Below are positions 1 through 64,000 of a DNA stretch of 64,000 nucleotides, piece after piece. The stretch comes from Rhodothermus marinus (GTDB taxonomy: Bacteria > Bacteroidota > Rhodothermia > Rhodothermales > Rhodothermaceae). A program made the translations under genes and the position numbers. Where the stretch lies: NCBI RefSeq assembly GCF_009936275.1, contig NZ_AP019797.1:2153890-2217889 (forward strand). The letters are read 5' to 3'. The notes under the pieces are model-generated. The model ran no database searches and was not told where the DNA came from. It saw nothing but the letters and a program-made list of their open reading frames with translations. Each line of letters begins with the position of its first letter. Positions within the stretch are counted from its first letter, which is position 1.

Positions 1-263
1 TCGCCGTAGGTGGCCTCGTAGCGGCCGATATTGTCGGCCAGCGCCCGGAGCAGCCGTTTGGCGTGCGCCGGGGTGATGATGATGCGGCTCTGGACCCGGG
101 CTTTGGGCAGCCCCGGCATGATGCGGATGAAGTCCAGAATGAACTCCTCGGCCGAATGGGCGATCATCACCAGATTCGCGTAGCGCCCTTCGGCCACCTC
201 TTCGGGTAGCTCGATGTCGATGCGCTGCGGTTCGTTTCCCGGAAAGTTGAGGTTGCCCGCCAT
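1..263 (-). CDS. DUF3467 domain protein (partial, C-terminus off the left edge)
   Basis: The reading frame starts at the ATG complementary to 261-263 and stays open to the window edge, giving about 87 residues. The translation begins MAGNLNFPG, continues with IDIELPEEVAEGRYANLVMI, and contains FILDFIRIMPGLPKARVQSR and a HAKRLLRALADNI segment. This is the pattern of the small DUF3467 family common in Bacteroidota, whose members are usually about 100 residues, so little is missing. The family has no established biochemical role. The gene is divergent from the histidine kinase starting at 412. Confidence 0.8.
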   Translation of the reverse strand, partial: MAGNLNFPGNEPQRIDIELPEEVAEGRYANLVMIAHSAEEFILDFIRIMPGLPKARVQSRIIITPAHAKRLLRALADNIGRYEATYG

Positions 264-339
264 AGATCTTTCGTGTTCGGAATGCTTCGAGGTGGACAGG
301 CTACGCCGAGCCGGTCGTCCAGGTTGCGTACATTTCCCC

Positions 340-370
340 TTGTATTCCGTCCGCCCATGTCCTAATTTGT
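340..370 (+). promoter_or_regulatory. Possible Bacteroidota-type promoter for the hybrid kinase
   Basis: A TTG at 340-342 is followed after 20 bases by TAATTTGT at 363-370. This resembles the Bacteroidota -33 TTG / -7 TAnnTTTG arrangement, with mismatches in the last two bases of the -7 box. The ATG of the downstream kinase is at 412. It is a pattern match only. Confidence 0.3.
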
Positions 371-411
371 TGACAATCCGGACATAACGCCCCGGAAAGG
401 GCCATTTCGTC

Positions 412-1905
412 ATGTCTTCTTCGCACCCACCCTCTCAGACCATCAGCAGTCATGCGCCCGAGTTCACCTCGGAGCCGACCCTGTTTATTGCCACACTCTC
501 GCCCGAGGGGATCTGCTACGAGGCGAACCCGGCCTGGGAGGAACTGTTCGGCCGCCTGGCCGCGCCCTGGCAGCGGCTCTCCCGGGAGGATCAGCTTCGC
601 TTTCGGGAGTTGCTGGCACAGGCCGCCCAGGGCCAGCGCATCCTGCACGAGGTGCTGATGTTGCAACTGCCCGGCCGCGACGAGCCGGTGCCGTCGCTTT
701 TCAACCTGATCCCGGTACGGCTGCCCACGCACGGCGACGAGCCGGTGGCGCTGGTGGTCACCGTCGAACTCCTGGTCGAGCCCTCCAGCCTGACCTACAG
801 CCAGAACCAGCGGCATCGCTTAGAGACGCTGGGGCGCATGGCGCTGGGCATTGCCCACGATTTCAACAACCTGCTGATGACGTTCCTGGGCCATCTGGAT
901 CTGCTACGTCGCTCGCTTCCCCCGGAGGCCCTCTCTGAAGAAGTGACCCATCACCTGAAGGCCCTGGAACAGGCGGCCCGTGACGGGGCAGCCCTGATGC
1001 GCAAGCTGCAGGAGTACGTCCGCCAGGAAAAACCCACGGCGCTTGAGTCTATCGACCTGCCCACGCTTCTGGAAGAATGCCTCATGCTCACCCGTCCCTA
1101 CTGGTACAACGAGCCGCGGCGACAGGGTATCGACATCCGGGTGGAAACGCAACTGGAGCCGGTCCCGCCTGTTCGGGGCGTCGCCTCCGAACTGCGTCAG
1201 GTGTTCACCAACCTGATCCTGAATGCCGTCCAGGCCATGCCGCAGGGCGGTACGCTGCGGATTGCGACTGATTTTGATAAGGAGCGGGGGGTGATCGTGC
1301 GTGTATCCGACACCGGCATCGGCATGCCCGAGTCCGTCCGCCGCCGCATCTTCGAGCCGCTGTTCACCACCAAGCCAGAAGGGTCGGGCATGGGGCTGGC
1401 CATCGTGGCCGGGATCGTACGCGAGCATGAGGGCTCCATCGAGGTGGAAAGCACGCCCGGCGATGGCACGACGTTCACGCTGTACTTCCCGCCGGCCGAA
1501 GCGCCGGCGCACACGCCCACCGTGGTGCAGGAAGAGACGCCCGTACCGCCCGTGCGCGTGCTGCTCGTCGACGACGAACCCGGCGTACGCAACGTGCTCA
1601 CGCGCCTGCTGGCCCTGCACGGCCACACGGTCGTCCAGGCCGCCTCGGCCGCCGAGGCGCTGGCGCATCTGGAGCGGGAAGCGTTCGACATCGTCTTCAC
1701 CGACCAGGGCATGCCCGAAGTCAGCGGCGTGGAGCTGGCCCGCCAGATTCGCGCGCAGTATCCCCAGCTGCCTATCGTGCTGATCACCGGCGATACCGAG
1801 GTGCGCGCCGAGCGCGGATTGATCGACGCCATGTTGCAGAAACCCTTCCGTCTGGAGGCGCTCGCGCAGGTCATCCGCCGGCTCTGCGGACAGCGTGCGT
1901 CATAA
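412..1905 (+). CDS. Hybrid sensor histidine kinase with C-terminal receiver
   Basis: This 497-residue protein has no signal peptide or membrane segment and is probably cytoplasmic. Residues about 20-115 look like a PAS-type sensor (ATLSPEGICYEANPAWEELF). The dimerisation/phosphoacceptor region has the H-box GIAHDFNNLL with His149. The ATPase domain shows the N-box VFTNLILNAVQAM and the G-boxes DTGIGMP and GSGMGLAIVAG. A receiver domain runs from about residue 378 (VRVLLVDDEPGVRNVL), with phosphoacceptor Asp431 in FTDQGMPEVSG and the conserved Lys477 in LQKPF. The HDFNN H-box is typical of NtrB-like hybrid kinases. No response regulator with an output domain lies next to it, so its target is unknown. 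The start is the first ATG of the frame. Confidence 0.9.
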   Translation: MSSSHPPSQTISSHAPEFTSEPTLFIATLSPEGICYEANPAWEELFGRLAAPWQRLSREDQLRFRELLAQAAQGQRILHEVLMLQLPGRDEPVPSLFNLIPVRLPTHGDEPVALVVTVELLVEPSSLTYSQNQRHRLETLGRMALGIAHDFNNLLMTFLGHLDLLRRSLPPEALSEEVTHHLKALEQAARDGAALMRKLQEYVRQEKPTALESIDLPTLLEECLMLTRPYWYNEPRRQGIDIRVETQLEPVPPVRGVASELRQVFTNLILNAVQAMPQGGTLRIATDFDKERGVIVRVSDTGIGMPESVRRRIFEPLFTTKPEGSGMGLAIVAGIVREHEGSIEVESTPGDGTTFTLYFPPAEAPAHTPTVVQEETPVPPVRVLLVDDEPGVRNVLTRLLALHGHTVVQAASAAEALAHLEREAFDIVFTDQGMPEVSGVELARQIRAQYPQLPIVLITGDTEVRAERGLIDAMLQKPFRLEALAQVIRRLCGQRAS

Positions 1906-1913
1906 TGGCAGCC

Positions 1914-1935
1914 CCAGCCGGCCGGTCTGGTTTTT
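1914..1935 (+). terminator. Probable rho-independent terminator after the hybrid kinase
   Basis: CCAGCC pairs with GGTCTGG (6 bp with one bulged T) around a GGCC loop, and is followed by five T residues at 1931-1935. It begins 9 bases after the kinase stop codon. The stem is short, so confidence is moderate. Confidence 0.45.
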
Positions 1936-1979
1936 GACCCTCCCGGCATAGCCCTCTGGCAGGAAAGGCTTCGCGCAAG

Positions 1980-2012
1980 TTGTCAGCCTTTCGCCGGGGT
2001 GGCATACCTTCG
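1980..2012 (+). promoter_or_regulatory. Possible Bacteroidota-type promoter for lon
   Basis: TTG at 1980-1982, a 22-base spacer, and TACCTTCG at 2005-2012 match the -33 TTG / -7 TAnnTTTG pattern with one mismatch. Transcription would start about 14-20 bases before the lon ATG. No heat-shock operator (such as CIRCE) is visible here. Confidence 0.35.
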
Positions 2013-2032
2013 CGCCAAACCTTATTTGCACC

Positions 2033-4555
<2,523 letters not shown>

Positions 4556-4558
4556 CCG

Positions 4559-4602
4559 ACGGGCATGAACTGCTCCGGCAGTTTCATGCCCGTTTTCTTT
4601 TT
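4559..4602 (+). terminator. Strong rho-independent terminator after lon
   Basis: ACGGGCATGAACTG (4559-4572) pairs with CAGTTTCATGCCCGT (4579-4593) with one bulged base around a six-base loop. A TTTTCTTTTT tail follows (4593-4602). It begins three bases after the lon stop codon. The left part of the hairpin also overlaps the 3' end of the restored reading frame of the opposing PH-domain gene. Confidence 0.9.
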
Positions 4603-5081
4603 GGATGCGCACCAGCTCGCGCGGCCCGATGCGGTGGAGTGCCGGATCGTGCCGGGCCACCGCTTCCAGAAAGGCGTCCGCGTCTTCGGGGGGCGATCAC
4701 CAGCCAACTCGGTCGACGCATGCGGCCATACTCGATGCGCAGGGCTTCGCGAAGGGACAGACCAAGCGAAAGCGCCCGCAGCAGCGAAAGGTCTCGCAAC
4801 GGATGATGCGCCACGATGCGCTGAATCCGACCATACGGAACGCGAAGGCGCACCAGACCCGACCGAACGACGACGGCTTCGGGCGTTACTTCGTAGCGCA
4901 TCGGCCAGAGCAGCGCCCGCGCCAGGAACAGGTCCATGCCGCCGACCAGCACCAGCACCAGGGCGATTTCTTCATCGCCCCGGTAGGTCAGCCAGCCGGC
5001 CAGCATCCAGGGCGACAGAAAAGCCCCCACCAGCAGAGCCGCCAGCCAGCGATCGACTTTCGGCCGGAAGACGATCGTCAC
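4584..5081 (-). CDS. PH-domain (bPH type) membrane protein, apparently frameshifted near its 3' end
   Basis: As read, the protein has 165 residues. Two hydrophobic segments come first (WLAALLVGAFLSPWMLAGWL and about residues 38-60), then a bacterial PH-like fold (MRYEVTPEAVVVRSGLVRLR, VPYGRIQRIVAHHPL). Up to SWLVIAP the sequence looks natural, but the last 36 residues are an arginine/glycine/proline string. Removing one base from the run of six G at 4688-4693 restores PEDADAFLEAVARHDPALHR, the expected end of this domain, and moves the stop to 4532-4534 (about 182 residues). It is therefore either a sequencing error or a real frameshift. The start overlaps the stop of the upstream 85-residue gene by four bases (ATGA), so the two are translationally coupled. 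The function is unknown. Confidence 0.7.
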   Translation of the reverse strand: MTIVFRPKVDRWLAALLVGAFLSPWMLAGWLTYRGDEEIALVLVLVGGMDLFLARALLWPMRYEVTPEAVVVRSGLVRLRVPYGRIQRIVAHHPLRDLSLLRALSLGLSLREALRIEYGRMRRPSWLVIAPRRRGRLSGSGGPARSGTPPHRAARAGAHPKRKRA

Positions 5082-5335
5082 GAGGCCGCTGTCGAAGGGT
5101 TTTGCTTTTCCGGAGGTCTTTCGGATGGTGCTTCTTCGATCACGCGGGCTTCCTCGATGTCGGGGTTCATCCCCTGCTCGAAGGCCCGCTTGCTCTCGAC
5201 CGCGATGCGGGCCACGTGCCGGATCAACCGCTTCAGCAATCCTTTTCCGGCGTGGGCAGCCATCCCGGCCACGAAGACCGTTTTACCAAGCGCGTTGAGC
5301 TGTTCGAACTCGATGATGCGACGCGGGCGTTCCAT
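5078..5335 (-). CDS. Small hypothetical protein (85 aa)
   Basis: The chosen start is the ATG complementary to 5333-5335. It gives MERPRRIIEFEQLNALGKTV as the N-terminus. A longer frame back to 5461 would overlap the upstream small gene and has a low-complexity, frame-shadow composition. The protein has a moderately hydrophobic centre (FVAGMAAHAGKGLLKRLI) and an acidic, glutamate-rich tail. I do not recognise a family. It is the middle gene of a three-gene minus-strand cluster, 13 bases after the 71-residue gene and overlapping the PH-domain gene by four bases. Confidence 0.6.
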   Translation of the reverse strand: MERPRRIIEFEQLNALGKTVFVAGMAAHAGKGLLKRLIRHVARIAVESKRAFEQGMNPDIEEARVIEEAPSERPPEKQNPSTAAS

Positions 5336-5348
5336 CGGGGCCTCGGTT

Positions 5349-5564
5349 TCAGGATTCGGTTGCCGCGCCGCCGGCTGAACCGGTGGCCGTCTTCCGCTGA
5401 CAGGCCTCCATGCAGCGCTCCAGTCCGCGTGCCAGCAATGCGCCGGCCGTCTCGATGCCATCGGCCAGCGTGGCGGCCGTCGCTTCGATCAGAAATCGCG
5501 CCTTATCTTCCAGCCGAAGCCGGGCAAACGCGTTCCGAACGTCCTCGTAACGGGGAGTTTCCAT
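5349..5564 (-). CDS. Small hypothetical protein (71 aa)
   Basis: The protein begins METPRYEDVRNAFARLRLED and has a helical, alanine-rich body (FLIEATAATLADGIETAGAL) and a short polar tail. It has no signal peptide or recognised motif. It is the first gene of the cluster that continues with the 85-residue protein and the PH-domain protein, and it is divergent from rsgA. Weakly amphipathic helices suggest a small cytoplasmic or membrane-associated protein. The function is not known. Confidence 0.6.
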   Translation of the reverse strand: METPRYEDVRNAFARLRLEDKARFLIEATAATLADGIETAGALLARGLERCMEACQRKTATGSAGGAATES

Positions 5565-5644
5565 GACGAACGCCTCCGGGTTACATTCCAGACTGTTGCA
5601 GTAGACGAGTTGTGGATCCGAGAGGTTTCAAAAAAGGAACGGCT

Positions 5645-6604
5645 ATGACAAAGCAGCACAACGGAGAAATTCTGGAAGGCACGGTCATCCGGGCCACCGG
5701 GAGCTGGTTCGACGTGCAGGCCGACGGGCGCGTCATTCCCTCGCGCGTCCGGGGCAAGTTCCGGCTTGCCGGCATGGACACGACCAGTCCGGTGGTGGTC
5801 GGTGACCGGGTGAAGGTGCGGCTCAACCCGGATGGCACCGGCCTGATCGTGGACGTGCACCCGCGGCGCAACGAGCTTTCGCGCCGCGCCGCCGGTCGCC
5901 GGCACAGCCTGCGCCATGTAATCGCCGCCAACATCGACTTCGTGTGGATCGTGCAGGCCGTGCACCTGCCCGAGCCGAACCCCGGCTTCATCGACCGCGT
6001 GCTGGTGGCCGCCGAACGCTACGCAATCCCCGCCGGCCTGATCCTCAACAAGATCGATCTGATGACCGAAGAAGACCGGCCGGCCATCGAGGCGCTGGAG
6101 CGCCTGTACGCCGACCTGGGCTACCGCGTCCTGCGCACCAGCGTGGTGACCGACGAAGGGCTGGACGAGCTCCGCGAAGCATTGCGCGGCAAGACCAGCG
6201 TGGTGACCGGACCGTCGGGCGTGGGCAAGTCATCGCTGCTGAACGCCATCGAGCCGGGCCTGAACATCCGCACGGCGCCGGTCAGCGAAAAGACCGGCAA
6301 GGGACGCCACACGACCACCTACGTGGCGCTCTACCCGCTTTCGATCGGCGGCTTCGTGGTCGATACGCCCGGACTCCGGGAGTTCGGCGTGACCGACCTG
6401 GAGCCGGCCGAGCTGTCCCACTACTTCGTGGAATTCCGCCCCTACCTTTCTGCCTGTCGCTTCCCCGACTGCACGCATGAACACGAACCGGACTGTGCGG
6501 TGAAGGCGGCCGTCGCGTCCGGCGAAATCTCCGAAGAACGCTACTACAGCTACCTCAACATCCTGCACAGCCTGAAGCTGGGGGAAAAAGATGTCGGCCG
6601 TTGA
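5645..6604 (+). CDS. rsgA: Ribosome small-subunit maturation GTPase RsgA
   Basis: This 319-residue circularly permuted GTPase helps late 30S subunit assembly. An N-terminal OB-fold (residues about 5-70, GTVIRATGSWFDVQADGR) is followed by G4 (LNKIDLM), then G1/P-loop GPSGVGKSSLLN, and G3 DTPGLREFG, the family's permuted order. The C-terminal zinc knuckle Cx4CxHx5C is present (CRFPDCTHEHEPDC). An alternative GTG start at 5612 would add 11 residues. The ATG at 5645 is preferred because AAGGA (5634-5638) lies six bases upstream and the N-terminus then matches the family. The gene is divergent from the small-protein cluster. Confidence 0.96.
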   Translation: MTKQHNGEILEGTVIRATGSWFDVQADGRVIPSRVRGKFRLAGMDTTSPVVVGDRVKVRLNPDGTGLIVDVHPRRNELSRRAAGRRHSLRHVIAANIDFVWIVQAVHLPEPNPGFIDRVLVAAERYAIPAGLILNKIDLMTEEDRPAIEALERLYADLGYRVLRTSVVTDEGLDELREALRGKTSVVTGPSGVGKSSLLNAIEPGLNIRTAPVSEKTGKGRHTTTYVALYPLSIGGFVVDTPGLREFGVTDLEPAELSHYFVEFRPYLSACRFPDCTHEHEPDCAVKAAVASGEISEERYYSYLNILHSLKLGEKDVGR

Positions 6605-6690
6605 GGACGAAACGGTCATTTTTTCCGCCGATCTTCCCAAACTTCTTAACTTTATCGATTACGCTCCCGCTCTTCCTCTGGGTACACCTT

Positions 6691-6718
6691 TTGTTGTCCT
6701 TCCGGTGGTTTACCCTTG
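6691..6718 (+). promoter_or_regulatory. Possible promoter for the large hybrid kinase
   Basis: TTG at 6691-6693 (within a TTTTG run) and TACCCTTG at 6711-6718 fit the Bacteroidota -33/-7 pattern with one mismatch and a 17-base spacer. The ATG lies 26 bases downstream of the -7 box. Confidence 0.35.
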
Positions 6719-6743
6719 AAACATCTGCCATCGGCCGAGCAGC

Positions 6744-9700
6744 ATGCTGCGTCGCCCCTGTTTTCACTGGTTTTACGGACTGGCCCTGCTGATCGCCCTG
6801 CCGGCACTTGCCCAGCAGCACTACTTTCACACCTACACCAGTGCCGACGGGCTTTCGCAGCTGGTGGTGCAGGCGCTCCTGCAGGACCGTGAGGGATACG
6901 TGTGGATTGGAACGCAGGCCGGCCTCAACCGCTTCGACGGCTTCGGATTTGAAACCTTCAGCCTGCGAGACGGCCTCGTCGGCGACTTCATCTGGGCCCT
7001 GGCCGAAGGACCCGACGGCTCGCTCTGGATCGGCACCCGCAACGGCCTCAGCCGCCGTGAGCCGAACGGCCGTTTCACCAGTTTCAGCCTGGCGGAAGGG
7101 CTCCCTTCGCCCGATGTACGTGCGCTGACGGTCACCGCCGACGGAACGGTATGGATCGGCACACCCCGGGGTCTCGCTTACCTGAAGGACGATCGGATTG
7201 AGCGGGTCGAAACGCTGGGCACGCAGGCCATTTACGACTTCCTGATTGACCGCAAGCGTCAGCTTTACGTCGCCACCCAGAACGGTCTGTACCGCTGGGC
7301 CCCGCCCCGCTGGGTGCCCGTTGCGCCTTTCACCGAGCAGCCCGTCTATCGCCTCCTGGAAGACCTGGAAGGACGCCTCTGGGTATCCACGGCCGATGCG
7401 CTGGTGGTGCTGGCCGGAGGCCGCCGGGTTGCCCGCTACACGGAAAAAGATGGTCTGAAGGGCCTGCCGGCCCGTGACCTGGCGGTCGATTCGCTGGGGG
7501 TGGTCTGGGTGGTCACGCTGGAGGGACTGGGACGCATCGACGCCACCGGGGTCCGCTGGCTCACGGAAGCCAACGGGCTGCCCACCTCCGTACTCAACGC
7601 CCTGATGGTCGATCGGGAGGGCATGCTCTGGCTGGGCTCGCTGAAAGGCGTGTCGCAGTTTCGCGGTAGGGCCTTCACGAACTACACCGTACGCGACGGA
7701 CTGGCCGACAACCTGGTGCGGCCGATCGTGCGCGACCGACAGGGCTATCTCTGGGTGGGCACCCGACGCGGCCTGAACCGCTTCGACGGGCGCCGCTGGG
7801 CCGTCTATACCGAAAAAGACGGCCTGCCCAGCGAGTTCGTCCGCTCCCTCTTCCTGGACAGCCGGGGACGCCTCTGGATCGGCACACTGCGGGGCCTGGC
7901 CCTTTACGAAAACGGACGCTTCCATCGCGTGCCGGGCTTCCCCCACGAGGCCAGCGTCATGTCGATCGTGGAAGACCACCAGGGACGCATCTGGCTGGCC
8001 GCCCAGAATCTGGGCGTGTTCCGCCAGAACGGTGCGCGCTTCATCCCGGTGGAAGTGCCGGGTCAGGTCTTCACCGACGCGCGGCTGCTGGTGGACCGGC
8101 GGGGACACGTGTGGATCTCCGGCGACATGGGCCTGTCGCGCTGGGACGGCCGCCACTGGCGCACCTTCACCTCGAAGGACGGCCTGGCCGGCAACAATCC
8201 CTACTTTCTGGCCGAAGACCTGCAGGGGCGGATCTGGTTTGGCTACCATGCCGCGCTGGGCATCACGGTTTACGATCCCGAGCAGAATCGCTTTCGCACC
8301 TACACGACGGCCGATGGCCTCCACAACGACGCCGTCTATTCGATCGGCGTTGATCACCAGAACAACATCTGGATCGGCACTTCGCGGGGCGTCGATCGCT
8401 TCGACGGGGAGCGCTTCGTGAACTACAGTCCGCTGGAAGGCTACGCCAGCTACGAGTCGAATGCCGGCGGTTTCTTTGCCGACGTGGACGGCACGCTGTG
8501 GTTCGGCACGATGGACGGGCTGAGCCACTACAACCCGCGCGAAGACCTGTGGAACGACCGTCCCCCGCGCGTTCGTCTGACTTACCTGCAACTGGGAGAC
8601 CGACCGGTCAACCCGGACTCCCTCGTCCAGGTCTCCTACAAAGCCAACACGCTGACGGCGCGCGTGGCGCTGCTCTCTTTCTTCGGCGCCGAGCAGATCC
8701 AGCTACGCTACCGGTTGCGCAGCATGGATACGGACTGGAACCTGACGTTCCAGCCCCTCCAGCGCAATCGCTCCTGGCTGCGCAAGCCCATCAGCAGCGA
8801 GGAAGGCTGGCGCCCGCTGGAGTCGCCCACCATTTTCCTGACCAACCTGCCGGCCGGCTTTTACGTGCTGGAAGTCCAGGCGCGCAAGCCCACCTCCGAC
8901 TGGTCGCGCCCGGCCGCCGCCCGCTTCGAGATCACGCCGCCCTTCTGGCAGACCGCCTGGTTCGCGGCGCTGGTGGTCACGCTGCTGGGGTTGCTGGTGG
9001 GCGGTATTCATCGCTACCGGATCTATCGCATCGAACAGCAGAAAGAACAGCTCGAAGCGCTCGTCCAGGAACGCACGGCCGAGCTGCAGGCCCAGAAACG
9101 CCAGCTTAAGGCCACGCTGGAAGACCTGCGGCAGACCAAGGAAGAACTCGAGCGGGCCAACGAGGAACTGGTGCGGGCCAGCCGCCTCAAGAGCGAATTC
9201 CTGGCCAACATGAGCCATGAGATCCGCACGCCCATGAACGGCGTGCTCGGCATGACCGAGCTGCTGCTCGAAATGGATCTGACCAAGGAGCAGCGCGAGT
9301 GCGTGGAGATCATCCATCGGAGCGGCGAGACGCTGCTGACCATTCTGAACGACATACTGGACTTTTCGAAGATCGAGGCCGGACGGCTGGAGCTGGAAAA
9401 CATCGACTTCAACCTGCAGGAAACGATCGAAGACGTCATCACGCTGTTTGCCCCGCGCGCGGCGGCCAAACAGCTCGAACTGATCTGCTTCATCGAAGAG
9501 CGGGCACTCGAGGTGCAGGGCGATCCGCACCGGCTCCGCCAGGTGCTCTCGAACCTGATCGGCAACGCGATCAAGTTCACCGAACGCGGCGAGGTCGTCG
9601 TCGAAGCCGAACTGGAACGGCTGAACGAGCGCCGCGCTTACTGGCGTATTTCGGTGCGGGATACGGGCATCGGCATTCCACCGGATCGGCTCTCGCATCT

Positions 9701-10790
9701 TTTCCAGCCCTTCACCCAGCTGGACGGCTCGACGACGCGCCGCTACGGCGGTACCGGACTGGGCCTGGCCATCTCCAAGCAGCTCGTCGAGATGATGGGC
9801 GGCACGATCGGCGTCGAAAGCGAGGTCGGAAAAGGCTCCACGTTCACGGTGCGCATTCCCTTCCGGCTGTCGTCACAGCGTAAGCTGAACGGAGATGAGC
9901 GGCGGGCGCTGCTCAAAGACGTACGCGTGCTGATCGTGGACGACAACGAAACCAACCGGGAAATCCTTCGCCGCCAGACGCTGGGCTGGGGTATGGTGCC
10001 CACGCTGGCCCGCAGTGGCGCCGAGGCGCTGGAGCTGATGCGGGCGGCCGCCCGCCAGGGCCATCCGTTCGAACTGGCCATCCTGGACATGATGATGCCC
10101 GAAATGGATGGCATCATGCTGGCCCGGGAGATCAAACAGGACCCGGCCCTCGCCGCCACGCCGCTGATTCTGCTCAGCTCTTATCTCTTCACCCGCGAGG
10201 ATCACCGGGCCATGGACGAGACGCTCTTTGCCGCCGTCCTGTCCAAACCCACCCGTCAGTCCTATCTGTTCAATACGCTGGTCCGGGTGCTTCAGGAAAT
10301 GCGGTCGGTTGCTGCCGAAAAGCAACAGCCGCAACGGACGGAGTCGGCCACCGTGCCCGACCAGTCTGATTCGAGCGATGCACCGTCCACAACGCCCCGG
10401 TCGACGAGCCGCGGGCATCTCCTGCTGGCCGAGGACAATCCGGTCAACCAGAAGGTGGCGCTCTATCATCTGGAGCGGCTGGGCTACACGTGCGATGTGG
10501 TCAGCGACGGCAAGCAGGCCGTCGAGGCGGCACTGCGCGGCGGCTACGACGCCATCCTGATGGACGTGCACATGCCGGTGATGGACGGCTTCGAGGCAAC
10601 GGCGCTGATCCGCGAGCATGAAGCCAATCTGGGACGCCACACGCCCATCATCGCCATGACGGCCAATGCATTACGTGGCGAGCGCGAACGCTGCCTGGAG
10701 GCCGGCATGGACGACTACATCGCCAAGCCCTTCAAGAAAGACGAACTCAAGACCGTGCTGGAGCGCTGGATCCAGAAGGCCGAGGCCTGA
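6744..10790 (+). CDS. Reg_prop/Y_Y_Y hybrid sensor histidine kinase with two receivers
   Basis: This 1348-residue protein has a signal peptide ([13 protein letters not shown]). Fourteen Reg_prop repeats follow ([32 protein letters not shown] and so on to [16 protein letters not shown]), enough for two seven-bladed periplasmic propellers. A Y_Y_Y domain (about residues 620-730), one membrane segment ([17 protein letters not shown]) and a coiled coil come next. The kinase H-box [15 protein letters not shown] has His825, and the ATPase motifs are DTGIGIPP and [10 protein letters not shown]. Two receivers follow, [16 protein letters not shown] (Asp in [10 protein letters not shown]) and [16 protein letters not shown] (Asp in [11 protein letters not shown]). 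Classical Bacteroides HTCS proteins end in an AraC-type DNA-binding domain, which is absent here, so a separate partner is needed. A carbohydrate ligand is a family-based inference. Confidence 0.92.
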
Positions 10791-10890
10791 AAAGGCTGTC
10801 CCCGATTTGCTGCGAATATGGGATCGCTGATTTACCAGTACATGAGGGTGCCACACCCCGGGTGGCAGACGTGATCCGGCGGGCATGATA

Positions 10891-10972
10891 GGGCGGACAC
10901 AGGGGTCCGCCCCTACGGGATAGGGAAAACGTCAAGGATCTGGTAGGGGCGCACCGCCGTGTGCGCCCGTGC
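10891..10972. repeat. Divergent pair of REP-like stem-loop elements
   Basis: The 285-base gap between the hybrid kinase and topA contains two related hairpins in inverted orientation. Element 1 (10891-10916) pairs GGGCGGAC with GTCCGCCC and, read on the minus strand, starts GTAGGGGCGGAC. Element 2 (10943-10972) pairs GGGCGCAC with GTGCGCCC and, read on the plus strand, starts GTAGGGGCGCAC. Both have 8-bp stems, six-base loops and the same GTAGGGGCG head, with the heads facing each other. This is the form of dispersed REP elements. An imperfect hairpin at about 10847-10867 (TGCCAC...GGTGGCA) lies just upstream. No RAYT-type transposase is in the window. Confidence 0.6.
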
Positions 10973-11075
10973 ACTATGATTTTCCGGAAATCGTATTACA
11001 CGTCCGTGGTCGTCACGGTTGCGCGTGCCGCCCGAAAACATTTTTCGGATGACAAAAAACACCGGACGTTTCGCC

Positions 11076-13652
11076 TCACTTCGAGCGGCGACGGCGGCCC
11101 CGCGTCTTTCCTTTTCGGCCGGCCTTTTCTTCCAGCAGGGCCAGCGCCTCTTCCAGCGTGACGGCTTCGGGCGCGCGTCCCTCGGGGAGCGAAGCGTTCG
11201 TGCGACCGTGCTTCACGTAAGGTCCGTAGCGGCCTTCCCAGACCTCCACCGGCTCGCCGGTCTCAGGATGCGTCCCCAGCACGCGGAGCGGCCGGCTCCT
11301 TGCTTCTTTTTCGGCCAGCAGTTCCAGTGCCCGCTCCAGATCGATCGTGAACACGTCGTCTTCTTCCTTGAGCGAGGCGAACGTCCGCCCGTGCTGCACA
11401 TAGGGCCCGTAGCGGCCGATGCCCACCAGTACGGGCTGGCTGGTCTCGGGATGCGTACCCAGCGTGCGCGGTAGTTTCAGCAGGGCCAGCGCCTTCTCCA
11501 GATCCACCACGGCCGGCTCCATGCCCGGCGGCAGCGCCACCCGCTTCGGCTTGCCGGCCTGTTCGTCGTCGCCGAGCTGCACGTAGTAGCCGTAGGGGCC
11601 TCGCCGGAGCAGCACCGGCTGCCCGCTTTCCGGATCGATCCCCAGCACCCGGTCTTCGATCTGTCCTTCCCGCAGGATCTGCTCCAGCTTCTCGCGGGTC
11701 ACGTCGCCGGGCGCCAGATCGGCCGGCAGCGAGGCGGTTACGATCTGCCCGTCCACCGGCCCCTCGACGTACGGCCCGTACTTGCCCACGCGCACCACGT
11801 AGGGCTCCCACTGCGGGAAGCGAATCGTCGAGACCTCGCGGGGATCCACACGTCGCAGCGCCTCGTCGATCATGCGTTCGAGCCCCTCTTCGCCCTGATA
11901 GAACTGGCGCAGGTAGGGCACCGTCTTCTGGCGGCCCCGGGCGATCTCGTCAAGTGCCTCCTCCATCTGGGCCGTAAAGCCCAGGTCCACCAGCTTTTCG
12001 AAATAGGCTTCCAGCAGGTTGTTCGTGGCGAAGGCCATGAACGTGGGCACGAGCTGGTTGCCGCGCCGCACGGCGTAGCCGCGCTGCAGGATGGTGTCGA
12101 TGATCGTCGCGTAGGTGCTCGGCCGACCGATCCCTTCCTGCTCGAGCGTCTTGACCAGCGTGGCCTCGGTGTAGCGAGCCGGCGGGCGCGTCTCGTGCCG
12201 CTGGGGTTCGACCTGTACGCAGCGGGGCCGGTCGCCTTTTTTCAGCGGTGGCAGCGGCTGGTCGCGGTCTTCGAGGGCGGCCTCCGGATCGTCGCTCCCT
12301 TCGACGTAGGCCCGGAAGAAGCCCGGAAACTCGATGGTCCGACCCGAGGCGCGGAAGCGGGCGATCGGCTCCCGGTCGCCGGCCTCCAGGTGCACCGTCA
12401 GCAGCCGCAAGCGCGCATCGGCCATCTGCGAGGCCACCGTACGCTTCCAGATCAGGTCGTACAGCGCCGCGTCGATGCCGGTCAGGCCCAGCTCCTCGGC
12501 CGTCTTCATCTCGCGGCCGGCGGGCCGAATGGCCTCGTGCGCTTCCTGCGCATTGCGGACGCGGCTCTGATACTGGCGGGGTTGGGGACTCAGGTACTCC
12601 CTGCCGTAGCGCTCGACGATGGTTCGACGGCTGGCTTCGATGGCCTCCTGCGACAGGTGGGTCGAGTCGGTGCGCATGTAGGTAATGTAGCCCTGCTCGT
12701 AAAGTCGCTGGGCGATCTGCATGGTCTGCCGCGCCGAAAGCCCCAGCTTGCGGCTGGCTTCCTGCTGGAGCGTCGAAGTGATGAACGGCGGCGCGGGCGA
12801 ACGGGTCACGACCCGTTCTTCGACGTCGGCCACTACCCAGCCTTCGTGACGGAGCCGCTCGGCCAGCTCGTGGGCCTGCGCCTCGTCGAGCAGGATCACG
12901 TCGCGGCCGGCCACCAGCCCTTCTTTCAGCCGCCCGGTGTGTTCGTCGAAGTCCTTGCCGCCGGCCACCCGAATGCCGCCCACATGCGTCAGCACCGCCT
13001 CGAACGTCTGCCCCTCCTGCTCCAGCAGCGCCTTCAGGTCCCAGTAGGTGGCCGGGACGAACGCGATGCGTTCCTTTTCGCGCAGCACGAGCAGCCGCAC
13101 GGCCGCGCTCTGGACACGTCCGGCCGACAGTCGCGGGGCGATCTTGCGCCAGAGCACGGGCGACACCAGGTAACCCACCAGGCGGTCCAGAATGCGCCGG
13201 GCTTCCTGCGCCTCGACCAGGTTGTAGTCGATGTCGCGCGGATTGCGCAGCGCCTGTTCGATCGCCTCCCGCGTGATCTCATGAAAGACCATGCGGCGGA
13301 CCGGCACCTTCGGTTTGAGCACCTCGACCAGGTGCCAGCCGATAGATTCGCCCTCACGGTCTTCGTCGGTGGCGATGTACAGCTCGTCGGCCTCTTTCAG
13401 CGCCTCTTTGAGCTGCTGCACCACCTTTCGCTTGTCGCGTGGGATCACGTAAAGCGGCTCGAAGTCGCGATCGATGCGCACGCCCAGCCGCGCCCACTCC
13501 TCGTGCTTCAGGTTGGCGGGCACTTCGGCCGCCGAGGCCGGCAGATCGCGAATGTGCCCCATGCTGGCCTCGACGCGGAAGCCGTCCTTCGGCAGAAAAT
13601 TGCGGATGGTGCGTGCTTTCGTCGGCGACTCGACAACGACCAGGCGCTTCAT
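11076..13652 (-). CDS. topA: DNA topoisomerase I (type IA)
   Basis: The enzyme (858 residues) relaxes negative supercoils through a transient 5'-phosphotyrosine link. The start at 13652 gives [16 protein letters not shown], the normal TopA N-terminus. The longer open frame upstream runs through a terminator and a repeat and is not coding. The Toprim domain (residues 1-130) has ATDEDREGE. The type IA core follows with the catalytic Tyr325 in [10 protein letters not shown]. The C-terminus carries four copies of the cysteine-free crypto-Toprim repeat ([38 protein letters not shown]) and ends in a basic tail ([10 protein letters not shown]). There are no zinc-finger CxxC pairs, as is usual for this subgroup. 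Confidence 0.96.
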
Positions 13653-13674
13653 AACGATCGGGCTGCTTCCGTAC

Positions 13675-13704
13675 AAAAAACCGCCCGGCGATCGGACCGG
13701 GCGG
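13675..13704 (-). terminator. Rho-independent terminator upstream of topA, downstream of the toxin gene
   Basis: On the minus strand CCGCCCGG pairs with CCGGGCGG and is followed by a run of six T (complement of 13675-13680). It would end transcripts from the toxin-antitoxin pair before topA, or act on transcripts that enter topA. Confidence 0.8.
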
Positions 13705-13710
13705 GCAGTC

Positions 13711-13746
13711 TCACGCCTACCGGCAGGCAACGTTCCAGAAAGGGGC
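13711..13746. repeat. 36-bp direct repeat, left copy, flanking the toxin-antitoxin pair
   Basis: The copy starts TCACGCC and ends with a 25-base core (13722-13746) beginning GGCAGGCAACGTTCCAG. The core is identical to that of the copy at 14344-14379; over the whole 36 bases three positions differ. The repeat ends two bases from the toxin stop codon. Confidence 0.9.
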
Positions 13747-13748
13747 AC

Positions 13749-14081
13749 TCAGACCAGAAGCAAGATACCCATTGTTTCGCTCTGCACAAGCTCCACCACG
13801 AGTTCGTAGTTTCGGCGCAGGATTTCCTCAATTTCACGAGTAGAGCAGTTACCACGTCCGATCCAGACCACCTTGGGGGGAACGCCGTAAAGCGTACTCA
13901 TTTCGGCAAAATCAGCGTCTTTGCTTACAAGCACATAGCCATGACCCCGAGCGAACTCCCACACCTCAACATCCAACGCCCGATCCAATCCCACCTCAGA
14001 GACATGCGCGGACCCGGGATAGCAGTCGGCAAGTCGGGCAACCAGGCGCGGCGAAAGATTCTGGTCAAACAGCAGCTTCAT
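13749..14081 (-). CDS. DUF5615 PIN-like toxin
   Basis: The 110-residue protein begins MKLLFDQNLSPRLVARLADC, with Asp6 in the FDQNLS motif, and contains YVLVSKDADFAEMSTLYG. These are the acidic motifs of the DUF5615/Mut7-C-related PIN-like nucleases, the toxin half of DUF433/DUF5615 modules. RNase activity is inferred from the family. The gene overlaps the antitoxin stop by four bases (ATGA), so the two are made together. Counted base rows in this region are 50-55% GC, against 67% in a counted row of the neighbouring fadE gene, suggesting acquisition. Confidence 0.88.
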   Translation of the reverse strand: MKLLFDQNLSPRLVARLADCYPGSAHVSEVGLDRALDVEVWEFARGHGYVLVSKDADFAEMSTLYGVPPKVVWIGRGNCSTREIEEILRRNYELVVELVQSETMGILLLV

Positions 14082-14302
14082 GCAGGAGCCATCAGTGTGT
14101 GCCGTTCACGAGCCGCCGCATATTCCAGACAGGCCAGAATGTCTTCCTTTGTCAGATAGGGAAAGTCTTCCAGAATCTCGTCGTACGACATACCCGAGGC
14201 CAGATAGCTGAGCACGTCATAAACGGTAATCCGCATGCCACGAATGCAGGGCTTACCGCCGCGCTTGCCGGGTTCGATGGTAATACGATCCAGATAACGC
14301 AT
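14078..14302 (-). CDS. DUF433 antitoxin
   Basis: The 74-residue protein begins MRYLDRITIEPGKRGGKPCI and contains GMRITVYDVLSYLASGMS, the usual DUF433 start, followed by a helix-turn-helix-like segment (SYDEILEDFPYLTKEDILAC). A GTG 45 bases upstream would add 15 residues but would lie inside the flanking direct repeat. The ATG at 14302 is preferred because it gives the family's normal N-terminus. It should neutralise the DUF5615 toxin and probably represses its own promoter. Confidence 0.88.
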   Translation of the reverse strand: MRYLDRITIEPGKRGGKPCIRGMRITVYDVLSYLASGMSYDEILEDFPYLTKEDILACLEYAAARERHTLMAPA

Positions 14303-14343
14303 TGCTGACTTGGAGCACGGTTGATCAGCAGACATTTTGTTAT

Positions 14344-14379
14344 TCACGCCCGCTGGCAGGCAACGTTCCAGAAAGGGGC
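14344..14379. repeat. 36-bp direct repeat, right copy, flanking the toxin-antitoxin pair
   Basis: This is the second copy of the repeat at 13711-13746, in the same orientation, with the 25-base identical core at 14355-14379. It ends 16 bases before the A-run of the fadE terminator (minus strand) and starts 41 bases beyond the antitoxin start codon. Confidence 0.9.
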
Positions 14380-14395
14380 GTGCCGGCAGCGCAAG

Positions 14396-14423
14396 AAAAA
14401 AAAGGACCGGCCGAGGCCGGTCC
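14396..14423 (-). terminator. Terminator of the beta-oxidation operon
   Basis: On the minus strand GGACCGGCC pairs with GGCCGGTCC around a tiny loop and is followed by eight T (complement of 14396-14403). It lies 23 bases after the end of the fadE-like gene. Confidence 0.92.
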
Positions 14424-14446
14424 CCTGCGGTGCCTGCTGCGTGCGG

Positions 14447-16951
14447 TTACGACTCGGTCGCGACCGCCTCGCGGCTGCCGTCGCCGGCCGCTTCGATGCC
14501 GGCCGGCGGCGCATTGTAGTAGCGCCGGTATTCTTCGAGCGTGAAGGCATCGACCTGGATGGCATCCCAGCGGGCCGCTTCGGCCTCCTGGATAAGGCCA
14601 GCTTCCTCGGCCGTGATGATGCCTTTTTCGACGGCCTGGCGCACGAGCTGCTCCGGCCGCGCCTTGGGCAGCTCGCCCCGTTTGACGGCCGCATAGATTT
14701 TCCTGAGCAGCTCGTCTTCCTGGTAGGCCAACTGGAAAGCCCGCTCCAGGCGGCCGAGCGCCTCGTTCGGATCGGACGGTACGTACATGCCGGCCGTCAT
14801 GCGCTCCCGCTGCTCGCCCGGCGTCAGCATGAGCTGAGCCACCCGATGCCCCAGCCGGTCCGAAGGCGGCGCGCTCAGGCGGTTCAGACGCGACCACCAG
14901 GCGGCCGGTCCGCGCAGGAACCAGGTCAGTCCCGGAATGCGCAGGTTGTCGAACAGACCGTCGAACGCCTGCTGCATCCGGTGGAAGGCGTACTGCATGG
15001 CCCAGTCGAAGAACGGCCGGTCTTCCTCGCGCCGGCCCTCGGCCTCGAAGCGCCGCATGGTGGCCGTGGCCAGGTACATCCAGGAGAAGATGTCAGCAAA
15101 GCGGCCCGTCAGCTTTTCCTTGCGCTTCAGGTTGCCGCCCAGCGCGGCCATGGCCAGATCGGCCAGAAAGGCGAACGAAGCCGAGGCCCAGGCCAGCTTC
15201 CGGGCATAGCGGGCGGCCGGGCCCGAGACGCCCGTACGTGCCAGGCGTCCGCGCGACAGGCTCAGCAGCAGCGCCCGGGCACCGTTGCGCACCACCAGGC
15301 CGACGTGCTTCCAGAAGGCGTCGTCGAACGCCTGCACGTCGCCGCGCTCCAGCGCTGAGATCTCCTTGTAGGCGTAGGGATGGCAGCGGATGGCCCCCTG
15401 CCCGAAGATCATCAGCGTGCGCGTCAGGATGTTGGCGCCCTCGACGGTGATGCCGATCGGCGCGGCGATGTAGCCGTGGGCCAGCAGGTTGCGCGGTCCG
15501 CGCGAAATGCCGTTGCCGCCCAGGATGTCCATGCCGTCGTTGATGGCCTGCCGCCCCAGCTCGGTCGTGTTATACTTCATGATGGCCGAGACGACGGCCG
15601 GCTTGGCACCCCGATCCAGGCCACCGCACGTGTAGACGCGTCCGGCCTCGACCAGATAGTTGAAGCCGCCGATGCGCGCCAGCGGCTCTTCGATGCCCTC
15701 GAACATGCCGATGGGCAGCCCGAACTGACGCCGCACGCGGGCATGCGCCGAAGCGACGCGGTAGATCAGCTTCAGACCGCCCGCCGACGAAGCCGGCAGC
15801 GAAATACCCCGCCCGGCCGCCAGCGACTCCATGAGCATGCGCCAGCCCTTGCCGGCCCACTCCGGCCCGCCGATGATCGCATCGATGGGCACCACGACGT
15901 CATGGCCTTCCACCGGGCAGTTGTAGAAGGGCACGCCCAGCGGATCGTGCCGCATGCCCAGCTTGACGCCCGGCGTACTGGTCGGAATCAGCGCACACGT
16001 GATGCCCAGATCCTCCCCTTTACCCAGCAGGTTGTCCGGGTCCCGGAGCTTGAAGGCCAGCCCCAGCACCGTCGCGATGGCGGCCAGCGTGATGTAGCGC
16101 TTCTGGAAGTTCAGCCGGATGTAGAGCTTGCCGTCTTCACCCCGAAACACGACGCCGCTGGCCTGGATGGCCCCGGCGTCAGACCCGGCTCCGGGTTCGG
16201 TCAGCGCGAAGGCGGGAATTTCCTCGCCCCGGGCCAGTCGGGGCAGGTAGTAGTCGCGCTGTTCCTGCGTGCCGTAGTGGATGAGCAGTTCGGCCGGACC
16301 CAGCGAGTTGGGCACCATCACCGTCGTGGCCAGCGGCCCACAGCGCGACGACAGCTTCTGCACGACGGCGCTGTTGGCCAGCGACGAAAAGCCCAGCCCG
16401 CCGTATTCTTTCGGGATGATGATGCCCAGGAAGCCTTTCTCCCGGATGAACTGCCACACCTCCGGCGGCAGGTCCCGCCAGCGCCAGACGTCCCAGTCGT
16501 TCACCATCCGGCAGAGTTCCTCGACAGGCCCTTCCAGAAAGGCCCGCTCCTCCTCGGTAAGCGACGGGTAGTTCGTCTCGCGAAGCAGCCGGTTGAAGTT
16601 CGGCTTACCGGCGAACAGCTCGCCCTCGACCCAGACGGTGCCGGCTTCGATGGCCGTGCGCTCGGTATCGGAGATCTTCGGCAGAAAGCCGGAGGCCCGC
16701 ATGAAGGCCATGAGCGGTCTGGAGACGAGCGTCCGCCGCAGCGGCTTCAGGTTGAAGACGACGGCCAGCACGCCGAAGACCACCCAGAGCCAGAGCGGTG
16801 CCCCCACGCCGTAGAGTACGACGGCCGTCGCCAGCGTCCAGAGTCCGAGCGGTGCGCCCGTGAATGCCAGCGCCAGCGCCACCACAAGCACGCCGAGCAC
16901 GATCCAGCCGGCGCCTACAGGGTCCAGAAAGTGATAAAACGGCAGGTTCAT
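14447..16951 (-). CDS. fadE: FadE-type acyl-CoA dehydrogenase
   Basis: The protein has 834 residues; E. coli FadE has 814. It begins with two or three hydrophobic segments (GWIVLGVLVVALALAFTGAP, LWLWVVFGVLAVVFNL), as in the FadE subfamily, and so is membrane-associated. The flavoprotein core follows (FIREKGFLGIIIPKEYGGLG, PAFALTEPGAGSDAGAIQAS, YRVASAHARVRRQFGLPIGM, GNGISRGPRNLLAHGYIAAP). The long C-terminal domain (DUF1974-type) is present. It catalyses the first oxidation of acyl-CoA. It is the last gene of the operon, 33 bases after the thiolase, and is followed by a strong terminator. Confidence 0.93.
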   Translation of the reverse strand: MNLPFYHFLDPVGAGWIVLGVLVVALALAFTGAPLGLWTLATAVVLYGVGAPLWLWVVFGVLAVVFNLKPLRRTLVSRPLMAFMRASGFLPKISDTERTAIEAGTVWVEGELFAGKPNFNRLLRETNYPSLTEEERAFLEGPVEELCRMVNDWDVWRWRDLPPEVWQFIREKGFLGIIIPKEYGGLGFSSLANSAVVQKLSSRCGPLATTVMVPNSLGPAELLIHYGTQEQRDYYLPRLARGEEIPAFALTEPGAGSDAGAIQASGVVFRGEDGKLYIRLNFQKRYITLAAIATVLGLAFKLRDPDNLLGKGEDLGITCALIPTSTPGVKLGMRHDPLGVPFYNCPVEGHDVVVPIDAIIGGPEWAGKGWRMLMESLAAGRGISLPASSAGGLKLIYRVASAHARVRRQFGLPIGMFEGIEEPLARIGGFNYLVEAGRVYTCGGLDRGAKPAVVSAIMKYNTTELGRQAINDGMDILGGNGISRGPRNLLAHGYIAAPIGITVEGANILTRTLMIFGQGAIRCHPYAYKEISALERGDVQAFDDAFWKHVGLVVRNGARALLLSLSRGRLARTGVSGPAARYARKLAWASASFAFLADLAMAALGGNLKRKEKLTGRFADIFSWMYLATATMRRFEAEGRREEDRPFFDWAMQYAFHRMQQAFDGLFDNLRIPGLTWFLRGPAAWWSRLNRLSAPPSDRLGHRVAQLMLTPGEQRERMTAGMYVPSDPNEALGRLERAFQLAYQEDELLRKIYAAVKRGELPKARPEQLVRQAVEKGIITAEEAGLIQEAEAARWDAIQVDAFTLEEYRRYYNAPPAGIEAAGDGSREAVATES

Positions 16952-16984
16952 GATCCCTCCGTTGTATGGTTGGCGGTTATCGCC

Positions 16985-18172
16985 TCAGCGTTGCAGGTTT
17001 TCGATGATGCCGGCGGCCCCCATGCCACCGCCCACGCACATCGTGCAGAGGCCGTAGCGTCCGCCCCGCCGCCGCAGTTCATAGAGCAGCGTGGCGGTCA
17101 GCTTGGCGCCCGTGCAGCCGAGCGGGTGCCCCAGCGCAATGGCGCCGCCGTTCACGTTTACCTTTTCCTCGTCGAGCCCCACTTCGCGGATGACGGCCAG
17201 CGCCTGCGCGGCAAAGGCTTCGTTCAGTTCGATCAGGTCGATGTCGTCGAGCGTCAGGCCGGTCTGTTTGAGCACCTTGCGGATGGCCTCGACGGGACCG
17301 ATGCCCATGATCTCAGGCGGCACGCCGGCCAGCGCAAAGCCGATGAGCCGCCCCATGGGCTCGACGCCCAGCTCCTTCACCATGCGCTCGCTCATGACCA
17401 CGGCCGCGGCCGCACCATCCGACTTCTGCGAGGCATTGCCCGCCGTCACGGTCCCGTTCACCTTGAAGACGGGCCGCAGTGCAGCCAGCGCCTCCAGGCT
17501 CGTATCGCGGCGCGGCCCTTCGTCCACGCGGAATTCCTTCTCGACGGTGCGCGTCTGGCCGTTCTCGTAGACCACCTCGCGCACCGTGACGGGCACGATC
17601 TCTTCGTCGAACTTGCCGCTGTCGATCGCCTCGATGGCCCGCTGGTGCGAGCGCAGCGCGAAGCGGTCGGCCTCCTCGCGGGTGATACCGTAGCGCTCGG
17701 CCACGTTTTCGGCGGTCAGGCCCATCGACAGGTACACGTCGATGTCGCGCTCGACCAGTTCGGGATCGGGCTGGAAGAAAAAGCCGGTCATGGGCACCTG
17801 GCTCATCGATTCGGTGCCGCCCGCCACGATCACGTCGGCGTGACCGGCCATGATGGCCTGCGTGGCCATGGCAATGGTCTGCAATCCCGACGAGCAGAAA
17901 CGGTTGACGGTGGCGCCGGGCACGCTGTCGGGCAGGCCGGCCTTCTGGGCCACGATCCGGCCCATGTTCATGCCCTGGGGTCCTTCGGGAAAGGCGCACC
18001 CCATGATCACGTCGTCGATCAGCTCCGGCTCCAGCCCTTTCACGCGCCGGACGGCCTCGCGCACGGCGATGGCGCCCAGCTCCTCGGGACGCACGTTGCG
18101 CAGCGATCCTTTGTCGGCCTTGCCGACGGCCGTGCGCACAATGCTGACAATGTATGCTCCGTTAGCCTGCAT
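16985..18172 (-). CDS. fadA: Acetyl-CoA C-acyltransferase (3-ketoacyl-CoA thiolase)
   Basis: This 395-residue thiolase cleaves 3-ketoacyl-CoA to acetyl-CoA and a shortened acyl-CoA. The nucleophilic Cys93 lies in [12 protein letters not shown], the catalytic His in [16 protein letters not shown], and the second Cys in [15 protein letters not shown]. Length and motifs are normal. The gene lies 27 bases after the fused dehydrogenase/hydratase gene and 33 bases before the acyl-CoA dehydrogenase. Confidence 0.95.
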
Positions 18173-18199
18173 GGCAGTTGTCCTTTTCGGTTTCGGGGT

Positions 18200-20611
18200 T
18201 CAGTTGCGCAGTGGTTTGTTGGTCTGCAGCAGGTGCATGATGCGCTCCTGCGTCTTGGGCTGCCCCAGCAGATGCAGGAAGACCTCACGCTCGAGCGCCA
18301 GCAGGTAGTCCTCGGAGACTTCCTGTGGATGGGTCAGATTGCCGCCCGTCATCACGTAGGCGAGCTTCGAGGCCAGATACTGGTCGTACTCGGTGATGAA
18401 GCCGCCTTTGCGGTACTGATCGACGCCCACCATGAGCGCCGCGTAGCCCGGTTTGCCCAGCACCTTGACGCGGGTGGGCTTCGTCGGCGGCTGGTAGCCC
18501 TGCTCCGAAAGCCGGAGCACTTCCTGCTTGGCCACGAAGAGCCGCCGGTCTTCGTTCATGACGATGCGGGCGTGCGGCGGCAGGAAGCCCATGGCCTGCG
18601 CCTGGCGGGCACTGGTGGCCACCTGCGCCATTGCGACGGTCTCGAAGTACTTCTGAATCCAGGGCAGAATCTCGCTGGGATGGCCATGCGGTGCCTGCTC
18701 GGCCGCCTTCACCACCAGCCGTGTGGTGCCCGTGCCGGCCGGAATCAGCCCCACGCCCAGCTCCACCAGTCCCAGATAGCTTTCGGCGGCGGCCACCGGG
18801 TTCGGACAGGCCATCACCATCTCGCAACCACCGCCCAGCGCCCGCTGATGCACGGCCACCACGACGGGCTTCGTGGCGTAGCGGATGCGCTGCATCACCT
18901 CCTGGAATTTCTCCAGGAAGGTCTCCAGCAACTTGAACTCCTGCTGCGCCACGGCCATGACGGCCTCGCCCAGGTTAGCCCCCACCGAGAAGTGCCGCCC
19001 TTCGTTGCCGATGACCATGCCCCGGATGTTCAGGTCGTTTTCGACGCGGTCAAGCACCTCCAGCAAGCCCTCCATCACCCACTGCCCCAGCGCGTTCGCC
19101 TTCGAGCGGAACTCGTAGAGCACCACGCCATCGCCCAGGTCGAGCAGCGCGGCCTCGGCGTTCTGCCAGAGTGTGCGCTTCGGGTCGGCCTTGATCACGG
19201 CCAGCCGGATCTCGTCGGCCGGGATCGGATCGTCCACGTAGCGGCCTTCGACGGGATGATAGACCTGCGGCCGGCCATCTTCCTGACGGTAGAAGGACGT
19301 GGCGCCCTTCTTCGGCATCTCCTCCACCCAGGCGGGCAGCGCATAGCCCAGCTTGCGACAGCCCTCCACCACCTGCTCGAAGCCGAGCGCATCCCAGATC
19401 TCGAAGGGACCCAGCTCCCAGCCAAAGCCCCACCGGATGGCGCGGTCCACGTTGGCCGGGTTATCCGTGATCTCCGGGATGCGACGGGCCGCGTAGGCCA
19501 ACAGATCCAGCGTGGTCGTGCGGAAGAACTCGCCGGCCCGCCCCTCGTCGGCAAAAAGCGCCCGCAGCCGCTCCTTCAGATCCGGAATCGATTTGATGCG
19601 GTCCAGATCGCCCAGGTTGAGCGGCCGCGGCGGCTCGTACTGGCCGGTCTCGGGATTGATCGACTTGATGACGCCGTCTTCTTTCCTGTAGAAACCGGCC
19701 CCGGTCTTCTGACCGAGCGCGCCCTTTTCGACAAGCGTCTCCAAGATTTTCGGCGGCCTGAAGGCCTCGCGGCTCTCGTCGTTGGTGGCCTTCTCGTACA
19801 GGTTACGGGCCACGTCGAGCATGACGTCGAGCCCCACCACGTCGGCCGTGCGGAAGGTGGCCGACTTCGGCCGCCCCACGAGCGTGCCCGTGAGCGCATC
19901 GATTTCCTCGATCGTGTAGCGCCCCTGCTCAAAGAGCGCGATTACCCGCATCATGCCGTAGACGCCGATGCGGTTGCCGATGAAATAGGGCACGTCGTTG
20001 GCCACCACGATCCCCTTGCCCAGGTAAAAGCGGCCGAACCAGGCCACGCGGGCCAGCACCTCGGGGTCGGTGTCGGCCGTGGGGATCAGCTCGAGCAGCT
20101 TCAGGTAGCGGGGCGGATTGAAGAAGTGCGTGCCCAGAAACCGCCGCCGGAACGCCTCGGAACGCCCTTCGGCGATCTCCCGGATGGGCAGGCCGCTCGT
20201 GTTCGTCGAGATGATCGCGTCCTCGCGGGCCGCCTCTTCCACGCGCGCCATCACCTGGCGTTTGATGTCGAGCCGTTCGACGACGGCCTCGATGATCCAG
20301 TCGGCCTCGCCCACCCGGTCGAAGTGCTCGTCGAAGTTGCCCAGCGTGATCCGTTGCTTCGCAGCCTCGTCGAAGAACGGATCGGGCTTCATCTTGAGCG
20401 CCTTCCGGAATTGCTGCTCGACGATTGCGTTTTTCGGTCCTTCCTTGGGCGCAATGTCGAGCAACAGCACTTCGACGCCCGCATTGGCCAGGTGGGCGGC
20501 AATCTGCGCGCCCATCGTGCCAGCGCCCAGCACGGCCGCCTTGCGGAATGGCCGGAAGTGCCAGGGCCGCAGCTCCAGCAGGTTTCGGGGAGTTACCGTG
20601 GTCGTTTCCAT
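18200..20611 (-). CDS. fadN: 3-hydroxyacyl-CoA dehydrogenase / enoyl-CoA hydratase fusion (FadN type)
   Basis: The protein has 803 residues. The dehydrogenase comes first: an NAD-binding GAGTMGAQIAAHLANAGVEV near residue 30, then GTHFFNPPRYLKLLELIP with the catalytic histidine. The crotonase-type hydratase is at the C-terminus (ALGGGCEMVMAC, LVELGVGLIPAG). This order matches FadN of Bacillus and is the reverse of E. coli FadB. It performs the hydration and second oxidation steps of beta-oxidation. Gaps to its neighbours are 22 and 27 bases. Confidence 0.93.
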   Translation of the reverse strand: METTTVTPRNLLELRPWHFRPFRKAAVLGAGTMGAQIAAHLANAGVEVLLLDIAPKEGPKNAIVEQQFRKALKMKPDPFFDEAAKQRITLGNFDEHFDRVGEADWIIEAVVERLDIKRQVMARVEEAAREDAIISTNTSGLPIREIAEGRSEAFRRRFLGTHFFNPPRYLKLLELIPTADTDPEVLARVAWFGRFYLGKGIVVANDVPYFIGNRIGVYGMMRVIALFEQGRYTIEEIDALTGTLVGRPKSATFRTADVVGLDVMLDVARNLYEKATNDESREAFRPPKILETLVEKGALGQKTGAGFYRKEDGVIKSINPETGQYEPPRPLNLGDLDRIKSIPDLKERLRALFADEGRAGEFFRTTTLDLLAYAARRIPEITDNPANVDRAIRWGFGWELGPFEIWDALGFEQVVEGCRKLGYALPAWVEEMPKKGATSFYRQEDGRPQVYHPVEGRYVDDPIPADEIRLAVIKADPKRTLWQNAEAALLDLGDGVVLYEFRSKANALGQWVMEGLLEVLDRVENDLNIRGMVIGNEGRHFSVGANLGEAVMAVAQQEFKLLETFLEKFQEVMQRIRYATKPVVVAVHQRALGGGCEMVMACPNPVAAAESYLGLVELGVGLIPAGTGTTRLVVKAAEQAPHGHPSEILPWIQKYFETVAMAQVATSARQAQAMGFLPPHARIVMNEDRRLFVAKQEVLRLSEQGYQPPTKPTRVKVLGKPGYAALMVGVDQYRKGGFITEYDQYLASKLAYVMTGGNLTHPQEVSEDYLLALEREVFLHLLGQPKTQERIMHLLQTNKPLRN

Positions 20612-20633
20612 GATGCGTTTTCGTGGTTTTTAT

Positions 20634-22532
20634 TCAGGATTCAGGGGTTGTCGCTTCCTGTTCATGTGCTTCGGCCTCGGCGCCCTCGTAGAGCGCCCGG
20701 ATCTGGGCCTCGTATTTCTTGTAGAGCGCCGAGCGCCGCACTTTGAGCGTAGGCGTCAGCGTGCCCTCTTCGATGGAGAGTCGCTCGGGGACCAGCACAA
20801 AGCGCTTGATCGTGGCCCAGGGGTCCATGCCCTCGTTGGCACGATCGACGATCTGCTGATAGACTTCCAGGATCTTCGGCTCGCGCACCAGCTTTTCAAG
20901 CGGCTGGTTGGCGTCGAGCCCGAGCCGCCGCGCCAGCCGTCGAAGCGCTTCCTCGTCCGGGAAAATGAGCGCCGCCGTGAACTTGTAACCGGGTCCCACC
21001 ACGAGCGCCTGCTCGACGAGCGGGTCGGCCGTCAGGCGCTGCTCCAGCGGCTGGGGCATCACGTACTTGCCCGTCGAGAGCTTGAACAGATCTTTTTTGC
21101 GGTCGGTGATGACGAGAAAACCTTCTTCGGTGAAGTAGCCGATGTCGCCCGTGTGAAACCACCCTTCTTCGTCGATCACCTCGCGCGTGCGCTCCGGGTC
21201 CTTGTAGTAGCCCAGCATGACGTGCGGACCGCGCGTGAGAATCTCGCCGTCCTCGGCGATCTTCACCTCCACGCCCGGAATGGGCACGCCCACCGTGCCG
21301 GCCCGGTTCAGCTCGGGGCGGTTGTAGGTGATGACCGGGCTTGTTTCGGTCAGGCCGTAGCCCTGCAGGATCGGGATACCGGCCGCAGCGAAGATGTTGG
21401 CCAGTTCGGCCGAAAGGGCCGCCCCGCCCGCGATGATGAAGGCGATGCGCCCGCCCAGGGCCTCCCGCCACTTGCGATAGACCAGCCGGTCGGCCACGGC
21501 CAGTTGCAACCGGTAGAGGCCCCGCGGCTCGCGCCCCAGTTCGTAACGTCGGGCCAGGTCCAGCGCCCAGCGAAAGATTCGTCCCTTCAGGCCGGGCATG
21601 GTGGCCGCCCGCTCTACCAGCGCCCCGTAGATTTTCTCGAGCACGCGCGGCACCGTGGCGAACGTCGTGGGCCGCACCTGACGGAGCGCGTCCCGAAGCG
21701 CATCGGGCGTCGTAAAGTAGACGCTGGAGGCGTGGTACAGATAGCCATAGAAGAGCGTCCGGGCGAAAACGTGCGTCAGCGGCAGAAACGACAGGGCCAC
21801 CTCGCCGTCCGGCCCCGGCCGGTACTGTTTGATCCCGCTGAAGGACGTGAGCGCGTTGAACGAAATATTTTCGTGGGAGAGCATCACGCCCTTGGGGCGC
21901 CCCGTCGTGCCGCTCGTGTAGATGATGGTGGCCAGGTCGCCCGGACGGATCTGCGCCCGCAGCCGCGCGATGGCCTCCGGGTCGGCCGCACGGCGCTGTC
22001 GCCCTGCTTCCAGCAATTGGGTGAAGGTGTAGAGCGGCCGCCCTTCCACCCGATCCGTGTCCAGTCCGGTCGCGTCGGCCACCACGACGAACCGCACGCC
22101 GGGCAGGTCGCGCAAAAGCGACGCGACGCGTTCGAGCAACGCTCGGTTCGAGACGACGAGCGCGCGGGCCTCGGCGTGCTCGATCACGTAGTGAATCGAC
22201 TCGGGCGCGTGCGTCAGGTAGATGGGCACGTCGATCAGGCCGCCGATCAGGCAGGCCATGTCGGCCAGGCAGAAGTAGGCGTCGCTTTCCATGTAGAAGG
22301 CCACGTGGGCGCCCCGCTCCAGTCCCATTGCATGCAGGCCCAGCGCCAGCGCCTCGGCCTGCTCGGCAAAATCGCGCAGCGAGATGGGCGTCCAGCGCCC
22401 CGGCCCGGCCGGTTGGTTCAGGAAGGCCGGGTTCTCGTAGCGCGCCAGTGCCTCGTAGAGCACGTCCGGCAGCGTCTTACCGAGCACCGGTGTGCCCGTA
22501 TCAGGTGGCGCCGTGTAAATGCGTTCGCCCAT
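20634..22532 (-). CDS. Long-chain acyl-CoA synthetase
   Basis: This 632-residue adenylate-forming enzyme activates fatty acids with ATP and CoA. Motifs are the P-loop TIIYTSGTTGRPKGVMLSHE, GYGLTETSPVITYN, and HTGDIGYFTEEGFLVITDRK followed by KDLFKLSTGKYV. The start at 22532 (ATG, MGERIYTAPPDTG) is preferred to the TTG at 22544. It is the second gene of the operon, 32 bases after tetR with this start. Eukaryote-like long-chain (FAA) synthetases share these signatures. The chain-length range is inferred only from the family. Confidence 0.93.
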   Translation of the reverse strand: MGERIYTAPPDTGTPVLGKTLPDVLYEALARYENPAFLNQPAGPGRWTPISLRDFAEQAEALALGLHAMGLERGAHVAFYMESDAYFCLADMACLIGGLIDVPIYLTHAPESIHYVIEHAEARALVVSNRALLERVASLLRDLPGVRFVVVADATGLDTDRVEGRPLYTFTQLLEAGRQRRAADPEAIARLRAQIRPGDLATIIYTSGTTGRPKGVMLSHENISFNALTSFSGIKQYRPGPDGEVALSFLPLTHVFARTLFYGYLYHASSVYFTTPDALRDALRQVRPTTFATVPRVLEKIYGALVERAATMPGLKGRIFRWALDLARRYELGREPRGLYRLQLAVADRLVYRKWREALGGRIAFIIAGGAALSAELANIFAAAGIPILQGYGLTETSPVITYNRPELNRAGTVGVPIPGVEVKIAEDGEILTRGPHVMLGYYKDPERTREVIDEEGWFHTGDIGYFTEEGFLVITDRKKDLFKLSTGKYVMPQPLEQRLTADPLVEQALVVGPGYKFTAALIFPDEEALRRLARRLGLDANQPLEKLVREPKILEVYQQIVDRANEGMDPWATIKRFVLVPERLSIEEGTLTPTLKVRRSALYKKYEAQIRALYEGAEAEAHEQEATTPES

Positions 22533-22564
22533 AGGTATACACAAAAAAGCGCTTCCTGTCCGTG

Positions 22565-23188
22565 TTATTTTGCAGCCATCTGCGGCAGGGCCTCAGGAGC
22601 CAGCACCCCGCGCAGCAGCGTCCGAATGATCGTGTCGATGAAGGCTTCCGGGTCGATCCGCACGTCCACGCGGCGGGCCAGCAGCAGTGCGATCGCGCCG
22701 TGGAGTGCCGCCCAGGCCGCGCTGGCCGTTACGCGCGGATCCTCGACGGCAAACACGCCCAGCCGACGGCCTTCTTCCAGCGCCTGGATGGAAAACTCCA
22801 GACACCGGCGCGCCCGGCGATATTTTTCCGGCGGGTATCGCTCCATGCGCTCCGGGTGCAGCATGAACATGATCTCATAGTATTCCGGATTGCTGCGCCC
22901 GAAGGCCACGTAGCGCCGCCAGAGCGCCTCCAACCGGGCCACCGGATCGTCGTGACGGGCCGCCTCTTCCTGCAGCTCCTCGTAGAGCAGCCCGAAGCCC
23001 TCGTCGATCAACGTGTGCACCAGCGCATCCTTGTTCTGGAAGTACAGGTAGATGGCCGTCGGGCTACAGCCGATCGCCCGCGCAATTTTGCGCATGGAGA
23101 GACTCGTGTAGCCCTCGGCCACCAGCAGGTGGCGCGTGGCGTCGAGAATACGTCGCCGCAGCGTGCCGTCCGATCCGGCTTCCGTCAT
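22565..23188 (-). CDS. TetR-family regulator of the beta-oxidation operon
   Basis: The 207-residue protein has an N-terminal helix-turn-helix (RRRILDATRHLLVAEGYTSL, MRKIARAIGCSPTAIYLYFQ) and a helical ligand domain in which RRCLEFSIQALEEGRRLG resembles regulators of the TetR_C_33/WHG type. It is the first gene of the operon that encodes acyl-CoA synthetase, FadN, thiolase and FadE. A perfect 13-bp palindrome covers the predicted transcription start of its own promoter, so it probably represses the whole operon and is released by an acyl-CoA, as FadR-like TetR proteins are. The effector is an inference. Confidence 0.92.
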   Translation of the reverse strand: MTEAGSDGTLRRRILDATRHLLVAEGYTSLSMRKIARAIGCSPTAIYLYFQNKDALVHTLIDEGFGLLYEELQEEAARHDDPVARLEALWRRYVAFGRSNPEYYEIMFMLHPERMERYPPEKYRRARRCLEFSIQALEEGRRLGVFAVEDPRVTASAAWAALHGAIALLLARRVDVRIDPEAFIDTIIRTLLRGVLAPEALPQMAAK

Positions 23189-23203
23189 GGTTCTTTGCGC
23201 TGG

Positions 23204-23244
23204 TTAACACTGTTAAGTTAAACAAAAAATGTGTTCGCTGTCAA
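23204..23244 (-). promoter_or_regulatory. Promoter and TetR operator of the beta-oxidation operon
   Basis: On the minus strand TTGACA (complement of 23239-23244) and TTAACT (complement of 23216-23221) are separated by exactly 17 bases, a classical primary-sigma promoter. Immediately downstream a perfect 13-bp palindrome, TTAACA-C-TGTTAA (23204-23216), overlaps the end of the -10 box and the predicted transcription start. It lies 15 bases before the tetR start codon. The position fits repression by the adjacent regulator. Confidence 0.75.
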
Positions 23245-23314
23245 GTTTTTTCGAACACGGTTGCGCGGTAGCGATGCCCACCACCACGTCGACTCCGGTC
23301 GCCTGGAAATGGTC

Positions 23315-23349
23315 AAAAAAACCGGCGCGGCCCTTTCGAGCCGCGCCGG
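23315..23349 (-). terminator. Strong minus-strand terminator
   Basis: On the minus strand a perfect 10-bp stem, CCGGCGCGGC with GCCGCGCCGG, has an eight-base loop and is followed by seven T (complement of 23315-23321). It is the second terminator downstream of pepA, about 130 bases after the first, so it presumably ends a separate short transcript. Confidence 0.85.
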
Positions 23350-23456
23350 CTGCCCCACCATGTGTGATTGAGACTTGCGACGTGCCGCTAACGCAAGTCT
23401 CCCGGACGTGCTTCTGTGTCTATAGACACCCGCTGAGGGCCGTTGTAACCTCCGGG
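23315..23456 (-). ncRNA. Candidate structured small RNA (about 140 nt) of unknown class
   Basis: The 354-base gap between tetR and pepA has no convincing protein gene. On the minus strand, after the pepA terminator, there is a nested set of stems: CCCGGA (23451-23456) with TCCGGG (23401-23406) enclosing the 14-base palindrome GTGTCTATAGACAC (23416-23429); then GAGACTTGCG (23392-23401) with CGCAAGTCTC (23370-23379); then the strong terminator hairpin at 23315-23349. Two stems share one base. It does not match the SRP RNA core or tmRNA as far as I can see. A convincing promoter was not found, so an attenuated pepA read-through product is an alternative. Confidence 0.4.
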
Positions 23457-23481
23457 TAGAAAAATTTTTGTACCGCCCTGC

Positions 23482-23517
23482 AAAAAAGCCCCGCCCGCCA
23501 GCATCGGCGAGCAGGGC
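23482..23517 (-). terminator. Terminator after pepA
   Basis: On the minus strand GCCCTGCTCGCC pairs with GGCGGGCGGGGC (12 bp including two G-T pairs) around a six-base loop, followed by six T (complement of 23482-23487). It lies 25 bases after the pepA stop codon. Confidence 0.88.
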
Positions 23518-23542
23518 CTGCTCATTCCTGCGGAACCTGCGC

Positions 23543-25048
23543 TCAACTCGAGAAACGCCTGGGGGAGGCAAAGTCGCGCAGGAATTCGACCAGGAGTCGC
23601 ACGCCGAAGCCCGTGCCGCCTTTCGGGCGGTAGGGTTTGGGTTCCTTCAGGAAGGCCGGCCCGGCCATGTCAATGTGGATCCAGGGATAATCGACAAAGT
23701 GCTCCAGAAACTTGGCCGCCGTGATGGAGCCGGCCTCACGGCCGCCGATGTTCTTCAGGTCGGCCACGTCGCTTTCCAGCAGTTTGGCGTACTCGTCATA
23801 CATGGGCAGCGGGTGGACCCGATCGCCACTGCGCTCCCCGGCCGCCACAATGGCCTGCAGGCGCTCTTCGGCACCTTCCACGTTGTTGGTCATGACGGCG
23901 GCCGCCTCAGTACCCAGCGCAATGATCTGGGCGCCGGTCAGCGTGGCCAAGTCGATGACCAGAATTGGACGATAGGTGCGGGCATATGAGAGCGCATCGG
24001 CCAGGATCAGACGCCCTTCGGCATCGGTGTTGAGCACCTCGACAGTCTTGCCGGAATGCATCCGAATGACTTCGCCAGGCACGTAGGCGTTCTCGCCGGG
24101 ACGGTTGTCGGTGGCCGGGATCAGGCCCACCACGTAGAGCGGGATTTTCAGGCGGGCCAGCGCCTCCATGGCACCCACGACGGCCGCCGCGCCGGCCATA
24201 TCGGACTTCATGTAGTCCATGCTGTCCTTGGTGGGCTTGAGCGACAGCCCGCCTGTGTCGAAGACCACGCCTTTACCCACCAGCACGACCGGCCGCTCGT
24301 TGAGGGCGTTTTCCGGATGCCAGGTAAGTACCGTGAAGGTGGGGGGCTCCGGGCTACCCCGGTTGACGGCCAGCAGCCCGCCCATGCCTTCTTCTTCGAT
24401 CAACGCCTTGTCCCACACGTCGGCCTCGTAGCCGTACTTTTTGGCCGACTGCTCGATCAGGCGGGCAAACTTCGTGGGCGTTTTTTCGTCGGGCGACAGA
24501 TTGACCAGGTCGCGTGCCGTCATCACGCATTCGGCGATGATGCGGCCGCGCTCGGCTCCCCGACGGCTGGCCTTTTCGTCCTCACCCGTTTCGTGGATCA
24601 CGAGCCGCTCGATCTCGCGCAGGTCGCTTGTGTCCGTCTTGTAGCGCGTGAAGCGGTAGGCGGCCAGCATGAAGCCCTCGACGAGCGCCTGGCTGGCCGA
24701 CTCGGGGTCGATCGAGGTCTGGGGCCGCACGATGGCGGCGGTGACGACTTTGCGCTCGCGGGCCAGTTCGGCGCCGCGGGCGGCCACCCGCCGCAGCCGC
24801 TCCAGATCGACGCGATCGGCCGGGCCCATGCCCACCAGCGCCAGGCGTCGGGCCCGACCGCTTTCCGGGTAGAGCCAGATCAGTTCGTCCGGCGCCCCGG
24901 TAAAGTCGGCCGCGGTGCGCCGGACAATTTCGCCAAACTGCTCGCTCAGGGCCTTCAGGGTTGCCTCGACGGCCCCTTCGGCAACAGGCACCAGGAGCAG
25001 ATCGATATCCAGTTCGTCCAGTGGGATCGTAGTGACCGAGACTTTCAT
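23543..25048 (-). CDS. pepA: Leucyl aminopeptidase (M17)
   Basis: This 501-residue cytosolic zinc/manganese aminopeptidase has the family signature NTDAEGRLILADAL, the metal-binding segment GKGVVFDTGGLSLKPTKDSM, and MKSDMAGAAAVVGAM. The N-terminal macro-like domain and length are normal. It removes N-terminal residues from peptides and usually forms hexamers. Its ATG overlaps the stop of the upstream DHH phosphoesterase gene (ATGA), implying translational coupling. Two terminators follow it. Confidence 0.96.
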   Translation of the reverse strand: MKVSVTTIPLDELDIDLLLVPVAEGAVEATLKALSEQFGEIVRRTAADFTGAPDELIWLYPESGRARRLALVGMGPADRVDLERLRRVAARGAELARERKVVTAAIVRPQTSIDPESASQALVEGFMLAAYRFTRYKTDTSDLREIERLVIHETGEDEKASRRGAERGRIIAECVMTARDLVNLSPDEKTPTKFARLIEQSAKKYGYEADVWDKALIEEEGMGGLLAVNRGSPEPPTFTVLTWHPENALNERPVVLVGKGVVFDTGGLSLKPTKDSMDYMKSDMAGAAAVVGAMEALARLKIPLYVVGLIPATDNRPGENAYVPGEVIRMHSGKTVEVLNTDAEGRLILADALSYARTYRPILVIDLATLTGAQIIALGTEAAAVMTNNVEGAEERLQAIVAAGERSGDRVHPLPMYDEYAKLLESDVADLKNIGGREAGSITAAKFLEHFVDYPWIHIDMAGPAFLKEPKPYRPKGGTGFGVRLLVEFLRDFASPRRFSS

Positions 25049-26145
25049 GACGCCGTAGAGGATGCTTGCGACTTCTGATGCAGGAGTGCTGAAAGATACG
25101 ACGCATCTTCCGAGGAAAGGGTGCCCGAGGCGTCACCCGGGGGTGCGACTTCGAGCTGTGGCAGGTAGCGCGGAGCAGCTGCCAGCACGGCATCGACCAG
25201 CGTATCGAGTGTGGCCTTTTCCACAAAAGCCCCGGCGGCGTTCCGATGCCCACCGCCGCCGAACGCCCGCGCCCACTCGTTCACGTGATAGTCTCCTTTC
25301 GATCGAAAGCTGATTTTGACACCTTTTTCGATCTCGGTAAACAGCAGGGCCACCCGCACCCCCCGGATCGAGAGCAGGTGGTTGATGAAGCCCTCGGTGT
25401 CTTCGGTAGAGGCGCCGGTTTCGTTGAACATGCGGCGCGAGAGCACCATGTAGGCGACTTTACCGTCGTAGCGGAGCTGCAGGTTGCGCAAGGCCAGCCC
25501 CAGCAAGCGCATGCTTTCGGGCGTGCGTGTGTCGAAAATCGCGCTGTGGATGGCCTCGGTGCTGAGACCTCCCCGCTCCAGCAGATCGGCCACAATGCGA
25601 TGGACCGTGGGCGTAACCGTGTTGAAGCGAAACGAGCCGGTGTCGGTCATGATGGCCACGTACAGCGCGGTGGCCAGTTCATGATCGATCAGGTTCGGAT
25701 CGACGGCGCAGACCAGTTCGTAGACCAGCTCGCCGGTCGACGAGACCGTGTCGCGTACGTACTGCAGGTCGAACCAGTCTTCCGGGGCCGTGTGGTGGTC
25801 GATGAGCAGTTTGCAGGCACGGCTGGCCTCGACGGCCGGTGCCAGATCGCCGAGTCGGTCCAGCGCGTTCGTGTCGAGCACGCAGATGACGTCGGCCTGG
25901 TCGATCCGTTCGCGTTGGGCCAGCGCTCCGTTGAACACTTCTACCTGCTCGATGCCGGGCATCCAGGTCAGGTTCGACGGCGGCGGGTCGCTGTTGATCA
26001 GATATACGTCGCGTCCCATCTTCTGCAGCAGCCGCCCCAGGGCCAGCTGCGAGCCCAGCGCATCGCCGTCGGGCTTGATGTGGGTGGTCAGTACGAAGCG
26101 TTGATGCCGGCGAAAGCAGTTCAGAACGGCCCTGCGGGTAGACAT
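25045..26145 (-). CDS. nrnA: DHH/DHHA1 phosphoesterase, NrnA-like oligoribonuclease / pAp phosphatase
   Basis: The 366-residue protein has the DHH-family motifs in order: THIKPDGDALGSQLAL, LDTNALDRL, LIDHHTAPEDW and MTDTGSFRFNTVTPTVH. A C-terminal DHHA1 domain ends with GGGGHRNAAGAFVE. This is the layout of NrnA, which degrades short RNA oligonucleotides and dephosphorylates 3'-phosphoadenosine 5'-phosphate. The sulfur link is suggestive because a ComA-family gene is nearby, but this is only context. It overlaps pepA by four bases. Confidence 0.9.
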   Translation of the reverse strand: MSTRRAVLNCFRRHQRFVLTTHIKPDGDALGSQLALGRLLQKMGRDVYLINSDPPPSNLTWMPGIEQVEVFNGALAQRERIDQADVICVLDTNALDRLGDLAPAVEASRACKLLIDHHTAPEDWFDLQYVRDTVSSTGELVYELVCAVDPNLIDHELATALYVAIMTDTGSFRFNTVTPTVHRIVADLLERGGLSTEAIHSAIFDTRTPESMRLLGLALRNLQLRYDGKVAYMVLSRRMFNETGASTEDTEGFINHLLSIRGVRVALLFTEIEKGVKISFRSKGDYHVNEWARAFGGGGHRNAAGAFVEKATLDTLVDAVLAAAPRYLPQLEVAPPGDASGTLSSEDASYLSALLHQKSQASSTAS

Positions 26146-26197
26146 ACGGACTCCATCTGGTCTGCAAAAAAGCCCATCCTTAACGCCCGAGGGCCGT

Positions 26198-26860
26198 TCA
26201 TGTTCGGGGCGTTTCCGGGAGCGTGCGCAGCACCGATTCGATCTCCAGGCGAAACTGGGCGGTGGCCGCCAGCGGATCGGGCGCGGTCGTGATGGCGGTC
26301 ATCACGGCCACCCCGTAGGCACCGGCCTCCAGCACCGGACGCACCCGCTGCACGGTGATGCCGGCAATGGCGATCACGGGGATGGGTATGGCCTCGCAGA
26401 CCTGCCGAAGTCCTTCGATACCCTTCACCGAAGCCGGGTTGGCCTTCGAAGCCGTGGGAAAAACCGGTCCGAAGCCGATGTAGTCGGCGCCGGCCTGCCA
26501 GGCTTCCACCGCCTGTTCGACCGTCGTAGCCGTGGCGCCGATGATGAAGTCCGGACCCAGAATGCGCCGGGCTTCGGCGACGGGAAAATCTTCCTGCCCC
26601 AGATGGACGCCATCGGCTTCTACGGCCAGCGCGATGTCGATATGGTCGTCGATAATGAGCGGCACGCCAGCTTCCTTGCACACGGCGGCCGTGCGTCGGG
26701 CCTCGTGCAGCTTGTGCCGGATGCCGCCGAACTTCTGGCGAAACTGCACGGTGTCGGCCCCGCCGGCAATCACCAGGCGGGCCAGCTCGGCATGGCCGTA
26801 ACGCTGCTGGAAGTAAAAGTCCGTGAGCACATGCAGCCGACCGATCGGCTTCTTGCCCAT
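26198..26860 (-). CDS. thiE: Thiamine-phosphate synthase
   Basis: This 220-residue TIM-barrel enzyme joins hydroxymethylpyrimidine diphosphate and thiazole phosphate to give thiamine phosphate. It shows GGADTVQFRQKFGGIRHKL, VPLIIDDHIDIALAVEADGV, HLGQEDFPVAEARRILG, DYIGFGPVFPTASKANPA and PVIAIAGITVQRV, all typical ThiE segments. No other thiamine gene is adjacent and no TPP riboswitch was seen in the 107 bases upstream. It is divergent from the ComA-family gene. Confidence 0.93.
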   Translation of the reverse strand: MGKKPIGRLHVLTDFYFQQRYGHAELARLVIAGGADTVQFRQKFGGIRHKLHEARRTAAVCKEAGVPLIIDDHIDIALAVEADGVHLGQEDFPVAEARRILGPDFIIGATATTVEQAVEAWQAGADYIGFGPVFPTASKANPASVKGIEGLRQVCEAIPIPVIAIAGITVQRVRPVLEAGAYGVAVMTAITTAPDPLAATAQFRLEIESVLRTLPETPRT

Positions 26861-26967
26861 TGTGCAACGCGTCGGTTATTTGTTCTGGATTGCCGGAAAC
26901 TGATCGGACTTTCCTTTTTAACAACAACACGGCATTTCGTTGCAGCAATGAAAACACAGCGCAAGCT

Positions 26968-27813
26968 ATGCTACGCAGAAAATCGACCCGCGAGATGGAA
27001 CGCGCTTTTCAGTTTCTCCGGATGAACGCGCGCGAGCCTAAGCCGCGCACGCGCGGGCTGACCGAAATCCGTGGCCCCTACTACTCGGTAATGGGCCCCA
27101 ACTATCTGAAAGATGTGCTCGAGACGATGGGGGCCTACATCGATTCGCTCAAATTCGCGGGCGGATCGTTCACGCTCATGCCGCGTCGGGTGCTTCGGGA
27201 AATCATCGACCTCTGCCACCAGTACGATGTGCTGGTTTCCACAGGGGGCTTCATCGAATACGTGGTGACGCAGGGGCCCGAAGCCGTTCATCGCTACATC
27301 CAGGAATGCAAAGAGCTGGGCTTCGATATTATCGAAATTTCCACGGGCTTTATCACCATTCCGGCCGACGACTGGCTGCGCCTGATCGAAGCGGTGCAGA
27401 AGGCCGGGCTGAAGGCAAAGCCCGAAGTGGGCATTCAATTCGGCGCAGGGGGCGATACGCCCGCCGAGCTCCTTGAAGCCGAAGGCGTGCAGGATCCGTC
27501 CTGGGCCATCCAGCTGGCACGACGCTTCCTGGAAGCCGGCGCCTACATGATCATGGTGGAGTCGGAAGGCATCACCGAAAACGTCAAGACCTGGCGCACG
27601 GACGTTGTGGCCCGCTTCATCAACGAACTGGGGCTGGAAAAACTCATGTTCGAAGCGGCCGACCCGCGCGTATTCGCCTGGTATATCAAAAACTACGGCC
27701 CCGAGGTCAACCTGTTCGTGGACCACAGCCAGATCGTCCAGCTCGAATGCCTGCGTAGTGGCATCTGGGGCACACAGGACCTGTTTGGCCGGGTGCATAC
27801 CTTCAAGGGATGA
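26968..27813 (+). CDS. ComA family protein (phosphosulfolactate synthase-like)
   Basis: The start at 26968 (MLRRKSTREMERAFQFLRMN) gives a 281-residue protein. The longer open frame from 26860 has an unlikely N-terminus, and ATG 26995 is a further option. Segments such as YLKDVLETMGAYIDSLKFAG, TLMPRRVLREIIDLCHQYDV, GFDIIEISTGFITIPADDWL and AKPEVGIQFGAGGD are characteristic of the ComA TIM-barrel family. In methanogens ComA adds sulfite to phosphoenolpyruvate, the first step of coenzyme M synthesis. Bacterial members have been linked to sulfolactate. No ComB or ComC homologue is adjacent, so the product here is unknown. Confidence 0.85.
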   Translation: MLRRKSTREMERAFQFLRMNAREPKPRTRGLTEIRGPYYSVMGPNYLKDVLETMGAYIDSLKFAGGSFTLMPRRVLREIIDLCHQYDVLVSTGGFIEYVVTQGPEAVHRYIQECKELGFDIIEISTGFITIPADDWLRLIEAVQKAGLKAKPEVGIQFGAGGDTPAELLEAEGVQDPSWAIQLARRFLEAGAYMIMVESEGITENVKTWRTDVVARFINELGLEKLMFEAADPRVFAWYIKNYGPEVNLFVDHSQIVQLECLRSGIWGTQDLFGRVHTFKG

Positions 27814-27842
27814 ACAAAGTAGCTCAAAGCCATTACTCTGAC

Positions 27843-27870
27843 GGGAGACCGCTTCGGTCTCCCATTTTTG
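27843..27870 (+). terminator. Rho-independent terminator after the ComA-family gene
   Basis: GGGAGACCG (27843-27851) pairs perfectly with CGGTCTCCC (27855-27863) around a CTT loop and is followed by ATTTTTG. The 230 bases between it and the SLBB gene hold TATCTTTA (27978-27985) and TATCTTGT (28023-28030) as weak -7-like boxes but no convincing promoter or other feature. Confidence 0.92.
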
Positions 27871-28102
27871 TTACGGGCCTCTCGAATGCGGCAATTTGTT
27901 CCGGTGCATTTTTTTCCACAGCGGCGACGTGCTTCGCAGGATTTTGGTGAAGATGTACGGCGTCCTGTTTGAATTTGTATCTTTAAACCCGATCTGACGG
28001 ACTGTTGCAGCGGGATGGTCCGTATCTTGTCAGGCCCTTTACGGCAAAGTTATTCCTGAAGCAATCGTGAGTGTCCCTATCCAGCGAGTTGCAGCGGATA
28101 TC

Positions 28103-30946
28103 ATGCGTCAGAAACGTCAGCGTCGGTTACCGCTGGCCGGAGCAGTGCTCTGGCTGGTTCTGTGGCTTCTGCCTTCTGTCGTTCATGCCCAGGAGATTCC
28201 ACAGCCCGTTCAGGAGGAGATACGGCGGCGGGGCATGACCGTCGAGGAGGCCCGGCGGGAAGCCGAACGCCTGGGCATCGACCTGTCGAATCCCGAGCAG
28301 GCCGCCCGGCGCGCCCGAGAGCTGGGTATTCCCGAGAGTCAGATTCAGGCCATGCTGCGCGCCGTCCAGCAGGAGCAGGCGCCACAGCTTCCCCGCATTC
28401 TCACGCCCGGCGTCTATCCGGTGAGCTTTCAGGACACGCTGGCGCTCGATACACTGCAGGCACTGGTGGACTCGCTGCGGCTGCGACGCGACTCGCTCCG
28501 ACAGCGCAAGGCACAGGCTCCTTCTGATTCGCTCCCCTACTTCGGCTACGACGTTTTCGAGAACGTCCCCGATGCCTTTAAACCCAACCAGCTGGGACCG
28601 GTCGACGACCAGTACCTGGTGGGTCCCGGCGACGAACTGCGTCTGATGGTCTGGGGCGCCACGGAGTTCGCCTACGATCTGACCGTCGACCGCGAGGGCC
28701 GCATCTTCGTGCCCAGTGTCGGGCAGTTCACGGTGGCCGGCAAACGGCTCGACGTCCTGCGCGAGGAACTCAAACGCTGGCTGGCCCGCAGCTATGCCGG
28801 GTTGCTGGAGGACCCGCCCACGGTCTTCATGGACCTGACCGTCGCGCGCCTGCAACCGGTCTACATCTATGCGCTGGGCGAGGTGAAGCAGCCCGGCGGC
28901 TACGTGATCGCCAGCCAGTCGACGGTCTTTCAGGCGCTCTACGCCGTCGGGGGGCCGAAGCTCAGCGGTTCACTCCGCGACGTGCGCGTGGTGCGTGGCG
29001 GCCGGGTACTGGCTCGCGTGGACCTTTACGACTACCTGCTGCGCGGCGAGGGACGCGAGGACGTGCGTCTTCAGAACAACGACCAGCTCTTCGTGCCACC
29101 GCGCGGCAAGACGGTGGCCATCCGCGGCCAGGTGCGCCGCCCGGCTATCTACGAACTGAAGGAAAATGAAGGACTACGGGAGCTGATCCAGTTTGCGGCC
29201 GGACTCAAACCCGAGGCCTTCACCCGCTACGTCCGCATCGAGCGCATCATCCCCTTCGAGCAGCGACAGGACCCCTCGGTGGTGCGCGAGGTGATCACCG
29301 TGCCGCTCGACGGGGTGCTGGACGGCTCACGGCAGGTGCCGCTCTACGACGGGGATCGTGTCGAGGTGCTCTCGGTGCTCGACGTGAGCCGCAACGGCGT
29401 CTACATCAGCGGGGCCGTCGTGCACCCGGGCCTCTACGAAATCACCATGCAGGTACGCACGATCCGTGACCTGATCGAACGGGCCGGCGGGGTGACCAGC
29501 GACGTCTACGAAGGCCGCGTCCAGCTCGTGCGCTTCAAACAGAATCCGGCCGAGCGACCGCCTTCGGTGCCAGTTACCGTTGGTGATCCAGACGACCTGG
29601 CCCTCTTGGAAAAAATGGTCACGTTGGACCTGTCGCGTATTCTGCTGGGTGATCCTGAACACAACCTGGCGCTTCAACCCGGCGATCGTATTCGTGTCTA
29701 CTCAGAGCTGGATATTAATGTACCGCGTACTGTAACAATTGAGGGTAAGGTGCGCAAACCAGGGAGTTATGCGTTACGCGACAGCATGACGGTCTATGAC
29801 CTGCTCTTCCTGGGCGGGGGCCTCTTCGACGAAGAATTTCGCAAGGAGGTCTATCTGGAACGTGCCGACCTGATTCGCAAGGCCGAGCACGGCACGGAGG
29901 AGATCATCATCCCCTTCAATCTGGCCGAGGCGCTGCGTAACGAAGGGGCCGGACGGGCGCTGCTGCAGCCGGGCGACCGCATCCGCATCTATCCGGTCGA
30001 CGTGCAGGAAATCCGGGAGAAGTTCGTCACGATCAGCGGTGCCGTCAAAAATCCGGGACAGTACCGCTGGCAGGAGAACATGACGCTGGAGGACCTGATC
30101 CTGAGGGCCGGCGGCTTTACGGAAGATGCGCTGCTGGACTGGGCCGAGGTGACACGTCTGCCGAAAGGGGCCGATCCGGAGCAGTTCGAGCAGCTGGCCG
30201 TGCGCATCGAGGTGCCCATGGCCGAGGATATCGACGACGTGGAGGCCGTCTCGTTCGCGCTGGACGATACGGCCCGGGCGCTGCGCGGAGCGCGGACGTT
30301 CCGGTTGCAGCACCGCGACCGCGTCTACATCCGCAGCAATCCTGCCTTCCGGCCGCAGCAGACCGTGACCGTCGCGGGCGAAGTCTGGTATCCGGGCACC
30401 TACACGATCCTGCGTGAAAACGAAACGCTGGCCGATGTGCTGCAGCGGGCCGGTGGCGTGCGGCCTACAGGCTACCTGAAAGGGGCCCGCCTGATCCGCG
30501 GCGGCCTGCCCGTGGTGATCGACATGGAGCGGGCCCTTCGGCGGGATCCCCGCCATAACGTCATCCTGCTGCCGGGCGACGAAATCCGTGTGCCGCCCAG
30601 GCCCGGCACCGTGGTGGTACGCGGCAATGTGCGGCGTCCGGGTCTGGTGAAGTATGTCCCCGGCCGACGCGTGGGCTATTACCTCGAACGGGCCGGTGGC
30701 CTGGACGAAGACTCGAAAGTCATCCTGGTCACCCAGGCCGACGGCGGTACCTATCCGGTCTATCTGGGGCTGAAGGGCTGGTTCCAGCGCGATCCGGTGG
30801 TGGACGAAGGCGCCATCATCGAAGTCGTGCGCAAACCGCCCGAAGAAAAGCGTCAGGTGACGTTCGACATCGGCAAAACGCTGACCGACATCGCCTCGAT
30901 CGCCGCCAGCACGCTTACCATCATCGCGCTGGCCCGACGACTTTAG
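28103..30946 (+). CDS. Polysaccharide export protein with seven SLBB repeats
   Basis: The ATG at 28103 gives 947 residues beginning MRQKRQRRLPLAGAVLWLVL and a signal peptide ending VVHA-Q. A GTG at 28067 would add 12 residues before it. After a glutamine-rich helical region comes a Poly_export domain (YLVGPGDELRLMVWGATEFA). Seven SLBB repeats follow, each of the type GEVKQPGGYVIASQSTVFQA or GAVKNPGQYRWQENMTLEDL, ending with GNVRRPGLVKYVPGRRVGYY. The C-terminal helix (LTDIASIAASTLTIIALARR) is hydrophobic. It is much longer than Wza and has no lipobox. It probably forms a periplasmic/outer-membrane conduit for exopolysaccharide. No Wzc or Wzy partner is adjacent, only a glycosyltransferase downstream. 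Confidence 0.9.
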   Translation: MRQKRQRRLPLAGAVLWLVLWLLPSVVHAQEIPQPVQEEIRRRGMTVEEARREAERLGIDLSNPEQAARRARELGIPESQIQAMLRAVQQEQAPQLPRILTPGVYPVSFQDTLALDTLQALVDSLRLRRDSLRQRKAQAPSDSLPYFGYDVFENVPDAFKPNQLGPVDDQYLVGPGDELRLMVWGATEFAYDLTVDREGRIFVPSVGQFTVAGKRLDVLREELKRWLARSYAGLLEDPPTVFMDLTVARLQPVYIYALGEVKQPGGYVIASQSTVFQALYAVGGPKLSGSLRDVRVVRGGRVLARVDLYDYLLRGEGREDVRLQNNDQLFVPPRGKTVAIRGQVRRPAIYELKENEGLRELIQFAAGLKPEAFTRYVRIERIIPFEQRQDPSVVREVITVPLDGVLDGSRQVPLYDGDRVEVLSVLDVSRNGVYISGAVVHPGLYEITMQVRTIRDLIERAGGVTSDVYEGRVQLVRFKQNPAERPPSVPVTVGDPDDLALLEKMVTLDLSRILLGDPEHNLALQPGDRIRVYSELDINVPRTVTIEGKVRKPGSYALRDSMTVYDLLFLGGGLFDEEFRKEVYLERADLIRKAEHGTEEIIIPFNLAEALRNEGAGRALLQPGDRIRIYPVDVQEIREKFVTISGAVKNPGQYRWQENMTLEDLILRAGGFTEDALLDWAEVTRLPKGADPEQFEQLAVRIEVPMAEDIDDVEAVSFALDDTARALRGARTFRLQHRDRVYIRSNPAFRPQQTVTVAGEVWYPGTYTILRENETLADVLQRAGGVRPTGYLKGARLIRGGLPVVIDMERALRRDPRHNVILLPGDEIRVPPRPGTVVVRGNVRRPGLVKYVPGRRVGYYLERAGGLDEDSKVILVTQADGGTYPVYLGLKGWFQRDPVVDEGAIIEVVRKPPEEKRQVTFDIGKTLTDIASIAASTLTIIALARRL

Positions 30947-31246
30947 GCGCCTTCCGGTCCACCGACCCTACTGCCCCTGCAGCATAGTGGACCGGTGGCG
31001 GGCCTCGATCGTCCTCAATACCGGAAGGCTCCGAGTTCAGGCGGGCGCGATCGAATCCGGAAAGGTTTTAACCCGACGGCGGTCCGGATGGCGGCCGCCG
31101 TCATGCGTTCTGGTCAACTTTTCCCGGAACACTTTGCCCTCACCGCAATCCCGAGGCGTACCGCTCGCAACAGACGGCCCGCCCCATTACAAACCTGCGC
31201 GCCGACCGTCGGTATAATGTTCGCGTCCGCATGAAGTGCAGCCAAG
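30947..31246 (+). other. 300-base structured intergenic region before the glycosyltransferase
   Basis: No gene is convincing here. Two inverted repeats stand out: CCGGTCCAC (30954-30962) with GTGGACCGG (30987-30995), a perfect 9-bp stem with a 24-base loop and no T-tract, and GACGGCGG (31075-31082) with CCGCCGTC (31095-31102), an 8-bp stem. A TATAAT box lies at 31213-31218, with TTACAA 20 bases upstream, and could drive the glycosyltransferase gene. Confidence 0.4.
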
Positions 31247-32293
31247 ATGCAGTCGGCCCCTTCCGTTTCCGTCATCATCGTTTCGTGGAACGCGCGGCAT
31301 CTACTGGAGCGGTGCCTGCCGTCGGTAGTGGCCACCGACTATCCGAATCTGGAGATCATCCTGGCCGACAACGGCTCCACGGACGGCTCGGCCGCATGGG
31401 TGGCCACCACGTTTCCGGAGGTTCGCATCGTCCGGCATCCGGAAAACTGGGCCTTCTGCCGGGGCAACAACGCGGCGATTCCACACGCCCGGGGTCAGTA
31501 CGTCGTGCTGCTCAACAACGACGTGGAGGTGCCGCCTGAGTGGCTCTGGCCCCTGGTACGCCGCATGGAAGCCGACCCGACGATCGGCGCCGTACAGCCC
31601 AAGCTGCGCCAGTACCATCAGCGCACTCACTTCGAATATGCCGGAGCGGCCGGTGGCTTTCTGGACCGGTTTGGGTACCCGTTCACGCGCGGCCGCATTT
31701 TCGACACCGTCGAGCCCGACGAAGGACAGTACGACGACCCCGGCCCCATTTTCTGGGCTACCGGCGCCGCCATCATGCTCCGCCGGGAAGCACTGGACCG
31801 GGTGGGGTTGCTCGACGAGCACTTCGTGCTGCACATGGAAGAGATCGACCTGTGCTGGCGGCTCCAGCGAGCGGGTTATCGCATCGAGCTGGTGCCGGAA
31901 AGCGTCGTCTATCACCTGGGCGGCAGCTCCCTTCCCCGTCACGATTCCAGAAAAACGTACTACAACTTCCGCAACAGCCTGCTGCTACTGTACAAAAACC
32001 TGCCTCCGGCAGCGTGGCGGCGTACGTTTCCCGTCCGTGTGGCGCTCGATGTGCTGGCTTTTCTCCGTTTTGTATTGCTGGGCAAATGGAGGGATGCAGC
32101 CGCCGTCGTGCGGGCGTACCGGGATGCCCATCGCATGCGCCACCTCTACCGGGATCAGCGCCCGATGAACGGCGAAGCCGCCGTGCTTCCTCCCTATCGG
32201 GGTAGCATTGCGCTGGATTATTTCCTGCTTCGTCGGCGGCGTTTTCGGGAGTTGCCCGCGCGACGCTTTCTCAATCCATGGCGGCGGGCGTAA
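31247..32293 (+). CDS. Family 2 glycosyltransferase
   Basis: The 348-residue protein is of the GT-A fold. It starts MQSAPSVSVIIVSWNARHLL and has DNGSTDGSAAWV, LLNNDVEVPPEWL (DxD-type metal site), GAAIMLRREALDRVGLLDEH and HMEEIDLCWRLQRAGY, the pattern of rhamnosyltransferase-like GT2 enzymes that build cell-surface glycans. The C-terminal part carries hydrophobic and basic segments and may touch the membrane. The donor and acceptor cannot be read from the sequence. The SLBB exporter upstream suggests a role in exopolysaccharide. Its 3' end overlaps the convergent EamA gene by 23 bases. Confidence 0.92.
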   Translation: MQSAPSVSVIIVSWNARHLLERCLPSVVATDYPNLEIILADNGSTDGSAAWVATTFPEVRIVRHPENWAFCRGNNAAIPHARGQYVVLLNNDVEVPPEWLWPLVRRMEADPTIGAVQPKLRQYHQRTHFEYAGAAGGFLDRFGYPFTRGRIFDTVEPDEGQYDDPGPIFWATGAAIMLRREALDRVGLLDEHFVLHMEEIDLCWRLQRAGYRIELVPESVVYHLGGSSLPRHDSRKTYYNFRNSLLLLYKNLPPAAWRRTFPVRVALDVLAFLRFVLLGKWRDAAAVVRAYRDAHRMRHLYRDQRPMNGEAAVLPPYRGSIALDYFLLRRRRFRELPARRFLNPWRRA

Positions 32294-33194
32294 GCCGACG
32301 GCGCGCTGCCCACTGCTCGTACTGCCCGGCAAAGGCCACGGCCACCAGTACCAGCACCATTCCCACGACCGAGAGGGCAGGCGGCACCTCCCCGAACAGC
32401 AGGTAGGCCATCAATGAAGCCCCGACCGGCTCCAGCAGCGAGAGCAGGCCCAGCCAGGCGGCCGAAATGTACTTCACGCTGTAGTTGAAGGAGCCATGTC
32501 CGAGGATCTGCGGCCCCAGCGCCATCAGCGCACAGAGCGCATAGAAGCGCGGGCTGTAGCCCCAGAGCGGGATGTCCAGCAGCAGCGCCGGCACGAAAGC
32601 CGTCAATGCCGCCACCAGATAGAGTGGGAAGACGTAGGCCAGCCAGGAGGTGCGCTGACGAACGACCCGGCCAATGAGCAGATACAGACTGACCAGCAGC
32701 GCCCCGCCAAGTGCCAGCGCGTTGCCCAGCAGAGGCTGCGGGCCGGTGTCCAGACCGGTATGATCGCCCCAGCCGATAAGCGCAGCGCCCACGACGGCCA
32801 GCCCGATCGCCGCTACCACGGGCAGGGCCAGGCGCTCCCCCAGCCACCAGAACCCCAGTGCCGCCAGGAAGACCGGACTCAGACACACCAGCACCGAGGC
32901 ACTCGCCACCGAGGTATAGAAGAGCGATAAGATCCATACGACGAAATGCAGCCCCAGAAAAATTCCGGCCAGCAGCGTCAGTCCGGCCTCGCGCCGTGAG
33001 AGGCGATTAACACGTAACTTAGGGAAAGCAAACGGCGCCAGCATGACGACGGCCAGCAGCGTACGCCAGAACGCAATTGCCAGCCCCGGGGCTTCTTCAC
33101 TGGCCCATCGCACCAGGATCGGGCTGAACGAAAAACTAACCAGCCCCAGGGCAAGAATCGGATAGACGTGAAACGGTATTTGTCGGCCGGTCAT
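32271..33194 (-). CDS. EamA (DMT) family transporter
   Basis: The 307-residue protein has about ten hydrophobic segments in two EamA halves (PILALGLVSFSFSPILVRWA at the start, GLLSLLEPVGASLMAYLLFG near the end), ending in a basic tail. The SLLEPVGASLMAYLLFGE motif is a family hallmark. These proteins export metabolites or amino acids. The substrate is unknown. It converges on the glycosyltransferase gene with a 23-base overlap and lies 16 bases after the DUF4293 gene. Confidence 0.92.
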   Translation of the reverse strand: MTGRQIPFHVYPILALGLVSFSFSPILVRWASEEAPGLAIAFWRTLLAVVMLAPFAFPKLRVNRLSRREAGLTLLAGIFLGLHFVVWILSLFYTSVASASVLVCLSPVFLAALGFWWLGERLALPVVAAIGLAVVGAALIGWGDHTGLDTGPQPLLGNALALGGALLVSLYLLIGRVVRQRTSWLAYVFPLYLVAALTAFVPALLLDIPLWGYSPRFYALCALMALGPQILGHGSFNYSVKYISAAWLGLLSLLEPVGASLMAYLLFGEVPPALSVVGMVLVLVAVAFAGQYEQWAARRRLTPAAMD

Positions 33195-33210
33195 GCGGCA
33201 CTTTGCCCGG

Positions 33211-33636
33211 TTAGCGCAGCCGATCCATCGACCGGATCAACGCAATGTCACGTTCAATGCCCCGACGCGCCAGCCAGAGTAGCAGATAAGCCAGCACGGG
33301 CAGGCCGATCCAGAGCACACGGTCCCACAGGATGCCGCTCTCTGAGCGCACGTTCAGCGTACCGCTCAGATACAGCCCCCCCAGGTACGCTGCAGCCATC
33401 AGCAGCACGCCCACCTGTTCAAAGACCACCAGTGTCCGCTGGCGCTCCAATCGGCGATATTGAAAGATGATGACCACCGCCCCGATCGCCAGCAGCACGG
33501 CCAGCCCGCGTGCCACCGTGCCGATCCAGGCATACGGTGCTGTTGTCAACAGGTGCCAGGGTTCAGGTGCCAGTCCTAACCAGAACAGCACCAACCCGGC
33601 CAGCAAGAGATAAACCGACTGAATGCGCTGAATCAT
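33211..33636 (-). CDS. DUF4293 family membrane protein
   Basis: The start at 33636 gives MIQRIQSVYLLLAGLVLFWL, the usual DUF4293 N-terminus. The longer open frame runs back through a terminator. The 141-residue protein has four predicted membrane segments (including GLAVLLAIGAVVIIFQ, VLLMAAAYLGGLYLSGTL and VLWIGLPVLAYLLLWLAR). Its function is unknown. The family is largely restricted to Bacteroidota and relatives, which supports the taxonomic placement. Confidence 0.85.
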   Translation of the reverse strand: MIQRIQSVYLLLAGLVLFWLGLAPEPWHLLTTAPYAWIGTVARGLAVLLAIGAVVIIFQYRRLERQRTLVVFEQVGVLLMAAAYLGGLYLSGTLNVRSESGILWDRVLWIGLPVLAYLLLWLARRGIERDIALIRSMDRLR

Positions 33637-33653
33637 AGGCCGTCTTTTCACAC

Positions 33654-33681
33654 AAAAGCCCCGCCGAAGCAGGGCTTTTTT
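33654..33681 (-). terminator. Terminator after the exbB-exbD cluster
   Basis: AAAAGCCC (33654-33661) pairs with GGGCTTTT (33672-33679) around a ten-base loop. U-rich tails are possible on both strands, but the upstream genes are on the minus strand. It lies 27 bases after the last exbD stop. Confidence 0.8.
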
Positions 33682-33707
33682 ATCCAGACAGAGCAGGTAC
33701 AGGCATG

Positions 33708-34166
33708 TCACGACGAGGGCGCTTCGGGCCGGGCCGAGTAATTGATGCGTAACGTGTTGGCTTCTCGAAGCTCCTGCTGCACGTCGTAAACCAGCTTCAT
33801 TTTGGCGTCCTGATCGATGCGCAGCGACACGATCAGCTTGGGCTGCTCCAGCAGCTTGTTGTACATGATCGTGCGGATCAACGTGAGATCGTCGATCAAC
33901 GCGTCATCGATCTGGACCCGCGTTTCACCCAACCGTCCATCGGGTTTTTTGTGCGGACCGATATAAATGTAGGAGAGCAGGCGCTTCTGGTCTATCTTGG
34001 TCAGCGCCTCGGCCCGCGGCAATATCGTCCGCACCTGTATAGTTGTCTCCCGGAGCACGGTACTGACCATGAAGAAGATCAGCAGCATGAAGATAATGTC
34101 CGGGAGCGAAGCGGTGGGAATTCCCTGCTTGGTTTCCGCCTTCTTTTTAAAGTGCTGCGAAGCCAT
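33708..34166 (-). CDS. exbD: ExbD/TolR-family biopolymer transporter (second copy)
   Basis: This 152-residue protein has a basic N-terminus, one membrane helix (PDIIFMLLIFFMVSTVL) with the conserved Asp at its start, and a periplasmic domain. Together with ExbB it uses the proton gradient to energise outer-membrane transport or envelope processes. It lies 16 bases after the first exbD. The two ExbDs differ strongly after the membrane helix, so they probably have distinct periplasmic contacts. No TonB gene is next to them. Confidence 0.92.
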   Translation of the reverse strand: MASQHFKKKAETKQGIPTASLPDIIFMLLIFFMVSTVLRETTIQVRTILPRAEALTKIDQKRLLSYIYIGPHKKPDGRLGETRVQIDDALIDDLTLIRTIMYNKLLEQPKLIVSLRIDQDAKMKLVYDVQQELREANTLRINYSARPEAPSS

Positions 34167-34182
34167 TGTCTTTGACCAATGC

Positions 34183-34737
34183 TTAGCAATCAGGTTCTGC
34201 TACCGAGATCTGGGCCGGAATGATCTTACGAATCTCGTTCTCGTCATCCGGTCCCAGCGTAGCCCGGTAGGCATTATAGTTCGGATAGCCCAGTTTCCGC
34301 GCTTCGGCATCCCAGAGCTCGAAGTAGGCCATCCAGACCTCATCGAGCACCTGGATGTAGGTGTTGTAGGAAGTCTCGCAGTCCGTCTTGATCGAAACGA
34401 CGGCCTTCTGCGGACTTTCAGCGTAATTCGGATCGACGCCGTTGTTGGTAATGTGCTTTTTGACCTCTTCGCGGATCTGCTGGATCGAAGCCAGTTTGTC
34501 TTCGATCAGCACCTGCCCCTGGGCATTGACCAGGATTTTGAGCATATTGCGTTCCCGCACCGGAGGCGGCTCTTGATCTTCTTCCAGCTTGGGCGGCAGC
34601 GTCATGCCGATCCCCGTATCCACGTCGATCGTCGTGGTTACCAGGAAGAAGATCAGCAACAGGAACGCAATGTCGGCCATGGAAGCCGTAGGAATTTCGG
34701 CCTCCTGGCGCTTTTTCTTTTTCAGCAGCCCGGCCAT
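34183..34737 (-). CDS. exbD: ExbD/TolR-family biopolymer transporter (first copy)
   Basis: The 184-residue protein begins MAGLLKKKKRQEAEIPTASM, has a membrane helix (MADIAFLLLIFFLVTTTID) with the conserved Asp, and a longer periplasmic part containing a cysteine pair (DCETSYNTYI and a C-terminal EPDC). It belongs to the ExbB-ExbD proton-channel complex. It lies 15 bases after the 91-residue membrane protein and 16 bases before the second exbD. Confidence 0.92.
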   Translation of the reverse strand: MAGLLKKKKRQEAEIPTASMADIAFLLLIFFLVTTTIDVDTGIGMTLPPKLEEDQEPPPVRERNMLKILVNAQGQVLIEDKLASIQQIREEVKKHITNNGVDPNYAESPQKAVVSIKTDCETSYNTYIQVLDEVWMAYFELWDAEARKLGYPNYNAYRATLGPDDENEIRKIIPAQISVAEPDC

Positions 34738-34752
34738 AACCTCACGTCCGAT

Positions 34753-35028
34753 TTAAAAGCTGAACATGTTCCGCAGCCCCGAAAGCAGCAGGGCAATAGC
34801 AGTCAGGGCAAACATCACCAGTACGGTGATTACCCCGGCCTGCGCCCAGCTACCCATCGTGAAGCCCAGCACTACCATAAGCAGCACAGGCAACACAACG
34901 ATCAACATTGAAATCGGGCTGATCTTGCCGTAGGTCAGGTTGCGCAGGCCAAAAATCACCTGGGCTACCAGCCCCAGACCCAGCAGGATCAGAGCCGCCC
35001 AGATGGCCAGAGGAACAATGCCTTCCAT
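34753..35028 (-). CDS. Small three-helix membrane protein in the exbB/exbD operon
   Basis: The 91-residue protein is almost entirely hydrophobic with three membrane segments (PLAIWAALILLGLGLVAQVI, MLIVVLPVLLMVVLGFTM, GVITVLVMFALTAIALLL). I do not recognise a named family. Its place between exbB and exbD suggests an accessory subunit of the proton-driven complex, which is an inference from position alone. Confidence 0.75.
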   Translation of the reverse strand: MEGIVPLAIWAALILLGLGLVAQVIFGLRNLTYGKISPISMLIVVLPVLLMVVLGFTMGSWAQAGVITVLVMFALTAIALLLSGLRNMFSF

Positions 35029-35070
35029 GTCTGCAGGTTCGCTTTTTCTTTAAAAAAGTTCCGCTCAGGC

Positions 35071-35799
35071 TTACGACTGCTTGGACGCTTCTGCCTTCTC
35101 GGCCGCGGTCAGCGGACGCCCGGCCTGCATCAGCACCAGCGAGTCGATCAGTTCGATCGACGCCTCTTCCATGTCCACCACGATGCGGTCAATCTTCGAA
35201 ACCGCGTAGTTGTAGAAGAATTGCAGGATAATGGCCGTGATCAGACCGAAGACCGTGGTAAGCAGGGCCACCTTGATACCGCCGGCCACCAGGCTGGGCG
35301 AAATGTCACCAGCCTGTTCGATGGCGTCGAAGGCCTGCACCATACCGACGACCGTACCGAGGAAGCCGAACATCGGGGCCAGCGAGATGAACAGCGACAG
35401 CCACACCAGCCCGCGCTCCAGGAAGCTCATCTCGATCGACCCATAGGACACGATCGCCTTCTCGACGGCTTCGATGCCTTCGTCAGCGCGCAGCAATCCG
35501 GCCTGGAAGACCGAAGCCACCGGTCCGCGCGTCTTGGCGCAGATCTCTTCGGCCGCCTGAATGCCGCCCTCTTCCAGCGCTTTCTTCACCTGAAGAATGA
35601 ACTTGCGCGTGTTGATGTCGGCCAGGTTCAGCGTAATGATGCGCTCGAAGGCGATGGCCAGACCGATGATGAGCGAGATCAGGACCGGCCACATGAATTC
35701 GCCGCCTTCATTGAAGCGCTGGACCAGGACGTTAATGAACCCTTCCTCTGCAGTAGAGGCCTGAGGCAGCATCAGCAGCAGGCTCAGCAGCAGTTCCAT
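35071..35799 (-). CDS. exbB: MotA/TolQ/ExbB proton channel family protein
   Basis: The 242-residue protein has a short N-terminal hydrophobic stretch, a membrane helix (FMWPVLISLIIGLAIAFERI), a cytoplasmic region, and the paired C-terminal helices with the family segment SLFISLAPMFGFLGTVVGMV and KVALLTTVFGLITAIILQFF. It is the first gene of the operon that continues with the small membrane protein and two exbD genes. A strong Shine-Dalgarno AAGGAGG (complement of 35809-35815) lies nine bases before the ATG and decides the start. No clear promoter was seen in the 112 bases upstream. Confidence 0.94.
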   Translation of the reverse strand: MELLLSLLLMLPQASTAEEGFINVLVQRFNEGGEFMWPVLISLIIGLAIAFERIITLNLADINTRKFILQVKKALEEGGIQAAEEICAKTRGPVASVFQAGLLRADEGIEAVEKAIVSYGSIEMSFLERGLVWLSLFISLAPMFGFLGTVVGMVQAFDAIEQAGDISPSLVAGGIKVALLTTVFGLITAIILQFFYNYAVSKIDRIVVDMEEASIELIDSLVLMQAGRPLTAAEKAEASKQS

Positions 35800-35911
35800 G
35801 GACGGTTTCCTCCTTCTGGTTGGTGCTTTACTCCTTCTTCTGTAAGCATTGCCAGGGATTCACATCCCTAGCACGTAACCCGCCCCATATTACCGAATTT
35901 CTTCCCAAGAG

Positions 35912-37600
35912 TCAATCCCGGCCTTTTCGTAAACGTTCCCGGTAACGCTGCGCCAGCTCTTCGGCCGGCTTCCACAGACGCAGTGCCTCCTGCAACATAG
36001 AATCTATCGCCTGATAGACCGGATAGCGTGCCCGCGGCCCCAACAGCCGAACGGCAAGCTGGGCCTTCAACAACGTGCTCAGCACATGCCAGTCGGCCTG
36101 CCAGCGCTCTTCGGGAAAACGCAGCGCGGCCGGTTCTTCACTCCCTGCTTCGAAGCGGAACCCGTTTTCTTCCAAAAACTCACGAAAAGCCTGCTGCACG
36201 GTGGAATCCGGTTGGTAATCTTTCACAAAACTTTCTTCTCGATGCTCCCACTGGACACGCAGGTCGCCACCGTGCTGATCGAACCAGCGCCAGACGAAGC
36301 GCTGATCCAGATTGCGCCGCAGGATGGCCTGTACCAGCGGCGAGAGCGTGTCCGGCGGCACGAGATAATCCGGCAGAATGCCGCCCCCGCCGAAGACGAG
36401 CCGCCCTCCGTCCGTGTAGTAGCGAAGCGAGTCGGGCACCTCGGCCAGAATCTCTTCAACAGGACGGGTCACATCGCGCGCTGCCCGGCGCCAGTGTTCG
36501 GCGTAGTAGTCCCGGCGACTTCCCTGATGGTAAGGCGTCTGAATCAGTCGTCCCGACGGCGTGTAGAAGCGGGCTACGGTCAGCCGCAGGGCGCTACCGT
36601 CGGCCAGCGTGATCTGCTGCTGCACCAGCCCTTTTCCAAAGGTACGACGTCCCACGATCAGCGCCCGGTCGTGATCCTGCAGCGCTCCGGCCACGATCTC
36701 ACTGGCCGAAGCCGTGTTTTCATTGACCAGCACGATCAACGGGCCGGTCTCGAAAAGCCCTCCCGGATGCGAATACCAAGCGGCCCGGTACTCCGGACGC
36801 CTTCCCTCCTGGCGCACAATGAGCTGCCGGCCGCCCAGCAGCTCGTCGGCCACCTGCACGGCCACTTCCAGATAGCCCCCGCTGTTGTCGCGCAGGTCCA
36901 GCACCAGCCGCTCCAGGCCCTGTTGCCGGAGCTGTCGCAGCGCCTGCACAAATTCCCGGTAAGTCGTGCGCGCAAACCGATTGAGCTTGAGGTAGCCCGT
37001 TCGCTCGTCCAGCATATAGGCGGCATCGACCGTATAGAGCGGAATACGATCGCGCGTGATCGTGAATTCCAGCAGCTCAGGCACACCCGGACGCCGCACC
37101 GTCACACGCACCTGCGTCCCACGCGGTCCTTTGAGCGTCCGCTGCACCTGCTCGTGCGTAAAGCCGATGGCACTCGAATCGTTGATCGCCACAATCCGAT
37201 CGCCGGCCAGCAATCCGGCTTTTTCGCTGGGCCCGCCGGGGATGACGCTCTGCACGGCGATCGTGTCCTGCCCGTTCGGTCCCGGCAGCAGCTCATAGGC
37301 GATGCCGATGCCCTCGAAGGCCCCCTCGAAGCTTTCCTGCACCCGACGCATTTCGTCAGCCGGGATGTAAACGGAATGCGGATCCAACAGCGACAGCATT
37401 CCTTCGAGGGCGCTTTCCGTCAGCCGGGCCGAGTCGACGGGATCCACGTAGCGTTGCTGCACGATTAGAAAGGCTTCCTGCAGCTTACGAAGCGCCCGTC
37501 GGGCCGGGTCTCCAGATACAACGGCGCCGATCTGAAATCCAAGCACAACGCCCACCAGCAACAGGGCCAGGCCGTAAGGCCAGCTTCGACGCATGAACAA
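35912..37600 (-). CDS. ctpA: C-terminal processing peptidase (S41, CtpA-like)
   Basis: The 562-residue serine protease has an N-terminal membrane anchor/signal (SWPYGLALLLVGVVLGFQIG), a PDZ domain (AFEGIGIAYELL to GFTHEQVQRTLKGPRGTQVR), and an S41 catalytic domain. The catalytic dyad is visible as Ser298 in NTASASEIVAG and Lys323 in TFGKG, at the same 25-residue spacing as E. coli Tsp. The extended C-terminal helical domain is usual. ATG 37594 is an alternative start. It acts in the periplasm on protein C-termini. It is divergent from the polX-like gene. Confidence 0.94.
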   Translation of the reverse strand: MFMRRSWPYGLALLLVGVVLGFQIGAVVSGDPARRALRKLQEAFLIVQQRYVDPVDSARLTESALEGMLSLLDPHSVYIPADEMRRVQESFEGAFEGIGIAYELLPGPNGQDTIAVQSVIPGGPSEKAGLLAGDRIVAINDSSAIGFTHEQVQRTLKGPRGTQVRVTVRRPGVPELLEFTITRDRIPLYTVDAAYMLDERTGYLKLNRFARTTYREFVQALRQLRQQGLERLVLDLRDNSGGYLEVAVQVADELLGGRQLIVRQEGRRPEYRAAWYSHPGGLFETGPLIVLVNENTASASEIVAGALQDHDRALIVGRRTFGKGLVQQQITLADGSALRLTVARFYTPSGRLIQTPYHQGSRRDYYAEHWRRAARDVTRPVEEILAEVPDSLRYYTDGGRLVFGGGGILPDYLVPPDTLSPLVQAILRRNLDQRFVWRWFDQHGGDLRVQWEHREESFVKDYQPDSTVQQAFREFLEENGFRFEAGSEEPAALRFPEERWQADWHVLSTLLKAQLAVRLLGPRARYPVYQAIDSMLQEALRLWKPAEELAQRYRERLRKGRD

Positions 37601-37717
37601 ACGCGCGGCGGTTCGGATGGTTAATGCACGAGGGCTCTTACCCTGCCCTGCATCGCAGGATCCGTTTTTCTTTTGAACGGCCTGCCGTAACTTGTGGACG
37701 CAAGCCGTTCGGTGCCG

Positions 37718-39400
37718 ATGGAAAATCGAGACGTTGCCCGCCTGCTGCGTGAGACGGCCCGCCTGCTGGCGCTTCGCGGTGAAAATCCATTTCGCGTGCG
37801 GGCCTATGAGCAGGCCGCCGAAGCCATTGAGCAGCTGGACGAACCCGTCGCCGAGCGGGTGCGCCAGGGCACGCTCACCGAGGTGCCCGGCATCGGCCGT
37901 GGCCTGGCCGCGCAGATTCAGGAGCTGGTTGAACGGGGCACGTCGGAGGTGCTGGAGCGCCTCCGGAAAGAACTACCGCCAGGGCTTCCGGAGTTGCTCA
38001 CGCTGAAAGGCCTGGGTCCTCAGCGCGTGCGCCAGCTCTGGCAGACGCTGGGCATTACTTCACTGGACGACCTGGAGGCAGCATTGCGCGACGGTCGTTT
38101 GAATCAACTCAGAGGCTTCGGCCCGCGTCTGCGTGAACGGCTGTTGCATGAACTGACGCTGCGCCGGCGTTACCGTTCGCTCCGACTGCTGGCCCAGATA
38201 CTACCCGAAGCCGAGGCGCTCCGTGAAAGGCTGCAGCAGCAGCCCGGTGTGATTCGCGTCGAGCTGGCCGGGGCCGTCCGGCGTCTGATGGAGGTGGTGG
38301 ATCGCGTGGAACTGGTCGTGGCCGGATCGCCGGAAGCCGTGCAGCAGGTACTTCCGCAGCTTCAGCAACAGCCCGGCCCCCACGGCGAAACGCTGCTCGA
38401 AGGGACACTGCCGGACGGTTTCCCCGTCCGGGTGGCGGTGACCACGCCGGACGCCTTCGGCACCGTGCTCTGGTGGCACACCGGCTCGGAAGCCCACTGC
38501 CGGACGTTCGTCCGAACCTACGGGGCACCGGAGCCCTGCCCGGAGGAAACCTCCATCTACGAACGGGTAGGTCTGCCTTTCATCCCGCCCGAACTGCGCG
38601 AAGATCGCGGGGAACTGGAAGCAGCGGCCTACCATGCGCTGCCCGCGTTGATCGAACTGAAAGACCTCCGGGGTGTGCTGCACAACCATTCCACCTACAG
38701 CGACGGCCGTAACACCCTCCGCGAAATGGCCGAAGCCGCCTGCAGTCGGGGCTTCCGCTATTTCGGCACAGGAGACCACAGCCAGTCGCTCACCATCGCC
38801 CGTGGTCTTTCGATTGCCGAAGTGCGCCGTCAGCAGGAAGAGATCCGGGCGCTGAACGAACAGTTCGCCGCGCGGGGCTTTCGGATCCTGAGCGGTACCG
38901 AGTGCGACATCCTGCCCGACGGATCGCCGGACTACCCCGACGACGTGCTGGCCGGCTTCGATTATGTGGTGGCCAGCGTGCACACCCGGCTGGACATGGA
39001 CGAAAAAACGGCCACCGAGCGTATCCTGCGCGCCCTGCGCAATCCGTATGTCACGATTCTGGGCCATCCGACCGGCCGCTTGCTGCTGCGACGCGAGGGC
39101 TACCCGCTGGACTGGCCTCGCATCATCGACGCCTGTGCCACCTATCGGGTCGCTATCGAACTGAACGCCAACCCGCACCGGCTCGACATCGACTGGCGGC
39201 GCGTTCGCGATGCCACGGCCGCCGGCGTGCCCATCGTGATCAACCCGGACGCCCACGCCATCGACGAACTGGACCACGTGCGCTGGGGCGTGGCCGCCGC
39301 CCGCAAAGGCTGGCTCACGTCCGACGCCTGCCTGAATGCCCGCGATCTGGACGAGCTGCTCGCCTGGCTCCGACAACGCCGCCAATCCGTTCAGCCATGA
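37718..39400 (+). CDS. PolX/PHP-family protein with degenerate polymerase site
   Basis: The ATG at 37718 (MENRDVARLLRETARLLALR) gives 560 residues; a GTG at 37694 would add eight. The layout is that of bacterial PolX: an 8-kDa helix-hairpin-helix region (VPGIGRGLAAQI, LKGLGPQRVRQLW), a palm/fingers region, and a PHP domain from about residue 318. The palm aspartates are gone: the usual GDLDL is D195-R-V-E-L, and the third Asp position is Arg238. The PHP metal site looks intact (LHNHSTYSDG with His322/His324, SGTECDILPDG, SVHTRLDM, LGHPTGRLL, NPDAHAIDEL). It is therefore likely a nuclease or phosphoesterase, not a polymerase. Its stop overlaps the next start (ATGA). Confidence 0.88.
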   Translation: MENRDVARLLRETARLLALRGENPFRVRAYEQAAEAIEQLDEPVAERVRQGTLTEVPGIGRGLAAQIQELVERGTSEVLERLRKELPPGLPELLTLKGLGPQRVRQLWQTLGITSLDDLEAALRDGRLNQLRGFGPRLRERLLHELTLRRRYRSLRLLAQILPEAEALRERLQQQPGVIRVELAGAVRRLMEVVDRVELVVAGSPEAVQQVLPQLQQQPGPHGETLLEGTLPDGFPVRVAVTTPDAFGTVLWWHTGSEAHCRTFVRTYGAPEPCPEETSIYERVGLPFIPPELREDRGELEAAAYHALPALIELKDLRGVLHNHSTYSDGRNTLREMAEAACSRGFRYFGTGDHSQSLTIARGLSIAEVRRQQEEIRALNEQFAARGFRILSGTECDILPDGSPDYPDDVLAGFDYVVASVHTRLDMDEKTATERILRALRNPYVTILGHPTGRLLLRREGYPLDWPRIIDACATYRVAIELNANPHRLDIDWRRVRDATAAGVPIVINPDAHAIDELDHVRWGVAAARKGWLTSDACLNARDLDELLAWLRQRRQSVQP

Positions 39401-41271
39401 AGCGTCCCCTGCTCCTGATTGCCATCATCCTCGCGGGCCTGCTGCTTCTGGTGGGCGGTTACCGATACCTCGTTCGAGAAGTCGAGACCCCTCCGGCGCA
39501 CCGCGCCGTCTCCGGCCTGCAGGCGGCCGTCGTGATCGATGAACTTCCCGGTCACCTTGTGGCCATCCGTGCTGCAAACCTCAACGACGCGCTGGCGGCA
39601 CTGGGCTACGTGCACGGCCTCCGGAATGGGTGGCCACTCCTGCTCTGGCGACAGGCGGCACTGGGACGTCAGGCCGAATGGTTCGGCGCCCTGCCCGTCC
39701 CGCTCGACAGCCTGATCCATGCACTGCTCGTGCCCGAGCAGGCCCGTGCTGCCTACGAGCACCTGCCCCAGCATACGCAGGCGCTGCTGGACGGCTATGC
39801 CCGGGGCCTGCAGACCGCCCTGCAGGAACGCGCCGTTCGCCTTCGCGACGAGCTGACCCTGTTACAAATCCCTGTGGCTCCCTGGGAGCCCTGGCACAGC
39901 CTGGCCGTCGAGCGGCTGCTGGCCCTGCTGATGCTGCCGGATACGCTCGACGCGGCACTTCCCGAGCTCTCGGCCCTGCGCGCCTGGCTTCACCTGTACG
40001 GCTTCCGGCACAGCCTGGCCTGGGTACGTCCGACCCCTGACGGCGCCCGGCTGCTCTTTATGCGCTACGTCTACGGCGACCTGGCGCTGCCCTTCTTTCA
40101 GGAAGTGCTGATCACGCTGCCCGACGACACGCTTCGCCTAGTGACCGTCCCGGGTACGCTGCTCTTCCCGGCCGGACAGACTAACCGCCAGGCCTGGTAT
40201 CTGCTGCCGCGCGTCCAGCCCCCCACGCTGGAGGTGCGCCCTCGCAACGCGCTTGCGCTGCAATCCATCTATGCACGCTTTCGGCTGCCCGATGGCGACG
40301 AGCGTCTGCTCCGCCGCGAATTGGCCGATGATGCCCTGGTACTGACCGAAGTCGCCCCGGACACCGTTCGCCTGCTACGATGGGTCGGTCTGGCTCCCGT
40401 CAGCGACCTGCCGGCCTGGCTGGCATTGCTTACCGACAGCGTAGCGGCGTTCCGGCTCTTTGCGGGCGACGGGCTGCTGCTGACCGATGAGAGTTATCGG
40501 CTGCTGGGGCAACCGCCGGTTGTCGAACCACTGGGCGAAGGCGTGCTGATCGGACAGACCGACTGGCACCGGTGGATCGCCCGGCGCCTTCGCACGCTCC
40601 CTCCTTCCACGACTCCGCCGGACGATGCCGTCAGTACCTGGGCACAGGAGCAACTGGCCGCGTTGCTGCCGGCGCTCGACACGCTGGCGCCTCCCGACTC
40701 GCTGACCCGCGAGGCCTACACGCTGCTGCGCAACTGGAACGCCGCCTACGACGCCGCCAGCATCGGGGCCACGATTTTCGATCACTGGCTCTTTCGATAC
40801 CGGCAGCGTGGCGGCACGTCGGCCCTCCGGGAGCTTCCGGATTCGCTGCGCATCATCCACGCGCGGCTGTTAGCTGCCACGTTCCGGGAAGCCGTCGATA
40901 CGCTGGCGCATCGTCTGGGTCCGGACCTCAACCTGTGGCGCTGGGAGCGCACGCATCCGCGCCGACTGGCCTTCCCGATCTGGTCTCACCTGCCAGATCT
41001 ACCGGCCGCTACGCGGTATGCACCGCTGGTGCTCCCCGGCGAAGGCCATCCGTCCACCATCCGGTGGGGCTATTCGCCGCTGCTTCAGGAGCGTCCGGCC
41101 CCGGCCTTCTGGGAGGGCTGGACCATTGCGCCCGGCACTTCGTTCTACGCACGCCGCCTCTGGCCGGAGGTCGATCGTTTTCTGGCACGCTATCGACTTT
41201 CCGCCCGCGTTACCGCCACGGCCCTGCAGGGAACCGCCCCCCTTCGCACGCTTCGGCTGACGCCGCGCTGA
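39397..41271 (+). CDS. Divergent penicillin acylase family protein (N-terminal nucleophile hydrolase)
   Basis: The protein has 624 residues. A signal anchor (LLLIAIILAGLLLLVGGYRY) is followed by the alpha-region hallmark ALAALGYVHGLRNGWPLLLW. The residue aligned with the catalytic N-terminal Ser of the beta chain is Ser206 in RHSLAWVRPTPDGARLL, where the family normally has GSNNW. Later segments fit the family (VTVPGTLLFPAG, LLRNWNAAYDAASIGATIFD). It is shorter than typical acylases (about 750-850) and lacks their DPHL-type segment. Processing and activity are doubtful. It overlaps the PolX-like gene by four bases. An amide substrate such as an acyl-homoserine lactone cannot be inferred safely. 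Confidence 0.8.
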   Translation: MKRPLLLIAIILAGLLLLVGGYRYLVREVETPPAHRAVSGLQAAVVIDELPGHLVAIRAANLNDALAALGYVHGLRNGWPLLLWRQAALGRQAEWFGALPVPLDSLIHALLVPEQARAAYEHLPQHTQALLDGYARGLQTALQERAVRLRDELTLLQIPVAPWEPWHSLAVERLLALLMLPDTLDAALPELSALRAWLHLYGFRHSLAWVRPTPDGARLLFMRYVYGDLALPFFQEVLITLPDDTLRLVTVPGTLLFPAGQTNRQAWYLLPRVQPPTLEVRPRNALALQSIYARFRLPDGDERLLRRELADDALVLTEVAPDTVRLLRWVGLAPVSDLPAWLALLTDSVAAFRLFAGDGLLLTDESYRLLGQPPVVEPLGEGVLIGQTDWHRWIARRLRTLPPSTTPPDDAVSTWAQEQLAALLPALDTLAPPDSLTREAYTLLRNWNAAYDAASIGATIFDHWLFRYRQRGGTSALRELPDSLRIIHARLLAATFREAVDTLAHRLGPDLNLWRWERTHPRRLAFPIWSHLPDLPAATRYAPLVLPGEGHPSTIRWGYSPLLQERPAPAFWEGWTIAPGTSFYARRLWPEVDRFLARYRLSARVTATALQGTAPLRTLRLTPR

Positions 41272-41277
41272 CACGAC

Positions 41278-42345
41278 TCAGGCATTCACCGTCTCCAGCG
41301 CAAAGCCGATCGTCTGCAACTGAAGACGCATGGCGATCGCGAGTGGCAGCACCCGCAGGCCGAACAGCCGACGCGCCTCGTCCAGCGGGGCGCCTTTTTC
41401 CGCCCGCAGGCGCAGCTCCGGAAGCTGCTCACGAAACTCCAGATAGGCCACGGGCACGCCCGGCGGCGAGGGCCGGTGGCGCACCACAAACAGCGGCAGC
41501 TCGGTCACCAGACAGAGTGGATCGCCACCCAGACTCCGCACGAACTCCATCGAACTCATGCGAAAATGGGCGGCCGTATCGGGATCGCCCTTCGCCAGGA
41601 AGAACGTGCGCATGGCCTCGCCTTCGGGCGTGGTCATAAAGCCGGGCCCCAGATAGAAAAAGCCCTTCTCGCCTTTGCGGTTGTGGTCGTGCAACTCCAG
41701 CCCGACCGCACGGGCCGCGTCGGCGAAAGCCTGCTGCAATGCCTCCGTCCGAAACGACCAGTGGCGTTCGATGAGCAACAGCGCCCCTTCGGCAAAGCCC
41801 ATGCTGTGCAGGTTGACGTACAGGTCGAAGGGCGCATATGCCTGCAAAAATGCCGCAATGGCACGATTCTCGGCGCGCAGATCCGGATAGCCGAACTCCA
41901 GGTCACGACCCGGAAGTTCGCGTACGACGCCGGTCAGATAGGCTTCGAGCGAGGGCCAGCGTTCGGTCCAGTTTTGATTGCGAACCTCGCCGTCCGGGTT
42001 GATATGCGGCAGAATCACAAACCGAACGCGTTCCAGCAAGGGACGCAGCGACTCGGGCCGCCGCAGCCCTTCGAGCACCAGATGGCGCAGCGTTTCCGGC
42101 CCCACGGGTTCGTCCGCATGGGCGCCGGCCAGGAGCAGCACCGTCCGCGTCCCTTTTCCCAGCACGACGGCATCCAGCGGTCGGCCTTCTTCGCTCCGGC
42201 CGATCTCGTGAAACGTGGCCAGTCCATCGGACGACCGGCAGGCAGCTTCGAGCGCCGCACGCACCGCTTCGTGTGTGCGAAACGTCGGCGCAGCACCTTC
42301 CGGAACCAGTGCAGCCAGTCGATCCGCCCAGCGCATAGCCGCCAT
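41278..42345 (-). CDS. M14-type zinc carboxypeptidase / aspartoacylase-like protein
   Basis: The 355-residue protein shows IGRSEEGRPLDAVVLGKGTR and LLLAGAHADEPVGPETLRHL with the HxxE zinc pair, NLHSMGFAEGALLL with the third zinc-binding His, and LVTELPLFVVRH with a candidate catalytic Glu. This is the M14 fold. There is no signal peptide, so it is probably cytoplasmic. The substrate (peptide or acyl-amino acid) is not evident. It converges on the acylase gene with a 6-base gap and lies three bases after cvpA. Confidence 0.88.
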   Translation of the reverse strand: MAAMRWADRLAALVPEGAAPTFRTHEAVRAALEAACRSSDGLATFHEIGRSEEGRPLDAVVLGKGTRTVLLLAGAHADEPVGPETLRHLVLEGLRRPESLRPLLERVRFVILPHINPDGEVRNQNWTERWPSLEAYLTGVVRELPGRDLEFGYPDLRAENRAIAAFLQAYAPFDLYVNLHSMGFAEGALLLIERHWSFRTEALQQAFADAARAVGLELHDHNRKGEKGFFYLGPGFMTTPEGEAMRTFFLAKGDPDTAAHFRMSSMEFVRSLGGDPLCLVTELPLFVVRHRPSPPGVPVAYLEFREQLPELRLRAEKGAPLDEARRLFGLRVLPLAIAMRLQLQTIGFALETVNA

Positions 42346-42348
42346 TGG

Positions 42349-42894
42349 CTACAACTTTTTTTCCAGTTTTTCTTCCAGCCCGGAGAAACGGTCCACCAGC
42401 TTCCGGGCTTCGGGCGCACGGGCCACCACGAAGTCCCAGGCGGCCGGCAGCAGCTCGGCCACCGGTGCGTAGAGCGGCGAGGCGCGTCGCGCATCCGGAC
42501 CGGGCAGATCGAAGACGCGCAGCACCAGAAACAGCAGGCTCAACAGCAGCACCGCCTTGAAACCGCCCACCAGCGCCCCCAGCAGCCGGTTGAGCAACGA
42601 CAGCTTGATGGCCCCCAGCAGCGCTTCGGTCGCCCGGATGACCAGCCAGACGCCCACCTGCACCGCCAGAAACACCAGCATGAATCCGATCAGCGGTCCC
42701 ACGCGTGGCGACAGCCCCAGGCTCTCGACAACCACACGCCCCACCGGCTCCATGGCCGAAATGCCCACCACAACGGCCAGGACGAATCCCACGACGCTGG
42801 CCACCTGGCGCACGCCGCCCGTCATAAAACCGCGCGCCATGCCCAGCCCGACCAGCGCCAGGATGAACCAGTCCAGTGGGGTCAATGCCATCAT
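42349..42894 (-). CDS. cvpA: CvpA family membrane protein
   Basis: The 181-residue protein has four membrane segments starting MMALTPLDWFILALVGLGMA and containing GGVRQVASVVGFVLAVVVG and LLNRLLGALVGGFKAVLLLS, the usual CvpA layout. A charged C-terminal tail (EARKLVDRFSGLEEKLEKKL) follows. The family has been linked to colicin V production and envelope stress, with no defined biochemistry. It overlaps yqeY by four bases. Confidence 0.88.
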   Translation of the reverse strand: MMALTPLDWFILALVGLGMARGFMTGGVRQVASVVGFVLAVVVGISAMEPVGRVVVESLGLSPRVGPLIGFMLVFLAVQVGVWLVIRATEALLGAIKLSLLNRLLGALVGGFKAVLLLSLLFLVLRVFDLPGPDARRASPLYAPVAELLPAAWDFVVARAPEARKLVDRFSGLEEKLEKKL

Positions 42895-43364
42895 GAAGCG
42901 GCTTCGCGCCGGCTCAGCAGTTCACGCGCCAGTTCGCTCACGCGGCGACCGTCGGCCTGGCCCCGCATGCGCGCCATGGCTTCTTTCATCACGCGGCCCA
43001 TGTCGCGGACCGAACGCGCCCCCACCGCTTCGATGATCTCCTCCAGCACGGCACGGATTTCATCGTCGCTGAGCTGGCGCGGCAGGTATTCTTCGATGAT
43101 CTTCAGCTCTTCCGCTTCCTTCTGCACCAGATCCTCTCGTCCGGCCGCGCGGAACTGCTCGATGGCCTCGCGGCGGCGCTTCGCCTCTTTCTGAAGCACC
43201 TCCAGCTCCTGCTCGGGCGTCAGCGTGGCCTCTCCGCCCTTGCGCTCGGCGATTTCCCGCTCCATCAGCGCCGCCCGCAGGGCCCGGATCGTACGCAGAC
43301 GCGCCTCGTCGCGCGCCCGCATGGCCGCCTTCAGGTCTTCGGTCAGCTTTTCTTTCAACGACAT
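42891..43364 (-). CDS. yqeY: GatB/YqeY domain protein
   Basis: The 157-residue protein begins MSLKEKLTEDLKAAMRARDE and ends with SELARELLSRREAAS. It has the standard YqeY segments (ARLRTIRALRAALMEREI, EEYLPRQLSDDEIRAVLEEI, GRVMKEAMARMRGQADGRRV). It resembles the tRNA-binding tail of GatB and is thought to interact with tRNA or aminoacylation. It is the first gene of a three-gene cluster with cvpA and the M14 peptidase. Confidence 0.93.
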   Translation of the reverse strand: MSLKEKLTEDLKAAMRARDEARLRTIRALRAALMEREIAERKGGEATLTPEQELEVLQKEAKRRREAIEQFRAAGREDLVQKEAEELKIIEEYLPRQLSDDEIRAVLEEIIEAVGARSVRDMGRVMKEAMARMRGQADGRRVSELARELLSRREAAS

Positions 43365-43431
43365 GGCTCTGCTCCGTCCCGGATGGTTCTTTTCTCAAAG
43401 ATACGCAGCACCGGCCGACTCTGCCGCCCCT

Positions 43432-44199
43432 TCAACGAAAGATAAGCCGGAAAGCCGCCACGCCGAGCCCCAGTTGCGCCACGCCCAGCGCAATGCCGGC
43501 CCGAAGGTCAAGCGATCGAATGCGCGGCCGCAGCGCCGGATCGCCGGTCTCCTCGTAGCGGGCATAGAGTCGGTCCGCCTGAAATTTGTAGTGAATGGAA
43601 ACGGCCGTGGCGGCCACAGCCACACCGAGCGCGGCATACGTGATCCAGTGCCGTCGTCGCACGGTGGGCCTCCAAGGCTGCACGTCGGGCGTGGCGACAT
43701 CCAGTGGCTGCAACAGCACCCGATGCCGGTTCCATACATCCTGTCCGGGCCAGAGCGTGGCCGGAGCGTAGCCTGAACGGACCAGATAAAGCGTGTCGCG
43801 CAGCGGTGCGTCGAAGGCGTCAAACAAAGGCGTTTCACCCAGCAGGTGCCGGTGCTCGGGCGGCCCGAGAAAAACCCGAGCTCCCGAGGGCACCGACTCG
43901 ATCCGGTAGTAGTAGCGGAAGATTGCCGCGACGTGGATCGTGTCGGCGGTCGTGTCCGGCAACGTGATCAGGCGAGGCGGGATGGCCCAGGTGTCGCCTT
44001 CGGGCGGCACCAGACGCAGCGTGCGTGCTCCGGGCGGGATGTGAAAAATGCGTCGGGCGGCCAGACCCAGCGCTACCGAATCGGCATAGACCCGGGCCTC
44101 CGGCCAGTTCGTGTCGAGCACGACGACCGGCTGGCTCCATCCGGAAACTACCGGCCAGAGTCCCAGGCACAGGCTAAGGACGCAGCGCCACCGCTTCAT
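43432..44199 (-). CDS. Membrane-anchored PEGA-like protein
   Basis: The start at 44199 (MKRWRCVLSLCLGLWPVVSG) gives a 255-residue protein with a signal peptide ending near VSGWSQ. Two PEGA-like segments follow (PEARVYADSVALGLAARRIF and RIESVPSGARVFLGPPEHRH). Two membrane helices come near the C-terminus (WITYAALGVAVAATAVSIHY, RAGIALGVAQLGLGVAAFRL). PEGA domains are extracytoplasmic beta-sandwich modules of surface proteins. The function is unknown. It overlaps the end of the upstream PQQ-propeller gene by 26 bases and is the last gene of that three-gene cluster. Confidence 0.75.
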   Translation of the reverse strand: MKRWRCVLSLCLGLWPVVSGWSQPVVVLDTNWPEARVYADSVALGLAARRIFHIPPGARTLRLVPPEGDTWAIPPRLITLPDTTADTIHVAAIFRYYYRIESVPSGARVFLGPPEHRHLLGETPLFDAFDAPLRDTLYLVRSGYAPATLWPGQDVWNRHRVLLQPLDVATPDVQPWRPTVRRRHWITYAALGVAVAATAVSIHYKFQADRLYARYEETGDPALRPRIRSLDLRAGIALGVAQLGLGVAAFRLIFR

Positions 44200-45292
44200 G
44201 ATCGCTCTGCAATAGATACACATGACGCGGACGGGTCAGGACGATCAGTCCGAAGGGTGAGTCGGCCAGATCGAGCACGCCGCCATCCAGTCGGGTTTCC
44301 CAGTGCAGGTGGCCGGAGGTCAGTTCCAGCGCCACCAGGCGCCCGCGCAGGTCGCCCACGTAGAGCACGCCGGCGGTGGTATCGACCACCGGGGATGCCA
44401 CGATGGCCGCCCCACCGGTCCACGTCCAGCGCACCGTGCCCGTGCGCAGCGTCAGCGCCCGGACGACACCATCGCCGCCGGCCACGTACACGGTCGATCC
44501 GGCCATGACCGGCGTGGTAAGGTGCACGGACGTGTCGGGAAGCGCCAGCGTCCAGGCCGTAGCCCCTGAAGCCGCTTCCAGCGCCACCAGACGCCCGCGG
44601 GTAGTGGGCACCAGCACCAGCCCGTCGGCAACCGCCAGGTCGGCATAGACGGGCCGGAGCCTCTGTCGCCAGCGCAGCCGGCCGGTTCGGGCCTCCAGCG
44701 CCACTACGCGGCCGCGTTTGTCGGCCACCACAAGCAGCTCGCCGACGCGCACCGGCCGCGCCCGCACGCCATCGAGCCCGGTCGCCTCGGGCTCCTGCGC
44801 CCAGCGTACCCGCCCGTCCTCCACGTCCAGCGCGTACACCCGCCCCCACCGCTCGGCCACGTACACGACCTCGCCGTCCAGCGTCAGGCCGGCCTCCACA
44901 CCATCGCCCGTGCGACGCCAGACGGTTCGGCGGCGGTACAGGTCGTAGGCCACCACCGCGGCATCGTCGAGCGCCACCGGCACCACCAGCAGCGACTTTC
45001 GGTGCGCTGGCACGCCCATCAGATCCCGGCCCACATCGAGCACGCCGCGCCGCCGGCCTTCGGGCAATTCGAAGGCATGCACGTCGCCTTTATGGTTGGT
45101 CACCAGCAGGATGCGCCCGGCCACCAGCGCCCGGACAGGAGCCGCCTCGACGTCGCGCCGCCAGCGCACCACCAGCGGCGGAGGCGCCGTCCACGTGGCT
45201 TCTTCGGGCGGCACCAGAGCCCCGACGGGCACCTGCAGCGAACGGCAGCCGCCCAGCACAAGCAATCCGATCAACCACAGCGCTCGACGCAT
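44174..45292 (-). CDS. PQQ-repeat beta-propeller lipoprotein
   Basis: The start at 45292 gives MRRALWLIGLLVLGGCRSLQ, a lipoprotein signal with the lipobox LGGC. The 372-residue protein then has seven or so PQQ-like blades (VYALDVEDGRVRWAQEP, VVALEARTGRLRWRQRL, LVALEAASGATAWTLAL, LVALELTSGHLHWETRL). It resembles BamB, the scaffold lipoprotein of the outer-membrane assembly machine, but the name is not certain. Its start codon shares one base with the stop of the large peptidase/propeller/barrel gene (TGATG). This coupling to a predicted outer-membrane barrel gene is consistent with an envelope role. Confidence 0.88.
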   Translation of the reverse strand: MRRALWLIGLLVLGGCRSLQVPVGALVPPEEATWTAPPPLVVRWRRDVEAAPVRALVAGRILLVTNHKGDVHAFELPEGRRRGVLDVGRDLMGVPAHRKSLLVVPVALDDAAVVAYDLYRRRTVWRRTGDGVEAGLTLDGEVVYVAERWGRVYALDVEDGRVRWAQEPEATGLDGVRARPVRVGELLVVADKRGRVVALEARTGRLRWRQRLRPVYADLAVADGLVLVPTTRGRLVALEAASGATAWTLALPDTSVHLTTPVMAGSTVYVAGGDGVVRALTLRTGTVRWTWTGGAAIVASPVVDTTAGVLYVGDLRGRLVALELTSGHLHWETRLDGGVLDLADSPFGLIVLTRPRHVYLLQSDHEAVALRP

Positions 45293-48240
45293 CAGAAATC
45301 CCATCCGAAGAAAAACTGCCGGAACGTCCGCTCGCGATGGCGGAAGCCGTCGCGGTAGCGGTACCCGATGTCGTAGCGCAGCACCAGTCCACCGAGCAGG
45401 TTCAGCCGGAAGCCCAGTCCGATGGCGCCCAGCGTCTCGCCCGCATAAAGTTGCGGCTGGCGCTCGTTGTAGTCGTCGTTCCACACGTGCGCTGCATCGA
45501 AAAACAGGGCACCGCGCAGGTTGGCAATGCCGAACGGTGCCAGCAGCGGAATGTAGAGCGAGGGCGCTTCCAGAATCGGGAAGCGCAGTTCGTGCGAGGT
45601 GAACCAGAGCTTGCGGCCGCGCACATCGAACAGCGGGAAGCCGCGCAGATCCCAGCTTCCGCCCAGAAACCACAGCCGGGCTTCGCGGCCTTCGTTCATT
45701 CGGAGCAGCCCCCAGGACGCCAGCGTGACGTTGCGCATCAGCCGTAGATAGTGGCGCACGTCCAGACTGAGCGTGTAGTAGCTCACGTTGGAATAGCGCA
45801 GGTCGGACGTGTAACCCACGGTCAGGTTGGCGCGCCAGCCCTCAACAGGGCCATTGGCACCGTAGAGCGCGTCGTCGTGCACGAAGGCCAGCGCATTCGA
45901 CAGCAGCAGTGCCCGGCGCCGAACGCCCCGGATCGCCACGCGCTTGTCGCTCCAGGCCAGCGCCGTGTTCAGTTCGATGCGCTGGAAGGTCGAAATCGGA
46001 TAGCTCAGCGCGCCGTAGCCGCCCACGAGTTCTTCCCAGAGCAGCGGATATTCGGCGGCCGCATCCGGATCGGTCAGGTCGAAGCGCAGGCCGGCAAAGC
46101 GGTAAAGGCCATAGCCCACGTCGGTGCGGCGATGGAGCTGCACGCGCGAGACGGCTACGTTCAGGCCTTTGAGCAGTTCGCCGCTGCCCCGGCCGGTGTG
46201 GAAGACCGTCACGTACCAGCGATCGTCGCCCAGCAGATCCGAAAAGGCCAGCGCGGCCCCGCCGGTCGTGCCCCAGAGCGCGCTCTGGCTGATGCTGATG
46301 CCGCCGTAGGCCACGTCCAGGCTGTAGCGACGGCGGTAGGGCTTGCGGCGCACGCCGCTGTCGGCCGAGAGCCGTCCGGGCTTCCAGGGCGGCCGAGTCC
46401 CGAGCAGCGCCACCGTAGCCTGCTGGTGCGGCCGGGCCAGACGTTCGGCCACATCCGGTATCCGACGCACGGTGAACCGGTAGTGCTCGAACGCACTGAA
46501 GAGCAGGTGACCGTCGGGCGTCCAGAGCGGATCGAAAGCGGCTGTGGCCAGGTTCGTCAGCCGGTACAGCCGGCGCACCGGCGGGCCGACCGGTTCCGAT
46601 CCGGTCTCCGGATATGCAGCGGCCACCGGCCGGGTCGGCAGCGCAGGGGCCACCTCCACCGCCCAGACGTCGCGCGGACCGAAACGGCCGTCGGTTTCCA
46701 CCACCGCACTGGCGAACACCACGTAGCGACCGTCCGGACTCCACCGCGGCTCCCGATCGCGTCGCCACCCGTCGGTGAGCTGGCGAAGCTGTCCGGTATG
46801 GAAGTCGTAGAGAAACAGATTCATGCCGTAGCGGTCGCCCCAGGCCGTGCGGTCCGATGCGAAGACCAGGTAGCGGCCATCGGGACTCCAGGCCGGGTCG
46901 CGGTCGTCGTAGAGGTCGCGCGTGAGCCGCTCAAGTCGTTCGGTATCCAGCTCCAGCACATAGAGATCGATCCAGCCGCCCTCGTCGATCGCACTGAAGG
47001 CCAGCCGCGTGCCGTCCGGACTCCACGTCGGACTGTAGAGCGCCACCAGTCGGGGGAAGCGGTACGTGTTTACGAGTTCTTCCCGCTCCAGGTCGTACAG
47101 GTGCAGCACGTCCCCTTCTCCGCTTCGGGTGGTGAAGGCCAGCACGCCTTCGGCCGACACGTCCATGCGGTCTTCCAGCAGGTTGATCGACTCGAAGCGC
47201 TCACTCCGGCCCGTGCGGATCAGCGTTTTCGGTTTTCCCTGCGGGCGATAGGCCGAGTCGACCGGCAGCGCGTACAGATTCGTGTAGGCTCCTTCGTTGC
47301 CCAGGTAATACACGAAACGCCGACCGTCCCGGCGGCGGTAGACGATGGGCTTCGCGCTGAACCCCCGCGCCACAATGGCTTCGGAAGCCAGCGACGGCAG
47401 CGTCTGACGGGGCAGCTCCGGCAGGTACCGTTCTTTCAGCCATTGCTCCCAGCGATCCGAAATCGTGTAAAAATCCTCGCCCAGCACGTGCTCCATCACC
47501 CGCCGGAAGTCGCGGTCGATCCAGAATTGTTCGATCAGCTCCAGCAGCTTTTCCTCGCCGTACGTTTCGGCAATGAACCGGCAGAGCGCTTCGCCCTCTT
47601 TGTACATGAGAAAGGTGCCGTAGATGCGGTACATGTTCTCCAGCGGCACCAGATAGTTCGCATAGAGCGCATCGCGCAGGATCATCTCGTGCTGGTCGTC
47701 GGGCGGGCCCGACCAGTACTCGGCCAGCCCTTCGGTGAACCAGAGCGGCAGATAGCGATCGGGCGGCACCCGGTGATCGCGCAGCACCTGAAAGGCCCGA
47801 TTGAAGGTGAACACGTGAACGAGTTCGTGCCAGATCACCCGTCGGAAGCGATACAGATTGCCGCTGGCCGGAATTACAACGCGTCCCTTGATCAGCTCGA
47901 AAAAGCCACCCACGCCTTCCGGAATGAAGCCCGGCGTCGTGTTCGTCTGCTGGAAATGGTAGGGAGCCGCGTAAAAGATGATGGGCGTGCGCCGCGGCAG
48001 CGTGTAGTTGAAGCGCTGCTGGAGCGTGCGATAGGCTTCCTCGGCAAAATAGGCGCCGTGCTCGGCCAGCGCCTGCATTTCAGGATAATAGTAGATGTCG
48101 AAGTGTTCGGTCTGCAGGACGTGCCAGTCGAAGCGCTCGTACTGGATCTTGTTCTTGCCGAAGTGCGACTCGTAGAACTGCGCCGACGCGGCCGACGCCA
48201 TCAGCACACCCAGGCCCAGCCCCAGCAGAAGTGCACGCAT
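45292..48240 (-). CDS. Metallopeptidase / TolB-like propeller / Omp85-like barrel fusion
   Basis: The 982-residue protein starts with a signal peptide (MRALLLGLGLGVLMASAASA). A gluzincin-type peptidase region follows, with HELVH (His138, Glu139, His142) and the downstream ligand Glu170 in FTEGLAEYW. The middle part has TolB/WD40-like repeats (YSPTWSPDGTRLAFSAI, DPAWSPDGRYLVFASD, EPRWSPDGRYVVFAS). The last third (from about residue 640) is a beta-rich surface-antigen barrel (GGISISQSALWGTTGGAALA, ALSYPISTFQRIELNTALAW) ending in an aromatic FFFGWDF, as outer-membrane barrels do. Such basic-secretory-protease/propeller/Omp85 proteins occur in Bacteroidota, and their role is not established. Confidence 0.85.
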   Translation of the reverse strand: MRALLLGLGLGVLMASAASAQFYESHFGKNKIQYERFDWHVLQTEHFDIYYYPEMQALAEHGAYFAEEAYRTLQQRFNYTLPRRTPIIFYAAPYHFQQTNTTPGFIPEGVGGFFELIKGRVVIPASGNLYRFRRVIWHELVHVFTFNRAFQVLRDHRVPPDRYLPLWFTEGLAEYWSGPPDDQHEMILRDALYANYLVPLENMYRIYGTFLMYKEGEALCRFIAETYGEEKLLELIEQFWIDRDFRRVMEHVLGEDFYTISDRWEQWLKERYLPELPRQTLPSLASEAIVARGFSAKPIVYRRRDGRRFVYYLGNEGAYTNLYALPVDSAYRPQGKPKTLIRTGRSERFESINLLEDRMDVSAEGVLAFTTRSGEGDVLHLYDLEREELVNTYRFPRLVALYSPTWSPDGTRLAFSAIDEGGWIDLYVLELDTERLERLTRDLYDDRDPAWSPDGRYLVFASDRTAWGDRYGMNLFLYDFHTGQLRQLTDGWRRDREPRWSPDGRYVVFASAVVETDGRFGPRDVWAVEVAPALPTRPVAAAYPETGSEPVGPPVRRLYRLTNLATAAFDPLWTPDGHLLFSAFEHYRFTVRRIPDVAERLARPHQQATVALLGTRPPWKPGRLSADSGVRRKPYRRRYSLDVAYGGISISQSALWGTTGGAALAFSDLLGDDRWYVTVFHTGRGSGELLKGLNVAVSRVQLHRRTDVGYGLYRFAGLRFDLTDPDAAAEYPLLWEELVGGYGALSYPISTFQRIELNTALAWSDKRVAIRGVRRRALLLSNALAFVHDDALYGANGPVEGWRANLTVGYTSDLRYSNVSYYTLSLDVRHYLRLMRNVTLASWGLLRMNEGREARLWFLGGSWDLRGFPLFDVRGRKLWFTSHELRFPILEAPSLYIPLLAPFGIANLRGALFFDAAHVWNDDYNERQPQLYAGETLGAIGLGFRLNLLGGLVLRYDIGYRYRDGFRHRERTFRQFFFGWDF

Positions 48241-48342
48241 CGCGTCCGATGGCAGGTTATGCCCGCAGCCCGATTCACCGTACGTTCACAGGCTACGCCA
48301 ACCGGGGCCGACCGTTCCTCGAAGCCGCAGGGGCGCGATGCT

Positions 48343-49206
48343 TCAGCGGCGGAGACAGGCGACCTGCCCGCGCAGCCAGCTCAGCGCACCGGGGGTGTTT
48401 TTCCAGTAGGGCAGCGCCACCGAAGCGTAATCGACGGCCTCCTCCACGGTACCCGGTTCGATGTAGTCGGGCAGTGGACGGGGTAGCTTTTTGCGCCCCA
48501 GCAGATAATCGGGTACGTGGGGATTGGCCTGGCGCGCCTCGCGCAGGGCCTGACGGGCCGCCAGTGTATCGCCTTCGCTCCGATACAGGACAAGCGCCCG
48601 GCTGTAGCACCAGGCCGCCGACTCGTCGTCCGGGTACATGTCGATGAGGCGTCGGAGCGCCTCCAGGTCGTTGCGGATCAGCAGCGCCTCCAGAAGCAGG
48701 TAGCGCACGCGCAGGTGGTCGCCCCCGTCCAGTCGCAGCAGCTCCCAGAAGTGCGCGATCGCGGCCTCCTGTTCCCCCAGCAGCCACAGGCACTGCGCCA
48801 GTCCCACACGGGCGCGCAGATACGGACGGGCCTCCGGGATCTGCCAGAGCTGTCCGCATTCCTGTGCCAGCAGGGCGGGCCCCAGCACACGCTCGCCGGC
48901 CGCCACGCCTTCCCGGTAGCAGCGCAGCGCCTCGGCCAGTTCGTCGGCCTCCTCGGCCAGCACCACCCAGGCGTCGGCGCAATCAGGCGAGCAGTCCAGC
49001 GCCCGGCGGGCCAGTTCGATGCGTCGCGTGCGATCCGGTTCGTCCCAGGCCTGGTAGATCAACACCTGGGCCTGCTCCAGCGGCGTACTGCCGGGCGGGG
49101 CCAGTTCCACTTCCTGCAGCAGCTCGTCGAGCCACGCTTCCCAGTCCACTTCGCCATTCTGCGCCGGACTCGCAGGCGCCCCCGGACGACGTTTGCTCCT
49201 GGCCAT
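48343..49206 (-). CDS. Tetratricopeptide-type protein related to the ST7 family
   Basis: The start at 49206 (MARSKRRPGAPASPAQNGEV) gives 287 residues; the longer frame to 49299 would overlap the thuA-type gene. The body is helical repeats (LVLAEEADELAEALRCYREG, RVRYLLLEALLIRNDLEALR). The C-terminal segment DMYPDDESAAWCYSRALVLY, HVPDYLLGRKKLP and LPYWKNTPGALSWLRG is very like the ST7 (suppression of tumorigenicity 7) family, which is known in animals and in scattered bacteria. It probably acts as a cytoplasmic scaffold. No catalytic motif is visible. Confidence 0.75.
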   Translation of the reverse strand: MARSKRRPGAPASPAQNGEVDWEAWLDELLQEVELAPPGSTPLEQAQVLIYQAWDEPDRTRRIELARRALDCSPDCADAWVVLAEEADELAEALRCYREGVAAGERVLGPALLAQECGQLWQIPEARPYLRARVGLAQCLWLLGEQEAAIAHFWELLRLDGGDHLRVRYLLLEALLIRNDLEALRRLIDMYPDDESAAWCYSRALVLYRSEGDTLAARQALREARQANPHVPDYLLGRKKLPRPLPDYIEPGTVEEAVDYASVALPYWKNTPGALSWLRGQVACLRR

Positions 49207-49274
49207 GAAAAGAAAAAGCGGGTTGATCACAGGGAGGTCGCCTGCTCCAACCCGCCATACTCTGGAAGGTTCGG

Positions 49275-50033
49275 CTATTGCGTCCGACCGGCCGCCCACA
49301 GGATTCCGCCCAGCAGGTGCTGCCGGAACAGCGGCTCCGCGTAGCTTTCCTTCGTATGCCCCATGGCCGTGTACCAGGCCCGTCCGCCGTCATAGACATG
49401 GTACCACGAGATCGGATGATCCTCACCCATCTCGCCGCCCTCGTAGGTGGTTTCGTCCAGCACGGCCAGCACCTGTACGCCCTTCGAGCGCGGGTTTTCG
49501 CGGAAGTTGTACCATTCGTCCGTGCGCGTCCAGGCTTCGGGCAGCTCCTGCGTGGACGGATGCGTGCGGTCCACCACGCGCACGACGGCCTCCTGAATAT
49601 GCGGGTGATTCTTGAAGTAAGCGCCCACCAGATTGCCGTACCAGGGCCAGTCATACTCCGTGTCGCTGGCGGCATGGACACCCACGAACCCGCCTCCGTT
49701 CTGGATGTAGGCCCGAAAGGCCTCCTGCTGAAGCGCGTCGAGCACGTCGCCCGACGTATTCAGGAAGACCACCACGGCAAACTGCGCCAGCGAGTCGGGT
49801 TGAAAGTAGGCCGGGTCTTCCGTGGCCGTCACCTGAAAACCGTGCGCGGCGCCCAGCTCCTGAATCGCGGCGATGCCGTCCGGAATCGAATCGTGCCGGT
49901 AACCGGCGGTCCGGCTGAAGACCAGCACCCGGAAGGCGGGTTCGTCGTCGGCGGGTTGGCCGTTGCCCGGCATCGAGCAGGCGCCCAGCAGAAGCAGGGC
50001 GCTCAGCAGCAGAGATAGGTGAAGTAGCCGCAT
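49275..50033 (-). CDS. ThuA-domain lipoprotein
   Basis: The 252-residue protein has a lipoprotein signal (LSLLLSALLLLGACSMPG) and a ThuA domain (RVLVFSRTAGYRHDSIPDGI, FAVVVFLNTSGDVLDALQQE, GGGFVGVHAASDTEYDWPWY, HPISWYHVYDGGRAWYTAMG, HLLGGILWAAG). ThuA is named from the rhizobial trehalose-utilisation genes thuAB, in which ThuB makes 3-keto-trehalose. In the sugar locus here it is a natural partner for the keto-sugar enzymes. The reaction is not established. It lies 35 bases beyond the terminator of the adjacent operon and is 68 bases upstream of the ST7-like gene. Confidence 0.88.
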   Translation of the reverse strand: MRLLHLSLLLSALLLLGACSMPGNGQPADDEPAFRVLVFSRTAGYRHDSIPDGIAAIQELGAAHGFQVTATEDPAYFQPDSLAQFAVVVFLNTSGDVLDALQQEAFRAYIQNGGGFVGVHAASDTEYDWPWYGNLVGAYFKNHPHIQEAVVRVVDRTHPSTQELPEAWTRTDEWYNFRENPRSKGVQVLAVLDETTYEGGEMGEDHPISWYHVYDGGRAWYTAMGHTKESYAEPLFRQHLLGGILWAAGRTQ

Positions 50034-50068
50034 GTCAGTCTACCGGTTCTGATTTATGGCAACCAAAC

Positions 50069-50098
50069 AAAAGGGCGGCCGAAGCGGTCCGCCCTTTT
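50069..50098 (-). terminator. Bidirectional terminator closing the GMC/isomerase operon
   Basis: AAAAGGGCGG (50069-50078) pairs perfectly with CCGCCCTTTT (50089-50098) around a ten-base loop. It gives a T4 tail on either strand. It lies 45 bases after the last gene of the minus-strand operon that begins at 57403. Confidence 0.9.
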
Positions 50099-50143
50099 CA
50101 AGATAAGACAAACGTGGGCAGAAACTACCCCATGGCGGCGACT

Positions 50144-51163
50144 TCAGGTCGCCTGGGCCTGGCGTTCGCGGGCGAAGGCCGCGTCAAACGCGGCCGCCGA
50201 CGGTGGGAAGTCCATCGCTTTGACGCGGGCACAGGCTTCACGGGCGCCGTGCTCGCGGTCCATGCCGATGTCTTCCCACTCGATTGAAAGCGGGCCGTCG
50301 TAGCCAATCCGGTTCAGTGCCCGGATGATCTCCTCGAAGCGGATGTTGCCGCGACCGATCGAGCGGAAGTCCCAGTAGCGGTCGCGGTGTCCGAACTCCA
50401 GGTGCCCGCCAAAGACACCGGAACGCTTCGGCACGGGCGACCACCAGACGTCCTTCATGTGCACGTGGTAGATGCGGTCCGCAAAGCGCTCGATGAACGC
50501 CACGTAGTCGACGCCCTGGTAGCCCAGATGGCTTGGATCGTAGTTGAAGCCGAACGATTCGCGATAACCGATGGCCTCCAGCGCGCGCTCGGCCGACGAA
50601 ATGTCGAAGGCGATCTCGGTCGGGTGCACTTCGAGCGCGAAGCGCACGCCTACCTCCTCGAATACATCCAGGATTGGATTCCAGCGACGGGCAAAATCCT
50701 CGTAGCCCTTCTCGATCATGCCGGGCAGCAGCGGCGGGAAGGCGTAGAGCAGATGCCAGATGCTGCTCCCCGTAAAGCCGTTGACCACCTTGACCCCCAG
50801 TTTGGCGGCCGCCCGGGCGGTGTCCATCATCTCCCGGGCTGCCCGCTGGCGCACGCCTTCGGGGTCGCCGTCGCCCCATACGTGCGGCGGCAGGATCGCC
50901 TTGTGGCGCTCGTCGATGTTGTCGCAGACGGCCTGGCCCACCAGGTGGTTACTGATAGCCCAGACCTTCAGCCCGTAGCGGGCCAGCAACTCCAGCCGCT
51001 CCTCGCAGTAGCCGTCCTCTTTGAGGGCGCGCTGCACGTCGAAGTGATCGCCCCAGCAGGCCAGCTCCAGGCCATCGTAGCCCCATTCGGCCGCTTTCTT
51101 GGCGAGCGTCTCCAGCGGCAGGTCCGCCCACTGTCCGGTAAACAGGGTAACCGGTCGTGCCAT
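50144..51163 (-). CDS. Sugar phosphate isomerase/epimerase family protein (cytoplasmic)
   Basis: The 339-residue TIM-barrel protein of the xylose-isomerase-like/AP-endonuclease-2 family has [90 protein letters not shown] and [15 protein letters not shown]. Candidate metal ligands are the Glu, Asp/His, His and Glu of these segments. There is no signal peptide. It lies 21 bases after a Gfo/Idh/MocA gene. In 3-keto-glycoside pathways this fold acts as a lyase, hydratase or epimerase, so a role on keto-sugars is inferred. Confidence 0.88.
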
Positions 51164-51184
51164 GGCTCTGTCAGGTTTGGATGT

Positions 51185-52357
51185 TCAGGCTCCGGGTGGC
51201 GTGTAGCGTGCATCGACCCAGGCGCGACGGCGGCCGCTTTCGAGCGCGGTCAGGATGAAGTGCACGCCGCGCGCTCCGTCCTGTACGGTCGGAAAATCCA
51301 GATCGAGCGGATCGGGCTTTTCGCCGGCCAGCCGCGCCTTGAGCGTCCGGGCAAAGTTCAGGTAGATGTTCGCGAACGCTTCGATAAAGGCTTCCGGATG
51401 GCCTGAAGGCAGGCGCGAAGCCCGGCGAGCGGCCGGGGCCAGGTATTCGTTGCCCCGCTTGTAGACCTCCTCGGGCCGGTCGGAATAGCGCACGTACAGG
51501 TAGTTCGGTTCTTCCTGATGCCACTCGAGCGAGGCTTTCGTGCCGTAGACCCGGATCCGCAGGTTGTTTTCTTCGCCCACCGATACCTGCGAGGCGTAGA
51601 GGATGCCACGAGCACCGTTCTGGTAGTGGACGAGCAGGTTCGCGTCGTCCTCGACCTTGCGGCCGGGCACGAACGTGGTAATGTCGGCGCACAGGCGGTC
51701 CAGCTCCAGTCCGGTGATGTAGCGGGCCAGGTGTTCGGCATGCGAGCCGATGTCGCCCAGCGCCCCGGCACCGGCCAGCTTCGGATCGGTGCGCCAGACG
51801 GCCTGCTTCTGACCGGTCTGCTCCAGCGGTGTGGCCAGCCAGCCCTGCGGATACTCGACCACGATCTTGCGAATCTCGCCCAGCAGCCCCTCCTGCACCA
51901 TGGCCCGCGCCTGCTTGACCATGGGGTAGCCCGAGTAGTTGTGCGTCAGCGCAAAGAGCACGTTGTGGCGGGCCACCAGCCGGCACAGATCCTCGGCCTC
52001 TTCCAGCGTGGTCGTCATGGGCTTGTCGCACACCACATGAAAGCCGGCTTCGATGAAGGCTTTCGCAATCGGGTAATGCAGATGATTGGGCGTGACGATC
52101 GACACGAAGTCGATCCGTTCCTCGGGCGGCAGCGCCGCCTCTTTTTCGACCATTTCCTCGTAGGAACGATAGACGCGCCGGGGATCCAGGTGCAGCAGGG
52201 CGCCCATCTGGCGCGACTTTTCCGGATCGGACGAAAAAGCCCCGGCCACCAGTTCGATCTCACCATCCAGCGCGGCGGCTTTGCGATGTACGGCACCGAT
52301 AAAGGCACCGGGGCCGCCGCCTACCATGCCATAGCGAAGCTTACGGTTCAACGGCAT
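51185..52357 (-). CDS. Gfo/Idh/MocA family oxidoreductase (cytoplasmic)
   Basis: The 390-residue protein has an NAD(P)-binding start ([19 protein letters not shown]), the sugar-dehydrogenase Lys in [20 protein letters not shown] and the catalytic His region [19 protein letters not shown]. It has no signal peptide. Family members oxidise or reduce a sugar ring hydroxyl, often at C3. The next gene upstream is a Tat-signal isomerase (14-base gap) and the next downstream another isomerase (21 bases). Confidence 0.92.
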
Positions 52358-52371
52358 CGCTTTTTTGAATT

Positions 52372-53232
52372 TTAGAAGGTCAGTTGCGACAGGTACTCGT
52401 AGCTGCGCCGAACGCTGGCCAGCGGATCCTCGGGTTGGTCGTGTTCCACAAAATAGTGCTGGAACTGCGCCTGTGCAAAGATCTTCGCGAAGTCGATGGT
52501 CCCCTGCCCTACGTCCGTCATCTGCCGCTCGGCCGTCATGTCCTTGACGTGGCAGAGCGGAAAGCGTTCGGGGTGCTGCTGCAGGTAGGCCAGCGGATCG
52601 TGCCCGGCGTAGGTGATCCAGTACAGGTCCAGCTCCATCTTGACCAGCTCCGGATCCGTCTCGGCCAGCAGCACGTCGTAGGGCACCTGATCGTCGAGGC
52701 GGGCAAACTCGAAATCGTGGTTGTGGTAGGCGAACTGCACGCCTGCAGCCCTGCAGGCCTCCCCCCAGCGGTTGAAGCGCTCGGCCCAGCGCCGGTAGTC
52801 GTCGAGCGTCTGGCGCTGCTCGGGCGGCAGCCAGGGCACCACCACGTAGCGATGCCCCAGCACCTGTGCGGCCTCCAGCGTGGCCTCCAGATTTTCTTCG
52901 AGCGCCTGGTAGGGCACATGCGTGGCGGGAGCCGAAAGTCCCAGGTTTTCGAGCATCTGATGCAGCTCCTGCAGCGTGTAGTTGTAGTAACCCGCAAATT
53001 CCACCTCGCGATAGCCGATCTCGGCCACCTGCTCCAGCGTACGCGGCACGTCCTGCTCCATGAGCGTCCGCACCGTGTAGAGCTGCAGCCCGATGCGTTC
53101 CAGGCGGCGCGTGCCACCCGAGGCGTTCTGGCTCTGTGAAGACTGGCTTTCGGATGGACGGCAGCCCAGCGCCACCGTCAGCCCTCCCAGCGCCAGCCCA
53201 CCAGCCGTGCGCAGAAAATCGCGGCGATCCAT
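52372..53232 (-). CDS. Tat-signal sugar phosphate isomerase/epimerase family protein
   Basis: The 286-residue protein begins MDRRDFLRTAGGLALGGLTV, a twin-arginine signal whose cysteine (ALGC) may be lipidated. The mature part is an AP-endonuclease-2-type TIM barrel (EIGYREVEFAGYYNYTLQEL, VQFAYHNHDFEFARLD, VKMELDLYWITYAGHDPLAY, LCHVKDMTAERQMTDVGQGT). It therefore acts outside the cytoplasm, unlike the next isomerase. The His/Asp/Glu metal ligands of the fold appear present. Export of an enzyme of this fold is unusual outside keto-glycoside loci. Confidence 0.88.
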   Translation of the reverse strand: MDRRDFLRTAGGLALGGLTVALGCRPSESQSSQSQNASGGTRRLERIGLQLYTVRTLMEQDVPRTLEQVAEIGYREVEFAGYYNYTLQELHQMLENLGLSAPATHVPYQALEENLEATLEAAQVLGHRYVVVPWLPPEQRQTLDDYRRWAERFNRWGEACRAAGVQFAYHNHDFEFARLDDQVPYDVLLAETDPELVKMELDLYWITYAGHDPLAYLQQHPERFPLCHVKDMTAERQMTDVGQGTIDFAKIFAQAQFQHYFVEHDQPEDPLASVRRSYEYLSQLTF

Positions 53233-53269
53233 GGCAAAACGGTTGGATGGTGACAGGATCTGTAGAGAA

Positions 53270-53932
53270 TCACGCCCAGGCGCGGCCGATCTGGTCGTAG
53301 GGCACGCAGGCGTCGTAGCGCCCGGGCACCAGGTTGAGCCGCAGTTCCTGCGTGGCTCCCACTTCCGAGGTGTAGTAACCCACCACCGTCAGCTCCTTCA
53401 TCACCCGGAAAAACGGCCGCAGCTCCACCGTCAGCGTGCGTGGTGGGCGCCCCTGCGCGATGTCTTCGGCCGATGTGTCTGGCCCGTCGACGATCTGGCC
53501 CGTGGCCCGGTCGATCACCACGCGGCGCGGCTCGGTCTGGCGGGCCTCCTGCTCCAGCTCCTGCAACAGCTGCACCTGCTGTTCCTCCGAAGCCCGCACG
53601 AACGGTCGTCCGAACCGCTCCTGCGCCAGCGCATCCACCCGGGAGAGCTCCTGCAGAAAGTGCTCGCGCTCGGCCGCGTACATCCAGTCCGTCAGCATCC
53701 GGTCGATGAACTCCGGCACACCGGCCGCACGGGCGCCCGGCGTGTCGGTCTCCGGAATGATCAGCTCGGCGATCGTGGCCACCAGCTCGTGCTGATCGGA
53801 CGAGAGCGTCTGTGGCCGGTAGCCCGGCGCCGAACCGGCCCGGCAGCCACCCAGCACGCCCGCAATCGTCGACATCGACAGCGCCCCGCCCGTCAGCAGG
53901 GCCAGCCGCTTCAATGCTTCGCGTCGATCCAT
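53270..53932 (-). CDS. Gluconate 2-dehydrogenase subunit 3 family protein (GMC partner)
   Basis: The 220-residue protein begins MDRREALKRLALLTGGALSM, a twin-arginine signal with a cysteine after GGC, and contains LVATIAELIIPETDTPGARA, AGVPEFIDRMLTDWMY, FRVMKELTVVGYYTSEVGA and CVPYDQIGRAWA, the family's hallmark segments. These small subunits bind GMC flavoproteins (gluconate, glucose and glucoside 3-dehydrogenases) and carry them through the Tat system. The two GMC genes upstream lack signal peptides, so this subunit probably hitch-hikes them to the periplasm. It lies 18 bases after the first GMC gene. Confidence 0.9.
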   Translation of the reverse strand: MDRREALKRLALLTGGALSMSTIAGVLGGCRAGSAPGYRPQTLSSDQHELVATIAELIIPETDTPGARAAGVPEFIDRMLTDWMYAAEREHFLQELSRVDALAQERFGRPFVRASEEQQVQLLQELEQEARQTEPRRVVIDRATGQIVDGPDTSAEDIAQGRPPRTLTVELRPFFRVMKELTVVGYYTSEVGATQELRLNLVPGRYDACVPYDQIGRAWA

Positions 53933-53950
53933 AGCTTTATGCGCTCGGTT

Positions 53951-55672
53951 TTACAGGTTGCCTTTTTTGAGTTGTTCGACGGCATAGTGCGCCGCCCGCG
54001 CCGTCAGCGCCATGTAGGTGATCGAGGGGTTCTGACAGGCCGACGAAGCCATGCAGGCCCCATCGGTCACGAACACGTTCGGCACGTCGTGCATCTGGTT
54101 GTAGGCGTTCAGCACCGACGTCTTCGGATCCCGACCCATCCGCGCCGTCCCCATCTCGTGAATGCACAGCCCCGGATGCGCGAACTCGATCCCGTCGTAC
54201 ACCTGGATATTCCGGGCGCCGGCCGCCTCGAGCATCTCGGCCGCGCTCTGCGCCATGTCTTTGCGCATGGCCAGCTCGTTCTCGCCCCAGGTGCAGTGGA
54301 CGCGCAACAGCGGCATTCCCCAGGGGTCCGTGCGCTCCGGGTCCAGCTCCACGTAGTTCTCGTAACGCGGCAGCATCTCGCCCCAGGCCCCCAGTCCCAT
54401 GATCCACGGCCCCGGATCACGCAGGGCTTTTTTGAACGCAGCGCCGAAGCCATTCATGTTCACGCCCCGGTCCCACCCTGGCCGCGAGGCGCCTCCCTGA
54501 TAGCCGAAGCCCCGGAGGTAGTCCGACCGGTGCGTGGCGCGATCGCCCAGGTTTCGAAAACGCGGAATGTAAATACCGTTGGGCCGATCGCCGTAGTAGT
54601 ACCGGTCCTCGAAGCCCGGGATCTCTCCGCTGGCACCGACCACGAAGTGATGATCCATGAGGTAGTGGCCCAGCACCCCACTCGAATTGCCCAGCCCGTT
54701 CGGAAAACGAGGCGTCTTCGAGTTCAACAGAATCTGCGTCGTCCCCAGCGTCGAAGCGCACAGGAAAATGATCCGCCCGTAAAACTCCAGCATCTCCTTC
54801 GTCTCCCGGTCGATCACCCGCACCCCCACGGCCCGGTCCTTCTCCTCGTCGTAGATCACACTGTGCACAATGCTGTTGGGCCGTAGCGTCAGGTTCCCCG
54901 TCGCCCGCGCCGCCGGAAGCGTGGCACTCAGGCTCGAAAAATACGCCCCCGGTGTGCAGCCCCGCTCGCAGACGCCGCAGTAATGGCAGGCCGCACGGCC
55001 GTTCAGGGGTACGGTCAGCACGGCCACACGCCCGATGGTCATTTTGCGACCGGGGAAAGCTTTTTCGATGCGTTCCTTGACGTGCAACTCGACGCAGTTC
55101 ATCGGCATCGGCGGCAAAAACTGACCGTCCGGAAGCTGCGGCAAGCCCTCGGCCTGACCGCTGATCCCCGCAAAACGCTCCACATAGTCGTACCACGGCG
55201 CAATGTCCCGGTAACGGATCGGCCAGTCCACCCCGAAGCCATCCCGGGCGTTCGCCTCGAAGTCCAGGTCGCTCCACCGGTAACACTGGCGCCCCCACAT
55301 GAGTGAACGCCCGCCTACCCGATCCCCGCGAATCCAGATGAACGGCTCCAGCTGGATGTAGGGATTTTCTTTGTCGTTGATGAACAGGTGCCTGGTATCT
55401 TCGCGACAGGCGTAGCAGTTTTTCTGAATGGCATACTCCTCGTCGAAAAGGCTGCGCTCGCCGCGCCCGCGAAAGGAGAATTTCCAGGGCGGTTGGTGCT
55501 CGGTCACGTAGTCCTTGCCGTGCTCCAGGGGACGGCCGCGTTCCAGCACGAGCGTCTTCAGGCCCAGTTCGCAGAGCTCTTTGGCCGCCCAGCCTCCTGA
55601 AATGCCCGATCCCACCACGATCGCATCGTACACCTCCGGCGGCCGTGCCACAAACACGTTCTTTTTCACCAT
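53951..55672 (-). CDS. GMC family sugar oxidoreductase (glucoside 3-dehydrogenase-like), copy 1
   Basis: The 573-residue flavoprotein has an FAD-binding VVGSGISGGWAAKELCELGL near the N-terminus, a four-cysteine motif ACHYCGVCERGC (Cys229, 232, 235, 239) that could bind an Fe-S cluster, and the GMC active site His505 (CIHEMGTARMG) and Asn548 (ACQNPSIT). This pattern fits membrane-coupled glucose/glucoside dehydrogenases that work with a subunit-3 partner, encoded directly downstream. It lies 12 bases after the second GMC copy, to which it is nearly identical at both ends. Confidence 0.9.
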   Translation of the reverse strand: MVKKNVFVARPPEVYDAIVVGSGISGGWAAKELCELGLKTLVLERGRPLEHGKDYVTEHQPPWKFSFRGRGERSLFDEEYAIQKNCYACREDTRHLFINDKENPYIQLEPFIWIRGDRVGGRSLMWGRQCYRWSDLDFEANARDGFGVDWPIRYRDIAPWYDYVERFAGISGQAEGLPQLPDGQFLPPMPMNCVELHVKERIEKAFPGRKMTIGRVAVLTVPLNGRAACHYCGVCERGCTPGAYFSSLSATLPAARATGNLTLRPNSIVHSVIYDEEKDRAVGVRVIDRETKEMLEFYGRIIFLCASTLGTTQILLNSKTPRFPNGLGNSSGVLGHYLMDHHFVVGASGEIPGFEDRYYYGDRPNGIYIPRFRNLGDRATHRSDYLRGFGYQGGASRPGWDRGVNMNGFGAAFKKALRDPGPWIMGLGAWGEMLPRYENYVELDPERTDPWGMPLLRVHCTWGENELAMRKDMAQSAAEMLEAAGARNIQVYDGIEFAHPGLCIHEMGTARMGRDPKTSVLNAYNQMHDVPNVFVTDGACMASSACQNPSITYMALTARAAHYAVEQLKKGNL

Positions 55673-55684
55673 CGGCGACGTCGT

Positions 55685-57403
55685 TTACAGGTTGCCTTTT
55701 TTGAGTTGTTCGACGGCATAGTGCGCCGCCCGCGCCGTCAGCGCCATGTACGTCAGCGACGGGTTCTGGCAGGCCGAAGACGTCATGCAGGCCCCATCGG
55801 TCACGAACACGTTCGGCACGTCGTGCATCTGGTTGTAGGCGTTCAGCACCGACGTCTTCGGATCCCGACCCATCCGCGCCGTCCCCATCTCATGAATGCC
55901 CTCGCCGGGTTTGTAGTCGTCGATGTACGGCTGCACGTTTTTGCCCCCGGCCGCCTCGAGCATCTCGGCCGCCGCATTGGCCATGTCCTCCCGCATCTTC
56001 CGCTCGTTCTCGCTCAGCGTACAGTGAATGCGCAGCACCGGAATGCCCCAGGCGTCGGTTACCTCCGGATCCAGTTCCACGTAGTTCTCGTAGCGCGGTA
56101 GCATCTCGCCGAAACCGGTCAGCCACATACGCCAGGGGCCGGGATCGCGCAGCGCCTGCTTGAGCGACACGCCAAAACCGTCCATCTCCGCCCCGCGCCA
56201 CCAGCTTCCCCGGCTGGCCCCCCCCTGATAGCCGTATCCACGCAGAAAGTCCGGATGCCGCGTGGCGCGATCGCCCAGGTTTCGAAAACGCGGAATGTAA
56301 ATGCCGTTGGGCCGATTGCCGAAGTAATACCGGTCCTCGAAGCCGGGGAATTCGGCTCCGGCCCCCACTTTGAAATGATGGTCCATGAGGTAGTGGCCCA
56401 GCACCCCACTGGAGTTGCCCAGCCCGTTCGGAAAACGCCGCGACTTCGAATTCAACAGAATCTGCGTCGTTGCCAGCGTCGAGGCGCACAGGAAAATGAT
56501 CCGCCCGTAAAACTCCAGCATCTCCTTCGTCTCCCGGTCGATCACCCGCACGCCCACGGCCCGGTCCCGCTCCTCGTCGTAGATCACGCTGTGCACAATG
56601 CTGTTGGGCCGAAGCGTCAGGTTCCCCGTCGCCCGCGCCGCCGGAAGCGTACTGCTCAGGCTGCTGAAGTAAGCCCCCGGCGTACAACCGCGATCGCACG
56701 GGCCGCAGTAATGGCAGGCGCCTCGTCCGTTGTGTGGCACCGTCAGGATGGCCGCCCGTCCGATGGTCATTTTGCGGCCGGGGAAGGCCTTCTCGATGCG
56801 CTCCTTGACGTGCAGCTCGACGCAGTTCATCGGCATCGGCGGCAGAAACTGCCCGTCCGGAAGCTGCGGCAACCCCTCGGCCTGGCCCGTAATACCGACA
56901 AAACGTTCCACGTAGTCGTACCAGGGGGCAATATCCCGGTACCGAATCGGCCAGTCGATGGCGATGCCTTCGCGCGCGTTCGCCTCGAAATCCATTTCAC
57001 TCCACCGGTAGCTCTGCCGTCCCCACATGATGGAGCGCCCGCCCACCTGATCGCCGCGAATCCACAGGAAAGGCTTGTCGGGGTCGTGCGTGTACGGATT
57101 TTCCCGATCGTTGATGAAAAAGTGGATGTTGTACTCGTTGACCGGGCCGGCCTGCATCTGGATGTAGTGATCCTCGAGCATGCGCTTGCGGTCTTCCAGA
57201 CCCCGGAAGGACGTCTGCCACGGCGGCATGTGCTCGGTGATGTAGTCTTTGCCGTGCTCGATGGGACGGCCGCGTTCCAGCACGAGCGTCTTCAGGCCCA
57301 GTTCGCAGAGTTCTTTGGCCGCCCAGCCCCCTGAAATGCCCGATCCCACCACGATCGCATCGTACACCTCCGGCGGCCGCGCCACAAACACGTTCTTTTT
57401 CAT
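55685..57403 (-). CDS. GMC family sugar oxidoreductase (glucoside 3-dehydrogenase-like), copy 2
   Basis: The start at 57403 (MKKNVFVARPPEVYDAIVVG) is supported by AAGGAGG just upstream; a longer frame to 57418 is less likely. The 572-residue protein shows the same FAD, cysteine (ACHYCGPCDRGC) and active-site motifs (GIHEMGTARMG, ACQNPSLT) as copy 1. The N-terminal 50 residues differ by very few changes, and both end AHYAVEQLKKGNL. It differs most in the middle (IQMQAGPVNEYNIHFFINDR). It is the first gene of the operon that ends at the terminator near 50.07 kb. Confidence 0.92.
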   Translation of the reverse strand: MKKNVFVARPPEVYDAIVVGSGISGGWAAKELCELGLKTLVLERGRPIEHGKDYITEHMPPWQTSFRGLEDRKRMLEDHYIQMQAGPVNEYNIHFFINDRENPYTHDPDKPFLWIRGDQVGGRSIMWGRQSYRWSEMDFEANAREGIAIDWPIRYRDIAPWYDYVERFVGITGQAEGLPQLPDGQFLPPMPMNCVELHVKERIEKAFPGRKMTIGRAAILTVPHNGRGACHYCGPCDRGCTPGAYFSSLSSTLPAARATGNLTLRPNSIVHSVIYDEERDRAVGVRVIDRETKEMLEFYGRIIFLCASTLATTQILLNSKSRRFPNGLGNSSGVLGHYLMDHHFKVGAGAEFPGFEDRYYFGNRPNGIYIPRFRNLGDRATRHPDFLRGYGYQGGASRGSWWRGAEMDGFGVSLKQALRDPGPWRMWLTGFGEMLPRYENYVELDPEVTDAWGIPVLRIHCTLSENERKMREDMANAAAEMLEAAGGKNVQPYIDDYKPGEGIHEMGTARMGRDPKTSVLNAYNQMHDVPNVFVTDGACMTSSACQNPSLTYMALTARAAHYAVEQLKKGNL

Positions 57404-57455
57404 AAGGCCCTCCTTCAAACAGCTTTAAACGAAAGCCCTTTCATCAAGCAGCTTG

Positions 57456-57484
57456 AAGATAGTATGGAGTCCCCTTTTTTGCAA
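57456..57484 (-). promoter_or_regulatory. Promoter for the GMC/isomerase operon
   Basis: On the minus strand TTGCAA (complement of 57479-57484), a 17-base spacer and TATCTT (complement of 57456-57461) form a good primary-sigma promoter. Transcription would start near 57449, about 46 bases before the ATG at 57403. Confidence 0.6.
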
Positions 57485-57488
57485 ACCA

Positions 57489-57502
57489 TGAAACCGGTTC
57501 CA
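57489..57502. promoter_or_regulatory. LacI-family operator between divergent promoters
   Basis: TGAAACCGGTTCCA is a 14-bp inverted repeat with a central CG, of the form expected for LacI/GalR-family repressors. Its AACCGGTT core is perfect. It sits between the GMC promoter (-35 at 57479-57484, minus) and the promoter of the divergent Gfo/Idh/MocA gene (57519-57548, plus). No LacI-type regulator gene is in the window. Confidence 0.6.
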
Positions 57503-57518
57503 AACAACAAAGTCCTGC

Positions 57519-57548
57519 TTCACATTTAAGCGCCGCATGCTATTTTTC
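57519..57548 (+). promoter_or_regulatory. Promoter for the divergent Gfo/Idh/MocA gene
   Basis: TTCACA at 57519-57524 and TATTTT at 57541-57546 are 16 bases apart. The same -10 region also reads TATTTTTC (57541-57548), matching the Bacteroidota -7 TAnnTTTG pattern with one mismatch. The ATG is at 57578. Confidence 0.5.
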
Positions 57549-57577
57549 GAGACAAATGGACCAACTCACAGATTTCC

Positions 57578-58822
57578 ATGAAACGACTTGGTGTTGGGTT
57601 TATCGGAAGCGGCTTTATCACGCGCTTTCATATTCAGTCCTGGCAGGCCGTGCGCGACGCCGACATCCGGGGCATCTGGAGCCCGAACCGGGCCCATGCC
57701 GAAGCAGCGGCAGCGCTGGCCCGTGAACTGCACGTGGGCGAAGCCCGGGCGTTCGACTCGATCGAAGCGATGGTGGCCGATCCTTCGATCGACGCGATCT
57801 GGATCTGCGGCCCCAACCACGCCCGCATCGAAAACATGGAAGCCATTGTGGATGCGCTGGAACGCGGTAAAGGCGAACTGGTCGGCGTGGCCTGCGAAAA
57901 GCCGCTGGCGCGCAACGTGGCCGAAGCGCGCCGCATGGTGGAACTGGTGGAGCGCACCGGTCTCCTGCACGGCTACCTGGAAGACCAGCTGTTCACACCG
58001 GCCATCCGACGCGGCCGGGAGATCCTCTGGAAACGCGGCGCCGCGCTGACCGGCCGCCCCTACCTGGCCCGCGCGGCCGAAGAGCACAGCGGACCGCACG
58101 CCCCCTGGTTCTGGTTCGGCAACCTGCAGGGCGGCGGCGTGCTCAACGACATGATGTGCCACAGCGTCGAGGTGGCTCGCTTCCTGCTGACCGAACCCGG
58201 CAAGCCGCGCCAGAGCATCCGCCCGGTCAAGGTGACGGCCCAGATCGCCAGCCTGAAGTGGTCGCGTCCGGAGTACGCCGCCTGGCTCCGGGAGCACATG
58301 GACCCGCGTCTGGACTACGAACACCATCCGGCTGAGGACTTCGCCCGCGCGACGATTGAGTTCGTGGACGAAGACGGCCGCACGCTCATCGCCGAAACAA
58401 CCACTTCGTGGAGCTACGTGGGCCCCGGACTGCGCCTGACGGCCGAACTGCTCGGTCCCGAATATTCGATGCAGGTCAACTCGCTGGACACCGGCGCCCG
58501 GCTGTTCTTCAGCCGGCGCGTGCAGGGCGAAGCCGGCGAAGATCTGGTCGAAAAGCAGAATGCCGAGCAGGGCTGGATGCCGCTGGTAGGCAACGAAGCG
58601 GCCGAATACGGCTACGAATGGGAAAACCGCTACTTCGTGCGCTGCTTCCTCGAAGGACGCCAGCCGGAGGAGGACTTCCACGCAGGCCTGGAAGTGGTCG
58701 AACTGCTCATGACCGCCTACATGAGCGCCGAGCAGGAACGCACGCTCTCCTGGAAGCCAGAAGGACTGGAAACGTTCGTGCCGGCCGTCGCCCGCGGCAC
58801 CTGGCAACCGAACCGACGGTGA
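57578..58822 (+). CDS. Gfo/Idh/MocA family oxidoreductase (cytoplasmic, divergent)
   Basis: The 414-residue protein begins MKRLGVGFIGSGFITRFHIQ with the Rossmann motif, has the sugar-dehydrogenase Lys in VACEKPLARNVAEARRMVEL, and a His-containing active-site segment GGGVLNDMMCHSVEVARFLL. It has no signal peptide. It is the only plus-strand gene of the sugar locus and shares a 175-base control region, including a LacI-type operator, with the GMC operon. It is likely to act on the same sugar or its keto form. Confidence 0.92.
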   Translation: MKRLGVGFIGSGFITRFHIQSWQAVRDADIRGIWSPNRAHAEAAAALARELHVGEARAFDSIEAMVADPSIDAIWICGPNHARIENMEAIVDALERGKGELVGVACEKPLARNVAEARRMVELVERTGLLHGYLEDQLFTPAIRRGREILWKRGAALTGRPYLARAAEEHSGPHAPWFWFGNLQGGGVLNDMMCHSVEVARFLLTEPGKPRQSIRPVKVTAQIASLKWSRPEYAAWLREHMDPRLDYEHHPAEDFARATIEFVDEDGRTLIAETTTSWSYVGPGLRLTAELLGPEYSMQVNSLDTGARLFFSRRVQGEAGEDLVEKQNAEQGWMPLVGNEAAEYGYEWENRYFVRCFLEGRQPEEDFHAGLEVVELLMTAYMSAEQERTLSWKPEGLETFVPAVARGTWQPNRR

Positions 58823-58859
58823 CGTTCAGGCCAGCATGTCACGCCTTCAGCGCAAAATT

Positions 58860-58885
58860 TGCAAGCTGCTTGCAGATTATCTGCA
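58860..58885. promoter_or_regulatory. Two overlapping 15-bp palindromes in a convergent gap
   Basis: TGCAAGCTGCTTGCA (58860-58874) and TGCAGATTATCTGCA (58871-58885) are both perfect inverted repeats and share TGCA. They lie in the 209-base gap between a plus-strand and a minus-strand gene that converge, so they are not at an obvious promoter. A run of nine C (58949-58957) lies further right, followed on the minus strand by a weak T-rich terminator-like tail (TTCTTTTT). Confidence 0.5.
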
Positions 58886-59031
58886 ATGCCCTGCGCGGCA
58901 CCCCGTCTTCAACGGTGCCGGTGACATAAGCGCATCCGCAAAAAGAAGCCCCCCCCCGAAAGAAAGGCGTGCTCAGCTGCGCGCTGCACAGTTGCCGGCC
59001 CTGGTTTCGCCACACTGACGGCAGCCCCGTT

Positions 59032-60366
59032 TTACAGGTGCCAGCCGCTGCGGTAGGTGGGCCGGATGTATTCCTCCGGCACCTCGATGTTCGTCACGCG
59101 CAGGGTGGCCGCGTCCCATTCGATCGTGCCGCCCACGCGCACGGCCAGATTCCCCAGCAGCACCATCTCCGTCAACGGCCCCGCATAGTCCGGGAAGTTC
59201 GAACCCGCCTGCCCACCGTTTTTACAGGCTTCGATCCATTCCTGATATACCCCCGGCGAACGCGGGTAGCGCGGCGCCGGTGCCGAAGCGATCCATTCCT
59301 GATGCCGCGACTCGGGCACCAGGCGCGGATTTTCCCCATAGGTCCCTGCAATCAACACGCCCTCGTCGCCGATGAACATCTGCCCGCTGTCCATCGGCGG
59401 CCAGGGCCGATCCTTCTCCCACTGTGGGGGACGCGGCGGCGCCAGGTTGCCGTCGCGCCAGACCACCCGAAGCGCCGGCCGATTTCCCCGGGCCGCAAAC
59501 TCGTAGGTTACGCGCGACACCAGCGGCGCCGTCTCCGGAAAAACCGGGGTCGTCTCGGCCGTCACCCGCACCGGATCGCGCAGGTCGAACGTCCAGAAGG
59601 CCGCATCCATGATGTGACAGCCCATGTCGCCCAGCGCCCCGGTGCCAAAGTCCCACCAGCCCCGCCACTTGAACGGCACGTAGGCCGGATGGTAGGGCCG
59701 CTCCGGCGCCGGACCCAGCCACAGATCCCAGGCCAGCGTCGGCGGCACGTGGTAGGCCTCCAGCGGCCGCTCAATCGCCTGCGGCCAGATCGGCCGGTTC
59801 GTCCAGAAATGAATCTCCCGCACCGTACCGATCGCACCCGCTTCGATCCATTCCCGGATCTGGCGCGTGCCTTCGCCCGCGTGCCCCTGGTTGCCCATCT
59901 GCGTCACCACCCCTTTTTCGCGCGCCGCCTCGGCCAGCCGCCGCGCCTCGTAGATCGTGCGCGTGAGCGGCTTTTCGCAGTAGACATGTTTGCCCATCTG
60001 AATGGCCATCATCGCCGCCACGGCGTGCGTGTGGTCGGGCGTCGAGATCACCACCGCATCGATTCGGTCGCCTTCGCGCTCCAGCATTACCCGGAAGTCC
60101 TTATAGCGCGGTACATTCGGAAAGGCCCGATAGGTCTCGGCCGCCCGCTCGTCGTCCACATCGCAGAAGGCCACCAGATTTTCCGAAGAGACGCCACGCA
60201 CGTTCCAGGCGCCACGGCCCCCCACGCCGATGCAGGCAATGTTCAGTTTGTCGCTGGGCGGCACAAAGCCTCGTCCCAGTACGTGCCGGGGCACGATCGT
60301 GAAAGCGGCTCCGGCCGTGGCCATCGTACCCAGAAACCGACGTCGGGAAATTCGCCCTCCTGCCAT
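59032..60366 (-). CDS. Tat-exported Gfo/Idh/MocA family oxidoreductase
   Basis: The 444-residue protein begins MAGGRISRRRFLGTMATAGA with a strong twin-arginine motif. The Rossmann region is KLNIACIGVGGRGAWNVRG, the Lys motif VYCEKPLTRTIYEARRLAEA and the His segment GTGALGDMGCHIMDAAFWTF. Periplasmic members of this family carry a tightly bound NAD(P) and act as nucleotide-retaining oxidoreductases. It is the last gene of the right-hand operon (21 bases after the next Gfo/Idh/MocA gene) and converges on the cytoplasmic paralogue. Confidence 0.92.
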   Translation of the reverse strand: MAGGRISRRRFLGTMATAGAAFTIVPRHVLGRGFVPPSDKLNIACIGVGGRGAWNVRGVSSENLVAFCDVDDERAAETYRAFPNVPRYKDFRVMLEREGDRIDAVVISTPDHTHAVAAMMAIQMGKHVYCEKPLTRTIYEARRLAEAAREKGVVTQMGNQGHAGEGTRQIREWIEAGAIGTVREIHFWTNRPIWPQAIERPLEAYHVPPTLAWDLWLGPAPERPYHPAYVPFKWRGWWDFGTGALGDMGCHIMDAAFWTFDLRDPVRVTAETTPVFPETAPLVSRVTYEFAARGNRPALRVVWRDGNLAPPRPPQWEKDRPWPPMDSGQMFIGDEGVLIAGTYGENPRLVPESRHQEWIASAPAPRYPRSPGVYQEWIEACKNGGQAGSNFPDYAGPLTEMVLLGNLAVRVGGTIEWDAATLRVTNIEVPEEYIRPTYRSGWHL

Positions 60367-60387
60367 GGTTCCTCTGGAATTACGTTT

Positions 60388-61776
60388 TCAGGTCTGTCGC
60401 ATGTTTTCCGGATCCCAGCCGATCGCCCGATTTTCAAGGTAGCTGGTGTTCGAAAGGAGCGCCGGAGCGGCGGCCCGGAAGCCAAAGGTGCCGTCCTCGA
60501 CCACCCGCCCGCGCGTGCGCACCGCTTCGAAGAAGTTGCGGAAGTGATCCAGCCGGTCGTCGTAGCCCGGCGGAGCCTGGTAGACCACTTCCTGCGTTTC
60601 CGAGACCTCACGCTGCGGCGGATTTTCGGCCCGGAACGCTTCGAGGATCTGTCGTTGCATGGCCTCCGGGAACGTCCGCAGCGAATTCCAGCCGAGCAGC
60701 TCCTGCTCGGTCAGCCGTCGCGGCGGAAGCTTCGAGAGCCGCACCTGTCCCCATCCGATCTCGATCATCCCCTCGTCGCCGATGAACCGAAACGCCTCGC
60801 CGCCACCTCCGCCGTTGGCAAAGTTCACCTTGAGCGAAAGCGTAAACGACGGGTGAGCCGCTGTGTCAGGGTATTCATACAGTCCGGCCATGACGTCGGG
60901 CACCTCCCGGCCGTCTTTCCAGAAGCGGAGCCCGCCCGAGGCGTAGATGCGCGTGGGACCGAGTGCGTCGAGGACAAAGTGGATGCCCGAAAACAGATGC
61001 ACGAACAGATCCCCGGGGATGCCCGTGCCGTAGTCCCAGTAGTTGCGCCAGCGGAAAAAGCGCACGGGATCGAACGGCCGGTGTGGTGCCGGTCCCAGAA
61101 AACGCTCCCAGTCGACGGTCTGCGGCGAGGCGTCCGGCGGGATCGTGTACTGCCAGGCGCCGGTGGCCGAGTTGCGGTTCATATAGGCCTCGACCATGTT
61201 GAGCTGGCCGATGGCACCCGATCGGTACAGCTCGCGGGCTTTGGCGTACAGGATAGAACTGACGCGCTGGCTGCCCACGATGAGCACGCGGCCGGTGCGT
61301 CGCTCGGCTTCGATGACGCGCAGGCCGTCCTCAACGCGCTGCACCATAGGCTTTTCCAGGTACACGTCCTTGCCGGCCTCCATGGCCTCGATGGCGATCT
61401 GCGCGTGCAGGTGGTCCGGCGTGGAGATGACGACGGCGTCCACATCCGGCCGTGCCAGCACCTCGCGATAGTCGCGCGTGGTGAACACGTCGGCACCGAA
61501 CACCTCCTTCGTACGCACGAGCCGCCCGTCGTAGCAGTCGGCCACGGCGACCAGGCGTACCCCGGGCACCTGCAACGCCGTACGGGCATTGCCAAAGCCC
61601 ATGATCCCCATGCCGATCATGCCCAGACCGATCGTGTCGGAGGGCGGCACGGGTCGAAGCGGTTCCGGGTGCAGCCGAACGATATGCGCCGGGCGCGTCA
61701 GTACGGCCGGCCCCAGGGCCAGTCCGGCCAGCGAGGCGCCCGTCCGGCGCAGAAAGTCGCGTCGTGACGTAGCCAT
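60388..61776 (-). CDS. Tat-exported Gfo/Idh/MocA family oxidoreductase (second)
   Basis: The 462-residue protein begins MATSRRDFLRRTGASLAGLA, a twin-arginine signal. The Rossmann motif is IGLGMIGMGIMGFGNARTAL, the Lys motif VYLEKPMVQRVEDGLRVIEA, and the later segment YWDYGTGIPGDLFVHLFSGI carries the catalytic His. It is four bases after the DUF1080 gene. It is clearly distinct from the paralogue just downstream, so the two may act on different steps (oxidation and reduction) or different sugars. Confidence 0.92.
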   Translation of the reverse strand: MATSRRDFLRRTGASLAGLALGPAVLTRPAHIVRLHPEPLRPVPPSDTIGLGMIGMGIMGFGNARTALQVPGVRLVAVADCYDGRLVRTKEVFGADVFTTRDYREVLARPDVDAVVISTPDHLHAQIAIEAMEAGKDVYLEKPMVQRVEDGLRVIEAERRTGRVLIVGSQRVSSILYAKARELYRSGAIGQLNMVEAYMNRNSATGAWQYTIPPDASPQTVDWERFLGPAPHRPFDPVRFFRWRNYWDYGTGIPGDLFVHLFSGIHFVLDALGPTRIYASGGLRFWKDGREVPDVMAGLYEYPDTAAHPSFTLSLKVNFANGGGGGEAFRFIGDEGMIEIGWGQVRLSKLPPRRLTEQELLGWNSLRTFPEAMQRQILEAFRAENPPQREVSETQEVVYQAPPGYDDRLDHFRNFFEAVRTRGRVVEDGTFGFRAAAPALLSNTSYLENRAIGWDPENMRQT

Positions 61777-61780
61777 GAGG

Positions 61781-62506
61781 TTATCGATTCAGCAAACGAA
61801 TGCGGATGTTGCGATACCAGACCGGATCGCCATGATGCTGCAGGGCAATGTGGCCCTGCCGCGCCCTGCCGAAGTTCGGATAGACCCGGAATTTGCTGGC
61901 CGCCACACGAGCGTTCCAGTCCTCGCTCCAGAGTTCGTATTCGACCACCTTGCGGCCGTTGAGCCAGTGCTCGACGTGCGCGCTGTCCACCACAATCCGC
62001 GTCGTGTTCCACTCCCCGGCCGGACGCACCGCCGACGGATCCGTCGGATAGAGCGCGTAGCAGGCGCCGGCGCTCGTCTTCGGATCGTTGCCGTCCGGAT
62101 GCCCCGCATTGTCCAGCACCTGATACTCCGGCCCGCTCATCCACGGCGCATCGTACTCCTCCGTCACCCGGTACATGATCCCGCTGTTGCCGCCCGGCGC
62201 CACCTTCCATTCCAGCTCCAGCACAAAGTCGGCAAACTGCTCCTTCGTGAGCAGGTCGCCGCTCCCCTCGCCCGTGCAGTGCAGCGTCCCGTCTTCGGCA
62301 ATCCGCCAGCACGGCGGAATCGTCTCGCTTCGGTAGCCGCGCCAGGCCTCCAGACTCGTGCCGTCAAACAACACGATCCAGCCGGACGTGTCGGCCGCGG
62401 CCGCCTGCGCCTGCGCCGGTGCCTCCGAGCGCGACGGCCCGCACCCGGCTGCCAGCAGTACGATGCCCGGCAAAACCACTGAAAAAAGACGTCGCATACG
62501 GTTCAT
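61781..62506 (-). CDS. DUF1080 (3-keto-disaccharide hydrolase family) lipoprotein
   Basis: The start at 62506 gives [20 protein letters not shown] followed by the lipobox cysteine (AAGC). The 241-residue protein then shows [77 protein letters not shown] and [20 protein letters not shown], the hallmarks of the LamG-like DUF1080 family. Pfam now describes these as 3-keto-disaccharide hydrolases, and related proteins act as 3-keto-glycoside lyases. A longer open frame upstream belongs to another gene. Its start overlaps the isomerase gene by four bases. Confidence 0.92.
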
Positions 62507-63432
62507 CGCTGTCCTCCCTGGTTGTTCTCTGCTTCGGCCAGTTGTGCCCGTACCCGTTCCAGCAGCGCCTTCGTGGCCCGAACGCCTTCCATCTCGTCCA
62601 GCCGATCCCCTTCGTACTCGATTCCGATATAGCCCCGGTAGCCGGCGTCCCGCACGATGCGCAGCAGGCGCACGTAGTCCAAGCGCGTCTCGTTCCCCTC
62701 GGCATCGAAGTCGTACGACTTGGCGCTCACGCCTTTCGCGAAGGGCATCAGCTCGGCCAGTCCCTGGTAGGGATCGTACCAGGTCTCCGCGTCCACGCGC
62801 CAGTTGCCGAAGTCCGGAAGCGTCCCGCAGCGCGGGTGATCCACCATCCGGATCACGCCCGCCAGCCAGGCCCCGTTGCTCGACAACCCGCCGTGGTTCT
62901 CCACCAGCACGTCCAGCTCGTGCTCGGCGGCAAACTCCACCAGTTGCCGCAGCCCGTCGGCCGCCAGCTTCTGCTGCTCCTCGTAGCTCCCCTCGCTGGC
63001 CGCGTTGACCCGAATCGAATGACAGCCCAGAAAGCGCGCCGCTTCCACCCACTTGTAGTGGTTCTCTACGGCCTGCCGCCGCCGGGCCGGGTCCGGATCG
63101 CCCAGCCGTCCCTCCCGGTCGCACATGATCAGCAGGCTGCGCACGCCCTCGCCCTCGGCCCGCCGCTTCAGCTCGCCAAGGTAGGCCCGGTCGCGCGCCC
63201 GGTCGAAAAAGAACTGGTTCACGTACTCGACCGCCTCGATCCCGAATTCCCGACGCGCCACCACCGGAAAGTCCAGCGCGTCGAGCTTCCCGCCGAAGAT
63301 CGCCCGGTGCAGCGACCACTCGGCCAGCGAGATCCGAAACCACGGCGCCTCGTCGGTACCGCCGGTCCGCACCCAGCTCAGACCGACCGCCAGCAGCGCC
63401 GAAGCCCGCTCCAGAAAATCACGTCGATTCAT
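62503..63432 (-). CDS. Tat-signal sugar phosphate isomerase/epimerase family protein (second)
   Basis: The 309-residue protein begins [20 protein letters not shown], a twin-arginine signal, followed by a TIM barrel ([100 protein letters not shown]). Conserved Glu, His and Glu ligands of the fold are visible. It is translationally coupled to the DUF1080 lipoprotein (four-base overlap) and lies nine bases after the MFS transporter. Confidence 0.9.
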
Positions 63433-63441
63433 GACATCGCC

Positions 63442-64000
63442 TCATTTTTCGACCACAGCCGAAGCGCCTGCCGCCGTGGCCGGCGCCCGCTCCACCCGGT
63501 CGTTGAACAGCAGCCCAAAGAGCACCATCACCACCGCCGCAAAGGCCGCCGGAATGAACCAGAACTGCTGCCAGGCCTCCAGCGAAAGCGCCTCGGCACC
63601 GTTCAGGAAGCTGTTGTAGAGGTTGCCCGCCACCTGGGCGCCGATGAGCATGCCCAGCCCGTAGGTCACCAGCACGAGCATACCCTGCGCCTGGCCCCGG
63701 ATCTCCGGCGTCGATTTCTTATCCACGTAAATCTGACCCGTCACGAAGAAGAAGTCGTAGCAGATGCCGTGCAGCAGAATGCCGAGGATGATCATCCAGA
63801 AGATCGTGCTCGGCGCGGCCAGCGCAAACAGCACGTAACGCAGCACCCAGGCGCCCATTCCCACCAGCAGCATCCACTTGACACCCAGTCGTGCAAAGAA
63901 CACCGGCATCAGCAGCATGAAGACCACCTCGGACATCTGCCCGAGCGTCTGCGTACCCGCAATGTTCTGAAAGCCCGTCGCCTCCAGGAAAAGCTGCGTG
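63442..64000 (-). CDS. MFS transporter of the nucleoside:H+ symporter type (partial, N-terminus off the right edge)
   Basis: The frame is open through the right edge, giving the last 185 residues. They include [20 protein letters not shown], helices such as [20 protein letters not shown] and [20 protein letters not shown], and the segment [20 protein letters not shown]. This is the NupG/XapB-like symporter group, often found in sugar loci. It is the first visible gene of the operon that continues with the isomerase, DUF1080 and two Gfo/Idh/MocA genes. Confidence 0.88.

Follow-up and report, generated by a model that had tools for sequence, protein, structure and literature searches.

Co-inheritance of a BamB-like lipoprotein and a protein with peptidase, propeller and Omp85-type domains in families of Bacteroidota

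Three adjacent genes and the domains of protein A

The window, i.e., the whole stretch of 64,000 nucleotides that was analyzed, contains three adjacent genes on the reverse strand, which we named A, B and C (Table 1). Pfam searches matched protein A to three families, Peptidase_MA_2 (PF13485; residues 127-269, 42.2 bits versus a cut-off of 32.4), PD40 (84.1 bits, cut-off 20.9) and Omp85 (PF01103; residues 798-947, 41.9 bits, cut-off 24). The initial annotation had placed a peptidase, a propeller and an outer-membrane barrel in one polypeptide of 982 residues, with a HELVH motif and a FFFGWDF C-terminus. Indeed, the domains follow one another in that order, each above its cut-off, and both motifs are present, HELVH at residues 138-142. 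All three families were matched (E<=0.01) in 25 of the 25 members of an A orthologue alignment, and this layout is therefore not due to chance.

Table 1. Features of the A, B and C genes; coordinates are positions in the window
Feature	Coordinates	Strand	Remarks
Protein C, PEGA match and hydrophobic C-terminal segment	43432..44223	-	start 44223 or 44199
Protein B, PQQ/BamB-like propeller lipoprotein	44174..45304	-	372 aa from 45292, 376 aa from 45304
B lipobox Cys (LGGC)	45245..45247	-	Cys invariant in 14/14
End of A and likelier start of B, 13-nt overlap	45292..45304	-	B start in relatives
Protein A ORF	45292..48240	-	ATG start, 982 aa; peptidase of gluzincin type, TolB/S9-like propeller and C-terminal Omp85-type domain, preceded by an apparent signal peptide
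A C-terminus FFFGWDF, last residue aromatic	45295..45315	-	last residue F in 41/42, Y in 1/42
A predicted Omp85-type barrel region, about residues 630-982	45295..46353	-	Pfam Omp85, hhalign, periodicity
RGF, A residues 866-868	45637..45645	-	presumed counterpart of Omp85 (V)RGF/Y motif
A propeller, about residues 290-620	46381..47373	-	PD40, TolB matches, structural comparison
A peptidase domain, about residues 38-272	47425..48129	-	Peptidase_MA_2 at 127-269
EGLAE, A residues 170-174	47719..47733	-	E170 and E174 invariant in 42/42
HELVH zinc motif, A residues 138-142	47815..47829	-	H138, E139 and H142 invariant
A apparent signal peptide, residues 1-20	48181..48240	-	by eye, from the sequence and the N-termini of relatives

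Residues H138, E139, H142, E170 and E174 are invariant in the 42 aligned A proteins, all of which show the HExxH motif with a downstream glutamate that characterizes the gluzincin (Peptidase MA) proteins. From this pattern, we take E170 to be the probable third zinc ligand, and protein A is predicted from its sequence to be a zinc metallopeptidase with proteolytic activity. In an AlphaFold model of whole A, based on three sequences, the peptidase and the propeller were modelled in part; confidence in the peptidase-domain block is uneven (pLDDT 25-87), and the barrel part is unusable (pLDDT about 18-35, no barrel topology given). Modelling the barrel region alone, also with three sequences, gave a mean pLDDT of 30.3, and the strands listed for this model were left out of the evidence.

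The propeller is like those of TolB, S9 peptidases and tricorn in sequence and fold. It matched TolB by phmmer (E 7e-20) and, using the predicted structure, by Foldseek (E 3e-13, with low TM-scores), and structure comparison aligned S9 peptidase, tricorn and TolB propellers to about residues 290-653 at Z 16.9-21.5; the rows of this comparison (VIA) mainly cover residues 280-653 of the model, and its fold support is limited to the propeller and does not extend to the peptidase or the barrel. Protein A differs from the TolB equivalog, which was rejected as its identity (TIGR02800, 89.3 bits versus a cut-off of 343.15), and no protein above this cut-off was found in the genome.

By domain homology, protein A belongs to the Omp85 superfamily, and its predicted C-terminal barrel rests on the Pfam match and on hhalign, which aligned this region to Omp85 barrels of the same genome (96% over 148 columns). 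In this alignment, RGF pairs with MRGY of the BamA of the genome, and we presume it to be the Omp85 (V)RGF/Y motif; R866 and G867 are present in 42/42 aligned A proteins. A strand-like periodicity of alternating residues was detected in the C-terminal region only (z 3.2), with a simple script rather than a standard predictor. Tests with Pfam HMMs found no POTRA family in A at E<=0.1 or in the 25 orthologues at E<=0.01, and POTRA is present in two other proteins of the genome (L120 and L121). One of these, L121, is a separate BamA (NCBI model TIGR03303, 390.1 bits versus a cut-off of 297.15), and A is therefore an extra Omp85 protein; a second POTRA-type Omp85 is present as well. Protein A itself was rejected as a BamA equivalog (TIGR03303, 20.2 bits).

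Proteins B and C

Protein B combines a PQQ_2 propeller (196.1 bits versus a cut-off of 27.6) with a lipoprotein anchor, as BamB does, and it matches BamB structures at E about 5e-20. It differs from BamB in that its gene is coupled to A and in that it falls below the equivalog cut-off (TIGR03300, 126.7 versus 285.2 bits), so that it was rejected as a BamB equivalog. No other PQQ_2 protein was found in this genome, which is a single contig. A lipobox was detected in 37 of 39 B proteins using a simple script, not a standard predictor, and these 37 have at most one acidic residue among the six that follow the Cys; for surface BAM lipoproteins, PMC12578637 reports at least two.

The A and B genes had been described as overlapping in TGATG. 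This sequence is indeed located at the junction, but the overlap itself is probably the longer one given in Table 1. Of 39 relatives, 17 have a B ORF that starts with an MGFL/MGLL-like sequence within the last codons of A, and since the same ATG is present in the window, a start at 45304 is likelier than one at 45292.

The PEGA match (PF08308) of protein C is marginally above its cut-off (22.3 versus 20.8 bits); of two homologues scanned for PEGA, the one of L081 scored 33.1 and the one of L087 had none. According to a simple script, 36 C homologues contain two (19 proteins), one (15) or no (2) C-terminal hydrophobic segments, and the protein of the window contains one only.

Co-occurrence and gene order among relatives

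In a draw of 198 genomes of the phylum, A was found in 45 and B in 43. Both were present in 43 genomes, A only in two, B only in none, and neither in 153 (Fisher's p 1e-41, which ignores shared ancestry). The A and B draws were taken as the same 198 genomes because they are of equal size and their handles match; genomes without a match are named in part for each. The A count includes one gene split over two contigs (G108), and the B count includes a gene cut by a contig end (G101) and two hits that stop at positions 332 and 347 of 382 (G064 and G115); 16 more genomes with partial PQQ hits were left out of it. The two genes adjoin in 41 of the 43 genomes, and B is located elsewhere in the other two, which bears out the coupling of A and B proposed in the initial annotation. 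A and the BamB-like lipoprotein are co-inherited in 17 families of the phylum. Outside this draw, the pair was seen once, in a Gemmatimonadetes MAG, where B is convergent to A and lacks a lipobox.

Within the order, A-B-C are contiguous in 48 of the 60 genomes surveyed. Protein A is missing from family f13 (six genomes) and from G048. In this survey, split hits were merged by hand for A (G017, G022 and G059), B (G015, G019, G029, G044 and G056) and C (G023 and G053), and only the C-terminal part of A was used for G031 and G052. In G015, the B next to A is represented by two hits of low significance (E 3e-8 and 7e-4).

Among individual genomes, the adjacent B candidates in G060 (23.4 bits) and G228 (26.2 bits) score below the PQQ_2 cut-off, and with the A4 profile G060 has no B at E<=1e-5; B and C are together but apart from A in G224.

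Outside the order, 30 genomes of the phylum draw carry A, and the neighbourhoods of 20 of them were examined. One phmmer pass with the proteins of the window detected B in 15 and C in 10 of 20 stretches outside the order, and iterated profiles, run over the same stretches, raised this to 18 and 16, respectively, leaving four of the 20 in which C was not found beside A. The five genes flanking the trio, for which a single phmmer pass was made (sensitivity as in the one-pass search for B and C), are kept in 0 of 21 stretches outside the order. The earlier proposal that the three genes co-occur rather than being scattered therefore holds for A and B, as it does for the trio within the order, but C is less regular outside it. 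The presence of the A/B/C trio in relatives points to an envelope machine.

The HExxH motif and E170 are kept in all three A paralogues of the genome. Only one of them (L039) has all three domains by Pfam, and the other two match neither Peptidase_MA_2 nor Omp85 even at E<=1. Because the paralogues keep these residues and B is the sole PQQ_2 protein, proteins of this type can work without a B of their own, which counts against the reading preferred below.

Known systems and possible function

Omp85 proteins with a propeller and no POTRA are already known. Heinz and Lithgow 2014 (PMC4104836) describe the WD40-Omp85 subfamily, in which a TolB-like propeller is located N-terminal to the barrel; A likewise lacks POTRA and has PD40 before Omp85, but its propeller is preceded by a gluzincin peptidase and its gene is inherited with those of its partners. 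No word beginning with "peptidase" was found in the main text of that paper; A-type proteins may nevertheless be among the published WD40-Omp85 members, as the comparison covers this main text without the supplementary domain tables. The Omp85 N-terminal domains described in that paper are POTRA, propeller, patatin or PF00149. The last is that of the Omp85-metalloprotease ("Metallo") subfamily, which has an enzyme-like domain before the barrel, as A has, but A was rejected as a member since PF00149 is absent from it at E<=0.1. PMC11116518 describes PlpD (patatin-Omp85), which also carries an N-terminal enzyme on an Omp85-type barrel, but is a homodimeric patatin-like phospholipase with a POTRA domain, whereas A would be a metallopeptidase with a propeller. 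The predicted peptidase of A also resembles BepA, a zinc metallopeptidase of the periplasm that presumably acts at the BAM complex (PMC8423444); BepA is a separate M48 enzyme, whereas A carries its own Omp85 domain. In the literature searched, we found no account of an Omp85 protein with this peptidase, nor of the A-B-C trio. Propeller-Omp85 proteins being known, it is the added peptidase and the gene trio that would be new.

The reading that we prefer, at roughly even chances, is that A is a periplasm-facing, outer-membrane-anchored metallopeptidase with B docked on it, probably serving envelope proteostasis by acting on misfolded or stalled proteins; the domains, the invariant active-site residues, the co-occurrence and the gene coupling are observed, and from these we infer the orientation of A, the complex, the activity, the substrate and the role of C. 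The Omp85-type domain would form a barrel without POTRA in the outer membrane, with the propeller below it in the periplasm, where POTRA domains would be, and the gluzincin domain on the far side of the propeller. The propeller may hold or gate substrate for the peptidase, like S9 and tricorn propellers. Protein B would be a lipid-anchored second propeller without an acidic surface-export signal; from the inner leaflet it would dock on A, a step modelled on BamB and BamA. The least supported step concerns protein C, which has a hydrophobic C-terminus and may be a tether or a signalling component at the inner membrane. Such a unit would most likely trim or degrade misfolded or stalled envelope proteins; its role would resemble that of E. 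coli BepA, with the difference that it has a barrel of its own.

The three proteins could form a physical complex that combines proteolysis with barrel function. An extended version, which we regard as speculative and rather doubtful, is an undescribed trans-envelope machine made of a barrel that carries a gated metallopeptidase (A, an "outer-membrane tricorn"), a lipoprotein propeller (B) and an inner-membrane PEGA tether (C). Protein B would then be the nearest thing to BamB in these Bacteroidota, with a protease-barrel rather than BamA as its partner; if true, this pairing would bear on the question, left uncertain in PMC12578637, of whether BamB exists in any Bacteroidota.

Assembly or translocation is the general task of Omp85 proteins, and A and B might accordingly be an auxiliary BamA-BamB-like machine whose barrel inserts or exports certain proteins while the peptidase processes them in passing. 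The BamB-like character of B, as the sole PQQ_2 protein, fits this, as does the description of WD40-Omp85 as reminiscent of a BamA-BamB fusion (PMC4104836), but the lack of a POTRA family in A, the presence of BamA and a second POTRA-type Omp85 in the genome, and the absence of A from family f13 make it unlikely. We give an equally low likelihood to a dedicated maturation protease for one class of exported proteins, as opposed to general quality control: several peptidase-propeller paralogues in one genome suggest specialization, and the partner B is co-inherited, but none of the five flanking genes tested is conserved beyond the order and thus no candidate substrate gene is seen travelling with the trio. 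Less likely still is display of the peptidase on the cell surface (type Vd-like), acting on an external protein. A secreted N-terminal enzyme precedes the barrel in A, and the PlpD layout was first classed as type Vd secretion, but its enzyme domain proved to be periplasmic (PMC11116518); moreover, peptidase and propeller would both need to cross, and B lacks the acidic signal for surface export. Some peptidase-like domains are pseudoenzymes, but a non-catalytic binding module is highly improbable for A given that HExxH and E170 are invariant in 42/42 proteins.

As an Omp85 protein that has a metallopeptidase of its own, A would bring proteolysis to a barrel protein of the outer membrane, and it gives the single BamB-like protein found in this genome a partner that can be tested. 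This suggests that envelope machinery may follow a different organization in lineages beyond the models Flavobacterium and Bacteroides.

A scan of genome contigs with the single protein A gave three loci, and the match at one of them (L044) is confined to residues 305-581; no relatives were found in viral contigs. The promoter scan gave 0 sites versus 0.8 expected. Terminator-like sites numbered 14, versus 4.9 (sd 2.5) in shuffles.

Domains of protein A and the evidence for its putative barrel

The initial annotation read A as a peptidase, a propeller and an outer-membrane barrel within one polypeptide, and this domain order was upheld. An apparent signal peptide (by eye) is followed by a Peptidase_MA_2 domain (Pfam; HELVH at residues 138-142), then by propeller repeats of the PD40 family and, at the C-terminus, by a match to Omp85; each of the three domains exceeds its Pfam curated cut-off. 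Coordinates are given in the table.

Features of the A-B-C trio, in the window, and of the paralogues of A, in their loci
Feature	Coordinates	Strand	Remarks
A	45292-48240	-	982-residue ORF
B	44174-45304	-	PQQ_2 propeller
C	43432-44223		PEGA match
L040, paralogue of A	2745-5864	-	beside mrdA/rodA-like genes (by eye)
L039, paralogue of A	3696-7151	+	beside tig-clpP-like genes (by eye); given ORF start probably too early
L038, paralogue of A	4170-7268	+	beside trk/sigma-factor-like genes (by eye); given ORF start probably too early

The alignment of A comprised 42 sequences, namely the window protein, 20 relatives from the order, 20 others and one protein from a Gemmatimonadetes MAG, which is 37-39% identical to A. 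Residues H138, E139, H142, E170 and E174 are invariant in all 42, and HExxH and E170 are likewise kept in the three paralogues; judged from its residues, the peptidase looks active.

The closest solved relative of A by sequence is TolB (phmmer, 7e-20), which is also the top Foldseek match of the A model (E 3e-13), with low TM-scores (0.17 and 0.38). Residues 290-653 of the full-length model align with the propellers of S9 peptidases, tricorn and TolB (Z 16.9-21.5). Overall the model is poor (mean pLDDT 46.6), because only three sequences were used as input.

With the same three-sequence input, the barrel region was resolved neither in the full protein nor when predicted alone, so the putative barrel is assigned by homology. 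A reaches 41.9 bits with PF01103 (cut-off 24), which matches 25/25 members of the A alignment at E<=0.01. When the C-terminal region was compared, profile against profile, with the Omp85 barrels of the same genome, represented by two sequences (L121 and L120), the probability was 96% over 148 columns, with RGF of A falling on MRGY of L121. R866 and G867 are invariant (42/42), and the final residue is F in 41 proteins and Y in one. Of the three regions, the C-terminal one alone shows more alternating-residue periodicity than shuffles made within the same region (z 3.2, against -0.5 for the peptidase and -1.4 for the propeller).

Protein B, protein C and the A-B junction

The TGATG overlap between A and B that had been noted initially is present, and the B starts of relatives provide further evidence of overlap. 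Thus, 17 of 39 B ORFs start with an MGFL/MGLL-like sequence within the last codons of A, several of them having no other ATG ahead of the signal sequence; the corresponding upstream ATG in the window is at 45304. In 32/43 genomes of the phylum tables, the match to B starts before the match to A ends.

B scores 196.1 bits with PQQ_2 (Pfam) and is the sole PQQ_2 protein found in the single-contig genome of the window. BamB structures match it at E about 5e-20, and only 'Cake' proteins, which we take to be designs, score better. As a BamB equivalog B was rejected (126.7 bits versus an NCBI cut-off of 285.2). BamB has been surveyed across proteobacteria (PMC3359395). A simple script detected a lipobox in 37/39 B homologues, all 37 of which have 0-1 acidic residues in the six positions after the Cys, versus at least two reported for Bacteroides surface BAM lipoproteins (PMC12578637), which argues that B most likely faces the periplasm.

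The PEGA match of C is marginal (22.3 bits, cut-off 20.8). Near its C-terminus lies a conserved stretch, KADxxYxxY...D (by eye), for which no Pfam match was found at E<=0.1. C homologues have two (19/36), one (15/36) or no (2/36) C-terminal hydrophobic segments, and the window protein has a single one over the threshold; our guess is that C is sited in the inner membrane.

Co-inheritance of A, B and C

Within the order, A is present in 52 of 60 genomes and the complete trio in 48. B adjoins A on the same strand in 51 of these 52, and in the remaining one A lies at a contig end. A is missing from eight genomes: the six f13 family members, G048, and the draft G005, which is in 230 contigs and has a C fragment. 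The f13 genomes (G018, G028, G037, G043, G049 and G055) also lack C and a full-length B match and keep relatives of the A paralogues, forming a natural deletion series; G043 has a 1158-residue frame with repeated partial PQQ matches (G043:C1:1136402-1137340).

The co-occurrence by which the suggested three-protein complex could be checked was found for A and B. In a draw of 198 genomes from across the phylum, 45 genomes representing 17 families carry A, and 43 carry B at full or nearly full length: 43 genomes have both, two have A alone, none has B alone and 153 have neither. Both A-only genomes (G015 and G060) contain weak PQQ candidates beside A; that of G060 scores 23.4 bits with PQQ_2, below the cut-off of 27.6, and the A4 profile did not pick it up at E<=1e-5. 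B adjoins A in 41 of the 43 genomes with both and lies elsewhere in G094 and G224. In G224, B and C are together, away from A (L128, 4395-6034).

For 20 neighbourhoods from outside the order, an iterated profile detects an adjacent B in 18 and C in 16 (15 and 10 in a single pass). Control genes behaved differently in one pass: YqeY and CvpA, located after C, were each found in 14/20 stretches of the order, M14 in 2/20 and the upstream TPR and ThuA genes in 1/20, all with 0/21 in the others. Since none of these flanking genes turned up in the 21 stretches from other genomes, retention of the trio, and most of all of A-B, exceeds that of gene order in general. In the Gemmatimonadetes MAG, A lies beside a convergent PQQ_2 gene (96.4 bits; L043, 5485-6612) without lipobox, and no C was found there. 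The product of this PQQ gene has a signal-peptide-like start.

Paralogues, other Omp85 proteins and a possible role

The three paralogues in the genome of the window differ in domain content. L039 has PD40, Peptidase_MA_2 and Omp85 (Pfam). In L040 and L038, PD40 scores above its cut-off, and neither Peptidase_MA_2 nor Omp85 is found at E<=1. For none of them was an own PQQ_2 partner found in this genome. The genome also encodes a separate BamA (L121; 390.1 bits, NCBI cut-off 297.15) and a second POTRA-type Omp85 protein (L120) with a TamB-like ORF (by eye) after it, which argues that A is an extra Omp85 protein and not the main insertase.

In S9 and tricorn enzymes the propeller gates the peptidase; because the propeller of A adjoins its peptidase, it may likewise gate substrates. 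Peptidase and propeller would lie in the periplasm, given that B lacks an acidic surface signal and that in PlpD, taken as the analogue, the enzyme domain at the N-terminus proved to be on the periplasmic side (PMC11116518). B could act as docking subunit of A, and C perhaps as a tether. With a predicted metallopeptidase joined to its own putative Omp85 barrel, A resembles BepA, which acts on LptD by promoting or degrading it, probably at BAM (PMC8423444). The most likely role of the unit would be outer-membrane or periplasmic proteostasis.

WD40-Omp85 proteins combine a TolB-like propeller with an Omp85 barrel and have been likened to BamA and BamB fused together, and a 'Metallo' Omp85 subfamily has been described with PF00149 (PMC4104836). 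The main text of that account gives no match for 'peptidase'; A may already be counted in its tables. No paper on the trio was found by title or start of abstract among the matches listed, which come from a collection that lacks bioRxiv preprints and the majority of subscription papers.

The TolB model gave 27 matches in the genome of the window, none over its cut-off, and no clear TolB was found there. Elsewhere in this genome, L041 (3480-6719) encodes a protein of 1079 residues that by eye resembles tricorn, with propellers, a PDZ-like part and an S41-like end. Within the window, G+C falls to 0.593 at 32001-36000, compared with 0.62-0.67 in the rest, and region 49275-55672 encodes a ThuA-like protein (Pfam), sugar isomerase/dehydrogenase-like proteins and a GMC-type oxidoreductase (both by eye).
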